From Nostoc edaphicum CCNP1411 (GTDB lineage Bacteria > Cyanobacteriota > Cyanobacteriia > Cyanobacteriales > Nostocaceae): a DNA stretch of 64,000 nt. Shown here one piece after another: positions 1-64,000 of this stretch (position 1 is the first letter of the stretch; every line of letters starts with the position of its first letter). Location: assembly GCF_014023275.1 (NCBI RefSeq), contig NZ_CP054694.1, positions 1-64,000 on the forward strand. Direction: 5' to 3'. The position numbers and the translations under genes are program-made. Under the pieces are notes generated by a model that had not been told where the DNA came from, ran no database searches, and was given only the letters and a program-made list of their open reading frames with translations.

Positions 1-252
1 CTTGTACTGATTGGCGTTGTAGTCAATCCATCTGTTTTCAAAGAAGAGTGCATCATGCAGCGCCATTACCACTTCTGTATAGGGGTCAAAAGGTAATTTA
101 TCGCGCAACGAGCGCATGGTACGCAGTAGATTGTCTGCATAGACAGCTGCTATTGGTTCTCCAGTGTATTGTTGGAGTTTTTGTAAATCTACTAAGAGAG
201 TTTTGGTAATTTCTACTCCTGAAACTTCTAAGACGGTCTGTTCAATATTCAT
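1..252 (-). CDS. Hypothetical protein, C-terminus beyond window
   Basis: An open frame starts at the ATG at 252 (MNIEQTVLEVSG) and runs off the left edge, giving 84 codons. It ends in the window with residues such as ALHDALFFENRWIDYN. The coding looks genuine, with no internal stop and an ordinary cyanobacterial codon mix, but I do not recognise the family. The next minus-strand gene (407-754) lies 154 bases upstream, so the two may or may not share a transcript. No function is proposed. Confidence 0.5.
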   Translation of the reverse strand, partial: MNIEQTVLEVSGVEITKTLLVDLQKLQQYTGEPIAAVYADNLLRTMRSLRDKLPFDPYTEVVMALHDALFFENRWIDYNANQYK

Positions 253-406
253 TGTTTTTATTTGACAATAAGTTCAGTTTATTCGGAGCTAATTGACATT
301 TTATGGGGTAGACTTATGGGATGAACCCGCAGTTCAGATCCGCTCTGTACCAACCCTAGCGGCAATACCTAAGTCTACAGGTTATTCTATTTTCTAGTCT
401 ATTAAT

Positions 407-754
407 TTATTCCTCAAGATACTCTACCACCGCCGTCAGGTCTGCCATAGCCCGATCAAATCGATTTAACAAAGCTTGGGCTACTTCTGGGTCAGCGTTG
501 ACGGTTGCTAGTTTTTCGCGTACACGACGGTCAAGGGCTTCTAGCCACAATGACAAGCCTGTATGCCGAATTGCTGATAATAACCCCATGTTGGTGAGAA
601 CAGCCAAATGAAAACCAAGTTGGTCTTGTCCGCCATAGCCTAGATATCCGTTACTCAGTTCCAGCTTTTCTGGGGTAAATTCTAAATACTGTTCAAAGGT
701 AATACCAGCTTTTTCTAGCTGGGGTTGGGGCAATGAAGGGTGAGATTGAGTCAT
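407..754 (-). CDS. Small hypothetical protein (115 aa)
   Basis: This 115-residue protein has a Pro/Gln-rich start (MTQSHPSLPQPQLEKAG) followed by a largely helical, acidic region ending in DLTAVVEYLEE. No membrane segment, signal peptide or catalytic motif is visible. It is transcribed away from the partition genes at 996. I do not recognise it; an unassigned cyanobacterial plasmid protein is the safest description. Confidence 0.55.
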   Translation of the reverse strand: MTQSHPSLPQPQLEKAGITFEQYLEFTPEKLELSNGYLGYGGQDQLGFHLAVLTNMGLLSAIRHTGLSLWLEALDRRVREKLATVNADPEVAQALLNRFDRAMADLTAVVEYLEE

Positions 755-894
755 AACACAATTCTTTTAAGTAATATTTGTGTGGAATTCGAGGGAATGC
801 TCCTGCTCGATGAGTTTTTCCTAGTAGCAGGACAACACTACCCACGATGGTTAATCATACTCTTTGTTCCTGGTATGGCCTGTGTCAACTCTAT

Positions 895-992
895 GGCGTA
901 CTATTGACATACAAACTCTGTAAGTTAGTATCTTTGTTACTTACAAACTTACAGAGTTACGAACGAACAGAGTTACAAAGTTACGGAGTCAG
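895..992. promoter_or_regulatory. Iteron-like repeats upstream of parA
   Basis: Between the 407-754 gene and parA the DNA carries many copies, in both orientations, of a short word around TTACAAAC / TTACAGAG / GTTACAAAG (for example ACTTACAGAGTTACG at 947-961). The same word recurs inside the downstream parB-like gene and just after its stop. In ParA/ribbon-helix-helix partition systems such repeats are the usual centromere and autoregulatory operator, so this is probably both. Confidence 0.6.
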
Positions 993-995
993 GAT

Positions 996-1625
996 GTGCA
1001 TATTATTGCTGTTGTGAACGGAAAGGGAGGGTCAGCTAAGACGACAACTAGCGTCAATTTAGCAGCCATCCTTGCAGAGAAATCAAAAGTATTGTTGGTA
1101 GATGCAGATCCTCAAGGTTCTGCTACTTGGTGGGCAGAGCGCAATGAGCGAGATTTTGAATTATCTAAGGAAACAGATACGAATGAGTTGTTAAAACTTA
1201 AAAAAGTAAAAGGGTTTGATTTTATTATTGTGGACACTCCTCCGGCACTCCACTTTGAGGCACTGCAAATTACTATCGATGCGGCTGATTTTGTTTTGCT
1301 GCCATCTCCCCCAGCCCCAATGGATCTTCAGGCACTGATTGAAACTGTACAGGCATCGATCAGACCAGCAAATGTTAAGTTTCGAGTTTTATTAACTCGT
1401 GTTGATCCTCGTAGTTTGGGTAAGGCACTTGATGCTCAACAAGCACTCATGCAAGGCGGTATTCCTGCATTTAACGGTTTTGTCAGGGCTTATGCTGTTC
1501 ATGAACAAGCTGTTCTTGATGGCATACCAATTACTCAAGTTCGCGGAAAAATAGCTCGTGAAGCTGAAGGGGATTATCGGCGTGTTGCTGATGAGCTTTT
1601 GAGAGAGGTAAATACTCATGGCTAA
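996..1625 (+). CDS. parA: ParA-family partition ATPase
   Basis: This 209-residue P-loop ATPase has a deviant Walker A motif (NGKGGSAKTTT, residues 8-18, with the signature lysine at 10) and a Walker B-like FIIVDTPP near residue 76. It is short and lacks an N-terminal helix-turn-helix, like type Ib ParA proteins that work with a small ribbon-helix-helix partner. The family forms dynamic, nucleoid-bound assemblies that move plasmid copies apart. Its last eight bases overlap the next gene, which indicates translational coupling. Iteron-like DNA precedes it and probably serves as operator and centromere. Confidence 0.9.
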   Translation: MHIIAVVNGKGGSAKTTTSVNLAAILAEKSKVLLVDADPQGSATWWAERNERDFELSKETDTNELLKLKKVKGFDFIIVDTPPALHFEALQITIDAADFVLLPSPPAPMDLQALIETVQASIRPANVKFRVLLTRVDPRSLGKALDAQQALMQGGIPAFNGFVRAYAVHEQAVLDGIPITQVRGKIAREAEGDYRRVADELLREVNTHG

Positions 1626-2511
1626 AGCACGTCGTCGTTTATCTGATCTTGTCCACGAAGAAACGCAAAAAATCAGAGAACCAAACTTACAGACTTCGGA
1701 AGTTACAAAGTCCGAAAGTTTATTAGAAAATCCAAGTGAAGCAGAAGACCAAGTTACAGACTTACAGACTTCGGAAGCTACAAACTCTGTAACGTTATCC
1801 GAATCCGAACCTTTAAGTAAAACAGACTCAACAGAACAACAGACTGCCAAAGTTACAGACTTACAGACTTCGGAAGCTACAAACTCTGTAACGTTATCCG
1901 AATCCGAACCTTTAAGTAAAACAGACTCAACAGAACAACAGACTGCCAAAGTTACAGACTTACAGACTTCGGAAGCTACAAACTCTGAAGGTTTACTGGA
2001 AACTCTAAGTGAAGTAGAAGACAAAGTTACAGAGCAACAGACTACCAAAGTTACAGAGTTACAGACTTCAGGACTTACAAAGCCTGTAACTCTACCAGAA
2101 TCTTCAAGTGAAGTAGAAAAAAGAGTTACAGAGCAACAGGCTTCCAAAGTTACAGACTTACAGACTAATAAATATTCAGAGTCTGTTTCTTCTATGCAAA
2201 TTGCTATTGAGCGGGAGGGTGAAGAAGTAAACAAAACTACAAAGTTACAAAGCTTGAAAGATACAGACTTACAGAGTACCGAACTTCCGAAGTATTTAAA
2301 ATTGGAGCGTAAGGAAACACGATTGAGACAGGATCAGATTGACGCACTTACTGATCTCACCCGGAAATTAAATAGAACGAAACAAGTTAAAGGTGGTGAG
2401 AGACTTACAGATAATACTTTGATCCGTGTTGCAGTAGATTTACTGCTGAGTAAAGCTTCGGAGCTTCAAGGTACTACAGAAGATGAGTTACGAAGCTCCT
2501 TAAATCTGTAA
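1618..2511 (+). CDS. ParB/ParG-like partition adaptor with repeat-rich linker
   Basis: The 297-residue product starts with a basic segment (MAKARRRLSDLV), continues with about 180 low-complexity residues built from repeats such as KVTDLQTSEATNSVTL, and ends in a compact region (about 220-297, RLRQDQIDALTDLTRKLN then DNTLIRVAVDLLL) that looks like a ribbon-helix-helix DNA-binding fold. Position after parA with an 8-base overlap supports a centromere-binding adaptor role. The N-terminal basic stretch may stimulate the ParA ATPase, as in ParG/Omega-type partners; that is inference. The linker is oddly repetitive at DNA level, and two of its blocks are near-perfect tandem copies. Confidence 0.7.
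   Translation: MAKARRRLSDLVHEETQKIREPNLQTSEVTKSESLLENPSEAEDQVTDLQTSEATNSVTLSESEPLSKTDSTEQQTAKVTDLQTSEATNSVTLSESEPLSKTDSTEQQTAKVTDLQTSEATNSEGLLETLSEVEDKVTEQQTTKVTELQTSGLTKPVTLPESSSEVEKRVTEQQASKVTDLQTNKYSESVSSMQIAIEREGEEVNKTTKLQSLKDTDLQSTELPKYLKLERKETRLRQDQIDALTDLTRKLNRTKQVKGGERLTDNTLIRVAVDLLLSKASELQGTTEDELRSSLNL
1687..2275. repeat. Iteron-like repeats inside the parB-like gene
   Basis: The coding DNA repeats words such as TTACAGACTTACAGACTTCG and GTTACAGAG more than ten times. The stretches near 1755-1850 and 1855-1950 are almost identical roughly 100-base direct repeats. The words match those in the non-coding region upstream of parA (895-992) and after the stop (AACTTACAGAGTTTG near 2535). 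The same DNA therefore seems to serve as protein-coding linker and as partition-site repeats. Confidence 0.6.
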
Positions 2512-2676
2512 GTTCGGGAGTTTGGAAGTTTGTAACTTACAGAGTTTGTTATTAATTTATCTTGCCTGATGTGTGATCATCGCTGTCGATTCTCACTCCA
2601 TTTGATGAGTTTGATTTCGACAAATAAAGGTTTTCTCGATCTAGAGGGGGATGCAATCAGGGTAGGGGTTTGGAGA

Positions 2677-3032
2677 TTAAATTCCTAATTTTTCTCGAAT
2701 GACTTTTTCATCTTTGAAGCCTACCAGCACAGCTGTTCTATCCTTGACGAAAAGCGGACGTTTGAGCAGCATTGCATCTTTAGCGAATGCCTCGATCCAC
2801 TGTTCGTCAGTCCAAGTCTTCTTTTCATCACCCCTTCATCTCGGTAGGATTGGCCAGAAGTGTTCCGCATGGGAGCAGAACCCAAAGACTTTACCCAGTT
2901 TTGGATCTGCTCACGGGTGGGCGGAGTTTCTTTGGTGTTGATGAATTCATAGTCAATGCCGTTGTCTTGAAGCCAGTTAAAAGCTTTTTTGCAAGTGCCG
3001 CAGTTGAGGATGCCGTAGACTTGAAGGGACAT
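2677..3032 (-). pseudogene. ArsC/Spx-family protein, frameshifted
   Basis: The frame from 3032 encodes an ArsC/Spx-like start (MSLQVYGILNCGTCKKAFNW, with CGTC as the redox/catalytic cysteine motif) and a conserved middle (NTKETPPTREQIQNWVKSLG). Near 2835-2845 the frame is lost. The expected ending (TWTDEQWIEAFAKDAMLLKRP up to a stop at 2677-2679) continues in another frame. Repairing one base, missing at about 2840, would give a protein of roughly 117 residues, normal for the family. It is a pseudogene or contains a sequencing error. Its role in a plasmid partition region is unclear. Confidence 0.75.
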
Positions 3033-3114
3033 AAAAAGTTAATCAAAAATTTCCATGACATCTATATATATACACATGGCTGGTGTCAGTTCTTGCCATT
3101 GCCTACGGTGGGCT

Positions 3115-3783
3115 TCACTTGATAGGGTAGTATAATCCATCATCACCAAAACGCCAACCACGAGTAGCAGGGTCTCTATGGCGGCTCCATGACTCAAACT
3201 CGGATGGACTTTTGCTTTCTCTCTCTCTGGAAAGGCTTAATTCATCAACACCCAATCTTCGAGCTAGATTTTCCCCAGTCAAGGATTGAATTTCTACTGA
3301 TTGGCCATGAAACTGATGAGATGATGAAAATTGCCTTCTGCCTGTATTTCCCTGGTGTCGAAGCTGCCCTAGTGCATTGTTAAGTTGGGCAAGGTTCTTG
3401 GCGACGGTTTCTAACTTTTCTTCTAAGTTACTTAGCTGTTGTGCTGGTTGCTGCGTGGATGTTGATTCTATACTTTGTTCTATACTCTGGGTGAGATGCC
3501 CCAAAACAGTTTCTATTTGCTGTAAGCGGTTCTCTATACTGCTTTCTATACTCGACGAAGTATTGTTTACTTGATTTGCTTCCAGTGCCGAGAGTCGGTT
3601 AACGACCTGATGTAGAACATCTTCTATACGATGGTCAGCAACTTCTGTCTGACCCAGGATGTGATGCAGACCCTGTGCTACCAACTCTGTTGCTGAGGTG
3701 TTGCGTTTTTTTGCTTCGATTCTGAGCAATTCAACTAAAGACTTGGGAAGTTTAAAATTTACTGATTCCCGTTCTATAGCCAT
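3115..3783 (-). CDS. Ribbon-helix-helix protein with coiled-coil tail
   Basis: The N-terminus (MAIERESVNFKLPKSLVELL followed by RIEAKKRNTSATELVAQGL) fits the beta strand-helix-helix pattern of a ribbon-helix-helix DNA-binding domain. Residues about 60-150 are Gln/Glu/Leu-rich and heptad-like (SSIESSIENRLQQIETVLG), so a coiled coil is likely. The C-terminus carries WSRHRDPATRGWRFGDDG. I chose the ATG at 3783; an in-frame ATG at 3795 would add four residues. It is probably a plasmid maintenance or regulatory protein. Four SIE tripeptides use almost the same rare-codon DNA word (AGTATAGA). Confidence 0.6.
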   Translation of the reverse strand: MAIERESVNFKLPKSLVELLRIEAKKRNTSATELVAQGLHHILGQTEVADHRIEDVLHQVVNRLSALEANQVNNTSSSIESSIENRLQQIETVLGHLTQSIEQSIESTSTQQPAQQLSNLEEKLETVAKNLAQLNNALGQLRHQGNTGRRQFSSSHQFHGQSVEIQSLTGENLARRLGVDELSLSRERESKSPSEFESWSRHRDPATRGWRFGDDGLYYPIK

Positions 3784-3814
3784 TAAAACACCCATGCTTC
3801 AGCAAAACTCGTAT

Positions 3815-4084
3815 TTATTTAGCTAGTTTACTGTGTGCTGAAGAACAACTCAAACTATTTCTTCCCTTGCTTGAAAGCTTTTCGAGCAATTTTACATAAG
3901 TTTTAACAGTCAACGGCAGCATCTTTAAATCATCAGCGTAGGCGTAGCGCGCCGTTCGCGTAGCGTCTTGTAGAGAAGGCATCGCTCCCAGTGATTCGCC
4001 CATTTCCCGACGGGCTAGAATTGTTGCCCAGGTTGCGGCAATTTTCTCAGTGCGAACACTGCTCTTGGCATCGCTTGCTTTGAC
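3815..4084 (-). pseudogene. Fragment resembling the Cas6 C-terminus
   Basis: The minus strand encodes EKIAATWATILARREMGESL and later LTVKTYVKLLEKL. These match the C-terminus of the Cas6 at 19764-20879 (EIASKWATILARREMGESL and ETVKTYVKLARRAL), and the DNA is also alike (CGCCCATTTCCCG shared). Between the two blocks an in-frame insertion of a Nostoc-type dispersed repeat (around 3940-3970, GTAGCGCGCCGTTCGCGTAG) encodes TRTARYAYA. There is no upstream Cas6 body; a stop interrupts the frame upstream at about 4083. I read it as a relic, though the motif could also belong to a different small helix-turn-helix protein. Confidence 0.55.
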
Positions 4085-4186
4085 TCAAATGATGTTCAAT
4101 ATTTTAGGCGATTTCATCCTCCTGTGGGTAAAATTTTATGGCAGACAATGGTTTAGTAAGGATAATTAGGATAGATCGCTAAATAA

Positions 4187-5407
4187 CTACAACCAATCAC
4201 TAACAAAACTATTCAGATCAGCTATACAAGCTGCTCGTTGTCCTTGAGTATTTGCTGAGGTTTCAACAAAAAATTTGACAGTCCATGTTCCGTTACTAAA
4301 AATCCCTTCTATTTGCTCTCCCTTTAATCTAAATAATGTAGGAGAAGATAAATCTGGATTCCAATAATGGGTACGACATAAACGGACATAGGGACGAGAA
4401 TCAGTGATTTTTTGTAAAAGATTTAAAATGGAATTTCTGGCATTTCCCCAACCATGACTAGTTAAATCCGGCTGTTGTTTTTGATTAATTGGTAATTGTG
4501 GGGGCAAAACAGCATCTTTATCAGATTCAAATCTACCTTTGAAGGTTTCGTGAAAAATTTGACCTGTTGGCGATAATTCAAAATATATCTTCCCATCCAA
4601 TTCTACTCGTTCAACTAAAGCTTCCATTGTTTCATTCCAATCTTCCTCAACATCTTCTTGTGCTACCATCTCTTTGGGACGATCTAAGGCAGTAAGCCAG
4701 CCACTTATTTCCAACCACAAGCTGAAATCAAGGCCGATTGGCATAGGTGGAAATGCAATTATTTCACTAAATTGTTCATGTTTATAGTAAACTGAGACCC
4801 CCAATGCTTGACCCATTAATACACCAATAGCAATTTGTGCTTTATATCCACCTGTAGCATTAATTGCACAAAATTGAGAACCTTTTTCTCTGACAATTCG
4901 ACTTATAGTTTTGGCGAGATTTCGCAATCCTTTAGTACGAAAAAGTTTAGGATTTGTATCTTGAAGGTCTTTGATTTCTTCTAAATCAACTTGATGTCCT
5001 TTTATGTGATAATAATACTCAAGTATTTTAGCAATTTGTAAACCTTCAGTTGTAGCAGAGTGACAAAAAACTAGAGAGCAATTATTTGTGCAGTATTCAC
5101 GCTTGATTAAATCAGTAATTGAATTTATTTCTGCTCCACATACCCTTAAATCTCCAGGTAATTTACTTAGAGCTTCTGCTGTATTTTTCCAGTTTTGCTT
5201 TTCTAAATCTAGTTTTAAGTTATCTATTACAGTTGCTTTTAAATTATCAATTAACTCAGATGATAAATATTGTCTATCTGCTTCTGGCTGTTTAGATAAC
5301 CAAGATTCATAATTTTCAGCAGTTGGTAGTGGTAGTCCAAAAAGATTTGGTTTAAAAAGACTTGTGCCTACTGTACAAATGAGGGTGTGAGGAATAGTTT
5401 TACTCAT
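4187..5407 (-). CDS. CARF-domain CRISPR ancillary effector (cas_APE2256/Csm6-like)
   Basis: The 406-residue protein opens with a CARF signature (LICTVGTSLF, residues 9-18) and has the second ligand-pocket motif NATGGYKA at 183-190; this pairing is typical of the cas_APE2256 type of CARF proteins that sense cyclic oligoadenylate. The C-terminal 170 residues hold the unknown effector part. They include an R-x4-H stretch (RLCRTH, 342-347), reminiscent of but not ideal for a HEPN RNase, and a strand-rich end (TLFRLKGEQIEGIFSNGTW) that might be RelE-like. It lies downstream of the Cas7-insertion gene on the same strand with an 80-base gap, so it is probably expressed with the effector complex and triggered by Cas10. 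Confidence 0.75.
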   Translation of the reverse strand: MSKTIPHTLICTVGTSLFKPNLFGLPLPTAENYESWLSKQPEADRQYLSSELIDNLKATVIDNLKLDLEKQNWKNTAEALSKLPGDLRVCGAEINSITDLIKREYCTNNCSLVFCHSATTEGLQIAKILEYYYHIKGHQVDLEEIKDLQDTNPKLFRTKGLRNLAKTISRIVREKGSQFCAINATGGYKAQIAIGVLMGQALGVSVYYKHEQFSEIIAFPPMPIGLDFSLWLEISGWLTALDRPKEMVAQEDVEEDWNETMEALVERVELDGKIYFELSPTGQIFHETFKGRFESDKDAVLPPQLPINQKQQPDLTSHGWGNARNSILNLLQKITDSRPYVRLCRTHYWNPDLSSPTLFRLKGEQIEGIFSNGTWTVKFFVETSANTQGQRAACIADLNSFVSDWL

Positions 5408-5487
5408 CAGTTTATACTCCTATATAATTGAATAAACTTGAACTGGGTGGTATTAGTTGTTATTAAACAGATATTGCTAGGATAACT

Positions 5488-7758
5488 TTACCTGACATCA
5501 AAGTATGGTAAACCTGTTTCATTCCAAAGTTCTGGTAATGAAACTTTGAGTCCACCAGGGTTTCCTGTTCGCTCATTCTCAACAAACCATTTAAAAGTTT
5601 CTCCATCTGGATGAGGAGGTACAGGGTTTTGTCCTTGCTGTTGACGTTTTCTAGGATAATGAACAGGTTTATTGTCATTAAAGCCTTGACATCCACAACA
5701 AAATGCCTGAATAAAACGAATTTGTTCAAAAGATTGACCATTACCATAAACTTCAGCAACGGTATCTTTAAAAATTTTGATTGCTGCTTCTGCTGCTGTT
5801 GGTGATGAATTAAGAACTGATGTTAAGGATGAATAGAACTTTCGCCAAGCTTCTCCTTTACGCAGGTCAGTTTCATCCCAATTAATAGTTAATTTTACAC
5901 TTCCAAAACCTAGCGGTTTACCTCCGCCTAAACGGTGATAATTACCTTCAGGTAGAGATAACAACCACAGCAGTCCGCCGAGTTCAATCTGTGAAAGATT
6001 AGTTACATCAATATTCAAACTGAAAGTGGTGTTAGGTTTCACCCAACCTTTAATAGAACGATTTTGATCATCTCTTTGTTCTGCATTATTTTTTTTAGGT
6101 CTACGATATTCTTGGAAATGTCCCTCTTGTGGTCTATCTTCAATAGGACTATCCCAGTATTGTGAGGATAAATTTTTATGGTGAGGATAAACCTTGCGTC
6201 CCCTTAAACTATAATTACTCTGATAACTATCTTCTTTTCGTATTCCTTTATCAAGTGGAGTACCTTGGTTATCTTTAGCAATGTAAAATCTTGCCTGTTG
6301 CGGCTTTGGCTGTCCCAAAATAGCAAGAGGAAAACCATTATCTCCAAAATTTTCTACTGAATCATTTGAATTACATTGCACAGTATTAACACGTAGACAT
6401 CCTTTGTAAGAACCCTTACCATTTGGATTTTGATTAACCCAGCCAAATACTCTATCTGCTGGAGAGAGAGAATTAATATCTGTTGCTGTTTGCAGACTAA
6501 TATCTAAGAGTTTATGAGGTGATATTTTATATAATTGGCGAGAAATAGATACGGGAAATAAAGCAGTGACTTGATTATTTTTCAGTTCTACATAACATAA
6601 AGTTCCTTCCTTTAATTCCCGTTCACTCTCTTCATAGATATGACGAGACCATCCTGTTTGACCGGGCGTACTACCGAGATAATCTTGTGGGTGCTGGTTA
6701 TTATTACGTCGATTTTTTAAATCTTTAGTATGGATTTCTTGATAATTACTTATAAGTTCTTTCCAAAGAGATTTAATATTATCAGTGACAGTTATTTTCT
6801 GATTGTCTTTACTTTCAATAAAAACTCGCTCATATCTTTTACCATTGATATTTGCACCTGTGACAAACACCCATCCTTTTAGCCACTCACCCCCACCAGG
6901 AGAATTCGGAGTCCATGTCCTAATTCGCGTTACTATTCCTTTATTCAGTCTCACCCAAACTGCATCTCCATGTTTAGGTAATTCCTGCGATTCATCATCC
7001 CTAACTGCTTCTCTACTCTCGCCTTTATCTGGGAGATTACTACTTTTTTGATAGCGTAATAATCTTGCTGTATTAGCTAGCAGATTAGGTGTTTCCATTA
7101 GTCTTAAAAATAACTCATTATTTTCGACTTCAACCCTAGCAGGAATAAGGTTATTTTTAGTAGGCATCCGAAAAGCCAAACGGTCTTCATGCTTAACAAA
7201 CACTGAAAGTCGAGAATTAGTCACAGTTTCATAAGCCGATCGCAGCATCCCTTTAATCGAAGTTGGTGGTAAATAAGGTTTACCGTCAACCATGCGAATA
7301 TCATAGGTTTTGTGACCCTTATCATCTTCTGTAGCTTCAGCCGCATCAGGAATCAGTAAAGGTGTAACTGTGGTCAAAGTGACAGAAATCTTACCACTCC
7401 ACAAGTCATCTTTATAAGAATCGTGACCGGAAGGAGTGCGATCGCCTAACTCACTGTTTTTTACTTTCTCTGTATTTCTGGGGAGTGCAGGAACAAAGTT
7501 ATAAGGGTTATGAAAGTCACCACTTGGGGAATTTCCAAATTTCTTGCCTTTTTCTCTCAGTTGCTGTGGTTGTCCGCCAACTTCCTCAAATTCAACTTCT
7601 AATCCATCTAATTGAGCGAGCGCATTTTTCTTTTTCTCCAAAAGTGGTGGTGATAATTCAGATTCTTTGATATTGAAACTGACTTCTTTGCCTTTAGCAT
7701 TAATAAATTTTACTTGTAAAGTTTTACCACCAATAACTAATAGTTTTCCCTCTGCCAT
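5488..7758 (-). CDS. Type III-D RAMP with insertion (Cas7-insertion, TIGR03986-like)
   Basis: At 756 residues this is a long RAMP protein. After a leader of about 100 residues comes FHNPYNFVPALPR, then LTTVTPLLIPDAA and the Cas7 turn KPYLPPTSIKGMLRSAYE (about residues 165-185). The glycine-rich end LPEGNYHRLGGGKPLGFGSV is a typical RAMP glycine loop. The large middle part is the insertion. It starts at the stop of Csx19 (1-base overlap), so it is translationally coupled. In III-Dv complexes a Cas7 with an insertion caps the crRNA-binding backbone; assigning that role here is inference from order and length. Confidence 0.8.
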   Translation of the reverse strand: MAEGKLLVIGGKTLQVKFINAKGKEVSFNIKESELSPPLLEKKKNALAQLDGLEVEFEEVGGQPQQLREKGKKFGNSPSGDFHNPYNFVPALPRNTEKVKNSELGDRTPSGHDSYKDDLWSGKISVTLTTVTPLLIPDAAEATEDDKGHKTYDIRMVDGKPYLPPTSIKGMLRSAYETVTNSRLSVFVKHEDRLAFRMPTKNNLIPARVEVENNELFLRLMETPNLLANTARLLRYQKSSNLPDKGESREAVRDDESQELPKHGDAVWVRLNKGIVTRIRTWTPNSPGGGEWLKGWVFVTGANINGKRYERVFIESKDNQKITVTDNIKSLWKELISNYQEIHTKDLKNRRNNNQHPQDYLGSTPGQTGWSRHIYEESERELKEGTLCYVELKNNQVTALFPVSISRQLYKISPHKLLDISLQTATDINSLSPADRVFGWVNQNPNGKGSYKGCLRVNTVQCNSNDSVENFGDNGFPLAILGQPKPQQARFYIAKDNQGTPLDKGIRKEDSYQSNYSLRGRKVYPHHKNLSSQYWDSPIEDRPQEGHFQEYRRPKKNNAEQRDDQNRSIKGWVKPNTTFSLNIDVTNLSQIELGGLLWLLSLPEGNYHRLGGGKPLGFGSVKLTINWDETDLRKGEAWRKFYSSLTSVLNSSPTAAEAAIKIFKDTVAEVYGNGQSFEQIRFIQAFCCGCQGFNDNKPVHYPRKRQQQGQNPVPPHPDGETFKWFVENERTGNPGGLKVSLPELWNETGLPYFDVR

Positions 7759-8324
7759 TACTTCACCTTTAATCCTATTAATCTTTCTTCTACTACTGAT
7801 ACATTGCCATACTCTTCATCAGCCTTTAGATATTCAACTGCTGTCAAATAAACTCGTTTATTCGCAGTCAAACCAGTTATGGGTACATAAATAGAACCAA
7901 TCCGGGATTTAGCTAGTTTACCCCATCCAGACTGGAATGAATTTTCCAACCCTTCTCCCCAAAGAACATATTCCTGTTTAATCGTATTTAATGCGGTTAA
8001 TTGAGAAATCGATTCTTGTAAATATTGTGAAATATCGACTTCAGAAATTAAGACGGCTTTACCTTGTCCATTTAATTTATTTAACCAACGTAGTTCGCTG
8101 GTTTTATTAAATGCTCTGACTTCAAAAACATCATCTAGATTTTTAATTTCTCCTTGAACATCAATTAGAGTCCCATCACTTTGAACTTTAGCAAAATGAC
8201 AATAGGTAGGAGCATAAAGTAATGCTATCCCCTGAGAATCCTTAGATAATATAGCAGCACAGTTTTCTAAGGCTTTTGACAAGGGAATATCGCTGCTGCT
8301 AGTACGTCCGTGTAATACAAGCAT
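7758..8324 (-). CDS. csx19: Csx19-like subunit of the type III-D complex
   Basis: This small 188-residue protein begins MLVLHGRTSSSDIPL and contains ALLYAPTYCHFAKVQSDG and the closing ISQLTALNTIKQEYVLWGEG. The pattern and position between two Cas7 genes fit the Csx19 (TIGR03984) family of type III-D complexes. It has 1-base overlaps with both neighbours (TAATG junctions at 8324 and 7758), so all three are translated as a coupled set. No catalytic motif is visible and a structural role in the interference complex is expected. Confidence 0.75.
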   Translation of the reverse strand: MLVLHGRTSSSDIPLSKALENCAAILSKDSQGIALLYAPTYCHFAKVQSDGTLIDVQGEIKNLDDVFEVRAFNKTSELRWLNKLNGQGKAVLISEVDISQYLQESISQLTALNTIKQEYVLWGEGLENSFQSGWGKLAKSRIGSIYVPITGLTANKRVYLTAVEYLKADEEYGNVSVVEERLIGLKVK

Positions 8325-9814
8325 TATTTAGACTCCTTAATATTTTGATGAATCCAATCTTGCCAAGCTTGACTAAGATAATTTAAGACTGAGGGACTGA
8401 ACTCATTTATATTACCATTGGGTAATTCTTTACTTTCTAATTCTTTTAGAGAATCGGCTAAATTGCGACCTTGAATAATAATTTTTACGACCTCAATTGA
8501 CCCCATACCTCGATTTGTTCCATATCCTAAAGCAATACGACCTTCAGCTAAATCTCGTAGAACTAAAAGTATCAGTGCAATCCCTGGCAGTTGATTTTCT
8601 TGAATACGCTTTAAATTCAACTGCAAGCGAATTGGTTGCCAATTCACTCCTATGAGTTCGATGTTACTATATAAAAAACTATCAGCAGCACCACCTGTCC
8701 AGCGATCAATTGCAACATGAAATGCTTGTTGAGTGGTTTGTAAATTAACCCTATTTAAATTTTGTCGCAAATCAGAATTGCTTTTTGATGATTGAATATC
8801 TGCCCAAGTATGATGATTAATTCTCATATTTGCATAACAGTCATCAATAAAAAGTGAACCAATACCTTTGTTATTTTGATTATTAGCTTTAGCTCTAACA
8901 CCAAATAAATCTTCAACTAAAGAAAGTTCAATTTGTTCCTGAAAATATTGCTGAGTTGGCCAATGACAAACCGTGCGGACTATACGTTCGGCTTGAGTGC
9001 GTAAAGCTCCTTTGATTGAGCTACCAGGAAGAACAAAAGAAAGGTGATTGTCAAATTCACTAACTAGAGGTAAGATATCGACTACAATTCCATCTCCCTC
9101 AGCTTTTACCATTACTGAAGTTTGGGGTTGCCAATGAATTTCAATAGTAATTTGAGAAGCTTGAGGAAATTGCCCATCGCTGTTGAATAAATCATTGAGA
9201 TTTAGGCGATCGCTATTACCCTGAAGCATTTTTAAGATGCCATTGCGATTACCCAAATTATGTTCACGAATACTTAAATTTTCTAGCTTAACTCTTCCTA
9301 GCCCTCTAGTTTTAGCAGCACCCAGGCGAATTTCCCCATTTTCTAAAGCTTTAAGCAGTTGAGCCAATAAAGCCTTCTCATTGTCAGACTTAGGAGAAAT
9401 ATCAAGGGTAATGTTTAGAGGGATTTTAGTTCCTTTGGGTAAAATTGCCCGGTTATACTTAAATTTATCTTCGGCAGTTCCCCAGATGCGATTGATGCCT
9501 ACTCCTTCACGAATTTCTGAGACTGCACCCTCAATAGCGGCATCTTCAACTAGAACAAAACTAGCATGACCAACTCTGCCGTTTTCCTCTTGAAATCCCC
9601 ATAAAGTTGCGAGAGTTGAATAATTAATAGACATTTCCATCCAGCCTCGCAATGCTCCTGCTAGGCTAGTTCCAGGAATGTAATATTGACCTTGACCATT
9701 GACTGCTAAAGCTAAATCAACTTGAGAATTGCCACCGATACCACCAACATGAATCGGACTTTGGGCAACTAAAGTCCCAGTAATATGAAGACGTGATTGA
9801 ATCTTCCGCGCCAT
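8324..9814 (-). CDS. Cas7-2x: two fused Csm3-like RNA-cleaving backbone subunits
   Basis: Two RAMP units lie in tandem. Unit one has SPIHVGGIGG, an aspartate at residue 33 (QVDLALAVNG) where Csm3 has its catalytic Asp, and IPGTSLAGALRG. Unit two has DGIVVDILPLVSEFDN and LPGSSIKGALRTQAERI, and ends in a glycine-rich GYGTNRGMGSIEV. The start at 9814 is supported by an AAGGAG ribosome site seven bases upstream; a longer frame to 9850 would overlap the preceding gene. Doubled Cas7 is the hallmark of the III-Dv layout, where it cleaves target RNA. The Asp placement suggests both units may be active. Confidence 0.85.
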   Translation of the reverse strand: MARKIQSRLHITGTLVAQSPIHVGGIGGNSQVDLALAVNGQGQYYIPGTSLAGALRGWMEMSINYSTLATLWGFQEENGRVGHASFVLVEDAAIEGAVSEIREGVGINRIWGTAEDKFKYNRAILPKGTKIPLNITLDISPKSDNEKALLAQLLKALENGEIRLGAAKTRGLGRVKLENLSIREHNLGNRNGILKMLQGNSDRLNLNDLFNSDGQFPQASQITIEIHWQPQTSVMVKAEGDGIVVDILPLVSEFDNHLSFVLPGSSIKGALRTQAERIVRTVCHWPTQQYFQEQIELSLVEDLFGVRAKANNQNNKGIGSLFIDDCYANMRINHHTWADIQSSKSNSDLRQNLNRVNLQTTQQAFHVAIDRWTGGAADSFLYSNIELIGVNWQPIRLQLNLKRIQENQLPGIALILLVLRDLAEGRIALGYGTNRGMGSIEVVKIIIQGRNLADSLKELESKELPNGNINEFSPSVLNYLSQAWQDWIHQNIKESK

Positions 9815-9818
9815 GCAA

Positions 9819-12335
9819 CTAGACTCCTTGGGTTTGAGTTGAGTAAGCATCTTTTTCTAAATCGCGTTTATGGGCGCGAATGCAGGCATCCACAAGAGCT
9901 TGTACGGCTTCCGTCCACAGTTGATCAGATTTTTGCCATTGTTCGTTGGTGATGTTGCGCCATTGTCTGGCTGTTAAATCTTGTTGTCCGGTTGAGGTCA
10001 GAGTTATTTCGGCGAAATTAAGATTTAGTGTGTTCCATATCTGATTTTCATCAGATATTAGGGCGCGAATTGTTTGCAAGCTTTGAGGCGACCATTTATC
10101 TTTACGGTTTGGTGTATCTTCCAAATTATTGAGCCATTGAGTAACTACTCCAGGTTCTCGTGGATTTTCTGGCTTGTGCAGTTGTCCCAGAATTGATTTT
10201 AAGGCTCCTAATTGGCTCATAGTGGGTTGATTAGGTGCTATCCCAAGACGATTGTTAGGACTAGCTGCTACTTGTAAAACTGCTCGACGGATGGCTTCGC
10301 GCCACGCCGCTTTTTCGACAATCCGGGCATAAGTAAAAGCGCGATCGCTAAGAGTAATTAACCTCTGAGATGAATTATTTTTAGGTTCCTTATTGTTTTC
10401 TGTATTGTCTTGTTGCAGATTTGATGTTTCTCTCAGTAAAAGTGGGTCATTAAAACAAACTTGACCATAACCTTCCGCTCGACGTTCACCAATGCCACTT
10501 GCTTCTATTTGTGATAATTTTGATGCGTCAAGTTGTCCATTAACATTGAATACAACACAAGTTCCCGCAGCCAAACCAACTAAGGAAGGTCGAGGTAATC
10601 CCCATCGCACTTGCCAAGATTCAATTCGATGCTGACGAGCGATTAACGAAAGTTTGTCATGCTCTTGCTTTTGAATTTCCAGTTTTACACCTAGAACTGT
10701 TTCTAATTCTTTAACTAAATCGCCAATAGAAGTGCTTGGTCGCAGTCGCTCATCTCTGAGTAGAATGTCAGAAAGTAGCCAGACGGTTAATTGTGAATTA
10801 TTAGTTGAATTATTTTGATGAATATCTTGCGGTTTACCCAAAACTTTTATATCAACAGCACCATAGTCATCTTTTTTTGATTGCCCTAAACGGTCTTTTC
10901 CGTTAAGACAATCCCACCAATTTGCTTTCTTTTGTTTGAATAAATCTGCCCAACTTTTTCTCAATCTAAGTTCAGCTTTTAATTGAGTTCCTGGTTGAAT
11001 AGCTTCATAGCTGTAAACACCGCCTACATCACTGGTAGGACGCTGATATTTATCTTCTATAGTACTGTGAGTGCCAACAGTCAGGTTAATTTTGGCATAC
11101 TGTGGTAAATGAGAGTTGTTAGTAGAGCCAATATAGCCTGTACGATAACCTTTTAACTGTTGATTATTTGGTTCAGATTCTAAAAAGCGGTTATATACTT
11201 TACCGCCTTTTTCTATGCCGCCGCCTAGTTTTTCATAAAAAAGTGGCAGAGGGATCGGTCTTCCTTGCTGTTCGCCAACTTCTAAAGTAGCGTTAGTTAC
11301 TAGGATATCGCCACGAGCGATCGCACTTCTTAAATGAATCCCCAAATTGCTGAGTTTTCTGCTAACCAATCGTAGTAGATGAGTGCCTGGGATATAATCA
11401 AGCGTTTCTGTAATATTACCAACGGTTCGCTGAGAAATAATTACAGGAGACTTAGTAATAATTTGCAACGGAATATACAACCAATTATCATTTTCAGTTG
11501 CTGTTATTTGAATATCTTCTGTATTTATATCTGCATACTTTTTATCTAAATCAGGGACAGTAGGCGCTTCTGGATTATCTACAAGCCAATTAATCCAAGA
11601 TGGGATGTCTTCTGCAACCACTAACTGACACTTACCTGCACCTCTGCGTCGCTTGCCACCTAAACGTTCTACTAATTGAGTTCCGGCAATTAATAGTGCG
11701 TAAGCTGTACATTTTTGATTCTCATCTTCTGGTAAATTTATTTCACATTTTGCCTCTAATATTGTCCCACCTCTAACCATTTCCTCAAATCTTAAACACT
11801 CTTCTTCTGCACAACCAGATTTAGAATTAATTTGAATACCTGGTTTCACAAAAGTTAAAGCTTCTCTTAATTGAGGTTTATCTTTTAATAGTGTTGCTAA
11901 ATTTTCAGGTAAATAAGCTGCACGAATTGATAAAGCTGCTGAACGTGGTGATGTTTCGATAGCTTGTACAGCAATATTAGGTTGCTCTCCAAATAAATAA
12001 TCTACCCATTTTTGCCAAACACCATTTTCGCTCCCATTATCTAAACCTAGTGCCACTAACTCACAAGCATCTCGCCAGATACCAGTAAGAGTTTTAGCTG
12101 GAATATAAGGAAGTTTATCTTGATTGCGCTGTACTAAACTGTCAATATCCCCAGTAATTCCAGCACCACAGCCAATATGCCAGTCACTGATAAGTTTTAT
12201 ATGAGCAGAGAATATTTTAGGTGCTGGAGGTAAATTTTTATGTTGAGTTTTGGAAGGCTGAACTGTATTTTTAACAGGCTTATTATTGGAAATAGCAGCC
12301 TTTTTTGAATGTTTTTTAGGCTTATTCTTGCTCAT
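9819..12335 (-). CDS. Large multi-RAMP protein (Cas7-5-11-like / Csx10-like)
   Basis: The 838-residue protein has a Lys-rich start, then a Cas7-like unit (SDWHIGCGAGITGDIDSLVQ; YIPAKTLTGIWRDACELV; RLGGKRRRGAGKCQL), a second RAMP-like unit with LIARQHRIESWQVRWGLPRP and IEASGIGERRAEGYGQVCF, and a helical C-terminal part (about 680-838) that could correspond to Cas11. This order fits the fused Cas7-Cas5-Cas11 subunit of III-Dv complexes; annotation as Csx10 is the alternative name. The DIDS aspartates near residue 65 are candidates for the RNA-cleaving site. It overlaps cas10 by 14 bases and is followed closely by Cas7-2x. Confidence 0.75.
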   Translation of the reverse strand: MSKNKPKKHSKKAAISNNKPVKNTVQPSKTQHKNLPPAPKIFSAHIKLISDWHIGCGAGITGDIDSLVQRNQDKLPYIPAKTLTGIWRDACELVALGLDNGSENGVWQKWVDYLFGEQPNIAVQAIETSPRSAALSIRAAYLPENLATLLKDKPQLREALTFVKPGIQINSKSGCAEEECLRFEEMVRGGTILEAKCEINLPEDENQKCTAYALLIAGTQLVERLGGKRRRGAGKCQLVVAEDIPSWINWLVDNPEAPTVPDLDKKYADINTEDIQITATENDNWLYIPLQIITKSPVIISQRTVGNITETLDYIPGTHLLRLVSRKLSNLGIHLRSAIARGDILVTNATLEVGEQQGRPIPLPLFYEKLGGGIEKGGKVYNRFLESEPNNQQLKGYRTGYIGSTNNSHLPQYAKINLTVGTHSTIEDKYQRPTSDVGGVYSYEAIQPGTQLKAELRLRKSWADLFKQKKANWWDCLNGKDRLGQSKKDDYGAVDIKVLGKPQDIHQNNSTNNSQLTVWLLSDILLRDERLRPSTSIGDLVKELETVLGVKLEIQKQEHDKLSLIARQHRIESWQVRWGLPRPSLVGLAAGTCVVFNVNGQLDASKLSQIEASGIGERRAEGYGQVCFNDPLLLRETSNLQQDNTENNKEPKNNSSQRLITLSDRAFTYARIVEKAAWREAIRRAVLQVAASPNNRLGIAPNQPTMSQLGALKSILGQLHKPENPREPGVVTQWLNNLEDTPNRKDKWSPQSLQTIRALISDENQIWNTLNLNFAEITLTSTGQQDLTARQWRNITNEQWQKSDQLWTEAVQALVDACIRAHKRDLEKDAYSTQTQGV

Positions 12336-14130
12336 CAGAATTGCTCTCTATATTTAAAAAATCGGCTGCATCCATAGCATCTAATAATCCAGTCATATAA
12401 ATTGCAGATTCAGGTTCTTTCTCTAGTCCAGATTCAGGTTCTTTTGCAAACAGAGAATCTTCACTTTCTACCAGTTTTATAATTGCATCATAATAGCGAT
12501 CGCGGATTAATTTATACCTAGCATCGGCAAATACTCTACCAAAAAACAAGCCTTTTCTAAGGTCGTGCATTTGGCTATTTGGCAATTTCCGTTTACCATC
12601 ATGATCTAGACTCACCAAAATTTTTACTCTATTTTGTAACTGTTCCCAATGATGAAATTCAGCCCAATCTTTATGTTGGGCTACTTGGAGCTTATCTGTA
12701 TCAGTTATCACATAAGGTCTAGTATAGAGTAAACTTGTATCTGCTTCATTATTAATAGTTAATTTCTCTCGAATTATATCGAGTTCCACATCGCTAGAAT
12801 CATAAAGTATGTGAAAATCTAAAGCTGAACATGGGTAAGGTTTATTAGTTTCAGTATTTACTACTATTTTCTTTACCTTTTTGGCAGATTGCATCAAATC
12901 TTCAGCTAACTCATAAGCAACAGAGAAAGGAAAGTGAGGTTTGATAATCGCTATACCTGCACAAGCAGAAAGACACTCTACTTTGAGAGATTTCATAGCA
13001 ATTTTAGGAATAATTCCATTTAAATGTTCTTGAGAATTGGTTTCTTTTTCAAAATTGACTAAGAAATTCTCAGTAAATTTTAAAGCAGACTTTCCATCAC
13101 AAATAACGGTTAAATCATCTCCACCAATAATTAATGGTATTACAGAAATTAAACCATCTTTTTCATGTTCAAAAATACCTAAAGATGATAAAAACGCTTT
13201 TTCTGTACATATATCTAGTGCAATTGAAAATTGCCTATACTGCTCTACATAATCTCTGTTACTGAGATTTTTTCCAAAATCTAGAAAAATTTCTCCTAAA
13301 CCGTTACCATCTGCATGAACTACTGCTATCCATTCTAGCGGACGAGTTAATTTTTCTTGATTGTCTAAACCCTCTAAACTATCTTCTTGAATTTCCTCAG
13401 AGAAGTTTTGCTTCCTCAGTTCTTCATCTAAAGCTCTAAGATTAGGAGCTAATTTAATATTCAGTTCATTTCTTGATAAAACTTCTCTAATTCTAATAAA
13501 TCCATCACGGCTATATTGACGTTTACTACAACTAACTTGAGAACGAAGTACAGTTTTTTCTTCATTATCTTGTTTAAATTGTTCTACATGAGAAGCAGGC
13601 AAGCCACTGGTAGAACATTCATCTATTACAGGTAAACGTAAGAATCGTAAATTATGAGAAGGTCTTTGAGAGCGCACAAGCTCAAATTTTTTATGAACTT
13701 TGCGATTAATATCTCCTAAATTATTTTCATCCCAATTAAATTTTTCAAAAACTCCACAAATATCTAAACCAGGAGCTTCAATTAGAGCTTTATGGGTGAC
13801 TTTTTGAATTAATTTATAAGCATATTCTTTATCTTTAGCTAGTAAAAGTGCTTTCCCGGAAGTTGCAATAATAACTTCGATGTTAACACCTTCAGAGTCA
13901 TTAATATGTTTATTCAATTGAGGATTTAGTATTTTTTTTCTTAACTCATTACTTCCAGATTTAGTCCACAGCGATAATTGTGGAGTATGGTTAATTTCTG
14001 CAACTGCATCTAGTACCCACTTAGTTCCAGCTAAATAAGTTAATTCAGAAGCACCAATATTTTCTTTAAGTTTGTTAGTAGAAAAAATATAGTTTTGATT
14101 GCCAGATGTTTCAATTAATACTAAATACAT
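12322..14130 (-). CDS. cas10: Cas10 with intact GGDD cyclase motif, no HD domain
   Basis: The 602-residue protein starts directly with a palm-like segment (MYLVLIETSGNQNYIF) and lacks an N-terminal HD nuclease motif. The palm has WIAVVHADGNGLGEIF and, near residue 335, PLIIGGDDLTVICDG, the GGDD signature for cyclic oligoadenylate synthesis. It is the first gene of the effector operon, with a 14-base overlap into the next gene. Expected role: large subunit of the type III complex that converts ATP into cyclic oligoadenylate on target RNA binding. DNA cleavage is unlikely without HD. The CARF and Csx3 genes nearby fit a signalling strategy. Confidence 0.9.
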   Translation of the reverse strand: MYLVLIETSGNQNYIFSTNKLKENIGASELTYLAGTKWVLDAVAEINHTPQLSLWTKSGSNELRKKILNPQLNKHINDSEGVNIEVIIATSGKALLLAKDKEYAYKLIQKVTHKALIEAPGLDICGVFEKFNWDENNLGDINRKVHKKFELVRSQRPSHNLRFLRLPVIDECSTSGLPASHVEQFKQDNEEKTVLRSQVSCSKRQYSRDGFIRIREVLSRNELNIKLAPNLRALDEELRKQNFSEEIQEDSLEGLDNQEKLTRPLEWIAVVHADGNGLGEIFLDFGKNLSNRDYVEQYRQFSIALDICTEKAFLSSLGIFEHEKDGLISVIPLIIGGDDLTVICDGKSALKFTENFLVNFEKETNSQEHLNGIIPKIAMKSLKVECLSACAGIAIIKPHFPFSVAYELAEDLMQSAKKVKKIVVNTETNKPYPCSALDFHILYDSSDVELDIIREKLTINNEADTSLLYTRPYVITDTDKLQVAQHKDWAEFHHWEQLQNRVKILVSLDHDGKRKLPNSQMHDLRKGLFFGRVFADARYKLIRDRYYDAIIKLVESEDSLFAKEPESGLEKEPESAIYMTGLLDAMDAADFLNIESNSDEQE

Positions 14131-14180
14131 AATTTGCTTAATATTGAGTCTTAGCTAATTTAGATTTATCCATCAAATAA

Positions 14181-15134
14181 CTAATTTTTGGCGATAAAAA
14201 GTGACTTTACATACTTAAGTATATTTTCTGGAACACCTTTTGTTTGCCCCCGCAGCCAAGGGCCACTTGTAATTTCCAAATATGGTTCTGACCGATGCAC
14301 CTCTTCTACTTCTGCCAAACTACTATGAATTACTGCCACAGGTATTAAATTTCCTCTATCTCGACAAAATTCATGCCATGCACCTATCTCTTCTGGTTTA
14401 GAACTAATAATCAAGTAGTGGGTACAAGCTTCTAAAATTGGTAGTTTCTCCGGCTGTACCATACCACCAACATCCACAATTACCAAAGACTTCTGCCGTC
14501 GCAATTGTAGTATTGCTTGAGCATGATAGGGAAAAAACCGTTCTGTTAATACACCTTTATTGCGTAGTTTGAAGCCTTCTATTTCCTCATCTGTCGTTTG
14601 GCTACTTAATTCCAAAACATAGTTACCTTCTCCATCCCAGTGAGCGCGTTGCAGGTAAATATCAGAATGGTCAGACAATAGCGCTTGAAACAAAGCATGA
14701 GATAGTACACTTTTACCACTATCTGGTGGGCCTACGACCATTAACGCCGGACATAATCCAGTCTCAACATTTCTTTTCTCCTGAGCAAGCACATGATTTT
14801 GTCGTCCATTTGGTGGATTCACAGGAATTACTTGACCAATGCAGACTTGACGTGAGTTCGTTGCGGATACAACTGCTCCCAGGCGAGGGTCATAGCAAGC
14901 CACCCAAGCAGTAGGATGTAGGGCATGAGTGAGGTAAGAATAAAGCCACATCGGTGCGCGACCTGAAATTATCACACCACCTGTAGTATCAATACCAGAG
15001 GGCAGTTCTAGATTTTTGATATTTTGTGGTTCTATCAGGCGATCGCTACTAGTCAACTCAACCGATAGTACTTGGTATTTCAAATTTTGTACAACCAGCG
15101 ATTCACTTAGGTATAAGCGCAGAGGTGTAATCAT
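14181..15134 (-). CDS. csx3: Csx3 (Crn3-type) domain fused to a P-loop ATPase
   Basis: The N-terminal third carries the Csx3 fold signature (DTTGGVIISGRAPMWLYSYL, then HPTAWVACYDPRLGAVV), and the C-terminal two thirds carry a Walker A motif (VVGPPDSGKSVLSHAL) and a Walker B-like SLVIVDVGG. Csx3/Crn3 proteins degrade cyclic tetra-adenylate, so the fusion should act as an off-switch or a modulator of Cas10 signalling; what the ATPase half does is not clear. It precedes cas10 on the same strand with a 50-base gap. A perfect palindrome lies about 50 bases before its start (15185-15210). Confidence 0.85.
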   Translation of the reverse strand: MITPLRLYLSESLVVQNLKYQVLSVELTSSDRLIEPQNIKNLELPSGIDTTGGVIISGRAPMWLYSYLTHALHPTAWVACYDPRLGAVVSATNSRQVCIGQVIPVNPPNGRQNHVLAQEKRNVETGLCPALMVVGPPDSGKSVLSHALFQALLSDHSDIYLQRAHWDGEGNYVLELSSQTTDEEIEGFKLRNKGVLTERFFPYHAQAILQLRRQKSLVIVDVGGMVQPEKLPILEACTHYLIISSKPEEIGAWHEFCRDRGNLIPVAVIHSSLAEVEEVHRSEPYLEITSGPWLRGQTKGVPENILKYVKSLFIAKN

Positions 15135-15184
15135 GCCCTCCTGAAATTTTTAGTATTTTTTATTTCTCTGTCATTATGCCATTC

Positions 15185-15210
15185 TTAGTAGAAGACCCCT
15201 CTTCTACTAA
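15185..15210. promoter_or_regulatory. Perfect inverted repeat between csx3 and the WYL gene
   Basis: The half-sites TTAGTAGAAGA and TCTTCTACTAA flank a CCCC loop, giving 11 perfect base pairs. The site sits in the 281-base divergent region between the effector operon (start 15134, minus) and the regulator gene (15416, plus). It could be an operator for the regulator or an RNA hairpin in the csx3 leader transcript. The rest of the gap is AT-rich and shows nothing else clear to me. Confidence 0.6.
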
Positions 15211-15415
15211 ATCTGTTATGTTTAAAAATAGGATTAAAGCAAAAGATGAGTCTCCAGCAATTAACCCATAAAACAACTGATTTGTAGGAATTTTTCCAGT
15301 TTACCAGCTTTTTATGCTCATCTAAGCGTAGTTTGTTAAGTATCATTAAACACTGTTTTTTTTGGAGAAATTTCAAACTGTTTGTACTACCTAATTGAAT
15401 AGATAGGTTATAAAT

Positions 15416-16933
15416 TTGACTCAAGAATTTTATTTACCACCTACTCCCCAAATTTTACAATGGCTAGCAGGAGGACAATTAGCGAATCGGCTAGTGCGAT
15501 CGCTGCGATTATTGGTATTGATCGACAAATTGTATAGTGGTAAGACAGACTGGGCAGATAAAATTCCTAGAGTTTTCACATACTCACAGCTGCGCGATCG
15601 CTTGTTTGCCTATCGTCACCCCAAAAACGATAGATTAAATGCTCAACAAATTACAGTGCAGTGTAGCGATATCCGATGTATTTGTCATCAGACTTTCTCA
15701 GAAATTGTATTTGAGCAGAACTTCCAGCAAAGTGAAGCTCAATGGCTTGAGCAAATTATCTTGCTGACTGGGATAAATAAAGAAGAACTCCAAAAGGTAC
15801 TGCAAGAACGTCCCTTTGCTACCGTGCATCGTTCCATCCGCGATGACCTCAAGCAGTTAATCCAGCTAGGGTGGTTACATCAGGCTGGACAAGGAAAATA
15901 TCAGTATTTGGCAAGAGAAGAACTACCTCAACTGCCAACTCAATTAGAGGCTGACTCTAGCTTACCAAAGCTAACCAGCCTACCTAGTTTGTCTCACCTC
16001 TCTGAACAACAAACTTGGGAACTGTTGCGAGTCTTGGAATCAATCTCCTTTGTACAGCCAAACTTGTCGTCAATTATAGAAAAGTTATGGCAGCAAATAA
16101 CAGATAGTTCCCCATCTGGAACACTACATCAACAAGATCCACAGCAAAGGATATTTCTACATCTGGACTACATTCTTTCTCCACAGATGCAAGACTGTGT
16201 AGACAATTACCAGGAACAGATAGAGCAGCTTTGGTACAAACCTCCTGGTGGGGTAGTGCAATTTGAATATTGGATTGCAGCGACAGAGAGTAAAGTAAAA
16301 ATTACTGTTTACCCAGTATGTTTGCATTACGTGCGCCGTGCTAAATACCTGAGTGCTTACGGCATAGACCCCGATGGTAATATAGCATGGCACAATTATC
16401 GCTTAGATCGGATTGCTGGCGATCGCGTTCCGTCCAGTGTAGGCGATCGCCTAAAAGTCCTGGCTTGGGGCGACCCCCTTGTTCCTCAAGAATTGAAACA
16501 GATGTGGCATACAGGAAGTTTGCCTACACCAGAATATATTGCTGGCGAATTGAAAGCTGCTTGGGGTTTCAATTTCTATTTCAAAAAAGAATTACTTATC
16601 CTCCGTTTCCCAGCAGATTTTGCCAAGTGGTATGTAGATAACACCACAAGACATTCTACTTTTCGTGCAGTTTTACACAATCAATTACCACAGTTGATTG
16701 TTAAGAATATTCCAAATGAGCAGGAGCGTGAACAGTTATTAAAAATTGTCAGTCAATGCCCAACAGATGATGCTTATTACATTGCCTGGATACGTACTGG
16801 TGATATCAATGTTCTTATGCGTTTGCGAGAATGGCGACCAAATGGCGAAGTTATTGCCCCTTTATCTATTCGTTACCAAATGAGAGCAGAAGCGGAACAA
16901 GAATTCAAAAATTATCAAGCGTTATTGGGCTGA
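15416..16933 (+). CDS. CRISPR-associated WYL-type regulator (TIGR03985-like)
   Basis: The 505-residue protein has an N-terminal region with likely helix-turn-helix elements (ATVHRSIRDDLKQLIQLGWL, near residues 140-160) and a WYL-like domain around 270-330 (VQFEYWIAATESKVKITVYP, HNYRLDRIAGDRV). WYL regulators commonly control CRISPR loci and may sense nucleotides. The start is a TTG at 15416, because an in-frame stop lies just upstream and no ATG is available there. It is divergent from the effector operon, so it is well placed to control it; the intervening palindrome is a candidate site. Confidence 0.75.
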   Translation: MTQEFYLPPTPQILQWLAGGQLANRLVRSLRLLVLIDKLYSGKTDWADKIPRVFTYSQLRDRLFAYRHPKNDRLNAQQITVQCSDIRCICHQTFSEIVFEQNFQQSEAQWLEQIILLTGINKEELQKVLQERPFATVHRSIRDDLKQLIQLGWLHQAGQGKYQYLAREELPQLPTQLEADSSLPKLTSLPSLSHLSEQQTWELLRVLESISFVQPNLSSIIEKLWQQITDSSPSGTLHQQDPQQRIFLHLDYILSPQMQDCVDNYQEQIEQLWYKPPGGVVQFEYWIAATESKVKITVYPVCLHYVRRAKYLSAYGIDPDGNIAWHNYRLDRIAGDRVPSSVGDRLKVLAWGDPLVPQELKQMWHTGSLPTPEYIAGELKAAWGFNFYFKKELLILRFPADFAKWYVDNTTRHSTFRAVLHNQLPQLIVKNIPNEQEREQLLKIVSQCPTDDAYYIAWIRTGDINVLMRLREWRPNGEVIAPLSIRYQMRAEAEQEFKNYQALLG

Positions 16934-17028
16934 ATAAGCTGCATATAAGTTAAGATGAGCTTTTCTGATTTCTACAGTCCTTTGAACACCAGAAATAATC
17001 ACAATACTTTTCGGTTAAGGCTGATTAT

Positions 17029-17062
17029 TGTAGAGACGACGATTTATCGCGTCTTTGTGATG
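17029..17062. repeat. Nostoc-type dispersed repeat (GTAGAGACG family)
   Basis: In the 170-base gap before the CARF-membrane gene, TGTAGAGACGACGATTTATC followed by GCGTCTTTG forms an imperfect hairpin. I know this word as a common intergenic repeat of Nostoc-like genomes. No gene or strong terminator is otherwise visible in the gap. Confidence 0.5.
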
Positions 17063-17102
17063 TTGTTATCAACGATATTTCCACTTATATTTGTTCACCT
17101 GA

Positions 17103-17963
17103 ATGAAAATGCTTGTACCTAAAAATAACAACTCTCCTCAGCTAGAAAACATATTTTCACCCCGTTCACCAGTAGATTTTTTAGGATTTGCTGTAGTTGG
17201 GGTTATTATTAATCTACTCTCTGGTGGCGATCCTCTTGGATTTTTGGGAGTAGCCGTTTTGTTTATTTATTGGTTTTGGTTAGACTACCGAAGAACCAAA
17301 AAGCTATCTCAACGATTAGGGTTATCTTTCAAGAGTAAAGAACCTGCTAAAGGAGCCAAAGGATTGATTCTTTTGCTTAGTCCTTACTCACCTCGCCTAG
17401 AGTCTTTGAAAGATGAAAAACGGCTAAAACCACTAGTACAACATATTATTAATACACCTGTTGAGAAGTTGCAGCTTGCAGACTTTCAAGGTATTGATCT
17501 ATTCAACTCCAACCTTGTACCACAGATAAAAGCTGTAGAGTACCATATTAAAGAAGGTAACTTACGTGATGTTTGGTTAATTAGCAGTAAAAGCTACGAT
17601 TTGGTTAAAGGCTCTGAGATTACTGCCAAAATTTTGTCACAATATTTAAGTTTTGAATATGGGCAACGTCTAGAAGTCCACACTCAAGGTTATTGTGTGG
17701 AAGATTGGAATTATAAAAGGCTTTGGGAGATAGGAGATCAAATTTTCCGTGAATCAGATTACAAAGACGAGGCTGTAGTTGCTGACATCACTGGCGGAAC
17801 CAAGATGATGACTATGGCGCTGGCTATGTCTTGTGTCTCACCAAAGCGACGGATGCAATATATGGATGCACAACGTGACTGGCAAGGAAATCCTTTGCCG
17901 GTTGGTGAAATCAAACCTGTGGGTATTGATGTTGCTCCGATTATCCACGGTAACGGTAATTAA
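17103..17963 (+). CDS. Membrane-anchored CARF protein (Cam1-like architecture)
   Basis: Two hydrophobic helices lie at about residues 24-40 (VDFLGFAVVGVIINLL) and 45-60 (LGFLGVAVLFIYWFWL), followed by a basic turn (DYRRTKK). The soluble part has LILLLSPYSPRLESL and the CARF signature ADITGGTKMMTMALAM (227-242). Cyclic oligoadenylate sensing at a membrane is therefore likely. This recalls Cam1, a CARF protein that acts on membrane potential, but Cam1 has a single membrane helix and is shorter, so homology is not established. The gene lies between the WYL regulator and array 1, on the plus strand. Confidence 0.75.
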   Translation: MKMLVPKNNNSPQLENIFSPRSPVDFLGFAVVGVIINLLSGGDPLGFLGVAVLFIYWFWLDYRRTKKLSQRLGLSFKSKEPAKGAKGLILLLSPYSPRLESLKDEKRLKPLVQHIINTPVEKLQLADFQGIDLFNSNLVPQIKAVEYHIKEGNLRDVWLISSKSYDLVKGSEITAKILSQYLSFEYGQRLEVHTQGYCVEDWNYKRLWEIGDQIFRESDYKDEAVVADITGGTKMMTMALAMSCVSPKRRMQYMDAQRDWQGNPLPVGEIKPVGIDVAPIIHGNGN

Positions 17964-18053
17964 AGATAGCAGTTTATTAGCAGAATTATGTAGCGCAGTC
18001 CTTGAATATGGCAGGGCTGCGTTTTTTCCTTCAAAGTTATTGGTTGAGGAATC

Positions 18054-19468
18054 GCACCCATCCCCGTGAGGGGTAATGATTTTAAAACGCGGAAGACTTA
18101 CTGCTTTTTCGCCACGTCCTGATGCCGGTTTCCATCCCCGTGAGGGGTAATGATTTTAAAACGGTTCACGTCACCTTGACAAGCAGCAAAGGATTCTCGT
18201 TTCCATCCCCGTGAGGGGTAATGATTTTAAAACCTGTCATCTGTGCGGCAATTGGATACATTTATTCAGGTTTCCATCCCCGTGAGGGGTAATGATTTTA
18301 AAACTTGTTTTCTATTTAGAAAAAAATAGGAATGAGTGGGAAAGGTTTCCATCCCCGTGAGGGGTAATGATTTTAAAACCAAATCTTCCACTCATACCCC
18401 GCAACGGGTATGAACCGTTGTTTCCATCCCCGTGAGGGGTAATGATTTTAAAACAAGGCGCTACCAAGATTCTAGAGTGGATGAAAAAAGTTTCCATCCC
18501 CGTGAGGGGTAATGATTTTAAAACACTCAACAGCAAACCTTGCTGCACACAATGATCGTGTTTCCATCCCCGTGAGGGGTAATGATTTTAAAACCACTCA
18601 CGCTCTTTGTGATTGGAACTCGAATGCGAGTTTCCATCCCCGTGAGGGGTAATGATTTTAAAACTGCTACTTTTGCATAGTTACAGTAGAACTGAATTAA
18701 TGTTTCCATCCCCGTGAGGGGTAATGATTTTAAAACCAAAAACTTTGCTAATAGCCTTTGCTTATGGAAGCATTGTGTTTCCATCCCCGTGAGGGGTAAT
18801 GATTTTAAAACATGAGTTGATGGGACTTATGTTCCAGCGTCATGGGGAAGTAGTTTCCATCCCCGTGAGGGGTAATGATTTTAAAACCATTCTTGGAGAT
18901 TTGGGATGAGCTAGAATTAACAGTAGGTTTCCATCCCCGTGAGGGGTAATGATTTTAAAACTGCTGTGTCTTATCTACTTTTCCAAGAGTACAAAAGACA
19001 AGTTTCCATCCCCGTGAGGGGTAATGATTTTAAAACCGTATCAATCCGTCCCTGACAGCTATTATAAATTTGTAGTTTCCATCCCCGTGAGGGGTAATGA
19101 TTTTAAAACCTGCTCCATATCTATGCTCTCCACAAGAGAGCAAATAGTTTCCATCCCCGTGAGGGGTAATGATTTTAAAACAGTTATGAAGTTTCGGTAG
19201 AAGTTGGCGCAGTAAAGTTTCCATCCCCGTGAGGGGTAATGATTTTAAAACTTGCTCCTGGCAACATCCAAGGAGGGAACGTTAACGGTTTCCATCCCCG
19301 TGAGGGGTAATGATTTTAAAACTATTGCCCCGGCGTAAAAATCCGCTAGCGGAATTACCGTTTCCATCCCCGTGAGGGGTAATGATTTTAAAACAGTTCC
19401 AACTGGGTGCAAATGGACAGCGTAAGCCACAAGGTTTCCATCCCCGTGAGGGGTAATGATTTTAAAAC
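18054..19468 (-). CRISPR. CRISPR array 1: 20 repeats, 19 spacers
   Basis: Repeats of 35 bases start (plus strand) with GTTTCCATCCCCGTGAGGGG and end in TAATGATTTTAAAAC. I located them at 18054, 18128, 18199, 18270, 18345, 18420, 18490, 18560, 18630, 18702, 18777, 18853, 18927, 19002, 19075, 19147, 19217, 19288, 19360 and 19434. Spacers are 35-41 bases. Read on the minus strand the repeat ends in ATGGAAAC, the usual 8-base 5' handle form, so transcription runs leftwards from the leader at 19469-19763. The distal repeat at 18054 is degenerate at its outer end (GCAC in place of GTTT). Confidence 0.97.
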
Positions 19469-19763
19469 CCTACCCTTCTAGAACACTTACTACGACTGGG
19501 TTTGAAAGTGCCATTTTCGCGGGGGGTCTAATTTTGCTGTCAATAAGCATACTTTACTGACATTAAACCACCACTATAGACATCTCAAAGCCTTATGCAG
19601 TAAGCGATTCGCGGGGGTCAACGAAAGAATCAGGGTTTCAAGCATTGGCATACCCCCGCGAAAAATTTGCGTGTGTAGGGTAAAAACCAACACTTTAACT
19701 TTCACCAAGAAACGCAATATTAATTTTTCAAGGTTCTGCTTGATTAAACAAGAGTATACCAAA
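19469..19763 (-). promoter_or_regulatory. Leader of array 1
   Basis: This region shares long blocks with the leaders of arrays 2 and 3: TTTTCGCGGGGGGTCTAATT, CTGTCAATAAGC, TTCGCGGGGGTCAACGAAAG, ACCCCCGCGAAAAATTT and TTTTTCAAGGTTCTG. It thus has three GC boxes (CGCGGGGG), the last inverted, in otherwise AT-rich DNA. It lies between the first repeat and the end of cas6. It should carry the promoter and the signals for spacer integration at the repeat at 19434. Confidence 0.85.
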
Positions 19764-19781
19764 CTACTCCTCACTCTTCAA
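19753..19781 (-). promoter_or_regulatory. Putative promoter of array 1
   Basis: On the minus strand TTGAAG (19781-19776) and TATACT (19758-19753) are separated by 17 bases, a good sigma70-type promoter. The -35 element lies inside the 3' end of cas6. Matching TATACT or GATACT boxes sit at the same place relative to the CAGAACCTTGAAA block in the other two leaders, which supports the call. Confidence 0.65.
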
Positions 19782-20879
19782 AGCGCGTCGTGCCAACTTG
19801 ACATAAGTCTTCACCGTTTCATAAGGCATCTCTAAATCTTCTGCCACCACCTGCAATGACTCGCCCATTTCCCGCCGTGCTAAGATTGTCGCCCATTTTG
19901 AGGCTATTTCATCTGCCCTTTCTCCCCCCGTCCGCTTGCGTCGTGCTTTAAAAATCTGTGTTAAATCTTCAATGCGTTTCGCCAAGACAGTTTGCACATC
20001 AGGTATGTCTTGGACAACTTGAGATGACCAACCCAAACGTGTTTGTCCCAACCCAAACGTAGTTTTGTGACCAGTACCGCAGTAGGGTGCAAGTTTTCCT
20101 AAAGCAGAAAATAACTGCCCAAATTCTGGCTGTTTGGCTGCATTTTTAGCTAAACTCAACTCAATCGCCCCAGTGAATCCTGTGACTGCGCCTTTTTTAC
20201 CCGCCAATACCTTCGCGGTTGTTAGTTGGCAACGAGTAATCAATATATAATCATCTACCCAAGCCAGAAAATCATCCTGGTCAACAGACATCCCCGAAAA
20301 GTCATTCCAGCGCCGCAGGTAGCTATGAAAGACATTCGCTGGTACTGGTAAGGGGAAGTGATGGCCTTTACGGCGAAAACTTGTAGGACTGAGAAATTTC
20401 AGAGCGAAAGTCTCATTAAGCTCAGATTCTAGCAGTTGCTTATAAGTTGTGGGAGGATGGGCAATTTTGACAGAACGAATCTGCAAAGGGGCATTTTTTA
20501 ATTCCAGCACCTCTGGCAAATTTTCTACCCATTGCGCCATCCACTGTTGCACTCTATTAGATAAAGCTGTGACATACCAACGATAAGAGGTGTTTGCAGA
20601 TAGTTGTATTTGTCTACCGCTACTGATAATCTCTCCATTTAAAGCTGAGATAGTAAACGGTTTCTCTGACTCTCCATCATGGAGGTAAGCTGAAAGTTCT
20701 GGGTCTGTGGAACCCACTTGTTGGAGAAACCAGGCGTGTAGTCCAATAGTGTACTGAGGGAAGAGGTAACAATCTTTTGCAGGGACTAACTCAAATTCTA
20801 AGCCGATTAACTCTGTGTCCGGCGGCCATGTAAGCGGAGATGGAGGGATATTTGGCTTTTTTTGAGAGCGTCGAAGCAT
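19764..20879 (-). CDS. cas6: Cas6-type pre-crRNA endoribonuclease
   Basis: The 371-residue protein has the double-ferredoxin pattern of Cas6: LIGLEFELVPAKDCYLFP at the start, FALKFLSPTSFRRKGHHFPL in the middle, and the glycine-rich loop KLAPYCGTGHKTTFGLGQTR near residue 275. A C-terminal extension (about 310-371) adds basic residues and a helix-turn-helix-like segment (RREMGESLQVVAEDLEMPYE), unusual for a minimal Cas6. It should cut at the base of the CCCC/GGGG hairpin of the repeats. It is the only intact Cas6 here although two repeat types are present. A repeat-like hairpin precedes its start codon. Confidence 0.85.
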   Translation of the reverse strand: MLRRSQKKPNIPPSPLTWPPDTELIGLEFELVPAKDCYLFPQYTIGLHAWFLQQVGSTDPELSAYLHDGESEKPFTISALNGEIISSGRQIQLSANTSYRWYVTALSNRVQQWMAQWVENLPEVLELKNAPLQIRSVKIAHPPTTYKQLLESELNETFALKFLSPTSFRRKGHHFPLPVPANVFHSYLRRWNDFSGMSVDQDDFLAWVDDYILITRCQLTTAKVLAGKKGAVTGFTGAIELSLAKNAAKQPEFGQLFSALGKLAPYCGTGHKTTFGLGQTRLGWSSQVVQDIPDVQTVLAKRIEDLTQIFKARRKRTGGERADEIASKWATILARREMGESLQVVAEDLEMPYETVKTYVKLARRALKSEE

Positions 20880-20915
20880 AGTATCATTTGAGCCACAGTT
20901 TCTATATTTTATCTT

Positions 20916-20940
20916 GTTTTCATCCCCAGGAGGGGATAAA
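20916..20940 (-). promoter_or_regulatory. CRISPR-repeat-like hairpin in the cas6 5' leader
   Basis: Reading the transcribed strand, CCCCTCCTGGGGATGAAAAC corresponds to the CRISPR repeat segment CCCCTCACGGGGATGGAAAC: the same stem, a 4-base loop, and a handle differing by one base. Over 25 positions 19 agree with the array repeat. It ends 36 bases before the cas6 ATG. It may be a Cas6 binding or cleavage site used for autoregulation, or a stranded old repeat. Confidence 0.7.
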
Positions 20941-20985
20941 GCTGTGAGTCGTACTACTGCAAGATGAGGTTAAATCAGAGACAAA

Positions 20986-21026
20986 ATAAAAATCCCCAGC
21001 AAACTGTTTGAGCGATCGCTGGGGAT
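20986..21026 (-). terminator. Rho-independent terminator
   Basis: On the minus strand a 9-bp stem (ATCCCCAGC / GCTGGGGAT) with a loop containing a HIP1 site is followed by TTTTATTTT. It would end transcription of the small gene at 21183-21422 before cas6. The remaining bases between cas6 and that gene show nothing else to me. Confidence 0.7.
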
Positions 21027-21182
21027 GATTAATGTTATTGTCATACCAGCGAACCAAGTCTTGCTTCATCACAATTACCCTCGACTGTCCCCATCAAAGG
21101 ACTTTGGAGAATATAATTTTTAGCAAGAATCAGGATAACTGATATTAACAAAGACGCAGGTGTTTAGATAAAGTCAATCAAC

Positions 21183-21422
21183 TCAAAGCTTCATATCGGG
21201 TAAATTCTGCACTCCTTGCACATCAAAAATAATCAAGAATTTGATATTTTTGATTGATTGTTTCAACACTTGTAAGTAAGCAACTGCATCATTACGGCGG
21301 CGAAACCGTGCAACAACATTAGACTGTTGAACACCAGAATTTAAGCCAGCAATATCCAACAGTTGTTCGTTAGATAAAACGCGAATAATGCACCACGGAT
21401 GCAGTTGCTGAAAATAGGTCAT
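21183..21422 (-). CDS. Small hypothetical protein (79 aa)
   Basis: The product starts MTYFQQLHPWCIIRVLSNEQ and continues with VVARFRRRNDAVAYLQVLKQ. The ATG at 21422 has a good ribosome site (AAGGTGG, about seven bases upstream) and is preferred over a longer frame to 21482. No known domain is recognised; the sequence looks like a short soluble cyanobacterial protein. It lies between cas6 and cas2 on the same strand but is separated from cas6 by a terminator. Confidence 0.6.
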   Translation of the reverse strand: MTYFQQLHPWCIIRVLSNEQLLDIAGLNSGVQQSNVVARFRRRNDAVAYLQVLKQSIKNIKFLIIFDVQGVQNLPDMKL

Positions 21423-21559
21423 AATAACCACCTTACAAATGCTGTAAAATACCCAAAAACTCAGCTTTGAAATGACTATCATTACCGTAGGCTATGAGTA
21501 TTTGCTAAGACAGAGCAAGATGCTATTGACAAATTACTTAATTTGTGGATTTTTATCGG

Positions 21560-21865
21560 CTATGATTCAAGATGGTTAAGGTGCAACCAGTCCAAAACCT
21601 GTTCGGGAATCTCCTCGAAATGTTCGAGAAAAAAATCCATCAAAGCCAGATGGAGTAAATCATTATGGGTGGGATAGCGTCGATTGGAGCCATTTCTAAA
21701 CCAGCCTCGAACTGTTGAATCCGAACGGGAACATATTAAGGCAATTAGTTCATAACTTACAGCCCATTTAGCATAAAATTGTGTTGGTGTCATGCTAAAC
21801 TCCCAATTGCTATAGAGTAAAATCAGATGTCGTTCGCGTGTGGTGATTCGACGAATATTAGACAT
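21560..21865 (-). CDS. Small helix-turn-helix protein
   Basis: After MSNIRRITTRERHLILLYSN the sequence AVSYELIALICSRSDSTVRG followed by WFRNGSNRRYP has the look of a helix-turn-helix with a recognition helix, and the end is acidic (FFLEHFEEIPEQVLDWL). The length (about 101 residues) and content suggest a transcription regulator or antitoxin-like protein. It lies 160 bases downstream of a RelE-like gene on the same strand; whether the two form a toxin-antitoxin pair is open. Starts at 21865 or 21874 are both possible. Confidence 0.5.
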   Translation of the reverse strand: MSNIRRITTRERHLILLYSNWEFSMTPTQFYAKWAVSYELIALICSRSDSTVRGWFRNGSNRRYPTHNDLLHLALMDFFLEHFEEIPEQVLDWLHLNHLES

Positions 21866-22025
21866 AATAAACAAGTTAAAATTTCCCAGACAAAAGGCAC
21901 TTAAAACAGCAATTTCAAGGAATTGTCAAAAGTCATAATTTATCAGGAGTCTAGTATGATTGATATATTCATTCATCAAATGCTCTCCTGAATTCTGACT
22001 CCTGAATTCTGACTCCTGACCTTGA

Positions 22026-22295
22026 TTAGTGCGAATCTAAATGGGTAATGATGATGCTCATATCCTCCATATAACGCCAGTAAAACCGTTTCGCCATTGA
22101 TGCAGAAGAACTCCAGAGTTCGCCATCTTTGCAACGATATCGATGGGTTCTTAAGCTGCGATATGTAGCCCCATTATTAGCGAAACATTCAAAAGCTTTA
22201 TCGTATTGCTTGCGGTCTTTTGGGGATAGTGAATCAAGTTGTTTTTGGGCTTTTGCAGCGAAAATCAAACGGAATTTGACAGCTTGAATGTGCAT
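22026..22295 (-). CDS. RelE/ParE-superfamily toxin-like protein
   Basis: The 89-residue basic protein reads MHIQAVKFRLIFAAKAQKQL then KDRKQYDKAFECFANNGATY and RCKDGELWSSSASMAKRFYW. The strand-helix-helix-strand order and the closing Arg/Tyr-rich strands (RFYWRYMEDMSIIITHLDSH) fit RelE-type mRNA interferases. No classical antitoxin abuts it. The downstream helix-turn-helix gene (21560-21865) is a possible partner. Short direct repeats (CTCCTGAATTCTGA) lie just downstream. Confidence 0.55.
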   Translation of the reverse strand: MHIQAVKFRLIFAAKAQKQLDSLSPKDRKQYDKAFECFANNGATYRSLRTHRYRCKDGELWSSSASMAKRFYWRYMEDMSIIITHLDSH

Positions 22296-22433
22296 TCAAA
22301 AGTTTCCGAATGTCCAATGTCCAAACTTGACCGAAAGCGCAGAGATTTTTGCACAGGTGGAGCGCGTGCTTTTTTCCAAGCGTTCATTTTGTGATAATTT
22401 GTGTGGGTAATACTTTCTCAGGCGTTGCGTGAA

Positions 22434-22715
22434 CTAAACTATAAACGCAGCGTCATCTACTACAAACTCAGGTTGTGTTCCCAATACTGCGACCTTGCAA
22501 CGATTGTGTGCAGTCATGGGGTAGAATCTAACTTGGTCTTCGCGTTTGTTAACGAGTCGGAAGAGGTATTTGGATAGGTTTTCATACTGCTTTTCATCCA
22601 ACACGCACTCGAAAACCGACTTTTGCACCCGCAAACCGTAAGCTTCTAGAAGTTTCGCCACTTTATTGCGACGGGTATCGCTAACAATGTCGTAGCAAAC
22701 TAAATAAAACATCAT
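22434..22715 (-). CDS. cas2: Cas2
   Basis: The 93-residue product begins MMFYLVCYDIVSDTRRNKVA and continues RVQKSVFECVLDEKQYENL, the ferredoxin-like Cas2 pattern with the conserved Asp at 9. I use the ATG at 22715, which overlaps the cas1 stop (ATGATGA-type junction); a longer frame to 22928 would run inside cas1. Cas2 forms the integrase scaffold with Cas1. It is the only cas2 in the window, so it may have to serve both Cas1 proteins. Confidence 0.92.
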   Translation of the reverse strand: MMFYLVCYDIVSDTRRNKVAKLLEAYGLRVQKSVFECVLDEKQYENLSKYLFRLVNKREDQVRFYPMTAHNRCKVAVLGTQPEFVVDDAAFIV

Positions 22716-23752
22716 CGTTTCACCAACTTTAGGGGAACAGTTTGCGGTTGAATGGTGTTGGTGAAGTCTGAATGTAGAGGGCGAAACTTTAACGCTAGAG
22801 GACGGTAAAATTCTACATCCCCCATTAAAGATGCGCGATATTCTCGTACCTGTAAGTCGAGACATTGACGATAACTTACTTCTCCGGCGTAAGGATGCAG
22901 TACAAAAGTTCGCAGTTTTGCTTCCCAATGTTGCAGAAACTTTTGTAGAGGATTGTGTAAGTGGCTTCTACCATTACCATTGCCATTACTATTAGCCAGA
23001 TTGCGAACAAAATTTAACACCAAGTCATCGACAATAGGTGCGCGAAATTCGGCGGTAAAGTCCCATGCTAAGGGCAGTTCGTGACGATCGTCGCGGTGTA
23101 AAATTGGGTAATTAGGGTCAAGTCCTGCGGTGTTCAGAAGTGTGTAAATATATTGATGCAGTAGTTGATTTCCCAGGTTTAGGAGTCCGCTAGTGCGCTT
23201 TGCTGTTGTATAACTAGAACCATTGTAAAAGCTGAGTAGGGAACCAACGGCACAGTAATAAATGTTATCAGCTTCCTTGCTGTATTCGTCCAATTCATCA
23301 ATTCCTGGTGCTAGCGGTAAGTTGTCCATCAACAGCGTCAGATAATTTAATGCGCGTTGGATTGTGTGATTAGCGTGGTAGCGAGTCCAACTTTGGAGAA
23401 AAGTATGTTGGTTGTGCAATTTTGCCCAGATAATACTTTCTGCTGTAGCGCGATTAAATTCGGTATCCCGTGCGCGTCTACGTTGGTAGGTGAGATATTT
23501 TGCTTGTAGTTTGGATGGGTTTTCTACTCGTCCTAAATATTCACCAGTTTGGGTTAGATATAAGACAGGAATCTGCTGTGAATGAACGATTTGAATGACT
23601 TCTTTTGGTAAACTGATATTACCAAAGATGATGAACTGACTGAGATTACGAATTGGAATACAGATACGTTGATTTTGTTGATGAAACACCTTTAAATAAT
23701 GGTGTTGAATTTGGAATGTTACGTCCTGTTCGGTGATGTAAATTGTAGACAT
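22712..23752 (-). CDS. cas1: Cas1 integrase (stand-alone)
   Basis: The 346-residue protein has the Cas1 N-terminal beta region (MSTIYITEQDVTFQIQHHYL; LSQFIIFGNISLPKEVI) and the metal-binding residues in expected contexts: Glu in SKEADNIYYCAVG, His in YPILHRDDRHELPL, and Asp/Glu in AWDFTAEFRAPIVDDLV. It acts with Cas2 to insert spacers at the leader end of arrays. It is coupled to cas2 by a 4-base overlap. Its upstream region carries the phased motif also found near the second Cas1 module. Confidence 0.93.
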   Translation of the reverse strand: MSTIYITEQDVTFQIQHHYLKVFHQQNQRICIPIRNLSQFIIFGNISLPKEVIQIVHSQQIPVLYLTQTGEYLGRVENPSKLQAKYLTYQRRRARDTEFNRATAESIIWAKLHNQHTFLQSWTRYHANHTIQRALNYLTLLMDNLPLAPGIDELDEYSKEADNIYYCAVGSLLSFYNGSSYTTAKRTSGLLNLGNQLLHQYIYTLLNTAGLDPNYPILHRDDRHELPLAWDFTAEFRAPIVDDLVLNFVRNLANSNGNGNGRSHLHNPLQKFLQHWEAKLRTFVLHPYAGEVSYRQCLDLQVREYRASLMGDVEFYRPLALKFRPLHSDFTNTIQPQTVPLKLVKR

Positions 23753-23830
23753 AAATTGAAGCCAACTAGGTTTAGTTGTAGGTGAGAAAGTTTTCTTTCC
23801 TTACCTATATTTCAATTTTCTCAGGTTGAT

Positions 23831-23896
23831 ATATGAGTTCGTATTTGCGTAAATGCTATTTTTATATGACTTCGTATATGGGTTATATGAGTTATT
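23831..23896. promoter_or_regulatory. Phased TATATGA-TT repeats upstream of cas1
   Basis: ATATGAGTTCGTAT (23831-23844) and ATATGACTTCGTATATGGG followed by TTATATGAGTTATT (23864-23896) form direct repeats of a GTATATGRSTT word, partly spaced by 11 bases, one helical turn. The same word occurs at 31279-31335 between RT-cas1 and the XRE gene. This is a likely operator. Confidence 0.55.
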
Positions 23897-23906
23897 AAAA
23901 AGGCAT

Positions 23907-23936
23907 AAAAAAAGCCGGAGGTACTATCCCCGACTT
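23907..23936 (-). terminator. Rho-independent terminator after the HNH gene
   Basis: On the minus strand AAGTCGGGG pairs with CCTCCGGCTT (two wobbles) around a short loop and is followed by seven T residues. It ends the HNH operon before the cas1 promoter region. Confidence 0.75.
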
Positions 23937-23987
23937 AAGCATAGTTTAATTATTCAAGCAATTACATAATCGTTGACCCGATAAACT

Positions 23988-24428
23988 CTACTTATCACTT
24001 TCCACATTCTGTGGTGGATGCAGATTTGCGCTCCTCAACAAACGGCGTAGATTGACAACACCAAACCGATTCAAACGCAAAGCTTCAACCGTTGCTCGAC
24101 CACAAGAAGTTTTACCAATCACCTCGGTAAAATCATCACTCCAGCTAAAATGTTCGCTCCAAAATTGCTGCCGAGGATTGTACAGTGCAATTTTTTCTCC
24201 CGTTTCTGGATCTCTTGCCTGTGTTTTGGTATGTTTATGACCATTGCAGCCAAAGCAACTCCAAGCAAGATTTTCTAAAACTGTTTCTCCACCTGCTTGT
24301 CGGGGTTTTATATGCTCAACGGTAAAACTCTCGGTGGCAAATTGCTCCCAACAACGACAATACTCACAGTAACTACGGGCACGAGCAGCAACAATACGCC
24401 TCATTGGTTCTGGGGTTCGCTCTGACAT
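23988..24428 (-). CDS. HNH endonuclease-domain protein
   Basis: This 146-residue protein has zinc-type cysteines (YCEYCRCWEQF), the first catalytic block EHIKPRQAGGETVLENLAWS and then CFGCNGHKHTKT, the classic HNH/5-methylcytosine McrA-type pattern. It starts with a 1-base overlap (TAATG) to the gene upstream at 24428-24829. Such pairs are common in Nostoc-type genomes away from CRISPR loci, so a link to adaptation is not shown. Confidence 0.8.
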   Translation of the reverse strand: MSERTPEPMRRIVAARARSYCEYCRCWEQFATESFTVEHIKPRQAGGETVLENLAWSCFGCNGHKHTKTQARDPETGEKIALYNPRQQFWSEHFSWSDDFTEVIGKTSCGRATVEALRLNRFGVVNLRRLLRSANLHPPQNVESDK

Positions 24429-24829
24429 TAGGCGATGTTGCTGTGTTTAGGCAAGAACTCGTTAATCAGCACTTTCAAATCAGTCTGACGAAGTTGAGCT
24501 AGTTTTATCAATGCTTCTGCACGTTCAGCATCTTGTTGCTCGACGCGTTCAACATACATTAGTAGCTCTTGATGCTCTGTGTCTCTAATTACTCCAATCT
24601 CGTTTTGTTGACGCAGATAAGCCAATCTATCTTGTTCTTCGGGAGACAGACGGTGTTGAATAATTTGAAGCAAAGCAGCTTCGCTGATTTGAGGGTTTGG
24701 TGTTTCTGATACCTGTAAAGCTTCGTGAGAAAGGGCTTCTAAAAATTCGACAGCCTTTACTAAAGATTCTCTTGGTAATTGTTCGAGTAAAGCGATCGCT
24801 CTTTTACGAATTTCTGTAGGTACAGCCAT
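24428..24829 (-). CDS. Small helical protein upstream of the HNH gene
   Basis: The 133-residue protein begins MAVPTEIRKRAIALLEQLPR, then has KAVEFLEALSHEAL and a long helical Gln/Glu-rich part (ISEAALLQIIQHRLSPEEQD). It is coupled to the HNH gene. Its make-up recalls small antitoxin-like or regulatory cyanobacterial proteins, but I cannot assign a family. Confidence 0.6.
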   Translation of the reverse strand: MAVPTEIRKRAIALLEQLPRESLVKAVEFLEALSHEALQVSETPNPQISEAALLQIIQHRLSPEEQDRLAYLRQQNEIGVIRDTEHQELLMYVERVEQQDAERAEALIKLAQLRQTDLKVLINEFLPKHSNIA

Positions 24830-25174
24830 TATTACCTGACCTCGTTTGCTTCTAGCTTAGATTATAACCATCTTGCCCTGCTTTCTATAATTCCATCCTC
24901 TCAAACGAAAAGGCGAATGAACGACACCAACAACAATGCTGTATGTTTCCATCCCCGTGAGGGGTAAAGGAATTAAAACGGCATTGTATTGCTGCGTTTG
25001 GGAATCTTAGTGGCTTCAAGTTTCCATCCCCGTGAGGGGTAAAGGAATTAAAACAAGTTCTTGAAATAGTGAACAAGTCGATTTGGACACGAGATGTTTC
25101 CATCCCCGTGAGGGGTAAAGGAATTAAAACTCTTGAAGCGACACCACCCTTGGTGCGTAATATGGTTAAGGTTT

Positions 25175-27564
25175 AATGGGTAGGGCAGGGATATTGCTAC
25201 CCCTTTCCCCCCGACAAACCGGACAAGCAAGTTAACCAAGCATCCGGCTTTAGCAAATCCTAGAGCTACCAAAGACTCAGTTCATCATCGAGTTCAGAAT
25301 TGAGTTTCTGTACAATATAATGTATTTGTTGATGACAGTAATAATGCACTAGTTCCAAATTAGCGTAAGTATCGTTACCACCTTGATGACAAGGAATTAT
25401 ATGATGCTTTTGTATGGGTTCATCATTGAGTAATGACTCCCCGCATACAGGACACTTAAATCCTTGTTTTTGGGCAAGCTTCTGGTAACTAGGAATTAAA
25501 CTTTTAGATTTAATATTCTGACGGTTTTCCCAATAAGATTTTAGCTCTGGGTCATCGGTAGAATAAGCACCCTTTACCATTGGATGTCTCCTAATATTGA
25601 ACCAGCTAAACTTGAGCAGATGTTTTCCCGTGCGCTTGTTACCAAACACCCAGTAATCACTTCTATCAAGATTTAATCTTCCCCAATAACGATGATTACG
25701 CCAAGATTGGTTCTTCTTGGCGTGCATTCGTTTGGCATACCTTCTCTCCCTAACAAACATCCATCTATCTAAAGAACTGAATATTTGTGAGGAAACTACA
25801 GTCCGATAATAGTTAGCTATTCCCCGAATAATTGGGTTTAGCTTGCTTATGACAAAATCAACACTACAACTTTTATTATCAAGCCATACTTGTTTGATTT
25901 TATCCCGGATGTTTTGCAAAGATTCAATGCTAGGTTTGATTAATACTTTCCTACCTGTTTTGGTAGTGGAATCCGGGTATTGTCTGATGTGAAAGCCTAA
26001 GAAGTTGAATCCATCCAACAGCCGTACTATGTGGGTTTTTGACTCATTAAGAGTTAAACCGCGAGTAAACATAAACTCTTGGAGAGTATCCCGCGCTTTG
26101 ACAGCATCTTCCCGACTTTTGCAGAACACCACCAAATCATCGGCATAGCGCACAATACCGCGATCGCCAATCGTATGACCGTTTTTATCGTACTTGATGC
26201 CGAGGACAGATTCCATACCATGCAAAGCTATATTCGCAAGTAGCGGTGAAATAATTCCACCTTGAGGTACTCCAGCATTGGTATTATGGAAAACACCTTT
26301 ATCCATATATCCCGCATTCAGCCATTGTTGGATTAATTTTCTGGCTGGAAAATTACCAATGGCATTAATTAGCGGTACATGAGAGATGTTATCAAAGCAA
26401 CCTTCAATGTCCGCATCTACCACCCACTTTTTAGTGGAGTTGGCTTTTGACATTGAATGTATCCTTTCAATCGCATCATGGCATGACCTTCCCGGTCTAA
26501 AGCCATAGGAAGTGCGCTCAAAGTGCGCTTCCCAATAGGGTTCCAAGGCATTTTTGATGATGGATTGGAGACATCTATCGACAATACAAGGTATTCCCAG
26601 AGGTCTTTGTTTTCCATTGGATTTACGGATATATACCCGCTTTACTGGTAATGGCTTCCACGGGATAAATTTGGTTAGAATATCTACCAACAATCCTCTC
26701 GCTTGTGGTGTTTTTACCAGCAGTTTATCCACCCCTGCTGTTTTACTGCCTCGGTTTAATTGCGTTACTCTTCTAACGGAAAGTAGTATATTAGAATAGC
26801 TACGCATTAGTAGCTTTTGTAGGTTGCGAACCTTTTTACGGCTACCGTCCTTGGTTGCCTTGAATATTCTCTGTCTGAGTCGCCTAACTACTCTGAATGC
26901 GTTTTTTCCAGTTGACGCTGTTCCAGTCGGTAGTTCTCTGTGTTACGTTCACCACTTTTTTAGAGCGCACCTAACTTTTCCATCAGAGTTCGGTTCCTTT
27001 CTATTGAACTCAAGGGATTCACCCGCCACACGTTAGCACTCTTTCAAGTTGGTTATTTAACCTATCTGCCCAGTTATGATTTCCTGTTGCCTTTCGACAT
27101 AGCAGCATTCGCTTCTTGTGGCATCTTACACCCACCGGGGGATTAAAGCTGGATTACTCCAATCTCTACTTAAAACATCGACCTAGTTCAAAGACCCCGT
27201 TGGGGTTCCTACGTATCACACGCGAGAGATACAACTAGCTTGGGTTCCCTCTATACACCGGGGGTTCAAGGTGTCTACTGATTCTGAGGATTGGGCAGAA
27301 TCACTTTTACCCCTTTTACCGTCTCAGCCGTTTTCGGTAATTCCTCTTCACGATGCCTCTACGAGGATTCACATCTGTTAACCCTGTCTAGTTTTACCCT
27401 AGCGCTTCACCTCACTGTGCGGCTTGCTGATGTCGCGCATTTTACCCTCTAGCTTTGAAACATCGCAGTTACCCGCAATGCTCCTTCGGGCGGGTACTGG
27501 CTTTTGACACTTGCCACGAGTTTTTCTGAGGAACTCACTCTCTACGTGCAACCGATAGTCGCAC
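25175..27564 (-). mobile_element. Group II intron copy 1 (2390 bp) in array 2
   Basis: On the minus strand the element begins GTGCGACTATCGGTTGCACG, as group II introns do, and ends TACCCATT after a domain V-like hairpin (AGCCGGATGCTTGG / TTGTCCGGTTT). It interrupts a CRISPR repeat exactly between GGGGATGG and AAAC. It lies in the same direction as array transcription, so splicing from the pre-crRNA would rebuild the repeat. It encodes a reverse transcriptase-maturase with HNH domain. It is almost identical to copy 3. Confidence 0.93.
25266..26970 (-). pseudogene. Intron-encoded RT-maturase-HNH, copy 1 (N-terminal frameshift)
   Basis: From about 26807 the frame is intact and shows all RT blocks, including the YADD active site (IVRYADDLVVFC), the maturase X region (PIIRGIANYYRTVVSS) and a C-terminal HNH domain (CPVCGESLL; HHIIPCHQGGNDTYANLEL). 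In the related copies translation starts at a GTG (here 26970). In copy 1 a T-run of six at 26902-26907, where the others have five, shifts the N-terminal part out of frame. A shorter product from 26807 would lack the first RT block. Either it is slightly broken or the run was misread. Confidence 0.8.
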
Positions 27565-28687
27565 CCATCCCCGTGAGGGGTAAAGGAATTAAAACCCATG
27601 CGAGCCGTTATGGTTCCGATGATTCGGGACAGGTTTCCATCCCCGTGAGGGGTAAAGGAATTAAAACTGTGACAAGTTAAATTATATTTCTGCAAGGATG
27701 CATTAGTTTCCATCCCCGTGAGGGGTAAAGGAATTAAAACTCTAGAGCGGATTAGACTTGCAGCGGAAGATGTTCAGTTTCCATCCCCGTGAGGGGTAAA
27801 GGAATTAAAACTGAGGGAAAAAGCAGAAAAATCAAGAAGGAAAGTCTCCCAAGTTTCCATCCCCGTGAGGGGTAAAGGAATTAAAACCGAAGCTTTCATT
27901 TATGGAGGCTTTCCAAAATGAATTGTTTCCATCCCCGTGAGGGGTAAAGGAATTAAAACACGTCTTTTTGCGAATGCTGGGGCGGATGCAGTTTGTTTCC
28001 ATCCCCGTGAGGGGTAAAGGAATTAAAACTATAAACTAACTCTCAGCAACGGCCATATTTTGCAGTTTCCATCCCCGTGAGGGGTAAAGGAATTAAAACT
28101 ACTCTTTATGCCAGGGATGTTGCCTGGACAGTAAAGACGTTTCCATCCCCGTGAGGGGTAAAGGAATTAAAACCATTCTTAGGATTAATAAAAGACCACT
28201 TGTAAGATTCGTTTCCATCCCCGTGAGGGGTAAAGGAATTAAAACATATAGGTGCTGCACTTCTCACCCTGATAAAAGAAGGTTTCCATCCCCGTGAGGG
28301 GTAAAGGAATTAAAACTAGTAAGGTTTGCTGCTTTTTTACCTGATGGTAAAAGGTTTCCATCCCCGTGAGGGGTAAAGGAATTAAAACCTGAAAGTTAGC
28401 ACCTGCACTCCCCCATCGGGAGCGCCACGTTTCCATCCCCGTGAGGGGTAAAGGAATTAAAACTGTTGGCAAAGCTGCCAGCAGATCAACAAACAATTGA
28501 GTTTCCATCCCCGTGAGGGGTAAAGGAATTAAAACTACCCCACAAAAATCCACCCCCAACGAGAATTCCACCTACCAGTTTCCATCCCCGTGAGGGGTAA
28601 AGGAATTAAAACATTGGGGGTATTTTCAATTCAAAGTTAGATGCAGAGAAATGTTTCCATCCCCGTGAGGGGTAAAGGAATTAAAAC

Positions 28688-28978
28688 CCTGCCCATTTAG
28701 AAGCCTTATGCAGACAGGGTTACAGATACCCATTTTCGCGGGGGGTCTAATTTAACTGTCAATAAGCTACATTTATTGAGAATTTAGTCCTAGTAGACCC
28801 TTCTCAAAAGCTTACTCAGAAAGCTTTTCGCGGGGGTCAACGAAAGAATAAGGCTTTTGGCGATCGCCTGACCCCCGCGAAAAATTTACGTACACAAAGT
28901 AAAAACAAGTACTTTGAGATTCACTTGGAAACGTTAGATTAAGTTTTCAAGGTTCTGTCTGTTGTTTCAGATAGTATC
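28688..28978 (-). promoter_or_regulatory. Leader and putative promoter of array 2
   Basis: It contains the same blocks as leader 1: CATTTTCGCGGGGGGTCTAA, CTGTCAATAAGC, TTTTCGCGGGGGTCAACG, TGACCCCCGCGAAAAATTT and TTTTCAAGGTTCTGTC. A GATACT box (28978-28973, minus) stands where leaders 1 and 3 have TATACT. The GC boxes face each other as an inverted repeat (GCGGGGGTCA / TGACCCCCGC). The leader lies between the first repeat and RT-cas1. Confidence 0.8.
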
Positions 28979-29073
28979 ACAAAGTACTCTGACTTTTCAC
29001 AGCATAAAACACGAACTTAACATAAGTTTTCTCTACTACCGCCCCAGTTATGCAAGGTTATTTGTGGAACAGC

Positions 29074-31095
29074 TTATTTCTCCCAAATCATTGGTCGGTA
29101 AACTTCCACTTCACCCTTCAAGCATGAGATATATTCTCGTACCTGCAACTCAAGAGCGCGACGGTATGCTACTTTTTGTCCAGTATGAGGGTGCGTCATT
29201 TCTGATTGCAATTTCTCTTCCCAATGTTTCAGAAACTTCTTGAGTGCGTGAGCTTGAAAATACACACCTTCTCGTTCGTCGGGTAACGTAAAATCATCAA
29301 TTGTAAAAACTTCTGAATTGACTAAATAAACTGCTAAAGAATCGACCAAACCAGCCCTCCATTCTTCCATCAAATCAGAAACTAGTGCTGGATGATTGTC
29401 ACGGGGAACGTGTAAATTCCCAAAATGAGTATGCAATCCTACAGATTGGATGAACGAATAAACATTTTGGCTTAATAGAGTGTACCCCAAACTGAGCATA
29501 CTATTAATGGGGTCAGTGGGTGGACGCTTGGTGCGCTTTTCAAACGTAAACGAACCAGAAAATAAACTTCCCAGTGCTTGAAAATAAATTGTCGCCGCCC
29601 TTCCTTCATATCCCCGCAGCATATCCAGATTATCTGCAAAAGGTAGTTTGCTCATCAAAATTTCTAATTCATTAGATGCCTTTTTGATGATTGTTTCATC
29701 TACATTTTTAGATTTTTGACGACGGTTTAACCGCATCAATAATATACGTGAATTATGCAACTTTGCCCGAACTATCGCTTCAGCTTGCTTTCTGGTAAAC
29801 TCTGGATTTTGACAACGCTCAACCTGTAACATCAAATATTCAACTTTAGCATCACCTTCTGTTTGCAACCTGCCAAAATACCTACCCTTTTGTGACAAAT
29901 ACATGATCGGAATCCGTCGCCGCAACGCCATACTCACCGCACCATGTGATACATTACAACAACCAAACAGCACAACATTGCTGACTCGACTGACTGGAAC
30001 TTTAATCCGCAATTCACCTTGATAATAAACTTGAAATTGTTGATTTTTTACGCTCAAATAAGCACCTTGGTCGGTTATATATAAAGTAGTCATGGTTTCC
30101 TGCCAATAATGAGAAATTGATGCTCTGGGAAAATTAATTGGTTTGTCAATACTGCAAGCTTTAGGAGGACGAGAAACTGGTTTCGCTGGTCTTGGTTTCC
30201 TGCGAAAATAAGGTGTACCCGAATCATTAATTACCCATTCTCCAGCGAGTACAGGTTTGGGTGGTGGTGGTGCATAAACTTCACCGCCAGCAAAGCGATA
30301 ACCTAAAAAAGTAAACTCATCATTGGGCGTAAAAATCTGTGTCTTCTCTGGTTGTAGAGTTAAATAAACTTCTCCTAACCAAGCAGTAATTTTGTCAAGG
30401 ATACGGTTTGCTTCTTGCCAACTTTTACAAGCGATGACAAAATCATCCCCGTATCGCACCAAATTAATACCTTGACTGAGACATTTTCTATCAAAACTAG
30501 TCAGGTATAAATTTGCTAAAGCACCAGAAAGTCCCCCACCTTGTAATACTCCTTTACCAAAGTTACGATATTGTCCAGCGACGATAATTCCTGACTTCAA
30601 CTGCTGTTCTAGTAACTGTAATACTATTGGTTCAAGTGATAATTCCTCCAATGCAGTTAACAATAATGCCCAAGAAAGATTGTCAAAAAAATCGGCGATA
30701 TCAGCTTTGATAATCCATTTTGGTTGATACTGATAGTATCCATATAAATGTTGTACTGCTTGGTGAATACTGTGTCCAGGACGATAGGCATAGCTGCAAT
30801 CAAGAAACGTATCTTCTAAGGGAAAATACAATTCATCGAGTAGTAAACGCTGGATAATTCTATCCCGCACGGTAGGGACACCAATTAAGCGCTTACTGCC
30901 GTTTTTCTTGGGTATGTAAAACCCTTTAGCGGGGCTTGGAGTGTAAGTTTCGTGGTGTAGTTGATATTCGAGCTTCTGTAATTGTTCGGTAGCCATTGAC
31001 TCGAATAAGTCAACAGAAATACCATCAATCCCCGCAGTCTTACTTCCCGCACGAACTTGTAGCCATGCGAAATTGAGGTGTTCTTTGGTGAACAT
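29074..31095 (-). CDS. Reverse transcriptase-Cas1 fusion
   Basis: Residues 1-320 are a group II intron-like reverse transcriptase: RAGSKTAGIDGISV, YIPKKNGSKRLIGVPTVRDR, QGGGLSGALANLYL and the active site LVRYGDDFVIAC. Residues from about 335 (MTTLYITDQGAYLSV) are a full Cas1 with YEGRAATIYFQALGS, LHVPRDNHPALVSDLMEEWR and an intact C-terminus. There is no Cas6 domain at the N-terminus. Such fusions can capture spacers from RNA. No cas2 is next to it. I use the ATG at 31095; the frame can be read two codons further to a TTG. Confidence 0.93.
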   Translation of the reverse strand: MFTKEHLNFAWLQVRAGSKTAGIDGISVDLFESMATEQLQKLEYQLHHETYTPSPAKGFYIPKKNGSKRLIGVPTVRDRIIQRLLLDELYFPLEDTFLDCSYAYRPGHSIHQAVQHLYGYYQYQPKWIIKADIADFFDNLSWALLLTALEELSLEPIVLQLLEQQLKSGIIVAGQYRNFGKGVLQGGGLSGALANLYLTSFDRKCLSQGINLVRYGDDFVIACKSWQEANRILDKITAWLGEVYLTLQPEKTQIFTPNDEFTFLGYRFAGGEVYAPPPPKPVLAGEWVINDSGTPYFRRKPRPAKPVSRPPKACSIDKPINFPRASISHYWQETMTTLYITDQGAYLSVKNQQFQVYYQGELRIKVPVSRVSNVVLFGCCNVSHGAVSMALRRRIPIMYLSQKGRYFGRLQTEGDAKVEYLMLQVERCQNPEFTRKQAEAIVRAKLHNSRILLMRLNRRQKSKNVDETIIKKASNELEILMSKLPFADNLDMLRGYEGRAATIYFQALGSLFSGSFTFEKRTKRPPTDPINSMLSLGYTLLSQNVYSFIQSVGLHTHFGNLHVPRDNHPALVSDLMEEWRAGLVDSLAVYLVNSEVFTIDDFTLPDEREGVYFQAHALKKFLKHWEEKLQSEMTHPHTGQKVAYRRALELQVREYISCLKGEVEVYRPMIWEK

Positions 31096-31278
31096 AATCA
31101 AAAGTAAAAAGTAAAAAGGTAAAAGGTAAAAGAAAGATTATGGACACGCTTTCAACCTACTTGGGATGATAAATCCCAAGGGCGAGTAGCGAAACTCCGT
31201 TAAAACGGACTAAAAATGTAATATGTGTTTTAGTGTCGAATCCCTTGCAGTACCTTTGATTTAATTGTTGCAGTGCCA

Positions 31279-31335
31279 TATATGAGTTCATGTATGGGTT
31301 ATTGACTCTTGTATATGAGTTCGTATATGACTTAT
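31279..31335. promoter_or_regulatory. Phased TATATGA-TT repeats between RT-cas1 and the XRE gene
   Basis: ATATGAGTTCATGTATGGG, then TATATGAGTTCGTATATGAC, repeat a GTATATGRSTT word at about 11-base spacing. The site lies in the 268-base divergent region and matches the one upstream of the stand-alone cas1 (23831-23896). It is probably an operator; the adjacent XRE protein is the obvious candidate to bind it. Confidence 0.55.
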
Positions 31336-31363
31336 GTAAAATTCTTTTACCTTTTGACTTATT

Positions 31364-32113
31364 ATGAGCAGGACTCTGGTTGCATCAGATCAAGGTGTGA
31401 AGCTGGCAAGAAAAGCCTTAAAAGCCAGAAATTTAACTCAAACAGATTTTGCTATGGAGGTAGGATTAGGTTACACAACTGTTAATAATTTCCTCAACAG
31501 TAAACCGATATATCGCACAAACTTCCAAGAGATTTGCGTTTTCTTGGGCTTAGACTGGCAAGATATTGCTGCATTTGGTGAAGAAGCCGAAACCCAAGAA
31601 CTCACACCCCTTGATAAGCTTTGGCAACAACTTCAATTATTAAGCTCTCCTACTGAACAAATGGGGCTAGTCTTAGTAAAAGAAGAAACACTAGGTTGGG
31701 GTCAGAAAATACCGAGTCGTTACGAAAAATCAGTGCAGGTAGGTAGTTTTATTCGTTTTGAAGTCAACTTAGAGACTCCTGGATATTTACTACTATTGCA
31801 AAAAGATACATCGGGACAACTATGGTGTTTTTGTCCTTCGTGTTTTGCTCCCCAGCCGCAGTTGAATACAGGTAAGACAACTCTGCCTCAAGAAGGTTCG
31901 CCAATAACATCTTTCCCAATAGAAGGCGAACCAGGTAAGGAGGAAATTATCGCAGTCCTTACCAAGGAAGTACCTGCATTAGACTGGTTACGGCAAGAGA
32001 ATGATGAGGTTTTGAAACTAGAAGCAAGTCATCTTATAGAGTTACTAAAATATGTGACTGAACGCGGAGACTATCAACTTTGGTATACAGATTACATGGT
32101 TATTGCACGATAA
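31364..32113 (+). CDS. XRE-type helix-turn-helix protein with DUF4384-like C-terminus
   Basis: The N-terminal 70 residues form a Cro/C1-type helix-turn-helix (KALKARNLTQTDFAMEVGLG, YTTVNNFLNSKPIYR). From about residue 120 the sequence (VGSFIRFEVNLETPGYLLLL then LWCFCPSCFAPQPQL) fits a DUF4384-like domain. It is divergent from RT-cas1 and followed by the leader of array 3. It is plausibly a regulator of the adaptation genes; the phased motifs are its candidate sites. That link is inference. Confidence 0.7.
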   Translation: MSRTLVASDQGVKLARKALKARNLTQTDFAMEVGLGYTTVNNFLNSKPIYRTNFQEICVFLGLDWQDIAAFGEEAETQELTPLDKLWQQLQLLSSPTEQMGLVLVKEETLGWGQKIPSRYEKSVQVGSFIRFEVNLETPGYLLLLQKDTSGQLWCFCPSCFAPQPQLNTGKTTLPQEGSPITSFPIEGEPGKEEIIAVLTKEVPALDWLRQENDEVLKLEASHLIELLKYVTERGDYQLWYTDYMVIAR

Positions 32114-32259
32114 AAAAGTTAATAGTTTAGGCGTTCAAAACTTCAAGTAGTTTGTTATACTACTGCTCAATAGCCACAGAACCTTGAAAAGTTAATAGTT
32201 TAGGCGTTCAAAACTTCAAGTAGTTTGTTATACTACTGCTCAATAGCCACAGAACCTTG
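32114..32259 (+). repeat. 73-bp tandem duplication carrying the array 3 promoter
   Basis: Two perfect 73-base copies (32114-32186, 32187-32259) each contain GTTCAA, a 17-base spacer, TATACT (32156-32161; 32229-32234) and the conserved CCACAGAACCTTGAAAA end block. Leaders 1 and 2 have only one copy. The promoter of array 3 is therefore doubled. Confidence 0.85.
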
Positions 32260-32519
32260 AAAACTTAATATCAGGTTTCAAAATAAAAGCGAAAGTGCTT
32301 AGTTTTACTTTTCATACGTAAGTTTTTAGCGGGGGTAAGCCAATCCCTGAAACCCTTATTCTTTCGTTTACCCCCGCGAAAAGCTTGCTGGGTATGAGTT
32401 TGAGATACCTAAGTCTGTGTCTAATTGTCAATAAACTATACTTATTGACAGGTAAATTAGACCCCCCGCGAAAATGGGTATCTGTAACCCTCTCTGGACA
32501 AGGCTTCTAAAAGGGTAGG
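32114..32519 (+). promoter_or_regulatory. Leader of array 3
   Basis: This is the mirror-oriented counterpart of leaders 1 and 2, with AGCGGGGGTAAGCC, TTTACCCCCGCGAAAAGC, TGTCAATAAACTATACTTAT and TTAGACCCCCCGCGAAAATG. The TGTCAATAA / TTATTGACA inverted repeat is perfect here. It directly precedes the first repeat at 32520 and follows the XRE gene. Confidence 0.85.
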
Positions 32520-32912
32520 GTTTTAATTCCTTTACCCCTCACGGGGATGGAAACATTCAATCAAAGTGAAGCCACCTTGTTGATTTTTTTTGGCGTTTTA
32601 ATTCCTTTACCCCTCACGGGGATGGAAACTCGCAGCATCAAGAATTTGCTTAAATTCTTGAGACATGTTTTAATTCCTTTACCCCTCACGGGGATGGAAA
32701 CCCTATCGAGGAGGCATTGCAATGTCCTCTTCTTGTTTTGGTTTTAATTCCTTTACCCCTCACGGGGATGGAAACTTGCGCCATTCAGTTGTATCCACAA
32801 TCACATAATGGTTTTAATTCCTTTACCCCTCACGGGGATGGAAACTCTTACATTCTTCTCCTGCGCTATGGGCGTTAGAAAGTTTTAATTCCTTTACCCC
32901 TCACGGGGATGG

Positions 32913-35302
32913 GTGCGACTATCGGTTGCACGTAGAGAGTGAGTTCTGATGAAAAACTCGTGGCAAGTGTCAAAAGCCAGTACCCGCCCGAAGGGGCATT
33001 GCGGGTAACTGCGATGTTTCAGAGCTAGAGGGTAAAATGCGCGACATCAGCAAGCCGCACAGTTAGGTGAAGCGCTAGGGTAAAACTAGACAGGGTTAAC
33101 AGATGTGAATCCTCGTTGAGGCATCGTGAAGAGGAGTTACCGAAAACGGCTGAGACGGTAAAAGGGGTAAAGTGATTCTGCCCAATCCTCAGAATCAGTA
33201 GACACCTTGAACCCCCGGTGTATAGAGGGAACCCAAGCTAGTTGCATCTCTCGCGTGTGATACGAAGTAACCCCAATGGGGTCTTTGAACTAGGTCGATG
33301 TCAAAAGTAGAGATTGGAGTAATCCAGCTTTAATCCCCCAGTGGGTGTAAGATGCCACAAGAAGCGAATGCTGCTATGTCGAAAGGCAACAGGAAATCAT
33401 AACTGGGCAGATAGGTCAAATGACCAACTTGAAAGAGTGCTGACGTGTGGCGAGTGAATCCCTTGAAGTCTAATGCAATGGAAACCGAACTTCTTCGGGA
33501 AAAGTTAGGTGCAATTAAAAATTGTGAACGTAACCGGAAGAACTACTGACTGGAATAGCGTCAACTGGAGAAACGCGTTCCGAGTAGTTAGGCGACTAAG
33601 ACAGAGAATTTTCAAGGCAACCATTGGCGGTAACTTGAAAAAGGTTGGCAGCCTTCAAAAGCTACTTATGCGTAGCTACTCTAATATAGTACTTTCCGTT
33701 AGAAGAGTTACGCAACTAAACCAAGGCAGTAAAACAGCAGGGGGTAGATAGATTACTGGTAAAAAACCCCGGCAGCTAGAGGGTGGTTGGTGGATATCCT
33801 CACCAAATTTATTCCTTGGAAGCCGTTACCAGTTAAGCGGGTGTATATCCGTAAATCTAATGGAAAACAAAGACCACTCGGAATACCTTGTATTGTCGAT
33901 AGATGTCTCCAAGCCATCGTCAAAAATGCTTTGGAACCCTATTGGGAAGTGCACTTTGAGCGCACTTCCTACGGCTTTAGACCGGGAAGGTCATGCCATG
34001 ATGCGATTGAAAGGATACATTCAATGTCAAAAGCCAACTCCACTAAAAAGTGGGTGGTAGACGCGGACATCGAAGGTTGCTTTGATAACATCTCTCATGT
34101 ACCGCTAATTAATGCCATTGGTAATTTTCCAGCCAGAAAATTAATTCAACAATGGCTGAATGCGGGATATGTGGATAAAGGTGTTTTCCATAATACCAAT
34201 GCTGGAGTACCTCAAGGTGGAATTATTTCACCTCTACTTGCGAATATAGCTTTGCATGGTATGGAATCTGCCCTCGGTATCAAGTACGATAAAAACGGTC
34301 ATACGATTGGCGACCGTGGTATTGTGCGCTATGCCGATGATTTGGTGGTGTTCTGCAAAAGTCGGGAAGATGCTGTCAAAGCACATGACACCCTCCAAGA
34401 GTTTATGAATACTCGCGGTCTAACTCTATCGGAGTCAAAAACCCACATAGTACGGCTGTTGGATGGATTCAACTTCTTAGGCTTTCATATCAGACAATAC
34501 CCTGATTCCACTACCAAAACAGGTAGGAAAGTATTAATCAAACCAAGCATTGAATCTTTGCAAAATATCCGGGATAAAATCAAACAAGTATGGCTTGATA
34601 ATAAAAGTTGTAGTGTTGATTTTGTCATAGGCAAGCTAAACCCAATTATTCGGGGAATAGCTAACTATTATCGGACTGTAGTTTCCTCACAAATATTCAG
34701 TTCTTTAGATAGATGGATGTTTGTTAGGGAGAGAAGGTATGCCAAAAGAATGCACGCCAAGAAAAATCAATCTTGGTGTAACCGTCGTTATTGGGGAAGG
34801 CTAAATCTTGATAGAAGCGATTACTGGGTGTTTGGTGATAAGCGCACGGGAAAACATCTGCTCAAGTTTAGCTGGTTCAATATTAGGAGGCATCCAATGG
34901 TTAAGGGTGCTTATTCTACCGATGACCCAGAGCTAAAATCTTATTGGGAAAACCGTCAGAATATTAAATCTAAAAGTTTAATTCCTAGTTACCAGAAGCT
35001 TGCCCAAAAACAAGGATTTAAATGTCCTGTATGCGGGGAGTCATTACTCAATGATGAACCCATACAAAAGCACCATATAATTCCTTGTCATCAAGGTGGT
35101 AACGATACTTACGCTAATTTGGAACTAGTGCATTATTACTGTCATCAACAAATACATTATATTGTACAGAAACTCAATTCTGAACTCGATGATGAACTGA
35201 GTCTTTGGTAGCTCTAGGATTTGCTAAAGCCGGATGCTTGGTTAACTTGCTTGTCCGGTTTGTCGGGGGGAAAGGGATAGAAATATCCCTGCCCTACCCA
35301 TT
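32913..35302 (+). mobile_element. Group II intron copy 2 (2390 bp) in array 3
   Basis: It begins GTGCGACTATCGGTTGCACG right after GGGGATGG of a repeat and ends TACCCATT right before AAAC. A domain V-like hairpin lies at about 35228-35262. It is more diverged from copies 1 and 3 than these are from each other, so it is probably the older insertion. It is in sense with the array. Confidence 0.93.
33509..35211 (+). pseudogene. Intron-encoded RT-maturase-HNH, copy 2 (frameshifted)
   Basis: A GTG start at 33509 opens the frame (TDWNSVNWRNAFRVVRRLRQ). Near 33740-33770 two extra bases, one in a G-run (GCAGGGGGTAG) and one in an A-run (GTAAAAAACC), move the frame. From 33787 the RT (VRYADDLVVFC), X and HNH regions are intact to 35211. 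Without the two additions the whole protein would be open. Translation from an internal start would lack RT block 0/1. Confidence 0.8.
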
Positions 35303-35662
35303 AAACAAAACGCGCATTCACATAGCAGCCTGCGTCAAAATAGTTTTAATTCCTTTACCCCTCACGGGGATGGAAACAAGAGTCAAGAGTTAGTAAGAGC
35401 TAGACTTAACCAATTTGTTTTAATTCCTTTACCCCTCACGGGGATGGAAACATTTGACGTTGTTCCGCAACGTTCAACATACTGCTAAGTTTTAATTCCT
35501 TTACCCCTCACGGGGATGGAAACCTAAGAAAAGTACTACTACAAAAAGCGTCTTCCAGTCGTTTTAATTCCTTTACCCCTCACGGGGATGGAAACTCTCC
35601 AGAAAACACTATCATAATTATACTAGTAGCAGTTTTAATTCCTTTACCCCTCACGGGGATGG

Positions 35663-38053
35663 GTGCGACTATCGGTTGCACGTAGAGAGTGAGTTCCTCA
35701 GAAAAACTCGTGGCAAGTGTCAAAAGCCAGTACCCGCCCGAAGGAGCATTGCGGGTAACTGCGATGTTTCAAAGCTAGAGGGTAAAATGCGCGACATCAG
35801 CAAGCCGCACAGTGAGGTGAAGCGCTAGGGTAAAACTAGACAGGGTAACAGATGTGAATCCTCGTAGAGGCATCGTGAAGAGGAATTACCGAAAACGGCT
35901 GAGACGGTAAAAGGGGTAAAAGTGATTCTGCCCAATCCTCAGAATCAGTAGACACCTTGAACCCCCGGTGTATAGAGGGAACCCAAGCTAGTTGTATCTC
36001 TCGCGTGTGATACGTAGGAACCCCAACGGGGTCTTTGAACTAGGTCGATGTTTTAAGTAGAGATTGGAGTAATCCAGCTTTAATCCCCCGGTGGGTGTAA
36101 GATGCCACAAGAAGCGAATGCTGCTATGTCGAAAGGCAACAGGAAATCATAACTGGGCAGATAGGTTAAATAACCAACTTGAAAGAGTGCTAACGTGTGG
36201 CGGGTGAATCCCTTGAGTTCAATAGAAAGGAACCGAACTCTGATGGAAAAGTTAGGTGCGCTCTAAAAAAGTGGTGAACGTAACACAGAGAACTACCGAC
36301 TGGAACAGCGTCAACTGGAAAAACGCATTCAGAGTAGTTAGGCGACTCAGACAGAGAATATTCAAGGCAACCAAGGACGGTAGCCGTAAAAAGGTTCGCA
36401 ACCTACAAAAGCTACTAATGCGTAGCTATTCTAATATACTACTTTCCGTTAGAAGAGTAACGCAATTAAACCGAGGCAGTAAAACAGCAGGGGTGGATAA
36501 ACTGCTGGTAAAAACACCACAAGCGAGAGGATTGTTGGTAGATATTCTAACCAAATTTATCCCGTGGAAGCCATTACCAGTAAAGCGGGTATATATCCGT
36601 AAATCCAATGGAAAACAAAGACCTCTGGGAATACCTTGTATTGTCGATAGATGTCTCCAATCCATCATCAAAAATGCCTTGGAACCCTATTGGGAAGCGC
36701 ACTTTGAGCGCACTTCCTATGGCTTTAGACCGGGAAGGTCATGCCATGATGCGATTGAAAGGATACATTCAATGTCAAAAAGCCAACTCCACTAAAAAGT
36801 GGGTGGTAGATGCGGACATTGAAGGTTGCTTTGATAACATCTCTCATGTACCGCTAATTAATGCCATTGGTAATTTTCCAGCCAGAAAATTAATCCAACA
36901 ATGGCTGAATGCGGGATATATGGATAAAGGTGTTTTCCATAATACCAATGCTGGAGTACCTCAAGGTGGAATTATTTCACCGCTACTTGCGAATATAGCT
37001 TTGCATGGTATGGAATCTGTCCTCGGCATCAAGTACGATAAAAAACGGTCATACGATTGGCGATCGCGGTATTGTGCGCTATGCCGATGATTTGGTGGTG
37101 TTCTGCAAAAGTCGGGAAGATGCTGTCAAAGCGCGGGATACTCTCCAAGAGTTTATGTTTACTCGCGGTTTAACTCTTAATGAGTCAAAAACCCACATAG
37201 TACGGCTGTTGGATGGATTCAACTTCTTAGGCTTTCACATCAGACAATACCCGGATTCCACTACCAAAACAGGTAGGAAAGTATTAATCAAACCTAGCAT
37301 TGAATCTTTGCAAAACATCCGGGATAAAATCAAACAAGTATGGCTTGATAATAAAAGTTGTAGTGTTGATTTTGTCATAAGCAAGCTAAACCCAATTATT
37401 CGGGGAATAGCTAACTATTATCGGACTGTAGTTTCCTCACAAATATTCAGTTCTTTAGATAGATGGATGTTTGTTAGGGAGAGAAGGTATGCCAAACGAA
37501 TGCACGCCAAGAAGAACCAATCTTGGCGTAATCATCGTTATTGGGGAAGATTAAATCTTGATAGAAGTGATTACTGGGTGTTTGGTAACAAGCGCACGGG
37601 AAAACATCTGCTCAAGTTTAGCTGGTTCAATATTAGGAGACATCCAATGGTAAAGGGTGCTTATTCTACCGATGACCCAGAGCTAAAATCTTATTGGGAA
37701 AACCGTCAGAATATTAAATCTAAAAGTTTAATTCCTAGTTACCAGAAGCTTGCCCAAAAAACAAGGATTTAAGTGTCCTGTATGCGGGGAGTCATTACTC
37801 AATGATGAACCCATACAAAAGCATCATATAATTCCTTGTCATCAAGGTGGTAACGATACTTACGCTAATTTGGAACTAGTGCATTATTACTGTCATCAAC
37901 AAATACATTATATTGTACAGAAACTCAATTCTGAACTCGATGATGAACTGAGTCTTTGGTAGCTCTAGGATTTGCTAAAGCCGGATGCTTGGTTAACTTG
38001 CTTGTCCGGTTTGTCGGGGGGAAAGGGGTAGCAATATCCCTGCCCTACCCATT
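35663..38053 (+). mobile_element. Group II intron copy 3 (2391 bp) in array 3
   Basis: It has the same 5' end (GTGCGACTATCGG), the same 3' end (CTACCCATT) and the same insertion point within the repeat as copies 1 and 2. It is nearly identical to copy 1, including amino-acid choices that differ from copy 2, which points to a recent copying event between arrays 2 and 3. Confidence 0.93.
36256..37962 (+). pseudogene. Intron-encoded RT-maturase-HNH, copy 3 (three frameshifts)
   Basis: It starts at a GTG (36256) and aligns throughout with copy 1. Three single-base additions occur in A-runs: 36777-36781 (five versus four), 37040-37045 (six versus five) and 37756-37761 (six versus five). The RT core, YADD and HNH residues are otherwise conserved. 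It would give no full-length protein as written. Mobility in trans by another copy is possible. Confidence 0.8.
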
Positions 38054-38368
38054 AAACTTTCTCTGAAATTTTACGAGGGTGGTCTATTTCCAACTCTTGA
38101 GTTTTAATTCCTTTACCCCTCACGGGGATGGAAACGAGTCTCTTAATCCCTGCTTCGCACAAGTTTCACGAGTTTTAATTCCTTTACCCCTCACGGGGAT
38201 GGAAACCCTTTATTTATCATCAACCTTCGTGAGGTGATATGGTGTTTTAATTCCTTTACCCCTCACGGGGATGGAAACTGATGATGAACAATTTTAGGTA
38301 AAATAAGTAATTGATTGATTGATTGAAAAGTCAAAACTAAAAAATATACCAGCATCTGGAACTAGCAG

Positions 38369-41300
38369 ATGAAAAAACTCATAAAAAAATTAAATCAACT
38401 TAATTTACAGGTTGTGCAACTTGCTGGACAAGGAAACTTAAAGCAAGCAATAATTATTGCCCAACAAGCTGTAAACTTAGGATCAAGTCAGCAGCTAACA
38501 GAGCATTCAGAATATTGTGATAGCTTGAATAACTTAGCAGAATTATATCGAATACAAGGATGTTATTTAGAAGCCAATCCCTTGTATTTACAAGCGTTAA
38601 CTATTAGAAAAAGTCTCTTAGGTTCAGAACATCCTGATGTTGCACAATCTTTAAATAATCTGGCAGCACTATATCATTCACAAGGGAATTACTCACAAGC
38701 CGAAAAATATTTTTTAGAATCCCTGGAACTTTGGAAAAGTATTTTTGGAGCTGAACATTTTCAAATTGCGACTAATTTAAATAATCTGGCAGAGATTTAT
38801 CGAGAACAAGGAAAATATCTCAAAGCTGAACAAGTACATTTAGAAGTTTTAGCAATGCGAAAACGTCTGTTTGGCGATGAACATCCAGATATTGCTCAAA
38901 CTTTGACTAATCTAGCATCAATTTACACATCCCTTGGACGTTATTTAGATGCAGAAAAAATGCACTTAGAAACCTTGGCGATGAAAAAACGTTTGTTTGA
39001 AGAGTTACATCCTGATATTACTATTAGCCTGAATAATTTGGCCAGATTGTACGATCTTCAAGGACGTTATCAAGAAGCGGAACAAATACATTTAGATGTT
39101 TTAGACAGATGGAAAGAAATATTAGGTTCAGAACATCCATATATCGCATCTACCTTCAGTAATCTGGGGGGAACTTATCAAGAACAGGGGCGTTACCTAG
39201 AATCCGAGCAAAAATATCTAGAAGCCTTGGCGATGAGAAAAAGCTTGCTAGGTGCTGAACATCCTGATATTGCTAGTGGTTTGGATAATTTAGCAGAACT
39301 TTATCTGATTCAAGGGCGTTATTTATCAGCTGAACAGAAGGCTCTGGAAGCTTATTCTTTGAGAAAAAAACTGTTCAGTTCTGAGGAGTTTGATATTGTT
39401 GATAGCTTAAAAATCCTGGCAGTAATTTACACCTACCAAGGGCGATATTTGGAAGCTGAAAAACTATATTTAGAAGTATTCCCAATACTAGAAAGCTCAT
39501 TAGGGAAAGAGCATCCCATAATTGCCGGTGCTTTAAACAATCTAGCAGGACTTTATGAAGAACAAGGAAATTATTCTCAAGCCGAACAAAAATATTTATC
39601 AGCTCTAGAAATTCAAAAAAATCTCTTAGGTAATGAGCATCCTGATATTGCCTTGACTTTCAACCAGATAGCAGTTATTTATCGGTTACAAGGACGGTAT
39701 TCTGAATCTGAACAACTGCATCTAGAATCTTTGGCGATGACCAAAAATATTTTAGGAGAACGACATCCATTCGTAGCAGCGATTCTCAATAATTTAGCAG
39801 CATTATATCATGCTCAATTCAAATATCAAGAAGCAGAATCATTACTTTTATCAGCCTTAGCTATCGTTAAAAGCGCCTTTGGTGACGAACACCCACAAGT
39901 AGCAAGTACGATGAATAACTTAGCGGTTATTTATGATTTTCAAGGGCGTTATCAACAAGCAGAAGAACTCCATTTAGAAACATTGAGACTGAGAAAGTCA
40001 TTACTAGGAGAAGAACACCCACAAATCGCTAATAGTCTGAATAATCTGGGAGAGTTATACTTTTCGCTGGGGCGCTATGAAGAAGCACAACAGAAGTATG
40101 TAGAAACTTTGGCGATGAGAAAACGCCTGTTGGGAGATGAACATCCTGATGTTGCATTTAGCTTAAATAATCTCGCAACGGTGTTAGCTACGACTAACCG
40201 CCCAGATGAAGCTTTATCTCATCGCATCGAAGCGAGTAATATTAATGATAAGATTATTCGTAATATATTTGCTTTTAGTTCCGAAAGCGATCGCCTGGCC
40301 TTTCTGCAAAAAATCAGAAATAACTTTGACTTATTTCTTTCCTTAGTCTGCAACCATCTTGCTGACTCAGATAAAGCAAAACTTGCAGCCCTAGATTTTA
40401 TCCTTAAACGTAAAGCCTTAACTGCCTCAGCGCTGGCGGCTCAAAATGAAGCATTTTACAATGGCCGCTACCCGCAGTTGACAGAAAAATTCCGCCAACT
40501 GCGCGATTTGAGCAATCAAATTATCCATCTGACTTTTGCAGTTCCCAAAACAGATGACTTAGCTACATACCAAGATAATTTGAGACAACTGCAAAACAGA
40601 CATAACAACTTACAAAAACAATTAGCGGCACAAGTTCCAGAAATTCAGCTATCACAACAAACTTTCGACCGTGAGGCGATCGCCGCAGCATTACCGCCTA
40701 ACTCTATTTTGGTCGAGTTTGTCCGCTTTGACTTATTCGATTTTCAGGCAATTTCGGCCAATGGAGAAACACAATGGCATCCAGCTCGGTATTTAGCATT
40801 TATTTTAACAGCCGGACAATCAAATGCCGTGCAGATGGTAGATTTAGGGGCAAGCACATCCATCGATGAACTGATTCAAGCCTTTCGCTTACAAGCATCT
40901 GACTACACCCATCCGACATTAGCTTGGGGTAAAGGTAGTGACGCACCAAAGCTACACATCAAATCATACAATCCTACAGATGCGATGCAACTGAGTCAAG
41001 CAGTGTTCGACCCCATCCGGGACTTAGTGAAAGATTGCAGCCATCTAATTATTGCACCCGATGGTAATTTAAACTTAGTGCCATTTCAGATATTGCCGAT
41101 TGATGCCACAGGCTCACGTCTATTAATGGATGATTACACCATCAGTTATCTGGGTGTCGGGCGAGAAATTCTCCGTAGCCAAGTTCAGCCAACCACAGGT
41201 TCTATCTCTGCACCATTAATCATTGCCGATCCTGATTTTGATTTAACAGCAGATGCAGTCTCAGGGGACTGGGGATTGGGGACTGGGGACTGGCGATCGG

Positions 41301-42160
41301 AGATTGGGGACTGGGAAAAAAATTTCATGCTCAATGTCCGAAGTCTTCAGCTAAGTGATCATCTCACAGAAAAAGGTTTGCTCCGCGCTCCTGGGACTAG
41401 GTTTTTGGGTGAAAGTGTGGCGAAAAAACTGCCCAATGCCAAATTATACTTAGGCGCAGAGGCAACAGAAACACGCCTGACAAGTAGCGAGTGTCCCAGT
41501 ATCATGCTAATTGCGACTCATGGCTTATTCCAAAGCAATTCCCAGGCGCAACCAGTGACTAACAGACGCAACCTATTAAACATGGAAGGTCTACAAACAA
41601 CTAAGGTAGAAAATCCCATGTTGCGTTCTGGGTTGGCGTTAGCGGGTGCTAATACTTGGCTTGCTGGTGGGAGACTTCCTCAAGCAGCAGGTAAAGGCTT
41701 TGTTTTTGCCCAAGATATTGCCAGTTTAGATTTGTGGGGGAATGAATTGACGGTTCTTTCTGCCTGCGATACTGCCAGAGGAGATATTAAAATTGGCGAA
41801 GGTGTATTTGGGTTGCGGCGTGCTTTTGCAGTGGCAGGTACAAAAACTCTGGTGATGAGCCTATGGTCTGTTCCTGACAAAGTAACTGCCTTACTGATGG
41901 AGCGTTTTTTTGATCGCTTGCAGTCTGGCATGAGTCGGTCTGAGGCGTTACATTCTGCTCAAAATTATATACGTACAATTACAGTTAAGCAATTGCGCGA
42001 ATCAGCTTTGGGTCTGGAAGTGCTAAAAGAACTTTTAGCGGTCAAAGAGTTATCAGTAAATAGTAAAATTGATTGTCAAGAAAAAGACACACCATTAGAA
42101 CATCCCTTTTACTGGGGAGCATGGATTTGTCAGGGAAATACAGATCCATTGGTTAACTAG
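38369..42160 (+). CDS. TPR-CHAT protein (caspase-like protease with tetratricopeptide repeats)
   Basis: The 1263-residue protein has about 13 kinesin light chain-like TPRs of 42 residues (HPDVAQSLNNLAALYHSQGN type) up to about residue 620, a helical middle, and a C-terminal CHAT domain with the catalytic His in IATHGLFQ (H1051) and Cys in LSACDTARG (C1133). It starts 90 bases after the last repeat of array 3. A short in-frame tandem repeat (DWGLGTGDWRSEIGDW, 41265-41310) interrupts the region before the CHAT core. TPR-CHAT proteases partner with some type III effectors, but they are also abundant in Nostoc without CRISPR, so the link is open. Confidence 0.88.
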   Translation: MKKLIKKLNQLNLQVVQLAGQGNLKQAIIIAQQAVNLGSSQQLTEHSEYCDSLNNLAELYRIQGCYLEANPLYLQALTIRKSLLGSEHPDVAQSLNNLAALYHSQGNYSQAEKYFLESLELWKSIFGAEHFQIATNLNNLAEIYREQGKYLKAEQVHLEVLAMRKRLFGDEHPDIAQTLTNLASIYTSLGRYLDAEKMHLETLAMKKRLFEELHPDITISLNNLARLYDLQGRYQEAEQIHLDVLDRWKEILGSEHPYIASTFSNLGGTYQEQGRYLESEQKYLEALAMRKSLLGAEHPDIASGLDNLAELYLIQGRYLSAEQKALEAYSLRKKLFSSEEFDIVDSLKILAVIYTYQGRYLEAEKLYLEVFPILESSLGKEHPIIAGALNNLAGLYEEQGNYSQAEQKYLSALEIQKNLLGNEHPDIALTFNQIAVIYRLQGRYSESEQLHLESLAMTKNILGERHPFVAAILNNLAALYHAQFKYQEAESLLLSALAIVKSAFGDEHPQVASTMNNLAVIYDFQGRYQQAEELHLETLRLRKSLLGEEHPQIANSLNNLGELYFSLGRYEEAQQKYVETLAMRKRLLGDEHPDVAFSLNNLATVLATTNRPDEALSHRIEASNINDKIIRNIFAFSSESDRLAFLQKIRNNFDLFLSLVCNHLADSDKAKLAALDFILKRKALTASALAAQNEAFYNGRYPQLTEKFRQLRDLSNQIIHLTFAVPKTDDLATYQDNLRQLQNRHNNLQKQLAAQVPEIQLSQQTFDREAIAAALPPNSILVEFVRFDLFDFQAISANGETQWHPARYLAFILTAGQSNAVQMVDLGASTSIDELIQAFRLQASDYTHPTLAWGKGSDAPKLHIKSYNPTDAMQLSQAVFDPIRDLVKDCSHLIIAPDGNLNLVPFQILPIDATGSRLLMDDYTISYLGVGREILRSQVQPTTGSISAPLIIADPDFDLTADAVSGDWGLGTGDWRSEIGDWEKNFMLNVRSLQLSDHLTEKGLLRAPGTRFLGESVAKKLPNAKLYLGAEATETRLTSSECPSIMLIATHGLFQSNSQAQPVTNRRNLLNMEGLQTTKVENPMLRSGLALAGANTWLAGGRLPQAAGKGFVFAQDIASLDLWGNELTVLSACDTARGDIKIGEGVFGLRRAFAVAGTKTLVMSLWSVPDKVTALLMERFFDRLQSGMSRSEALHSAQNYIRTITVKQLRESALGLEVLKELLAVKELSVNSKIDCQEKDTPLEHPFYWGAWICQGNTDPLVN

Positions 42161-42249
42161 GGGTAAAAGTGGACAAGCTGTCATTAATCGCTACTTTTAC
42201 CTCAATTACAAATATACAAGTGCAGCGATCGCTTGAGCAAAATTCCCAA

Positions 42250-42447
42250 TCAATCTTCCTGGGAAGCTTCAGCTTGTTCTTTAGCCACAGCCTCAGCAAT
42301 AACCTGCCGCAACCACTCGGAACGATTGGGCTTGTTTCGCACGTAGGTATCTAAATCTTCTGGAAGCATCACAGATATAGGTTTCGTATCACATTTAACA
42401 CCTACTCCTTTTGATTTAAAGCGAGTAGCAATATCGTTTCTTGCCAT
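42250..42447 (-). CDS. Small ribbon-helix-helix-like protein
   Basis: The 65-residue protein contains KPISVMLPEDLDTYVRNKPN and SEWLRQVIAEAVAKEQ, a strand followed by two helices, as in ribbon-helix-helix DNA-binding proteins and antitoxins. It starts at 42447, 40 bases from the first of two palindromes, so autoregulation is likely. No toxin is next to it. Confidence 0.65.
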   Translation of the reverse strand: MARNDIATRFKSKGVGVKCDTKPISVMLPEDLDTYVRNKPNRSEWLRQVIAEAVAKEQAEASQED

Positions 42448-42486
42448 AGTGATTATCCTTTCTCTCTACAACTATAATACCAAATC

Positions 42487-42572
42487 CCACATATATGTGG
42501 CAGTATATTAGATATTTTTATAAGTAAAAACGGCTAAAAACCTTTATTATCCCACATATATGTGGGATAATA
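42487..42572. promoter_or_regulatory. Two related palindromes upstream of the RHH gene and ardA
   Basis: CCACATATATGTGG (42487-42500) is a perfect 14-bp palindrome. At 42545-42572 the same core is extended to a perfect 28-bp palindrome with half-site TATTATCCCACATA. Candidate operator for the ribbon-helix-helix protein; a single-strand promoter for early ardA expression is a second possibility. Confidence 0.65.
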
Positions 42573-42684
42573 AAAGAGTAAGAAATAGGAACGGAGCGCC
42601 AAAAAGACTCCCGGTAACGGAACCGAACCGAAGCGTGAAATTTAAGATGTAGCGCCAAGTCCAAAACTCTTACATCAAAAACAG

Positions 42685-42723
42685 AAAAAGCACCCCCGAC
42701 GACCAATCTAAAGGTGCTTTTTC
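42685..42723 (+). terminator. Rho-independent terminator or attenuator before ardA
   Basis: AAAAGCACC pairs with GGTGCTTTTT across a loop of about 17 bases, 31 bases before the ardA start. Since no gene precedes it on this strand after the palindromes, it may end a small RNA or act as an attenuator. Confidence 0.65.
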
Positions 42724-42753
42724 TGAGTTCTAATACTAGAAGGATTCTAACAC

Positions 42754-43506
42754 ATGAATTTGTTTTCTAACACTCTAATATTTCACTCAGAAGTAGAAGC
42801 GCAATTAGTTGCTGAACAAGTTTACAACTGCCGCCTTGAAGGTAATATTTTAAGCTGTCCTATTAAGGAACAACGGGCAGTAGATTTAGCAATTAGTCTA
42901 TCAGATGTTGCCTTACCAATAGTTGAAGGTGCAAGCTGTTTGCTCCCCTTCCCTAAACATGAGCGCGAATGTCAAGATGATGATGCACCACAGGTTTATG
43001 TAGCTTGTTTATCTGCATACAACAATGGCAAATTACACGGAATGTGGATTGACTGTACACAAGATGCAGATGAAATTCAAGACGATATTGAATGGATGTT
43101 ATCATGGTCGCCCTGTCATAATTATGAAGCCTGTGAAGAGTGGGCAATACATGATTTTCAAAACTGGTATGGTATTCACATTGATGAATACGAAAGCATA
43201 GAAGAATTAGCCGAACTTGCTCAAATATTATCAGAGCATGGTGCAGCTTACGCCGCTTATTATGAATATGACAGTAGTGAGGCTAGTGTAGAAGGTTTTC
43301 AAGAACATTACTGGGGTGAGTACGAAAGTGAAGAGGATTTTGTTTATGACCAACTCGAACAACAGGGATTGATTAAAAACTTAGAAGACATGGGTATTCC
43401 TAGCTTCTACCTTAATTTTGAAGCAATAGCCCGTGATTGGTTTATTGATTCCTACTATTCAGTAGAGGAAAGTTACAACAAAGTCTACGTTTTTAGTCGC
43501 CACTAA
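42754..43506 (+). CDS. ardA: ArdA antirestriction protein
   Basis: The 250-residue acidic protein has the ArdA features: PQVYVACLSAYNNGKLHGMW, then WGEYESEEDFVYDQLEQQG and YLNFEAIARDWFIDSYYSVE. It mimics DNA to block type I restriction enzymes and helps conjugating plasmids establish in new hosts. About 80 extra N-terminal residues (MNLFSNTLIFHSEVEAQLVA) precede the usual start. The upstream region has palindromes and an attenuator-like hairpin. Confidence 0.88.
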   Translation: MNLFSNTLIFHSEVEAQLVAEQVYNCRLEGNILSCPIKEQRAVDLAISLSDVALPIVEGASCLLPFPKHERECQDDDAPQVYVACLSAYNNGKLHGMWIDCTQDADEIQDDIEWMLSWSPCHNYEACEEWAIHDFQNWYGIHIDEYESIEELAELAQILSEHGAAYAAYYEYDSSEASVEGFQEHYWGEYESEEDFVYDQLEQQGLIKNLEDMGIPSFYLNFEAIARDWFIDSYYSVEESYNKVYVFSRH

Positions 43507-43516
43507 TAAAATTAAT

Positions 43517-43543
43517 GGGGTAGTTAACAACTACCCCTTTATA
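43517..43543 (+). terminator. Rho-independent terminator of ardA
   Basis: GGGGTAGTT and AACTACCCC form a perfect 9-bp stem around AAC, followed by TTTATATTT, 11 bases after the ardA stop. Confidence 0.85.
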
Positions 43544-43614
43544 TTTAAAAACTGACCAGTTGACCAATCAATTTTGAGAAAAATTATTTGTCAGTCTTAA
43601 AACAGCCTCATTAA

Positions 43615-44852
43615 TTAACGTTGACGATTGGATTTTTTTTGAGATGTTTGTTTGATGTAATCGCTAGGAATAACCACTGTTGTTTTATCCAACCGCAAAA
43701 GGTAGCAGTAACTTTTGGTATTGGGGCAGGCAATCACAGAAGGAAAGTTAACACCCAAAGCGAAACCCAAAGATATGTAAATTCCAGACGACCCCAGATA
43801 AAATAACCAGCCCGACCAACCAGACCCAATCCAACGAGCAAAATGAATTAAATTTACTCGGAATTGCTGCGATCGCTGACTACGTAGTTTCGCTTGCTTC
43901 TGTTGGGCCTCAATCCATTGCTGAGATTCATTGAGTTTGTTCAAAGCTATTTGGGTTGCCCGAAGCTTGGCTTTTTCCTCAATAATTTTGTGCGCTTTGA
44001 CCTCAATAGTATGCTTTTCCTCATCTATTCTGATCTTGACCCATTCTCCAATGTCGGCGGCAAGCTCATTAAAGGCGGCTGCGGCTGGAATACTGGGGAA
44101 ATCGGCTTTTTTCCCATGACCTTAGCTCTAAACGCCTCTCGTAGTTGCTGCCATTCCTGTTGAAAAGCAGGTGATTTCATCTCCTCTAATAAAGACTGCA
44201 AATACAACTTGGGCAACCCAGCCATATCACTCTTAGCCTTCTGCCGTACCATTTCTCTAATTAACTCTCGCTCCTCCTCACCCAATAAAGCCGTAGTATC
44301 TCCAAGCTGTTGCAGAAGTTGATCTGTATCTACATCTGGTGTCGAGTTATTCAGCCCGAAATATTGTGCAACCTCCTCAAAGGATTTGTGTTGATTTTTG
44401 ATTAAATCGCAAGCCTCAAGAAAGCGATCGCACTCAGCTTGGTTATATTCATCCTGGTCTTGGAGTCCACAAGCCTGCAAAATTGAGAGAGATTCACCCA
44501 GCGAAATTTTAGCGCCTACTCGCTCCTTAGCCCTAGACAACAATGCAGAAATATCTAGAGGTTCAGCAGCAGCTTCATTCTTCTCATTTTTGGATTTTTT
44601 TCCTTTAGGTTTTGGGCTAGTTTCTGGTTGCTCCTTGACTTCTAATTCTTGTCGAAATAAATCAGTGGCTTGTTGGTAGTCAGAGACACGCTCCGAAGTA
44701 AAGTATTGACGGACAGTATCAAAACCAGATTGGATCTCTTCATCTGCATACTCATTACAATCGGTAGACAACCCACAGACGCTGAGAGTCGCATTCACAT
44801 CTTCCACAGAGAGCGAATAAAGATTTTGCAGAGCTTCTTTAGTGTATGGCAT
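43615..44852 (-). CDS. Extended -1 frameshift product of the 44025-44852 gene
   Basis: If ribosomes shift back one base at the A AAA AAG heptamer (44112-44106, codons 248-249), reading continues as ADFPSIPAAAAFNELAADIG and EWVKIRIDEEKHTIEVKAHK to a stop at 43615, giving 412 residues. The added part has a charged helix and a membrane segment (WSGWLFYLGSSGIYISLGFA). No ATG or GTG lies near the start of this second frame (the first possible start is a TTG well inside the coding-like region), which favours frameshifting over a separate gene. A missing A in the sequence is the alternative. Confidence 0.6.
44025..44852 (-). CDS. Unframeshifted form: hypothetical protein of the ParM region (275 aa)
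   Basis: The protein begins MPYTKEALQNLYSLSVEDVN, has two similar helical repeats (EIQSGFDTVRQYFTSERVSD and CDRFLEACDLIKNQHKSFEE) joined by a charged linker, and ends in the short tail PISPVFQPQPPLMSLPPTLE. It is downstream of the parM pair on the same strand. I do not recognise the family. The two repeated blocks, about 35-60 and 140-165, suggest an internal duplication. Confidence 0.6.
   Translation of the reverse strand: MPYTKEALQNLYSLSVEDVNATLSVCGLSTDCNEYADEEIQSGFDTVRQYFTSERVSDYQQATDLFRQELEVKEQPETSPKPKGKKSKNEKNEAAAEPLDISALLSRAKERVGAKISLGESLSILQACGLQDQDEYNQAECDRFLEACDLIKNQHKSFEEVAQYFGLNNSTPDVDTDQLLQQLGDTTALLGEEERELIREMVRQKAKSDMAGLPKLYLQSLLEEMKSPAFQQEWQQLREAFRAKVMGKKPISPVFQPQPPLMSLPPTLENGSRSE
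44106..44112 (-). other. A AAA AAG slippery heptamer
   Basis: In the zero frame (ATG GGA AAA AAG CCG) this is exactly the heptamer used for -1 frameshifting in E. coli dnaX. An AAGG sits about seven bases upstream and could act like the internal ribosome site of dnaX. Confidence 0.6.
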
Positions 44853-44864
44853 GATTGTTAACTC

Positions 44865-45311
44865 CTACTTGAATGCTTCTTCTAGTAGCTCGTCATTTTC
44901 AAGGCTCATTACTGATGTCAAATTTTGCTCACCATCACTTTTTACGTGAGTGGGCACAGATTTGGATGTATAAACATCGACATTGGGATCAAGTTCAGTA
45001 TCAGAATGAGAAGAATTGCCCAGCATCCCTTGATTCCCTAACTCATTTTCCAAACCAAAAGCTTGGGCTAAATAAATAATTTGTTGTTGCAATTGATAGA
45101 TTGCAGTTCTGGCTTTCAGCTTCAAGTCAGCATCACTGAATCCCCCAGACCACTTACAGGCTAAAGGATACCAAAAAGCCACGAGCGCCCAGGTAATCAT
45201 ATTTTGGCGCGGGAACTCAAGAAACTTATTCTTGGGACTGAGATATTTAATCAGCGTGATATAAGGAGAATTGACACTAATTTGAAAGCGAAAATCGACT
45301 TGTTCAGGCAT
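44865..45311 (-). CDS. Small protein coupled to parM (possible adaptor)
   Basis: The 148-residue product has a folded N-terminal half (VDFRFQISVNSPYITLIKYL, ITWALVAFWYPLACKWSGGF) and an acidic, disordered tail (DTELDPNVDVYTSKS). It overlaps the ParM gene by eight bases. In ParM systems the coupled downstream gene is the DNA-binding adaptor ParR, so an equivalent role is possible, but I see no clear ribbon-helix-helix. Confidence 0.5.
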   Translation of the reverse strand: MPEQVDFRFQISVNSPYITLIKYLSPKNKFLEFPRQNMITWALVAFWYPLACKWSGGFSDADLKLKARTAIYQLQQQIIYLAQAFGLENELGNQGMLGNSSHSDTELDPNVDVYTSKSVPTHVKSDGEQNLTSVMSLENDELLEEAFK

Positions 45312-46410
45312 GAGTCGTCATCCTTTCAGAAGTTCCACACAGGTAATAGAAGAGTCCGTAATTATCTGTCAGCCGAAATTCCAATCCATTACGGGACACA
45401 TCAGCTAAAAAGTTACGGTTAATTTGTGCTTCCAGTTCGTTACACCAGATTTTCTCAGTGTGCGGCAACAGACTATTTAACTCACGAGATAAATAGTGGG
45501 CTGTACCACCAGCAAATATCATCTCGTCCACATCAGAGGGGATGCGACTACGCAACCAACTAAAAAGACTAATCCAGTATTCCTCTCGTGCAGTTGCTAC
45601 TGCTGACCTAATTTGAGAAAGTTCTGTATCTCGTAAACCAGGGTCTTGAACCCGGACTAAGTGAGCTAAAGCCTTAGTGCTGATTTTAGAACCAGCCTTA
45701 GAAATAGCCTGAGCCAACTTCAGAGGCTTCTGTCCAGATACCAAACGTTGCACACAGCCAACTAACTTGTTGAATCCTAAATCTTCAGTAATGCCTTGAG
45801 AAATCATACCTCTGTCCATAATCAGCAAAGAGATATTGCGATAACCAATCATCACCACGGCGATTTTGCGTTCTTTGAGACTGGAACCGGGAGCGCGTCC
45901 CCGTGAAATCAAACCAAAACCTTCTGGACGACAGAGGAAACTTTCCAACTCAAACGAGCGTTCCACACCGCGAAACCGAAAACCAGCCAGAGCTTCAGTT
46001 ACTAATTGTTCAAATAATTTGCGGTCTTCGTACTCACCGTAAGGCAACAGCACCCCTAAACGGATACTTGCGCCATTAGAGAGAGAGTTTTTTTGTGCAA
46101 GAGCGCCTACAAGAGCCAAAGTCTTATAAAGGGCGAGTTCAAACTTTGGTTCAGAAAGTTTTAAATCTGCATAGAATCGGTCTTGGGCGAGGAAACCAAC
46201 AGCCCGATATTGTCCTTTGTACTCAACCCAAGCAGAATTTTCAGCAGCCGGACTACCAACACAGCTTGACTCGTAAGCTACAAGACTGGCTTTAGGAACT
46301 TGGGCAACTTCCGGTTCCATCAGTAGTAGTTCCGGGTGGAAGGATTTGAGAGTATAGAAAATCTTGCTCAGGGATGAACCTGGATCAAATGCAATTGTTA
46401 AATCTGCCAT
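45304..46410 (-). CDS. parM: ParM/StbA-type actin-like segregation ATPase
   Basis: The 368-residue protein shows the actin-family pattern: phosphate-1 loop IAFDPGSSLSKIFY (residues 5-18), phosphate-2 region VVMIGYRNISLLIMDRG near 190, and adenosine motif EMIFAGGTAHYLSRE near 300. Such proteins form filaments that push plasmid copies apart. Together with ParA at 996 the replicon would hold two partition systems. Upstream (46430-46690) lie direct repeats that could be its centromere. Confidence 0.8.
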   Translation of the reverse strand: MADLTIAFDPGSSLSKIFYTLKSFHPELLLMEPEVAQVPKASLVAYESSCVGSPAAENSAWVEYKGQYRAVGFLAQDRFYADLKLSEPKFELALYKTLALVGALAQKNSLSNGASIRLGVLLPYGEYEDRKLFEQLVTEALAGFRFRGVERSFELESFLCRPEGFGLISRGRAPGSSLKERKIAVVMIGYRNISLLIMDRGMISQGITEDLGFNKLVGCVQRLVSGQKPLKLAQAISKAGSKISTKALAHLVRVQDPGLRDTELSQIRSAVATAREEYWISLFSWLRSRIPSDVDEMIFAGGTAHYLSRELNSLLPHTEKIWCNELEAQINRNFLADVSRNGLEFRLTDNYGLFYYLCGTSERMTTHA

Positions 46411-46429
46411 CGCTATTTGCTTGGCTGAA

Positions 46430-46690
46430 ACCCTTTAATTATTAAACAACAAACTGCCAAAAAAAAGGCAAAATTAAGGAATTTTACAAAAAGGTAAATA
46501 TAAGGAATTTCAATGGTAAATCAATGGCATTTCAATGGCAAATACAAGGAATTATTCCATCCGATTTCCGTGAAAAACAGGAAAATTTGAAATTTTCCGC
46601 TATTCAGGAAAAAATAAGGTAAATCAATGGCATTACCAAGGTATTTACAAGGTAGAGATAAGGTAAATATAAGGATTTTGGGTTTGAAAA
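46430..46690. repeat. AAGG/CAATGG direct repeats upstream of parM
   Basis: The 420-base gap before the next gene is dense with short direct repeats: AAGGTAAATATAAGGAATTT, TCAATGGTAAATCAATGGC, TCAATGGCAAATACAAGGAA, then AAGGTAAATCAATGGC and AAGGTAGAGATAAGG. They match the organisation of a parC-type centromere or iterons. The rest of the gap shows a G-rich GGGATTTCTCCCTC hairpin near 46705 and no gene. Confidence 0.6.
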
Positions 46691-46830
46691 CCCAGTTTAC
46701 CAGAGGGATTTCTCCCTCTGGACTCCCTCCGAAAAATTCTCGCACAGTACGCCAAAAAGTTTGTGCAGAAAAATCGAGTTGGATTTAAAATTTGATTGTG
46801 TAGAAAAACTGTATTAAAAAATATTAAGTT

Positions 46831-47280
46831 TTGAATTACCCAATACTACAGAAAGTAAGTTCAACGCTTTTAAAGACCGAAGCGCATCAAATGATGTCGA
46901 TGTGTTTTTGGGAGAATAGCCATTACTGGAGTAGTCAACCATCACCCAGAAGACAATATTCTTCTGGTGTAGTGATTCGGGTAGCTTATTTCAAAAAAGT
47001 CAATTGGGTAGGTTTTAATTTTTGTAAATACCATGCAGAGGCAGTGGGAATATTTCAAGAACTGCCAAAGAGTGAAAAATTCTTTTATGAGCTAAAACCT
47101 AATTGTTATATCTCTTTCAAAGTGTGGTGCGTTGATGGTAAGCACTTTGAGAAGGTAATAAGCGGACTCAACAATTATGTGGATATAGGACTTGAATTTA
47201 TAATTAGCAGTCCCGATCAAGTACCCGAACTGTTTCAAGCACTAAACCTGACATTCTATGAAAGGAGTGTTCAGTGTTAA
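46831..47280 (+). CDS. Hypothetical protein coupled to the relaxase gene
   Basis: The frame begins at a TTG (46831) and encodes 149 residues, among them SHYWSSQPSPRRQYSSGVVI and YISFKVWCVDGKHFEKVISG. Its end overlaps the relaxase start by seven bases, with an AAAGGAG site within it. The true start may be a later ATG. No family is recognised; a DNA-processing accessory protein is possible from position only. Confidence 0.5.
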   Translation: MNYPILQKVSSTLLKTEAHQMMSMCFWENSHYWSSQPSPRRQYSSGVVIRVAYFKKVNWVGFNFCKYHAEAVGIFQELPKSEKFFYELKPNCYISFKVWCVDGKHFEKVISGLNNYVDIGLEFIISSPDQVPELFQALNLTFYERSVQC

Positions 47281-50200
47281 CAGGCAAGAACTCAGAACCA
47301 CAGCAAGCAGTACATTACTTCATGGAAGGGTATTACCAGGAGGGTACTTCACGCTGGTCTGGGAAAGGTGCGAAAAAATTAGGACTATCTGGAGCAGTTG
47401 ATCACCAAGAAACTTTTTCTAACATCGTCAATGGGCGATCGCCTGACGGCAGCCAAAACCTCTGTGCTAGAAAGTTAGACTCATCACAACGACGGGCGGC
47501 TACCGACTTTACTTTCTCTGCACCGAAAAGTGTCAGTTTGCAAGCGTTAGTGGGCGGGGATCAAAGGCTGATGACTGCCCATCAGTTAGCGGTGCAAAAA
47601 ACCTTAGAACTGATAGAAGAACGCTATAGCTACACTAGGGTAACAACAGACACTCTAAGAGAAACTACCAGAACAGGAAATTTAGTAGTCGCGGAGTTTG
47701 ACCACATTGAAACCAGGGAACTAGACCCGCATCTGCATACTCATGCCCTGGTTATGAACATGACGCAGCTAGACAATGAGGAATGGTACAGTCTCCTGAA
47801 CGATGAGATTTTCAAAAATAAGAAATTTCTGGGCATGGTGTACCAGAACTACCTAGCAGTGGAGGTACAAAAATTAGGGTATGAGGTGGAAGCTAGGAAT
47901 CATGGGCAGTTTGAGATTAAAGGTTTTCTGGAAGAGGACTTAAAGGAGTTTTCTAAACGACGACAGCAAATATTAAGTGCAGCAGGTAAAAATGCGACTT
48001 GGGCAGAACGCGAAGCAGCTTGGACTGCCACCCGTAACTTGAAGCAGAAAATTAACCCTGTGGAGTTAAAAGCCAAGTGGAGAGAGGAAGCAGCAGCACT
48101 GGGGATCAAGTTTGTACAGCCAGGAGAAGCGCAACCAGAACTACAACCCCGGTTAGTGAGCTATGAAAATTTAGAAGATGCGATCGCTCACTGCTCAGAA
48201 AGAAATGTCGCTTTCACCCAGGAAGATTTAGAAAAATTCATCCTAAACCAAGGGCTTGCCACGGAAGTTAGTCAGATTGAACCGCTAGTTAAAGCTAACC
48301 CGGAATTACTCAGCCTATCTCAAGAAAACCGCGACTTTACCACCCTGGCAGCAGTTAACCGAGAACTGGCAACCATTAAATTAATGCAGTCTGGGATGGG
48401 TAAAGTTAGCCCACTTGCTCACCCAGAAGTAGTTGAAAGCCACCTGGAGAAAACAGCTTTAAACCCAGATCAACGTCGAGCGGTACTGACAGCAGCAACC
48501 ACAACAGACCAATTTATGGCATGGCAGGGGGTAGCTGGTGCTGGTAAGACTTTTGCACTCAAGGAATTAAAAGCGATCGCTGTCGCCTCTGGCTATACCA
48601 TCAAAAGCTTTGCTCCTAGTTCGATGGCTGCTAAAGTCCTGGGCCAAGAGTTGGATATTCAAGCTGAGACTGTTGCTAGATTATTGGTCTCTGAACCACC
48701 CCAAGAGATTGAACCTAATCAAATTTGGATTGTGGACGAAGCAGGGTTACTCAGTGCTAAAGATGCCCTTGCTCTTTTAGAACGCGCAACCCAAGAACAA
48801 GCTAGGGTAGTGTTAGTGGGAGACACAAAACAGTTATCAGCTGTAGAAGCAGGCAACCCCTTCAAATCCCTACAACAGGCGGGAATCAAAACTAGCCACT
48901 TAAACGAATCTTTGAGGCAACGTGCGCCAAAACTGAAGCTGGCAGTAGACCTGATTGCTTCTGGCCGTATTGAGGAGGGGTTTTCACGCCTCGATGAAAA
49001 CGGTTGCATCCAGAGTGTAAAAGCAGAATCCAAAATTGAGGCGATCGCCTGCGACTATGTAACAGCCACCCCAGAACAACGAGCGCGAACCCTGGTACTG
49101 GCTGGAACAAATTTTGAGCGTTTGGCAATCACTCAAGCCATTCGGGGGCATTTAAAGGCTGAGGGTAGTTTAGGAACTGCGATCGGCATCACCCAACTGC
49201 AAGCCAAAGACTTAACTTCAGTACAAATGCGCTACACCCACAACTTTGAACTGGGTGATATGGTCATGCCCACCCGCAATTACAAGCGCCGGGGGCTGTC
49301 CAAGGGCAAGCTTTATGAAGTGGTGGATAAGGACAGTGACCAACTAACACTCAAAGCTAGTGATGGTAAGCATTTTCAAGTAGACACGGGATTTAAAAAG
49401 GCGGTTTACCAACGTCAACAGATTGAACTTGCCGAGGGCGATCGCCTACGCTGGACGAAAAACGACCGACAATTAGGACGGCGCAACGGTCAAGAGTTTG
49501 TAGTTAAAGCCATTGCAGGTTACAACGCGCAAATCCAGTATTTAGAAAGTGGTCAAACTGAATTTATTAACCTGCAACAAGCACAACACCTAGATTATGC
49601 GATCGTCAGCACTACATATAGTAGTCAGGGAAAGACGGCTGACCAAGTATTGATTGCTGCTGACAACACCATTGGACAAGAAAGCTTTTACGTTGCGGTC
49701 AGCCGTGCTAGGTATGAATTGAAACTCTACACGGAAGATAAAGACAATTTACTAGCCTTGGCGCAGTCGAGTAGGGCTAAAGAAAATGCACTGGTGCTAC
49801 TGCGACAGAAAGAGTTAGAGAAGCAGCACCAATCAAAATTAGAGAAAGAAATGGTTGTAACTGCTCCGATTGTAGCTAAAACATCCACTACAGAGCAGGA
49901 AAGTAAAGAAGCGGAGGGGCAGAGGAGCAAAGAGGTGGAGGCAAGGGAGCGGAGGAGCGGGGGAGCAAAGGAGCAATCTTATACTGAGTCCTCCCCTCTG
50001 CCCCCCTGCCCTAGACCTCTGCCAAGTTCTTCCCCTCTGCCTCTTGTTTTTAAAACTCTACCGCCGGAAGCACCAAAAACTGTTGTTCCTACTCCCAAAC
50101 CATTTATTAGAAAACCAGTTCCAAAAACAGCACAGCCAACAGTAGCATTTTGGACTCCTAATAATATTGGTGAAGCCCCAGAAAAACTTGATTCTAAACA

Positions 50201-51734
50201 CTGGCAAGAATTAATACAAGGTAGCGCCATCCACCCCGAAATTGCCAGCCTTAATTTCACTAGCTTGCATCAAACTCTTGATTGGGAGCATGAAGCTTGG
50301 GAATACCTCATGTACAGTGATAAACTGCCACGCACTAACACTGGTAGGCTGTCTTCAGGGATCATAAGTAAATATGCTCATATTGAATCAGGCGGCTGGT
50401 GGTGTGATGCTGGCGTTAATCCCAACTCCTTCGCCAATCTCCAATCAGGGGATAAACCTGATAGAAAGATATGGGGATGCTACAAACCCACTAACCCCAG
50501 AGAAAAAGCTGATAAACCCGGCAAATTCATTAAATATGAACATCCACCACAAACTGAACTCAGTATTTTCTTGCTCGATGTACCTGATGATATTGCTGGG
50601 CGTATCTATGAAAAAGCTGGGGTACAACCAACCGATTGCGATCGCCAAAGCGGATTTTGGTATTGTGTTTGGAAACATAACCTACCAGTCACTATTACTG
50701 AGGGAGCAAAAAAAGCAGCCAGTTTGTTGAGCCAGGGTCATGCAGCGATCGGGCTACCGGGAATCTATGCTGGTTATCGCAGTAAAGATGAGTTTGGGGA
50801 GCAGACCAAAGCTCGGCTGATGGATGAATTAGCTGTTTTCGCCACTCCAGAACGGCAGATAACTTTCTGCTTTGATTACGAGACACGCCCGGACACTCAG
50901 CGAAATATAGAGATTGCTATCTCACGCACTGGGGGGCTGCTGGAGGAACGGGGAGCTAAAATTAATGTGGTGACGTTGCCGGGGCCAGATAAAGGCGTTG
51001 ACGATTTAATAGTGGCTCAGGGGCCACTAGCATACGAAAAGGCGTTTTACGAAGCGTCAACTCTCAAGGCATGGCGAGATAACAACAATAAACAACGACA
51101 TACTGCACCAGCACCACCCAAAAAGTTGAGTGACCAAGAGCGCAAACAACGGCTTCAACAACGTTTTTCAGGTCAAGTTACTCACAAGGCATTTAAGAAA
51201 GCCATCGATGCACTGACTGACCGAGAACTATTGTACTTAGAACAAGCGGTCAAGGAATATTTTGCCCAGCCAGTTGCTCAAGTACCAGCACCTGTTGATA
51301 AACAGGCTATTGAAAACGAAATTACTCAGCTTGGGCCACAAATTGATAGTTTGTGGTTAGAACACGCTATCCAAGAGAAAACTATCAGAGCAATGGAGCA
51401 TTTTCCGCTTCATAAGTTGAGTAATAAGTATAACTTGAGACTAGAGCAGCAATTACAAACTATTGGAACTATCAAAGAATTAGTCACGTATCAGCAGCAG
51501 CTTCAGTCCAAACTTCAGGAATACGAAACCCAGGTAGAAAATCATCACTCCTGGGAGAACCAACAGCAAACTATTGAAATGAAGACTATGGCTGAAATAC
51601 TAAACTCTCCTCAATTACAGTCACGACTAACGAGTATTTTGGATGAGATAGAACTTAAACAACAGCAAAGTCAAGCTAAGTTGTCTATTTCTCAGCAGCC
51701 ATCACCACAACCGCGTCGAGGTTTGAGAAGGTGA
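47274..51734 (+). CDS. MobF-type relaxase-helicase with C-terminal DUF3854-like domain
   Basis: The 1486-residue protein starts at a GTG with a good ribosome site. Residues 1-290 form a TrwC/TraI relaxase: tyrosines in VHYFMEGYYQEG (15, 20, 21) and the metal histidines in DPHLHTHALV (153, 155, 157). From about 400 a RecD-like helicase has Walker A WQGVAGAGKTFAL and Walker B IWIVDEAGLLSAKD. After a low-complexity linker the end (about 1130-1270) has TITEGAKKAASLLSQGHAAI and FCFDYETRPDT, like the DUF3854 domain often fused to plasmid primases/helicases. A coiled coil closes it. It would nick oriT and unwind the transferred strand. Confidence 0.9.
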   Translation: MLTGKNSEPQQAVHYFMEGYYQEGTSRWSGKGAKKLGLSGAVDHQETFSNIVNGRSPDGSQNLCARKLDSSQRRAATDFTFSAPKSVSLQALVGGDQRLMTAHQLAVQKTLELIEERYSYTRVTTDTLRETTRTGNLVVAEFDHIETRELDPHLHTHALVMNMTQLDNEEWYSLLNDEIFKNKKFLGMVYQNYLAVEVQKLGYEVEARNHGQFEIKGFLEEDLKEFSKRRQQILSAAGKNATWAEREAAWTATRNLKQKINPVELKAKWREEAAALGIKFVQPGEAQPELQPRLVSYENLEDAIAHCSERNVAFTQEDLEKFILNQGLATEVSQIEPLVKANPELLSLSQENRDFTTLAAVNRELATIKLMQSGMGKVSPLAHPEVVESHLEKTALNPDQRRAVLTAATTTDQFMAWQGVAGAGKTFALKELKAIAVASGYTIKSFAPSSMAAKVLGQELDIQAETVARLLVSEPPQEIEPNQIWIVDEAGLLSAKDALALLERATQEQARVVLVGDTKQLSAVEAGNPFKSLQQAGIKTSHLNESLRQRAPKLKLAVDLIASGRIEEGFSRLDENGCIQSVKAESKIEAIACDYVTATPEQRARTLVLAGTNFERLAITQAIRGHLKAEGSLGTAIGITQLQAKDLTSVQMRYTHNFELGDMVMPTRNYKRRGLSKGKLYEVVDKDSDQLTLKASDGKHFQVDTGFKKAVYQRQQIELAEGDRLRWTKNDRQLGRRNGQEFVVKAIAGYNAQIQYLESGQTEFINLQQAQHLDYAIVSTTYSSQGKTADQVLIAADNTIGQESFYVAVSRARYELKLYTEDKDNLLALAQSSRAKENALVLLRQKELEKQHQSKLEKEMVVTAPIVAKTSTTEQESKEAEGQRSKEVEARERRSGGAKEQSYTESSPLPPCPRPLPSSSPLPLVFKTLPPEAPKTVVPTPKPFIRKPVPKTAQPTVAFWTPNNIGEAPEKLDSKHWQELIQGSAIHPEIASLNFTSLHQTLDWEHEAWEYLMYSDKLPRTNTGRLSSGIISKYAHIESGGWWCDAGVNPNSFANLQSGDKPDRKIWGCYKPTNPREKADKPGKFIKYEHPPQTELSIFLLDVPDDIAGRIYEKAGVQPTDCDRQSGFWYCVWKHNLPVTITEGAKKAASLLSQGHAAIGLPGIYAGYRSKDEFGEQTKARLMDELAVFATPERQITFCFDYETRPDTQRNIEIAISRTGGLLEERGAKINVVTLPGPDKGVDDLIVAQGPLAYEKAFYEASTLKAWRDNNNKQRHTAPAPPKKLSDQERKQRLQQRFSGQVTHKAFKKAIDALTDRELLYLEQAVKEYFAQPVAQVPAPVDKQAIENEITQLGPQIDSLWLEHAIQEKTIRAMEHFPLHKLSNKYNLRLEQQLQTIGTIKELVTYQQQLQSKLQEYETQVENHHSWENQQQTIEMKTMAEILNSPQLQSRLTSILDEIELKQQQSQAKLSISQQPSPQPRRGLRR
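49905..50060. repeat. Purine/pyrimidine-rich insertion in the relaxase linker
   Basis: A GAGG-rich stretch (GGAGGGGCAGAGGAGC and similar) is followed by its near complement (CCTCCCCTCTGCCCCCCTG), so it could fold into a long hairpin. It stays in frame and encodes the Arg/Glu then Pro/Ser linker of the relaxase. Related patches occur at 53860-53960 and 55715-55800. This looks like a Nostoc-type dispersed repeat inside a gene. Confidence 0.6.
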
Positions 51735-51967
51735 ATTATGTGCAACCTGAGTTACCCTTAAATCAATGGGGACAAATGATCTGTGAAACTAATCAAACAC
51801 AGGCGGTTAAACTATATCGAAAAGCATTGCTTTCATCAAAATGGTTAACCGTTTACTGATACAACAAGGAATTGACCCAAATTTACTATGAATTACCCCT
51901 GGCTCAAACTTTCGCACAGCCAGAGGTAGTTCATTATCTGAGTTTTATACCTGCACAAGTCAGATAA
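51731..51967 (+). pseudogene. Small gene after the relaxase, nonsense codon at 43
   Basis: A GTG overlapping the relaxase stop opens a frame encoding MNYVQPELPLNQWGQMICET and so on. A TGA at 51857-51859 stops it after 42 residues, but the same frame continues coherently (YNKELTQIYYELPLAQTFAQ) to a stop at 51965. A single base change (for example CGA to TGA) would explain it. The function is unknown. Confidence 0.5.
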
Positions 51968-51973
51968 AACCTA

Positions 51974-53347
51974 TTACCTTCTCAATTTTGTTGACTGTGA
52001 TTGAGTATTAGTATGTTTTAAATAATCAGAAACTACCTCTCCTACTTCCTCTAACGATTCAACATCATTCTCTGTAGCATTAGCAGTCAAATCACCGTCA
52101 ACCATCACAGCCCGACCATCTTTAGCTGTAACAGTAATACTATCTCCATTTTGGTAAAAGTTGTAATTCTTACTCTCATAACTGCGTGAACCATCAGAAT
52201 GCTGATCACCAAAAAGACGCAGCATGGAATCTACACCCTTGGCAAGAGCCTTGCCTTTAATATCCATCACACTGTTAGTAACTTTTTCGAGATTCTGCTT
52301 CACAGTATGATTAGCTGCTGAGTGGATATCACCAACAGCTTGAGTTATCTGTTTATGGACTGTATTAATTTCCTCTGAAACCTTATTGTGAATAGCACCC
52401 ATAGCAGATTGATGACGCTCCATGCCATGCTGAATCTCATCAGTGACTAACTGCTTGACTTCACCAATACCATCGTTAACTACACCCAACTGTGATTCAA
52501 ATTCATTTTTAACAGCTGCAACTTGTGACCTCATCTCAGTTTTAAGAGACTCCATCTGTTGATTCATCTGCTCTTTTAAAGTGACAATTTGAGCCTCTAA
52601 TTGGGTTTTGACTTTATCAACTTTGGGAGTGAGGGCAGTTTTTACCTGTTCATAGAGATTTTTGGCAGTGTTCTTAGCCTTAGTCTCAATCGAGTTTATC
52701 CAATCATGCAAGGTTGCATTCTTGACCGCAGGGTTATTTTGATTATTTATAGCTTCCAGTCCCTTCTGCAATTGCTCAATAGTTTTTTGTTGAGCATCAA
52801 AAGCTTGTTTAAGACTAATCAAGTCTGTCGATAATTTTTGAGTAACTTCAACGCTTGATTGCTTTTGAGTAGCAAAACTATCAATCAAACTTTGCTGGTT
52901 TTGAACCTTTTGCTGTAAAGCCTCTACCTGCTTTTGTAAATCCTCAATGCTCGAAGATTGTTGTACTGATTTGGCTGGTTGTTGAGACTGGGATTGATTC
53001 TGGCTAATCTGGCTACTTAAACCCAGTTTATCACTTAAAACCTCTCCATCCTTAACATGATAGACCTTATCCTTACCAATCATGATGCGGACAGAACCTT
53101 TCAAGTTTTGCGGGTCATTGATAGCCGTCTTGATTTTATCTACCAGTTCTGGAGTCATCAAATTTACGGACACTTCGCCATCAGGATGCCCTTTATACTT
53201 GGGTTGGTTGCCAACGTAAATTGATAAGTCTTTAGTAGTGTCTAACTCTTGAAATTTTCCTTTTTCTAGCAGCTTATGCAGAATGTCATTGAGGATTTCT
53301 AAATAATCATGTTGCACTTGTTTCGCCTCAGATTTTATTTCATCCAT
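51974..53347 (-). CDS. Long coiled-coil plasmid protein
   Basis: The 457-residue protein has a small N-terminal domain (ILNDILHKLLEKGKFQELDT; SIYVGNQPKYKGHPDG), a coiled-coil body from about 130 to 370 (IEDLQKQVEALQQKVQNQQS; LKEQMNQQMESLKTEMRSQV) and a C-terminal globular part (YNFYQNGDSITVTAKDGRAV). It overlaps the preceding gene by eight bases. The last genes of this operon could aid conjugation or plasmid structure; no family is assigned. Confidence 0.6.
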   Translation of the reverse strand: MDEIKSEAKQVQHDYLEILNDILHKLLEKGKFQELDTTKDLSIYVGNQPKYKGHPDGEVSVNLMTPELVDKIKTAINDPQNLKGSVRIMIGKDKVYHVKDGEVLSDKLGLSSQISQNQSQSQQPAKSVQQSSSIEDLQKQVEALQQKVQNQQSLIDSFATQKQSSVEVTQKLSTDLISLKQAFDAQQKTIEQLQKGLEAINNQNNPAVKNATLHDWINSIETKAKNTAKNLYEQVKTALTPKVDKVKTQLEAQIVTLKEQMNQQMESLKTEMRSQVAAVKNEFESQLGVVNDGIGEVKQLVTDEIQHGMERHQSAMGAIHNKVSEEINTVHKQITQAVGDIHSAANHTVKQNLEKVTNSVMDIKGKALAKGVDSMLRLFGDQHSDGSRSYESKNYNFYQNGDSITVTAKDGRAVMVDGDLTANATENDVESLEEVGEVVSDYLKHTNTQSQSTKLRR

Positions 53348-53762
53348 GATTTGTAACTCCTACTAAGGAACTAATGAGAGTCGATGGACTGACTAAGACA
53401 TCTGGTAAAACTACACCTCTTAAACGATTGAGAATTACATCTCCTTCAATTTGGATATAAGCCCATTGGTCATCAATTAGAACTGAAATTGACTTTGTGT
53501 TATCAGGTAAGTTGGTCACTTTATAATCTTTTAGCTCTCCATTTACTATGAAAATATGAGGGCTTTCTGCATCGCCATAGTAAATTTCAATGAATTCTGG
53601 GACATGATTTTCAGGGAACGGTGGTTCATCCCAAAACTCTGCTGCATTGAAGATATCAGTTCGATAAGTGTTAACTAACGAGGCAATATCAAGCGGCAGT
53701 TTGCCTAACAATCGCAATTCGTATTCAGATAAATTAGTCACGTTGCTTTGCTCCAAATTCAA
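53340..53762 (-). CDS. Hypothetical protein coupled to the coiled-coil gene
   Basis: The 140-residue acidic protein reads MNLEQSNVTNLSEYELRLLG, then FIEIYYGDAESPHIFIVNGE and SVLIDDQWAYIQIEGDVIL. It looks like a soluble beta-rich protein. The 8-base overlap with the next gene suggests the two are made together. A 220-base gap separates it from the coupling-protein gene; that gap holds a GC-rich patch and no gene. Confidence 0.55.
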   Translation of the reverse strand: MNLEQSNVTNLSEYELRLLGKLPLDIASLVNTYRTDIFNAAEFWDEPPFPENHVPEFIEIYYGDAESPHIFIVNGELKDYKVTNLPDNTKSISVLIDDQWAYIQIEGDVILNRLRGVVLPDVLVSPSTLISSLVGVTNHG

Positions 53763-53983
53763 GAATTCAAAAATAAATAATTTTAGGAATTTGTAACCCT
53801 TCCATCTGAGGGAAAAATTTATCGAAGAAGGCAGTTCTTGCTCCCGAATTTCTCACTCATAGGGTGGGGAGTGTGGGAAGCAGTTTGCGCTCAGGGTAAG
53901 CCCCCATTCTCAATTCCTCCTCATTCTCCCCACATCCCCGACACTCCGCGAACTGCGGCCTTTCTGCGGTCATAAATTACCTC

Positions 53984-55843
53984 CTAAAGATTTTTCAATC
54001 TGTTATTCGCCTCTGCCTTTTTATCAACTAAAGGCAATAACATCTCTGCCTCTAAATGCCGGATTTCTAACTCTTCCCCAGATGGTTCACGCAGAGTAGA
54101 TTGTGAGATAAACTGTTGCTGGAGTCCATACCACTTTTCAATACTTTTCGCCTCCAAGTTAATATCAGATTTTGGAATACGAATTTGCTCTAATAGCGGA
54201 ATACTTACATCTCTACCAGAGCGAAACCCAGGACTAACAATTACGGCTCTGCCTTCCGGTAAGGTATTAAATTGGTTAACCTCAAATAAATTGCGGGTAC
54301 TGTTTTGCTCAGAAATTGAGGTACTTGCACCACCTTTACCACCGGAACTGCGTGAACGTTCTCTGTGCTTGATTTGCTCGTCACCTAAGAAGTTACTAAA
54401 ACGTTCCGCCGCCACATCATCTTGGGGATTAAAGAAAGCTTTTGTAGCGCAACCGCCAAATATAGCATTGGTGGTTTCTTTGGAATAAGCCTTCTCAAGC
54501 TGTGATAAGTTTTGCAATCCCAGTAAACAAATCAAGCCATCTTCACGATTTTGATTGAGCCAATCAACTAAGGCTGGTAGATACAAAGTTGGTAATTCAT
54601 CCAGTGCTAAAACTAATGGTTCTGTGCGTTTACCAGCCAAATTACGAGAACATAAAAGGTGCAAGATAGAAACTAACAAAGGAGCAATTACATCTCGTTT
54701 CTCCTTGTCCATGCCGAAAACCACCATTTTCCGCCCCTTCAAATCTAAGGGGATATTTGTTTGACCACAGAAGCCAGAAAGGGTGGATGGGGTCATAAAG
54801 CGAGTAAATAATCCGCTTGTTGTACCGACAATACTAGCGGCGGTTTCTGGAGAACCCGCTACAGATAAGAATTGGTCAAAGGCAACTTTTACCCAAGGAT
54901 TTAAAGAAGCTTGTTGAATGCGGTCAATTAATTTAGGCAAACTGAGAATGGCATGGCACATCATAATGTCAGGAAAACAAGTACCCCGCGCCAGCATGAA
55001 GATTGCTTGTGCCAGCTGATCCCCTGCATTAGCAAAAAATCCACTATCTAAAGCATCACCACTTGTCAGCTTAAAATTACGATTGAGGACGATCGCTAAC
55101 TGACGCGCCATCTCTGCATCAGTTTCACTCCGTAGAAAATCTAAGGGATTAGCTACGCAGGATTCAGGAAAACCAGGGGAGAGGATAGAAACCTCATACC
55201 CACGCATGGCGGCGTATCCTGCTAGTTTGGGTGCTTGCCCTTTAGCGTCAGCTGTAGCCGATTCTTGGTGAGCATACTTAAAATCGTAAAGGATAATTGG
55301 TAGTCCCTGGTCGATAGCAGAACGCACCAGAGGGTTAATCATGGAGAAGGTTTTACCAGAACCAGCCCCGCCACAAACTAAAATTCCACGTTGTACATCT
55401 GGCAGATAGAGTCTGCTTTTATCTTCTGGAATATTGATAATGCGTTTATTGTCAACAACCTGAAAAGTAGTACCTTTAGGTGTACCAATGTATAAAGCTA
55501 CCCTGTTATGTTTGCGTTCAATCAGTTGTTTGCAGGCCAGCTTACGAGCTGCTGTTTTCTCCCTACCTCCTGCCCATCGCGCCCGTGCTAGTTTGTTTGT
55601 TGCCCCTCGCCCCTCCATTGCTTTCGCTAACATTAACGCCCCCACACTTACAAGTAATCCCAAACCCATTGGGGAGAAAAAGGCATCCTTAAAATTCTCA
55701 GGAACAAGGTTATAAGCTGGGGGGGCAGGGGTCGCTGGGGAGTAAAGAGAAATATTTTTCAATGAATCTTTCTCCCCCTGCTGCACACCTCCCCCTGCTC
55801 TCTTTACTTGTTGGGTAGTTTTGGATATTTCAGCCATTTTCAC
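53984..55843 (-). CDS. VirD4/TraD-type coupling ATPase
   Basis: The 619-residue protein has Walker A LVCGGAGSGKTFSMINPLV (about residues 155-170) and Walker B-like LVLALDELPTLYLPALVDWL near 413, plus the coupling-protein motif GLQNLSQLEKAY. A hydrophobic stretch lies at about 55-70 (MGLGLLVSVGALMLAKAM), which would anchor it to the inner membrane. It delivers the relaxase-bound strand to the secretion channel. It overlaps the upstream gene by four bases. Confidence 0.9.
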   Translation of the reverse strand: MKMAEISKTTQQVKRAGGGVQQGEKDSLKNISLYSPATPAPPAYNLVPENFKDAFFSPMGLGLLVSVGALMLAKAMEGRGATNKLARARWAGGREKTAARKLACKQLIERKHNRVALYIGTPKGTTFQVVDNKRIINIPEDKSRLYLPDVQRGILVCGGAGSGKTFSMINPLVRSAIDQGLPIILYDFKYAHQESATADAKGQAPKLAGYAAMRGYEVSILSPGFPESCVANPLDFLRSETDAEMARQLAIVLNRNFKLTSGDALDSGFFANAGDQLAQAIFMLARGTCFPDIMMCHAILSLPKLIDRIQQASLNPWVKVAFDQFLSVAGSPETAASIVGTTSGLFTRFMTPSTLSGFCGQTNIPLDLKGRKMVVFGMDKEKRDVIAPLLVSILHLLCSRNLAGKRTEPLVLALDELPTLYLPALVDWLNQNREDGLICLLGLQNLSQLEKAYSKETTNAIFGGCATKAFFNPQDDVAAERFSNFLGDEQIKHRERSRSSGGKGGASTSISEQNSTRNLFEVNQFNTLPEGRAVIVSPGFRSGRDVSIPLLEQIRIPKSDINLEAKSIEKWYGLQQQFISQSTLREPSGEELEIRHLEAEMLLPLVDKKAEANNRLKNL

Positions 55844-57129
55844 CCCCTCCCTAGAATGACTAAATCATTCTCTTGAGTGGGAATCCAAGGTACAGGGCCA
55901 ATAAAGTAGGGAGTGCAAGATTTACCACCCCAGAGAAAGCTAATGCAAAAACGAAAAAATAGCCCAAAGTTGGCTGTACCAGTGGACTCATTTACACCAG
56001 TTAGCACAACTTTGAAACCAGAACCGTAGACAAGCCTACCTGTTGGTTCTTTACCACCGTTAACACGTTGTAAGATCCCAAAACCACCGTCTACTTTCTG
56101 AGCAGAACCAGAAGCCCATCGCTTACCGTAAAGGTTGCCAGCTTGCCCTGCAACATCACCTAGTTCTAGGAATGGACACTCTTTACCCACATTACAGGCG
56201 ACAACAACATTTTTGTTGGAACGATTTACCCTACCAGAAACAAAGTAATTCTCTCTTGCCCTAGAATCACCACGTTCCGAATTACCTAAAACCACAGAAG
56301 CTATACCCACCACATCCAAACCCGAATTAATCGGCTGTGGCATCTTGTCAAAAGGTACTTGATTTAGCCCCGGCACTTGATTAATGTAGCTTTGCTGCCA
56401 GCCTGGAAATCTTGATAGTTGCGTCTGATTAAGTCTAGGAATTGAGTTGATGGGATATCGACCTAGATCCAGTTTTTTACCCAAAGGGGTATTAGCAGCT
56501 TGTGGATTAGATTTTAAAATAGTTGAAATCTTACCGTTCAGTCCAATTTTGAGCGAATTTTTGTCAGGTTTGTTTGACTTTAGAGTAGCTGCGGCTATTG
56601 AATTAGAAGTTATGCTACTGTAACGAGATTGCGCGAATAAATCATAAATAGGTGGAACTTGATTAATATCAAGGTTGCCCAAGCTGGGAATAGCTTTGAC
56701 TAGGGTGTTAGGAGTTTGCCACTGCATTAATCCCAAGTCTTTGAGTGTAAGCTTGGGGCCCAGAGGTACGATAACAGAGATAGTTTTCAGGCTGAAGGCA
56801 GACATTTGAAAAGCATCATCTACGTCCCCCAACATAATTACAGAATCAATACTCTGTCCGGCTGTCCAAGAACGGGAGGGATTATAGCCAATTTTGGCGG
56901 CTATATCTGGGGAAATATCAAGATATCCGGGCTGTTGTAATGGATCTAAGCTACTCCAATTGATTTTTGACCAGTCTGGAGACTTTAATTGATATTTACC
57001 GGAATTATAAGTAACTGTTGGAATTTCTGCATTGGCGACACTGGGTAATTCTAGAAGTGATGTCGCAACTATTGAGGCAGAAACTATTGATAATAAAGCT
57101 CTATTGTTAATCACTGAGTTTGCCCCCAT
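55840..57129 (-). CDS. Secreted conjugation-operon protein
   Basis: The 429-residue product has an N-terminal signal-like segment ([20 protein letters not shown] then ANAEIP) and a series of short Pro/Asn/Ile repeats ([39 protein letters not shown]). The C-terminal half is beta-rich with [20 protein letters not shown]. It sits between the VirB9-like gene and the coupling protein, overlapping both. A cell-envelope part of the transfer apparatus is likely, but I cannot name its VirB counterpart. Confidence 0.6.
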
Positions 57130-57950
57130 TGCATCAGTTTATTGAACATTTCTTGGGGAATACCTGATAACCTAATAGCCTCTGTCCTACTTTTACCTCT
57201 CCTCAATAAACGGATGGTATCTTGCGTTTGTCGCCATACTATAGACTTAGGTTTGATTGCGCCATTACCCACCGCCACCGCTAAACCATAAGCTACGGCA
57301 TTAGCATCATTTCTCTGTGAAACAGTGCTAGTTTGCGAAGAAGTATTGACTGTTAAACGTGGTTTTTTATCAAATTTTTGAGGTGCGGTGTTATTGGTAA
57401 TATTATTGGTATTGTTTAATCTATTGTGATTAACTAACGGTTTTTCAGCTATTAATAACGGCTGTGGTTTATCCGAATCTGGCTTAATAATTAAACTGGT
57501 ATATTCTGGTTTACCTCTAGCCGGAATCAACTGAAATTGATATTGTTTTTGACCGTCAGCATTAGCAGTAATCACGGTAATCACGGTACTACCATCTTGA
57601 CTGGAAGTTAAAACCGGAAAACTAATTGGTTTAATTTGTCTGAGGAATAAAATTGTAGCTCCTCCACTACCACAATTTTCATCTGATGCACCACGCTGAC
57701 ATAAGTTGCCATTAGAAGTTAAAGCAAAGCGGGAAGGGTCTCCTAACCACACTTGCTTGATGGTTTCACCTGTGGGAATGAAATTGATAGTCAAACCGTA
57801 ACCAGCCCAAATTTTTAAGTCAATTCCATGAGAATTACTACCTTGAGCATCTTGTGAATAAACATTTCTCGCGGCTGGTAGTGCTAAAGCTGTGCCTGTA
57901 TTAGCGTTGATAACTAACGTAGTTAGCAGTAAAAAACCTAAACGTTTCAT
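57111..57950 (-). CDS. VirB9/TrbG-like outer-membrane channel protein
   Basis: The 279-residue protein has a signal peptide ([20 protein letters not shown], likely cut after ALALPA), a beta-sandwich typical of VirB9 ([20 protein letters not shown] then [35 protein letters not shown]) and a linker, ending in a basic helical segment ([20 protein letters not shown]) that is unusual for VirB9. It precedes the secreted protein with an 18-base overlap. Confidence 0.65.
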
Positions 57951-58042
57951 ATCACAACGGATTTATCTGCAAGAAATTGTGTAATAGTTATAAATTCAGA
58001 ATTTAGAATTTATCCTTTTAACTCATTATTCATTGCCTAATT

Positions 58043-59560
58043 TCATATCGAAATTGATTGATTGACAAAGATTTGCACTGGTTTACCTGTTTCAATTACA
58101 AAAACTTGTTGTTGCTGTTGTACTTGTTGTAATTGCTGCTCATTGGAATTTTTCATCCTACTGAGAATTTGATTAATACTGCCTTCAGTAAAACCAGCCA
58201 GTAAATTCTTATCACTGTTACTTGTTGTAGTGGTTGTTGTACCTAAAGAGCTAATTGTTGTCTCTGAATTAGCTCTATTTTGAATCTCAGCCACCTTAGA
58301 TAAACCAGACAGCATAGATGCCATGAGCGAATTGCCTAAATTACTGCCACCTTGACGAGATTCAGCTTTAAGTAAATTGCCGTTTTTACCCAATACCAAA
58401 ATCGAATTCTGTGGCAGTGGCTTTTCCTCGGTTTTACCGTTGATGTTCACTAATACAGAAACAGCCGTCATTTGCACTATTTCTGAGTTAGTGGGATTGA
58501 TCATAGCCACAACATAAGCATCTTTGGGTAAAACTTCAGACCCATCAAATGCTTTCAGGGGTTGAGTTAAACGAATCAGGCTATTTTGCTGCTGCTGATT
58601 ACTTACACCACTACCCACCCAGGCTACAGGAGTCTCTATCACACCTGCCGCACGAGTTCCGACTAAAACCCGCTTGCCATCGTAGTTAGTCGGTGGTGGC
58701 TGTGGTGAAGAATTGCGATCACTCCGAGGTAAGCTATCTGGTTTTATCCCTATACCCCCATTCACTTGAACATTACCCAATTCTGCCTCTTCCTGGTTTA
58801 AATCTGCATTGCCAGTGTCAGTAGAGGAGTAATTACCGACATTAGCAGCTGCTAACCACTCCTGCATCGGGTCTTTAGGAGTGGTACGAACGGGTAACGG
58901 ATTGGAGACAACTTGAGATTTTACGGGTTTAGGTATAAGAGCAGACACAGGTTGTCTGACTACTGGTTGAGCAGCCACGCGATCGCTTCTACTAGGTCTA
59001 GTAACAGTAGGTGGCGGTGGTGCTTGATGAATAGTTAATGGTCGCGTTGGTGTAGGCTGAGTTTTGACGGTAGGTGTAGGAGTGACTGTAGCTGTAGGGG
59101 TAATTGTTGGCGTTGGTGGTGCAGTTTCAGCGTTTTTTTTAGTAACAGCTTGTAACTCCCCTTTTTGAGAGGTGAGAGCGATCGCTGTTTTAAGCTCTCC
59201 TTCCTCATTTTCATCATCTGATTTAATATCTGTCTGAATACTTTTTGCATTTTGCTGGGCTGGCTTATCACCGGGAGAATTCAAAGCCCCTGTAATTGAG
59301 CTAATCATCGTCCCAAACATGACAACTATTAACAGCACCCCACCAGAGACTGTTAACCCTTTTAGTAATGGGTGATTAGCTACAGGGCGAGTAGTGACAA
59401 TTTCTTCTGGTTCAGTTTTTTGTTCATCCACAGGTGATGATGTTTCTGAAACATTGGAAATTTCTACCCCATTCATCCGAGCAAATTCTTGGCTTCTATG
59501 GGAAGTATCACCAGTAGTAGCTTCAGAATTCGTATTTACAACTTGACTTTGATTTGACAT
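58043..59560 (-). CDS. VirB10/TrbI-like scaffold protein
   Basis: The 505-residue protein has a cytoplasmic N-terminus, one membrane helix (VSGGVLLIVVMFGTMI, about residues 70-86), a Pro/Thr-rich periplasmic part (PTPTITPTATVTPTPTVKT) and a C-terminal beta domain (RVLVGTRAAGVIETPVAWVG; LIRLTQPLKAFDGSEVLPK), the arrangement of VirB10. It spans both membranes of the secretion channel. Gene order next to VirB9- and VirB8-like genes supports this. Confidence 0.75.
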   Translation of the reverse strand: MSNQSQVVNTNSEATTGDTSHRSQEFARMNGVEISNVSETSSPVDEQKTEPEEIVTTRPVANHPLLKGLTVSGGVLLIVVMFGTMISSITGALNSPGDKPAQQNAKSIQTDIKSDDENEEGELKTAIALTSQKGELQAVTKKNAETAPPTPTITPTATVTPTPTVKTQPTPTRPLTIHQAPPPPTVTRPSRSDRVAAQPVVRQPVSALIPKPVKSQVVSNPLPVRTTPKDPMQEWLAAANVGNYSSTDTGNADLNQEEAELGNVQVNGGIGIKPDSLPRSDRNSSPQPPPTNYDGKRVLVGTRAAGVIETPVAWVGSGVSNQQQQNSLIRLTQPLKAFDGSEVLPKDAYVVAMINPTNSEIVQMTAVSVLVNINGKTEEKPLPQNSILVLGKNGNLLKAESRQGGSNLGNSLMASMLSGLSKVAEIQNRANSETTISSLGTTTTTTSNSDKNLLAGFTEGSINQILSRMKNSNEQQLQQVQQQQQVFVIETGKPVQIFVNQSISI

Positions 59561-59564
59561 AAAG

Positions 59565-60281
59565 CTACTTTCCTAAATCTAAATCTTGGATGCGGTAAAT
59601 TTCCATTCCCGCTTTTCTAGCTCTATAAGCCTCTATCTGTGGTACAGAAGGATTATTCGGTAAAGGTGGTGTATCTACTGCTCTCACAAATACAGTTTTA
59701 TTAAAAGAAATAGCCTTACCTAATTGGTCTTGACCTTTAAAAACTACTAAGTTGGCAACCATTTCTAATCGCCATTTACCTTCTTCTATTTTCTGAGGAG
59801 GCGAAAGATGGCGTACAAGTAAAGCTGATTGAGTATCACCATTAAACACGTCAGGCGGTGTTAAAGCTGCGATTTCTCGCAGAAAACTAGCGCGAAAATC
59901 TTCTGATAATGCAAATCCTGCACTCCAAGTATTTGTAGTGAGTTTTTTATCAGATACTTGTACACCGGGGTCAAGTTTTAGTTTGGTTGGATCTAAGTTA
60001 CTATCAGACGACTTGGGAACGGCATTCCAACTCATCAAATTCATCATTGTCCGCCCTGCAAAGTCCATAATCGCTTGGTCAGTACGGTCTTTTTCTCCTA
60101 CAGCAATTGCTCTAATGGAAGTACCGTCTTGAAGTTCTACTAAGGTAGGTTTCTGGTTAGATATTTTACTTAATTTACTGGAATTAGTTAGATTTATCAG
60201 TAACAAGAAGAGTAAGATAACAGCTTGCCCTATTGATACTAAGGGAGTAAAGTTTATCTCTTTCTTATCCAGTAATCTCAT
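59565..60281 (-). CDS. VirB8/TraE-like inner-membrane protein
   Basis: The 238-residue protein has one N-terminal membrane helix (VSIGQAVILLFLLLINLT) and a periplasmic domain with strands such as WSAGFALSEDFRASFLREIA and GKWRLEMVANLVVFKGQD, compatible with the VirB8/TraE NTF2-like fold. It overlaps the next gene by four bases. The assignment rests on order and topology more than on motifs. Confidence 0.55.
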   Translation of the reverse strand: MRLLDKKEINFTPLVSIGQAVILLFLLLINLTNSSKLSKISNQKPTLVELQDGTSIRAIAVGEKDRTDQAIMDFAGRTMMNLMSWNAVPKSSDSNLDPTKLKLDPGVQVSDKKLTTNTWSAGFALSEDFRASFLREIAALTPPDVFNGDTQSALLVRHLSPPQKIEEGKWRLEMVANLVVFKGQDQLGKAISFNKTVFVRAVDTPPLPNNPSVPQIEAYRARKAGMEIYRIQDLDLGK

Positions 60282-61330
60282 CTGAATACCCTCCCTGAGA
60301 TTAACCTCCCACTGCTAGAGAAACATGAGAAAGCTGCCATCCCCCCACCAGATCCCATTGCTAACGCCAGTATTGGAGACAAAATTGCTTGTACTAGCTG
60401 TAGGAACAAGGGATTATTGTTACTAGCATTCACTATTGCACTAGCAGCCATTCCACAAACAATTGAGTATGACATGAGTACCAAAGTCAGTGCTAACCAT
60501 CCTGCAACCCAAGCATAGATGGGTTTAGCTCCAAAAGGAAAAAGTGAAATTACTAAAAATATAGGTGCAATGTAGGCATTTAATAAAAATGCTACTTGCA
60601 CAACATATTGAAAGGCTGCTTGTAAGCCACTGAATATAATCCATGACATGGCTTGCACCATTGAATTAATAGTTTGCCCAGCTATATCTAAGGGATTCCA
60701 GCTATTTGAATAAGAGGATATACCATATTTATTTTTATAGGCTTGAGCTTGCTTTTGAATTTCATCGGCTTTCTCTTTTTGACATATTTCTCTTGGGTTT
60801 ATAATGTTTCCTTGGTTATCTTGTCCATTTGTAGGCTTTTTTTCACACTCTTGCATTTGTGCTTGAACTGAAAGAGCAAAAGCCTGATCCATATTGGCAG
60901 TACGAATAGCATCTCTCAAAGTAATGCCATTTCGCGTAATACTTAATACTTTGTCATTCAAATTAACCGCTACATTACGAAACATCAGAGACGTGGTAGC
61001 AAGTAACTGTCCATTATTAACTGTCAACATTAAACAGACTAATAATGGATAGACCATCTCATTCAAAATTTCATGACTAAATCCTTCCTGAGTTAATCTA
61101 GAATACCAACTGATAGACCAGAAGGAAACAAAAACCACTCCCAATAAAGCAGAAACAGCTACCACTGCTTTAAAAACTTCACTGTTACCGTTAGCTAAAT
61201 CTTGCCAGTCTTGGTTAAATGAAGATACAACCATGCGAGAGCCGTTAATCGCACCATCTACTATATCTTCCGCGTTTGTATCTCCAGTTAGTTCTAGTAA
61301 ATACCAAAAGTTAGTTAAATTATTTAGCAT
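60278..61330 (-). CDS. VirB6-like polytopic membrane protein
   Basis: Several hydrophobic segments are evident: AVVAVSALLGVVFVSFWSIS, VYPLLVCLMLTV, AFLLNAYIAPIFLVISLFPF, WLALTLVLMSYSIVCGMAA and LVQAILSPILALAMGSGGG. This fits VirB6/TrbL-like channel proteins. I prefer the ATG at 61330 (MLNNLTNFWYLLELTG), which overlaps the previous gene by 11 bases; a longer frame reaches 61366. Confidence 0.7.
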   Translation of the reverse strand: MLNNLTNFWYLLELTGDTNAEDIVDGAINGSRMVVSSFNQDWQDLANGNSEVFKAVVAVSALLGVVFVSFWSISWYSRLTQEGFSHEILNEMVYPLLVCLMLTVNNGQLLATTSLMFRNVAVNLNDKVLSITRNGITLRDAIRTANMDQAFALSVQAQMQECEKKPTNGQDNQGNIINPREICQKEKADEIQKQAQAYKNKYGISSYSNSWNPLDIAGQTINSMVQAMSWIIFSGLQAAFQYVVQVAFLLNAYIAPIFLVISLFPFGAKPIYAWVAGWLALTLVLMSYSIVCGMAASAIVNASNNNPLFLQLVQAILSPILALAMGSGGGMAAFSCFSSSGRLISGRVFR

Positions 61331-62084
61331 TGCTTTGTTCCCAAAAAGCATCAGCGAAAGCGGCACTACCTATAATTTGCTTGGCACTAGAATTATTATT
61401 AGCTTGCTCTTTTCTTGCTTGCTCATCTAACCTACCGGAAATGTCACTCAAATTGATATTGGCTGCTGATAAAGCTCTAGTTTGTTTTTGTGCTTCACTG
61501 TGAATTGATTTAGTAATAACTGTTGTTTGTAGATTCTGCACTGCCATCTTTTTCAAGATGTCTTGAGTGATGACATCATTTTGTACTTCATCAGCAGTAT
61601 TAGATGAATTTTCTACAGCATAATTAGAGATTTCTGCTTCTTGCGCTTGAGTTTTTTGTCCTTCTCTACCTAAAATAGATCCAGATAGCCCATAAGTATA
61701 AGCTTGATGCCATTGTCTCTGAGCATTTTCACCTTGGGTTTGAGAATCAGTTTCAACTAAATCAGTATCTTGCTGTTGAACAATCACCTTGATATTTTTA
61801 CCTGCTTTTAATGGGTCAGGTATACCCATAACTCCATTTGTAGAAGTGATGGCTATATCTAAGTCTTTATCTTTGTTCGAGTCTTTCGATAGCTGGCTAA
61901 ATTCTTGGCTATACTGCTTAATGTATGACTGCAAGCTTGTCAAGACTTGCTGAAATTGTTCTAGAAATGAAGATTTGGCTGTAGCTGGTAAAGCTGAACA
62001 AAAAATGAATACAATTACTAAACTACTAAAAACTGCTAAACGGCGGTAGATAGGGGCTAATGTCAACTGGTTGAGTGATTTCAT
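61320..62084 (-). CDS. VirB5/TrbJ-like periplasmic protein
   Basis: The 254-residue protein has a signal peptide (RLAVFSSLVIVFIFCSALPA then TAKSS) and a mostly helical body (SFLEQFQQVLTSLQSYIKQY; ILKKMAVQNLQTTVITKSIH) ending in GRLDEQARKEQANNNSS. VirB5/TrbJ proteins have this make-up and help pilus assembly. It lies just before the VirB6-like gene, the usual order. Confidence 0.6.
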   Translation of the reverse strand: MKSLNQLTLAPIYRRLAVFSSLVIVFIFCSALPATAKSSFLEQFQQVLTSLQSYIKQYSQEFSQLSKDSNKDKDLDIAITSTNGVMGIPDPLKAGKNIKVIVQQQDTDLVETDSQTQGENAQRQWHQAYTYGLSGSILGREGQKTQAQEAEISNYAVENSSNTADEVQNDVITQDILKKMAVQNLQTTVITKSIHSEAQKQTRALSAANINLSDISGRLDEQARKEQANNNSSAKQIIGSAAFADAFWEQSNAK

Positions 62085-62583
62085 ATAAATTCTCCAAGGA
62101 GACTGTAAAAGATTTGGGAGCGCAAGCAGATATCACCTCTGCTTTATTTCCTAAAATTTTCTTGCCAGTTACTATTAGTGGTGCTGGAGGTTGTTTATCA
62201 GTTCTCTTAGATAATCTTTCAAACAAACTCCCCTCATACCGTGGATGTTCAGGTATTAAAGATGCTGGCTGTGAGTACATTAAAATATAGTCTTTTTCAG
62301 ATATAAAATCTGTATTTATTCCTGGCTGCTTTAGCTTTATTTTAAATGGTTGCTGCATTAAAGATGAATAGTAAGCAGCTTTTAAGAATCGATTGCTTTG
62401 TACATCATTGCTGGCATTTTCAATCATTTCTTGACAAGTTTGCTGCTTCTGGGCAATATACTTCTCATGCTGTTGCTGATGCCACTTCCACACTTCAAAT
62501 GATGCCCATGAAGATAAAACTCCTAAAATAGCCAACAAGACTTTATATTGTGCAAATACCGTAGCAATTTCTAACTTTTTCAT
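62026..62583 (-). CDS. Membrane-anchored hypothetical transfer protein
   Basis: The 185-residue protein has one N-terminal membrane helix (YKVLLAILGVLSSWASFEVW) and a periplasmic part with KQQTCQEMIENASNDVQSNR and LYEITQPVDISPYLPPFSSF. It overlaps the downstream gene by 59 bases and the VirB4-like gene by four. Its place between VirB4- and VirB5-like genes suggests a channel accessory; the family is not recognised. Confidence 0.6.
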   Translation of the reverse strand: MKKLEIATVFAQYKVLLAILGVLSSWASFEVWKWHQQQHEKYIAQKQQTCQEMIENASNDVQSNRFLKAAYYSSLMQQPFKIKLKQPGINTDFISEKDYILMYSQPASLIPEHPRYEGSLFERLSKRTDKQPPAPLIVTGKKILGNKAEVISACAPKSFTVSLENLYEITQPVDISPYLPPFSSF

Positions 62584-64000
62584 AAAGGCTTACCCTGCTT
62601 AATGCAACCAACATAGTATTTGGCAAATTCAGACACCCACTGAAACTTATCTGAGTACATTGCTTTAAACCTGTCGCGTGCCGCTTGCTCTTCTCTGCTA
62701 TTAGCAACTAATGCCAACATTGGGTAGGAAGGATAGTAACGACAGCGTATATATTTGTTGTTATAATCCAATAGCCAAAGCGTATATAGCTGTTTAATAT
62801 TGGGACGAAAACTTTCATTTTTATCAATAATTTGCTTTGGAATGCCTAAATGCTCTGAAAAACTTTTTGCAGCCCCTGGTACTATCCGCCCTATTAACCG
62901 ACAGGGCATATTCTGTAAAATTTGTTCACCAGCTTCTGAGTTAGCGATCGACAAAATATCTTGACCTGCAAGTATGACCCGACAGCCGGATTTTCGAGCA
63001 GTCGCGCATTTACGACCCACTAACCGCGATAAAGCAGCAAACCGCAACAATACACTGGATTCATCCATGAAGAAAACGCTATTGGGTGCTGATAGGGATT
63101 GCCTGGAAGCGGCAATATAAGCAGACATCCCGAAAACTTCAGCGTCTTTACTTGATTGCAGGTTGGTCAGGGCAAAGGTAATTAGCTTGGCATCAGTATC
63201 AAAGGTGGAGGGACGGCAGATAGCATTACCAATGGTACTATTTCTCCAATATTGAAAGCGTAGGCGGATATAGTTCAACGCCCTATCTACGTTTTCATCT
63301 TCATAACCCAAGTTTATGTGGTCTGTTGAGAAAAAATGCTCCATGTCTGCAAGGGTTGGGGTATTCTCCCAAGCCGCAGAACCTAATCCTCCTTTCTTGG
63401 CAAGAGCAAAGCGTCGTTGAATGTCGGGGTCATCGTAAAAGGCTTTTGTCCCTAGTGGGATAAGGGATTCGATTGTCTGGGACAAGAAACCATCAAATGA
63501 TTGCGAACCCAAGACTAACTGAAGAACAATCAAGTTGACATCGTTTCTGTGGGCTTTAGCTCGTTCCTCCCGTTGTTCTTCTGGAATTTTTGATAAGTCT
63601 AAGGGCTGCACCAAATTGTTAGACTCTTTGGAAATATCAAAGTAAAAACCGTTGTGATAGGGTGTGTAGTCCCCAAAAGTCCCTGTGCCGTCATCATTGG
63701 GCAGGTCTATCATTAAAATGCTCATATCCTGAGCTTGACACTCGGCGATAATGGAAGCTACCAAAACTGATTTACCTGAGCCGGTTGTACCGAGAACTAA
63801 AATATTTTTGGTTTTTGATAGGTCAATTTTGACGGGTGAATCACTCTCATCTGCGATTAACTCAAACCCTTGATGATCTGCGGGACTATTCTGCACTATA
63901 TTAGTTAATCCCAAAACTTCACTTGCAAAGAAAGTCTGCCGCCGATTATATGGACGCATCAAAATCGGTTCTTGCCTGATGAGCAATGTTTGCAGCCAGA
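62580..64000 (-). CDS. VirB4/TraC-like ATPase, N-terminus beyond window
   Basis: The frame is open to the right edge (WLQTLLIRQEPILMRPYNRR), so only the C-terminal 473 residues are present. Walker A is LVLGTTGSGKSVLVASII and Walker B is VFFMDESSVLLRFAAL; ARKSGCRVILAGQDILSIAN is the following motif. VirB4 ATPases power channel assembly. It is the first visible gene of the minus-strand secretion operon. Confidence 0.85.
   Translation of the reverse strand, partial: WLQTLLIRQEPILMRPYNRRQTFFASEVLGLTNIVQNSPADHQGFELIADESDSPVKIDLSKTKNILVLGTTGSGKSVLVASIIAECQAQDMSILMIDLPNDDGTGTFGDYTPYHNGFYFDISKESNNLVQPLDLSKIPEEQREERAKAHRNDVNLIVLQLVLGSQSFDGFLSQTIESLIPLGTKAFYDDPDIQRRFALAKKGGLGSAAWENTPTLADMEHFFSTDHINLGYEDENVDRALNYIRLRFQYWRNSTIGNAICRPSTFDTDAKLITFALTNLQSSKDAEVFGMSAYIAASRQSLSAPNSVFFMDESSVLLRFAALSRLVGRKCATARKSGCRVILAGQDILSIANSEAGEQILQNMPCRLIGRIVPGAAKSFSEHLGIPKQIIDKNESFRPNIKQLYTLWLLDYNNKYIRCRYYPSYPMLALVANSREEQAARDRFKAMYSDKFQWVSEFAKYYVGCIKQGKPL

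Follow-up and report, generated by a model that had tools for sequence, protein, structure and literature searches.

A group II intron lineage of filamentous cyanobacteria that probably has the CRISPR repeat as its home

Three group II introns lie inside CRISPR repeats in the first 64,000 nucleotides of contig NZ_CP054694.1 of Nostoc edaphicum CCNP1411 (the window, meaning the whole stretch analyzed), which raises the question of whether the repeat is the proper home of these elements or only one place where they can be found. All three interrupt identical 35-nt repeats in sense orientation between GGGGATGG and AAAC, that is, after the repeat hairpin plus four bases and before the last four bases of the repeat (Table 1). 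Their 5′ ends, GTGCGACTATC, lie directly 3′ of GGGGATGG, and their 3′ ends, CTACCCATT, are followed directly by AAAC in each copy; GGGGATGG is present 54 times in the window, as compared with 1.13 expected from shuffles. The first-pass annotation had described three introns at one identical site, which is correct to the base, and a sense orientation, which holds for each intron relative to its own array (array B, minus strand, for intron 1; array C, plus strand, for the other two). It had also proposed that intron removal gives a perfect repeat, and at the level of sequence this is so for 3/3 introns, the upstream 31 nt and AAAC forming the full 35-nt repeat when the flanks are joined.

Table 1. 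Positions of introns, intron parts, CRISPR arrays, and cas genes in the window
Feature	Position	Strand	Details
Intron 1	25175-27564	minus	2390 nt; array B; splits the 16th of 19 repeats, numbered from the 5′ end
Intron 2	32913-35302	plus	2390 nt; array C; splits repeat 6 of 14
Intron 3	35663-38053	plus	2391 nt; array C; splits repeat 11 of 14
Domains V-VI of intron 1	25175-25252	minus	unpaired A seven bases from 3′ end
Intron 1 protein	25266-26807	minus	RVT_N, RVT_1, maturase (GIIM), HNH; 513 aa starting at ATG; assembly lacks original N-terminal start
Intron 2 protein	33787-35211	plus	474 aa listed; compared with chromosomal copy, frame broken near N-terminus through single-base indels in one-base runs
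EBS1 of intron 1	27287-27293	minus	CAATCCT in hairpin loop
EBS1 of intron 2	33183-33189	plus	
EBS1 of intron 3	35933-35939	plus	
CRISPR array A	18058-19468	minus	similar repeat, without intron
CRISPR array B	24945-28687	minus	19 repeats, one interrupted
CRISPR array C	32520-38278	plus	14 repeats, two interrupted
RT-Cas1 fusion	29074-31101	minus	
Stand-alone Cas1	22712-23752	minus	
Cas6	19764-20879	minus	expected cutter of repeat hairpin

The elements have the defining parts of group II introns: a 5′ GUGYG, a domain V, and a domain VI with an unpaired A correctly spaced from the 3′ end. RF00029, which models domains V-VI in Rfam, gives no match in a scan at the gathering threshold, the score being 37.3 bits (E 3.9e-5) and the gathering score 40; on intron 1 the model ends exactly on the last T of the intron, so that the same boundary is obtained from the repeat and from the ribozyme. 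Two-sided changes are found in 9 of 25 pairs of domains V-VI in the intron clade and its relatives; minimum-energy folding of the first 600 nt gave discordant structures between copies, which were set aside. Judged from their sequence, the introns are probably self-splicing. The open reading frame encodes a group II RT-maturase (TIGR04416, 355.8 bits against a cut-off of 300) with an HNH domain (E 5.5e-10), and the nearest protein of known structure is 6me0_C (E 7.2e-102), which we take to be the protein of a thermophilic cyanobacterial IIB intron. Introns 2 and 3 have broken reading frames in this assembly, and the intron 1 frame has no start; single-base indels in one-base runs are present in all four copies of the genome (a fourth, chromosomal, copy is described below), none of which has the full 566-codon frame. 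These indels are likely, although unproven, assembly errors, because the copies are without substitutions. Clade proteins in seven other genomes have intact frames under purifying selection (dN/dS 0.09–0.18 in 7/7 clade pairs, with dS above 1 in two of these pairs and in one more).

A phylum-wide search with a junction pattern matched 4 of 386 genomes, all Nostocaceae, but this pattern includes part of the CRISPR handle and is blind to sites outside CRISPR; a flank-free pattern of the intron 5′ end, matched exactly and insensitive to altered 5′ ends, was therefore used for counting in 211 Nostocaceae genomes. It gave 34 matches in 20 genomes, and removal of three that have no intron similarity left 31 introns in 17 genomes. 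Upstream of all 31 is a CRISPR-type hairpin followed by ATGG, ATTG, ACTG, ACGG, or GCTG (the last in one remnant), with 26 distinct upstream sequences, and at 26 of the 31 sites the same repeat is present one unit upstream, followed by AAAC. Among the remaining five, one has downstream repeats, two lie directly after a leader and first repeat common to an intact array, one follows a degenerate repeat, and one (L116) is assigned from its sequence alone. On the 3′ side, AAAC follows 28 of the 29 ends that were read and AAAA the other, and orientation is sense at all sites read; several copies in other genomes are remnants. Related introns lying mostly outside CRISPR repeats, an outcome that the first-pass annotation had named as a refutation, is thus the contrary of what was found, and its view of the array as a multi-site home gains from the recurrence of array use in other genomes. 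An order-wide DNA search matched 32 of 388 genomes; outside Nostocaceae only one (G419) was judged to belong to the clade, a decayed copy in a CRISPR repeat whose loop pairs at 6 of 7 positions. Six stretches in viral contigs fit the pattern, none of them a relative. The repeat counts of interrupted repeats lean toward the leader-distal side; a bias is not claimed, given that the first repeat is the interrupted one in G016, G170, and G026 (the last without a repeat found upstream).

In a protein tree of 53 rows all eleven proteins of CRISPR-sited introns (four are from this genome) form one clade with support of 100/100; the other 42 rows are non-CRISPR, with ends read for 11. The nearest introns outside the clade, from Nostoc HK-01, Nostoc 106C, Nostoc T09, and Tolypothrix, share 65–68% protein identity and the same architecture but occupy non-CRISPR sites and have the ends CTACCCGAC. 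Among more distant relatives, all 13 for which an end could be read are outside CRISPR, and the handle-GTGYG junction is absent from the 52 relatives' loci scanned; one distant intron locus (L183) was considered as a CRISPR array and rejected, its periodic 20-mers belonging to a longer tandem unit that is present twice.

Pairing of an exon-binding sequence with the repeat, a check that the first-pass annotation had proposed, was examined and found: EBS1, which reads CAAUCCU, CUAUCCU, or CUGUCCU in the clade, pairs with IBS1 at 6 or 7 of 7 positions in 18/18 clade introns in which the loop is present, the loop having been located by the expression C...CCT, fixed after the alignment was inspected. 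Its partner is the 3′ arm of the hairpin together with the leading half of the 5′ tag expected on the crRNA, and CAAUCCU has one mismatch to ATGG sites and to ACTG sites. When the three clade loops are swapped onto the sites of five relatives, 0–3 of 7 positions pair; in the reverse swap the relatives' EBS1, heptamers chosen by eye in the aligned loop with Sphaerospermopsis (no match) left out, pair with CRISPR sites at 1–5 of 7, so that the contrast is weaker in this direction. The loops of the HK-01, 106C, and T09 introns pair with their own, non-CRISPR sites. Because the sequence upstream of IBS1 varies among the sites of identical introns, there is no fixed IBS2.

These observations make it highly probable that a mobile group II intron lineage of filamentous cyanobacteria has the CRISPR repeat as its home. 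A possible but rather doubtful alternative is a generalist, parasitic intron that recognizes nothing beyond a short IBS1-AAA motif, most copies of which are supplied by arrays, with hairpin and splicing irrelevant. EBS1 pairing alone could account for the site, and 66 of the 94 free GGGATGGAAA sites in this genome are array repeats, judged by spacing; since the other 28 uninterrupted sites are outside arrays, the location of 4/4 copies in arrays is not significant from this genome alone. Against such a parasite, all 31 surveyed introns are in CRISPR-type repeats, which has a chance of ∼3e-5 at an array share of 70/98 (counted in this genome only, assumed for all, and with sites taken as independent), and the introns have retained both their ribozyme ends and domains V-VI.

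Duplication or recombination of a single interrupted repeat, within or between arrays, is a very improbable origin of the three copies as compared with repeated retrohoming: introns 1 and 3 have no substitutions relative to each other and share a replicon and repeat type, and one array (L130 of G210), with different repeat families flanking its intron, hints at recombination, but the presence of copies in unlike repeats largely refutes this explanation, and the 26 distinct upstream sequences in 31 sites also speak against it. The fourth copy, for which a location inside a coding gene was considered and rejected, lies in a chromosomal CRISPR repeat with a different 5′ half and has no substitutions relative to intron 2, which points to transposition and not array duplication. 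Substitution-free pairs in repeats with different 5′ halves occur in three genomes (intron 2 and the chromosomal copy, G027a/b, and G210a/b) and, together with the intact frames under purifying selection, imply that the introns have recently been mobile. Equally hard to sustain is domestication, in which the introns would regulate crRNA supply or work with the neighboring RT-Cas1: the adjoining RT-Cas1 and the uniform sense orientation favor it, but the orientation is explained by target pairing alone, the distribution is patchy (17/211 genomes), the same array in three species has different repeats interrupted, some copies are decayed, and the maturase is ordinary. The role for RT-Cas1 hinted at in the first-pass annotation is likewise not supported, because the introns encode their own RT-maturase and no cas domain was detected by Pfam in the 7 ORFs around the chromosomal copy (a 16-kb stretch). 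None of 95 spacers matches the full-length introns (15 intron contexts; first 30 bases, ≤5 mismatches).

The lineage favored here resembles other mobile RT-maturase-HNH introns in its GUGCG start, its domains V-VI with an unpaired A, its protein domains, and EBS1-IBS1 targeting, and differs in having a CRISPR repeat as the target. As described in PMC4424553, class C (IIC) introns inserted after terminators are likewise beside a genome-recurrent hairpin, and attC introns are likewise in sites of another acquisition system; class C introns have no HNH domain, whereas the CRISPR-repeat intron has one and its IBS1 includes the 3′ arm of the hairpin. Class C membership was rejected on the HNH match (E 5.5e-10), and terminator-motif insertion on the position of the site, four bases after a CRISPR hairpin that IBS1 overlaps. 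Of the hairpin-guided insertion suggested previously, the distance of four bases from the hairpin therefore stands, whereas the likeness to class C is an analogy only, given the HNH domain and an EBS1 pairing that enters the hairpin. RT-Cas1 and other CRISPR-linked RTs (PMC5513706 and PMC4424553) have no ribozyme and serve spacer acquisition, whereas here an intron is inside the repeats; such an identity for the intron protein was rejected, since it would require a fusion to Cas1 and the absence of a ribozyme.

Cas6 is expected to cut at hairpin^ATGGAAAC, a position within IBS1, and the insertion splits the expected crRNA 5′ tag four bases past the cut. A maturase-lariat complex would reverse-splice into the DNA of the repeat, with IBS1 as the main recognition element and the hairpin perhaps as another; the intron would be transcribed from the array promoter, and splicing would restore the repeat. 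Because the cut divides IBS1, splicing and Cas6 cutting of one repeat should be mutually exclusive, and the downstream spacer would give a normal crRNA only if splicing came first. An intron that stays unspliced should put no more than that single spacer out of use, and every spacer acquired would supply one further target repeat, so that the array may be a cheap, self-renewing home.

No account of introns in CRISPR repeats was found among the listed papers of an open-access collection, judged by titles and abstract openings. Some intron copies are at contig ends in draft genomes, which may explain some broken array assemblies. On balance, we lean toward the view that bacterial group II introns have a fourth natural class of target, with a lineage dedicated to the CRISPR repeat and an EBS1 that recognizes the conserved 5′ tag of the crRNA; the same seven bases would be contested by splicing and Cas6 cutting (splice before dice), spacer acquisition would create new homing sites, and a leader-proximal insertion would freeze the array. 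If this is true, CRISPR repeats are a further target class, one belonging to an immune memory, which itself multiplies the intron's target, and whether the pre-crRNA is spliced before Cas6 cuts becomes a testable question.

The three introns of the window interrupt their 35-nt repeat at a single common point, as the first-pass annotation had proposed, and its expectation that removal would restore a perfect repeat holds at the sequence level, the 31 nt upstream plus AAAC giving the exact repeat in 3/3 cases. The end of the intron 1 ribozyme according to the Rfam model of domains V-VI (RF00029; score just below the gathering score) is the same base as the repeat-defined end. A DNA search revealed a fourth full copy on the chromosome of the same genome (C6, 7.7 Mb), 3' of the last repeat of another array; the repeat there, CTTTTTCATCAACTTCCCCTCACGGGGATGGAAAC, has its 3' half alone in common with the window repeat, and the base following AAA is A instead of C. 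Introns 1 and 3, which occupy the same repeat type, differ by no substitution and five single-base indels in one-base runs, and intron 2 and the C6 copy by no substitution and three such indels, all of which look like assembly error. The pair of intron 2 and the C6 copy shows recent movement between unlike repeats.

DNA searches of 59 genomes (cut-off 1e-3; 34 with a match) and 217 family members (cut-off 1e-20; 48 with a match) recovered complete copies as well as terminal fragments and forms with deletions. A flank-free count, based on the pattern of the intron 5' end in 211 genomes, gave 34 matches in 20 genomes, three of them without intron similarity. The remaining 31 (17 genomes) all have a CRISPR-type hairpin upstream, which extends to other genomes the residence in repeats noted for the window; for the C6 match and two of those in Dendronalium, the flanks were taken from previously fetched loci. 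The handle (the four repeat bases between hairpin and intron) is ATGG at 19 sites, ATTG at 5, ACGG at 3, ACTG at 3, and GCTG at one; this last site is a remnant that resembles the intron over 46 nt and lies one unit downstream of a degenerate repeat. AAAC follows 28 of the 29 intron 3' ends read; at four of the 29 (L011, L043, L135, and L142) no repeat is visible by eye in the 95 nt inspected, and at some others the last repeat is degenerate. At least four repeat families harbour copies in Dendronalium phyllosphericum CENA369. In a different family of the same order, a decayed copy (G419) likewise lies inside a CRISPR repeat, its loop pairing 6/7 with its own site. Internal intron pieces within or next to CRISPR arrays at L140 (G198) and L144 (G165) are perhaps decay products of old insertions. 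At L130 (G210) the repeat families differ between the two sides of the intron, a mosaic array that perhaps reflects recombination between intron copies.

In the clade of CRISPR-sited introns, the loop of one conserved hairpin is CAAUCCU, CUAUCCU, or CUGUCCU. The pairing of an intron loop (EBS1) with the repeat, suggested earlier, is borne out, since 6 or 7 of 7 bases pair with the end of the intron's own 5' exon (IBS1) in all 18 clade introns holding the loop; nine have one mismatch, all with CAAUCCU at ATGG or ACTG sites, and G228 combines CUGUCCU with a GGACGG site. In relatives outside the clade, the aligned loop includes segments that are complementary to the 5' exon of the intron concerned. 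The clade loop was found by a partly fixed expression and the relatives' heptamers were picked by eye, leaving out one relative in which none matched. On this basis, three clade loops score 0-3 of 7 at five relatives' sites and relatives' loops 1-5 of 7 at two CRISPR sites; 0.4-1.1% of window heptamers score at least 6. CAAU is complementary to AUUG, which, according to PMC3575380, starts the last 8 nt in 9/12 published repeat classes; the same paper gives ACUGAAAC as the 5' tag for two Synechocystis arrays and a tag of 13 nt for a third. The sequence upstream of IBS1 varies by site between identical introns (G027a/b and G210a/b), so a fixed IBS2 cannot be in use. In the genome of the window, where the array share among target motifs was counted, 66 of 94 free GGGATGGAAA sites lie in arrays, judged by spacing.

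The 11 CRISPR-sited rows, 4 of them from the genome of the window, group as one clade (support 100/100) in a protein tree of 53 rows; an end was read in 11 of the 42 other rows. The fetched loci of 13 relatives for which one end or both could be read (L048, L056, L057, L058, L059, L060, L061, L063, L066, L086, L151, L153, and L154) contain no CRISPR-like periodic repeats. Scans of 52 relatives' loci, the set before removal of near-duplicates, gave no handle-GTGYG junction and one match for periodic 20-mers, L183, which was rejected as a CRISPR array, being a longer tandem unit. CRISPR targeting thus most simply had a single origin, from ordinary homing introns. The close search covered Cyanobacteria, and further intron lineages may use CRISPR repeats too.

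Domains V and VI are conserved across clade and relatives, with two-sided changes at 9/25 pairs (19 sequences); in each of the three sequences folded, an unpaired A is seven bases away from the intron end. In seven other genomes the frame is open over 566-618 codons, counted from stop to stop. Seven comparisons, three with dS >1, give a dN/dS of 0.09-0.18. On these grounds mobility is well supported, and we infer splicing. By analogy with published arrays, Cas6 would be expected to cut after the hairpin, leaving the 8-nt tag ATGGAAAC; the intron would then lie in the middle of this tag and the cut would split IBS1, so that splicing and Cas6 cutting of one repeat would be mutually exclusive. 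Were Cas6 to act before splicing, the normal tag would be lost for the next spacer only.

The window, with three CRISPR arrays, belongs to a 99-kb contig (C2), and the intron-bearing replicon is probably conjugative or mobilizable. Its features are collected in the table.

Features of the window
Feature	Position	Strand	Remarks
Type III CRISPR genes	4187-15134		Csx19, Csx7 and TIGR03986 RAMPs, Csx3 ring nuclease, Cas_APE2256-domain protein; also Csx10-like and Cas10-like proteins, scores below curated cut-offs
Intron 1	25175-27564	minus	array B
Tandem 73-nt sequence	32114-32259		two identical copies, shortly upstream of array C
Intron 2	32913-35302	plus	array C
Intron 3	35663-38053	plus	array C
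TPR-CHAT protein	38369-42160		1263 aa; directly 3' of array C, close to type III CRISPR genes
Conjugation genes	46831-64000		TrwC relaxase, TraD/TrwB-type coupling protein, weak TrbI- and TrbL-like matches

The C6 array has its leader and first repeat in common with arrays of two other genomes, G016 (97%) and G170 (92%). The intron lies in repeat 6 in the C6 array and in the first repeat in the G016 and G170 arrays, so that the insertions are separate events, and the first repeat of the C6 array is a natural empty site. The G170 intron is an 855-nt form without ORF that matches positions 1-635 and 2301-2390, domains V-VI included, and 116 nt of intron remain in a second array of that genome. 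At this locus (L136), the leader of array C in the window has a close counterpart, and the remnant lies in the second repeat. Where the first repeat is interrupted, we infer that normal spacer addition should be blocked.
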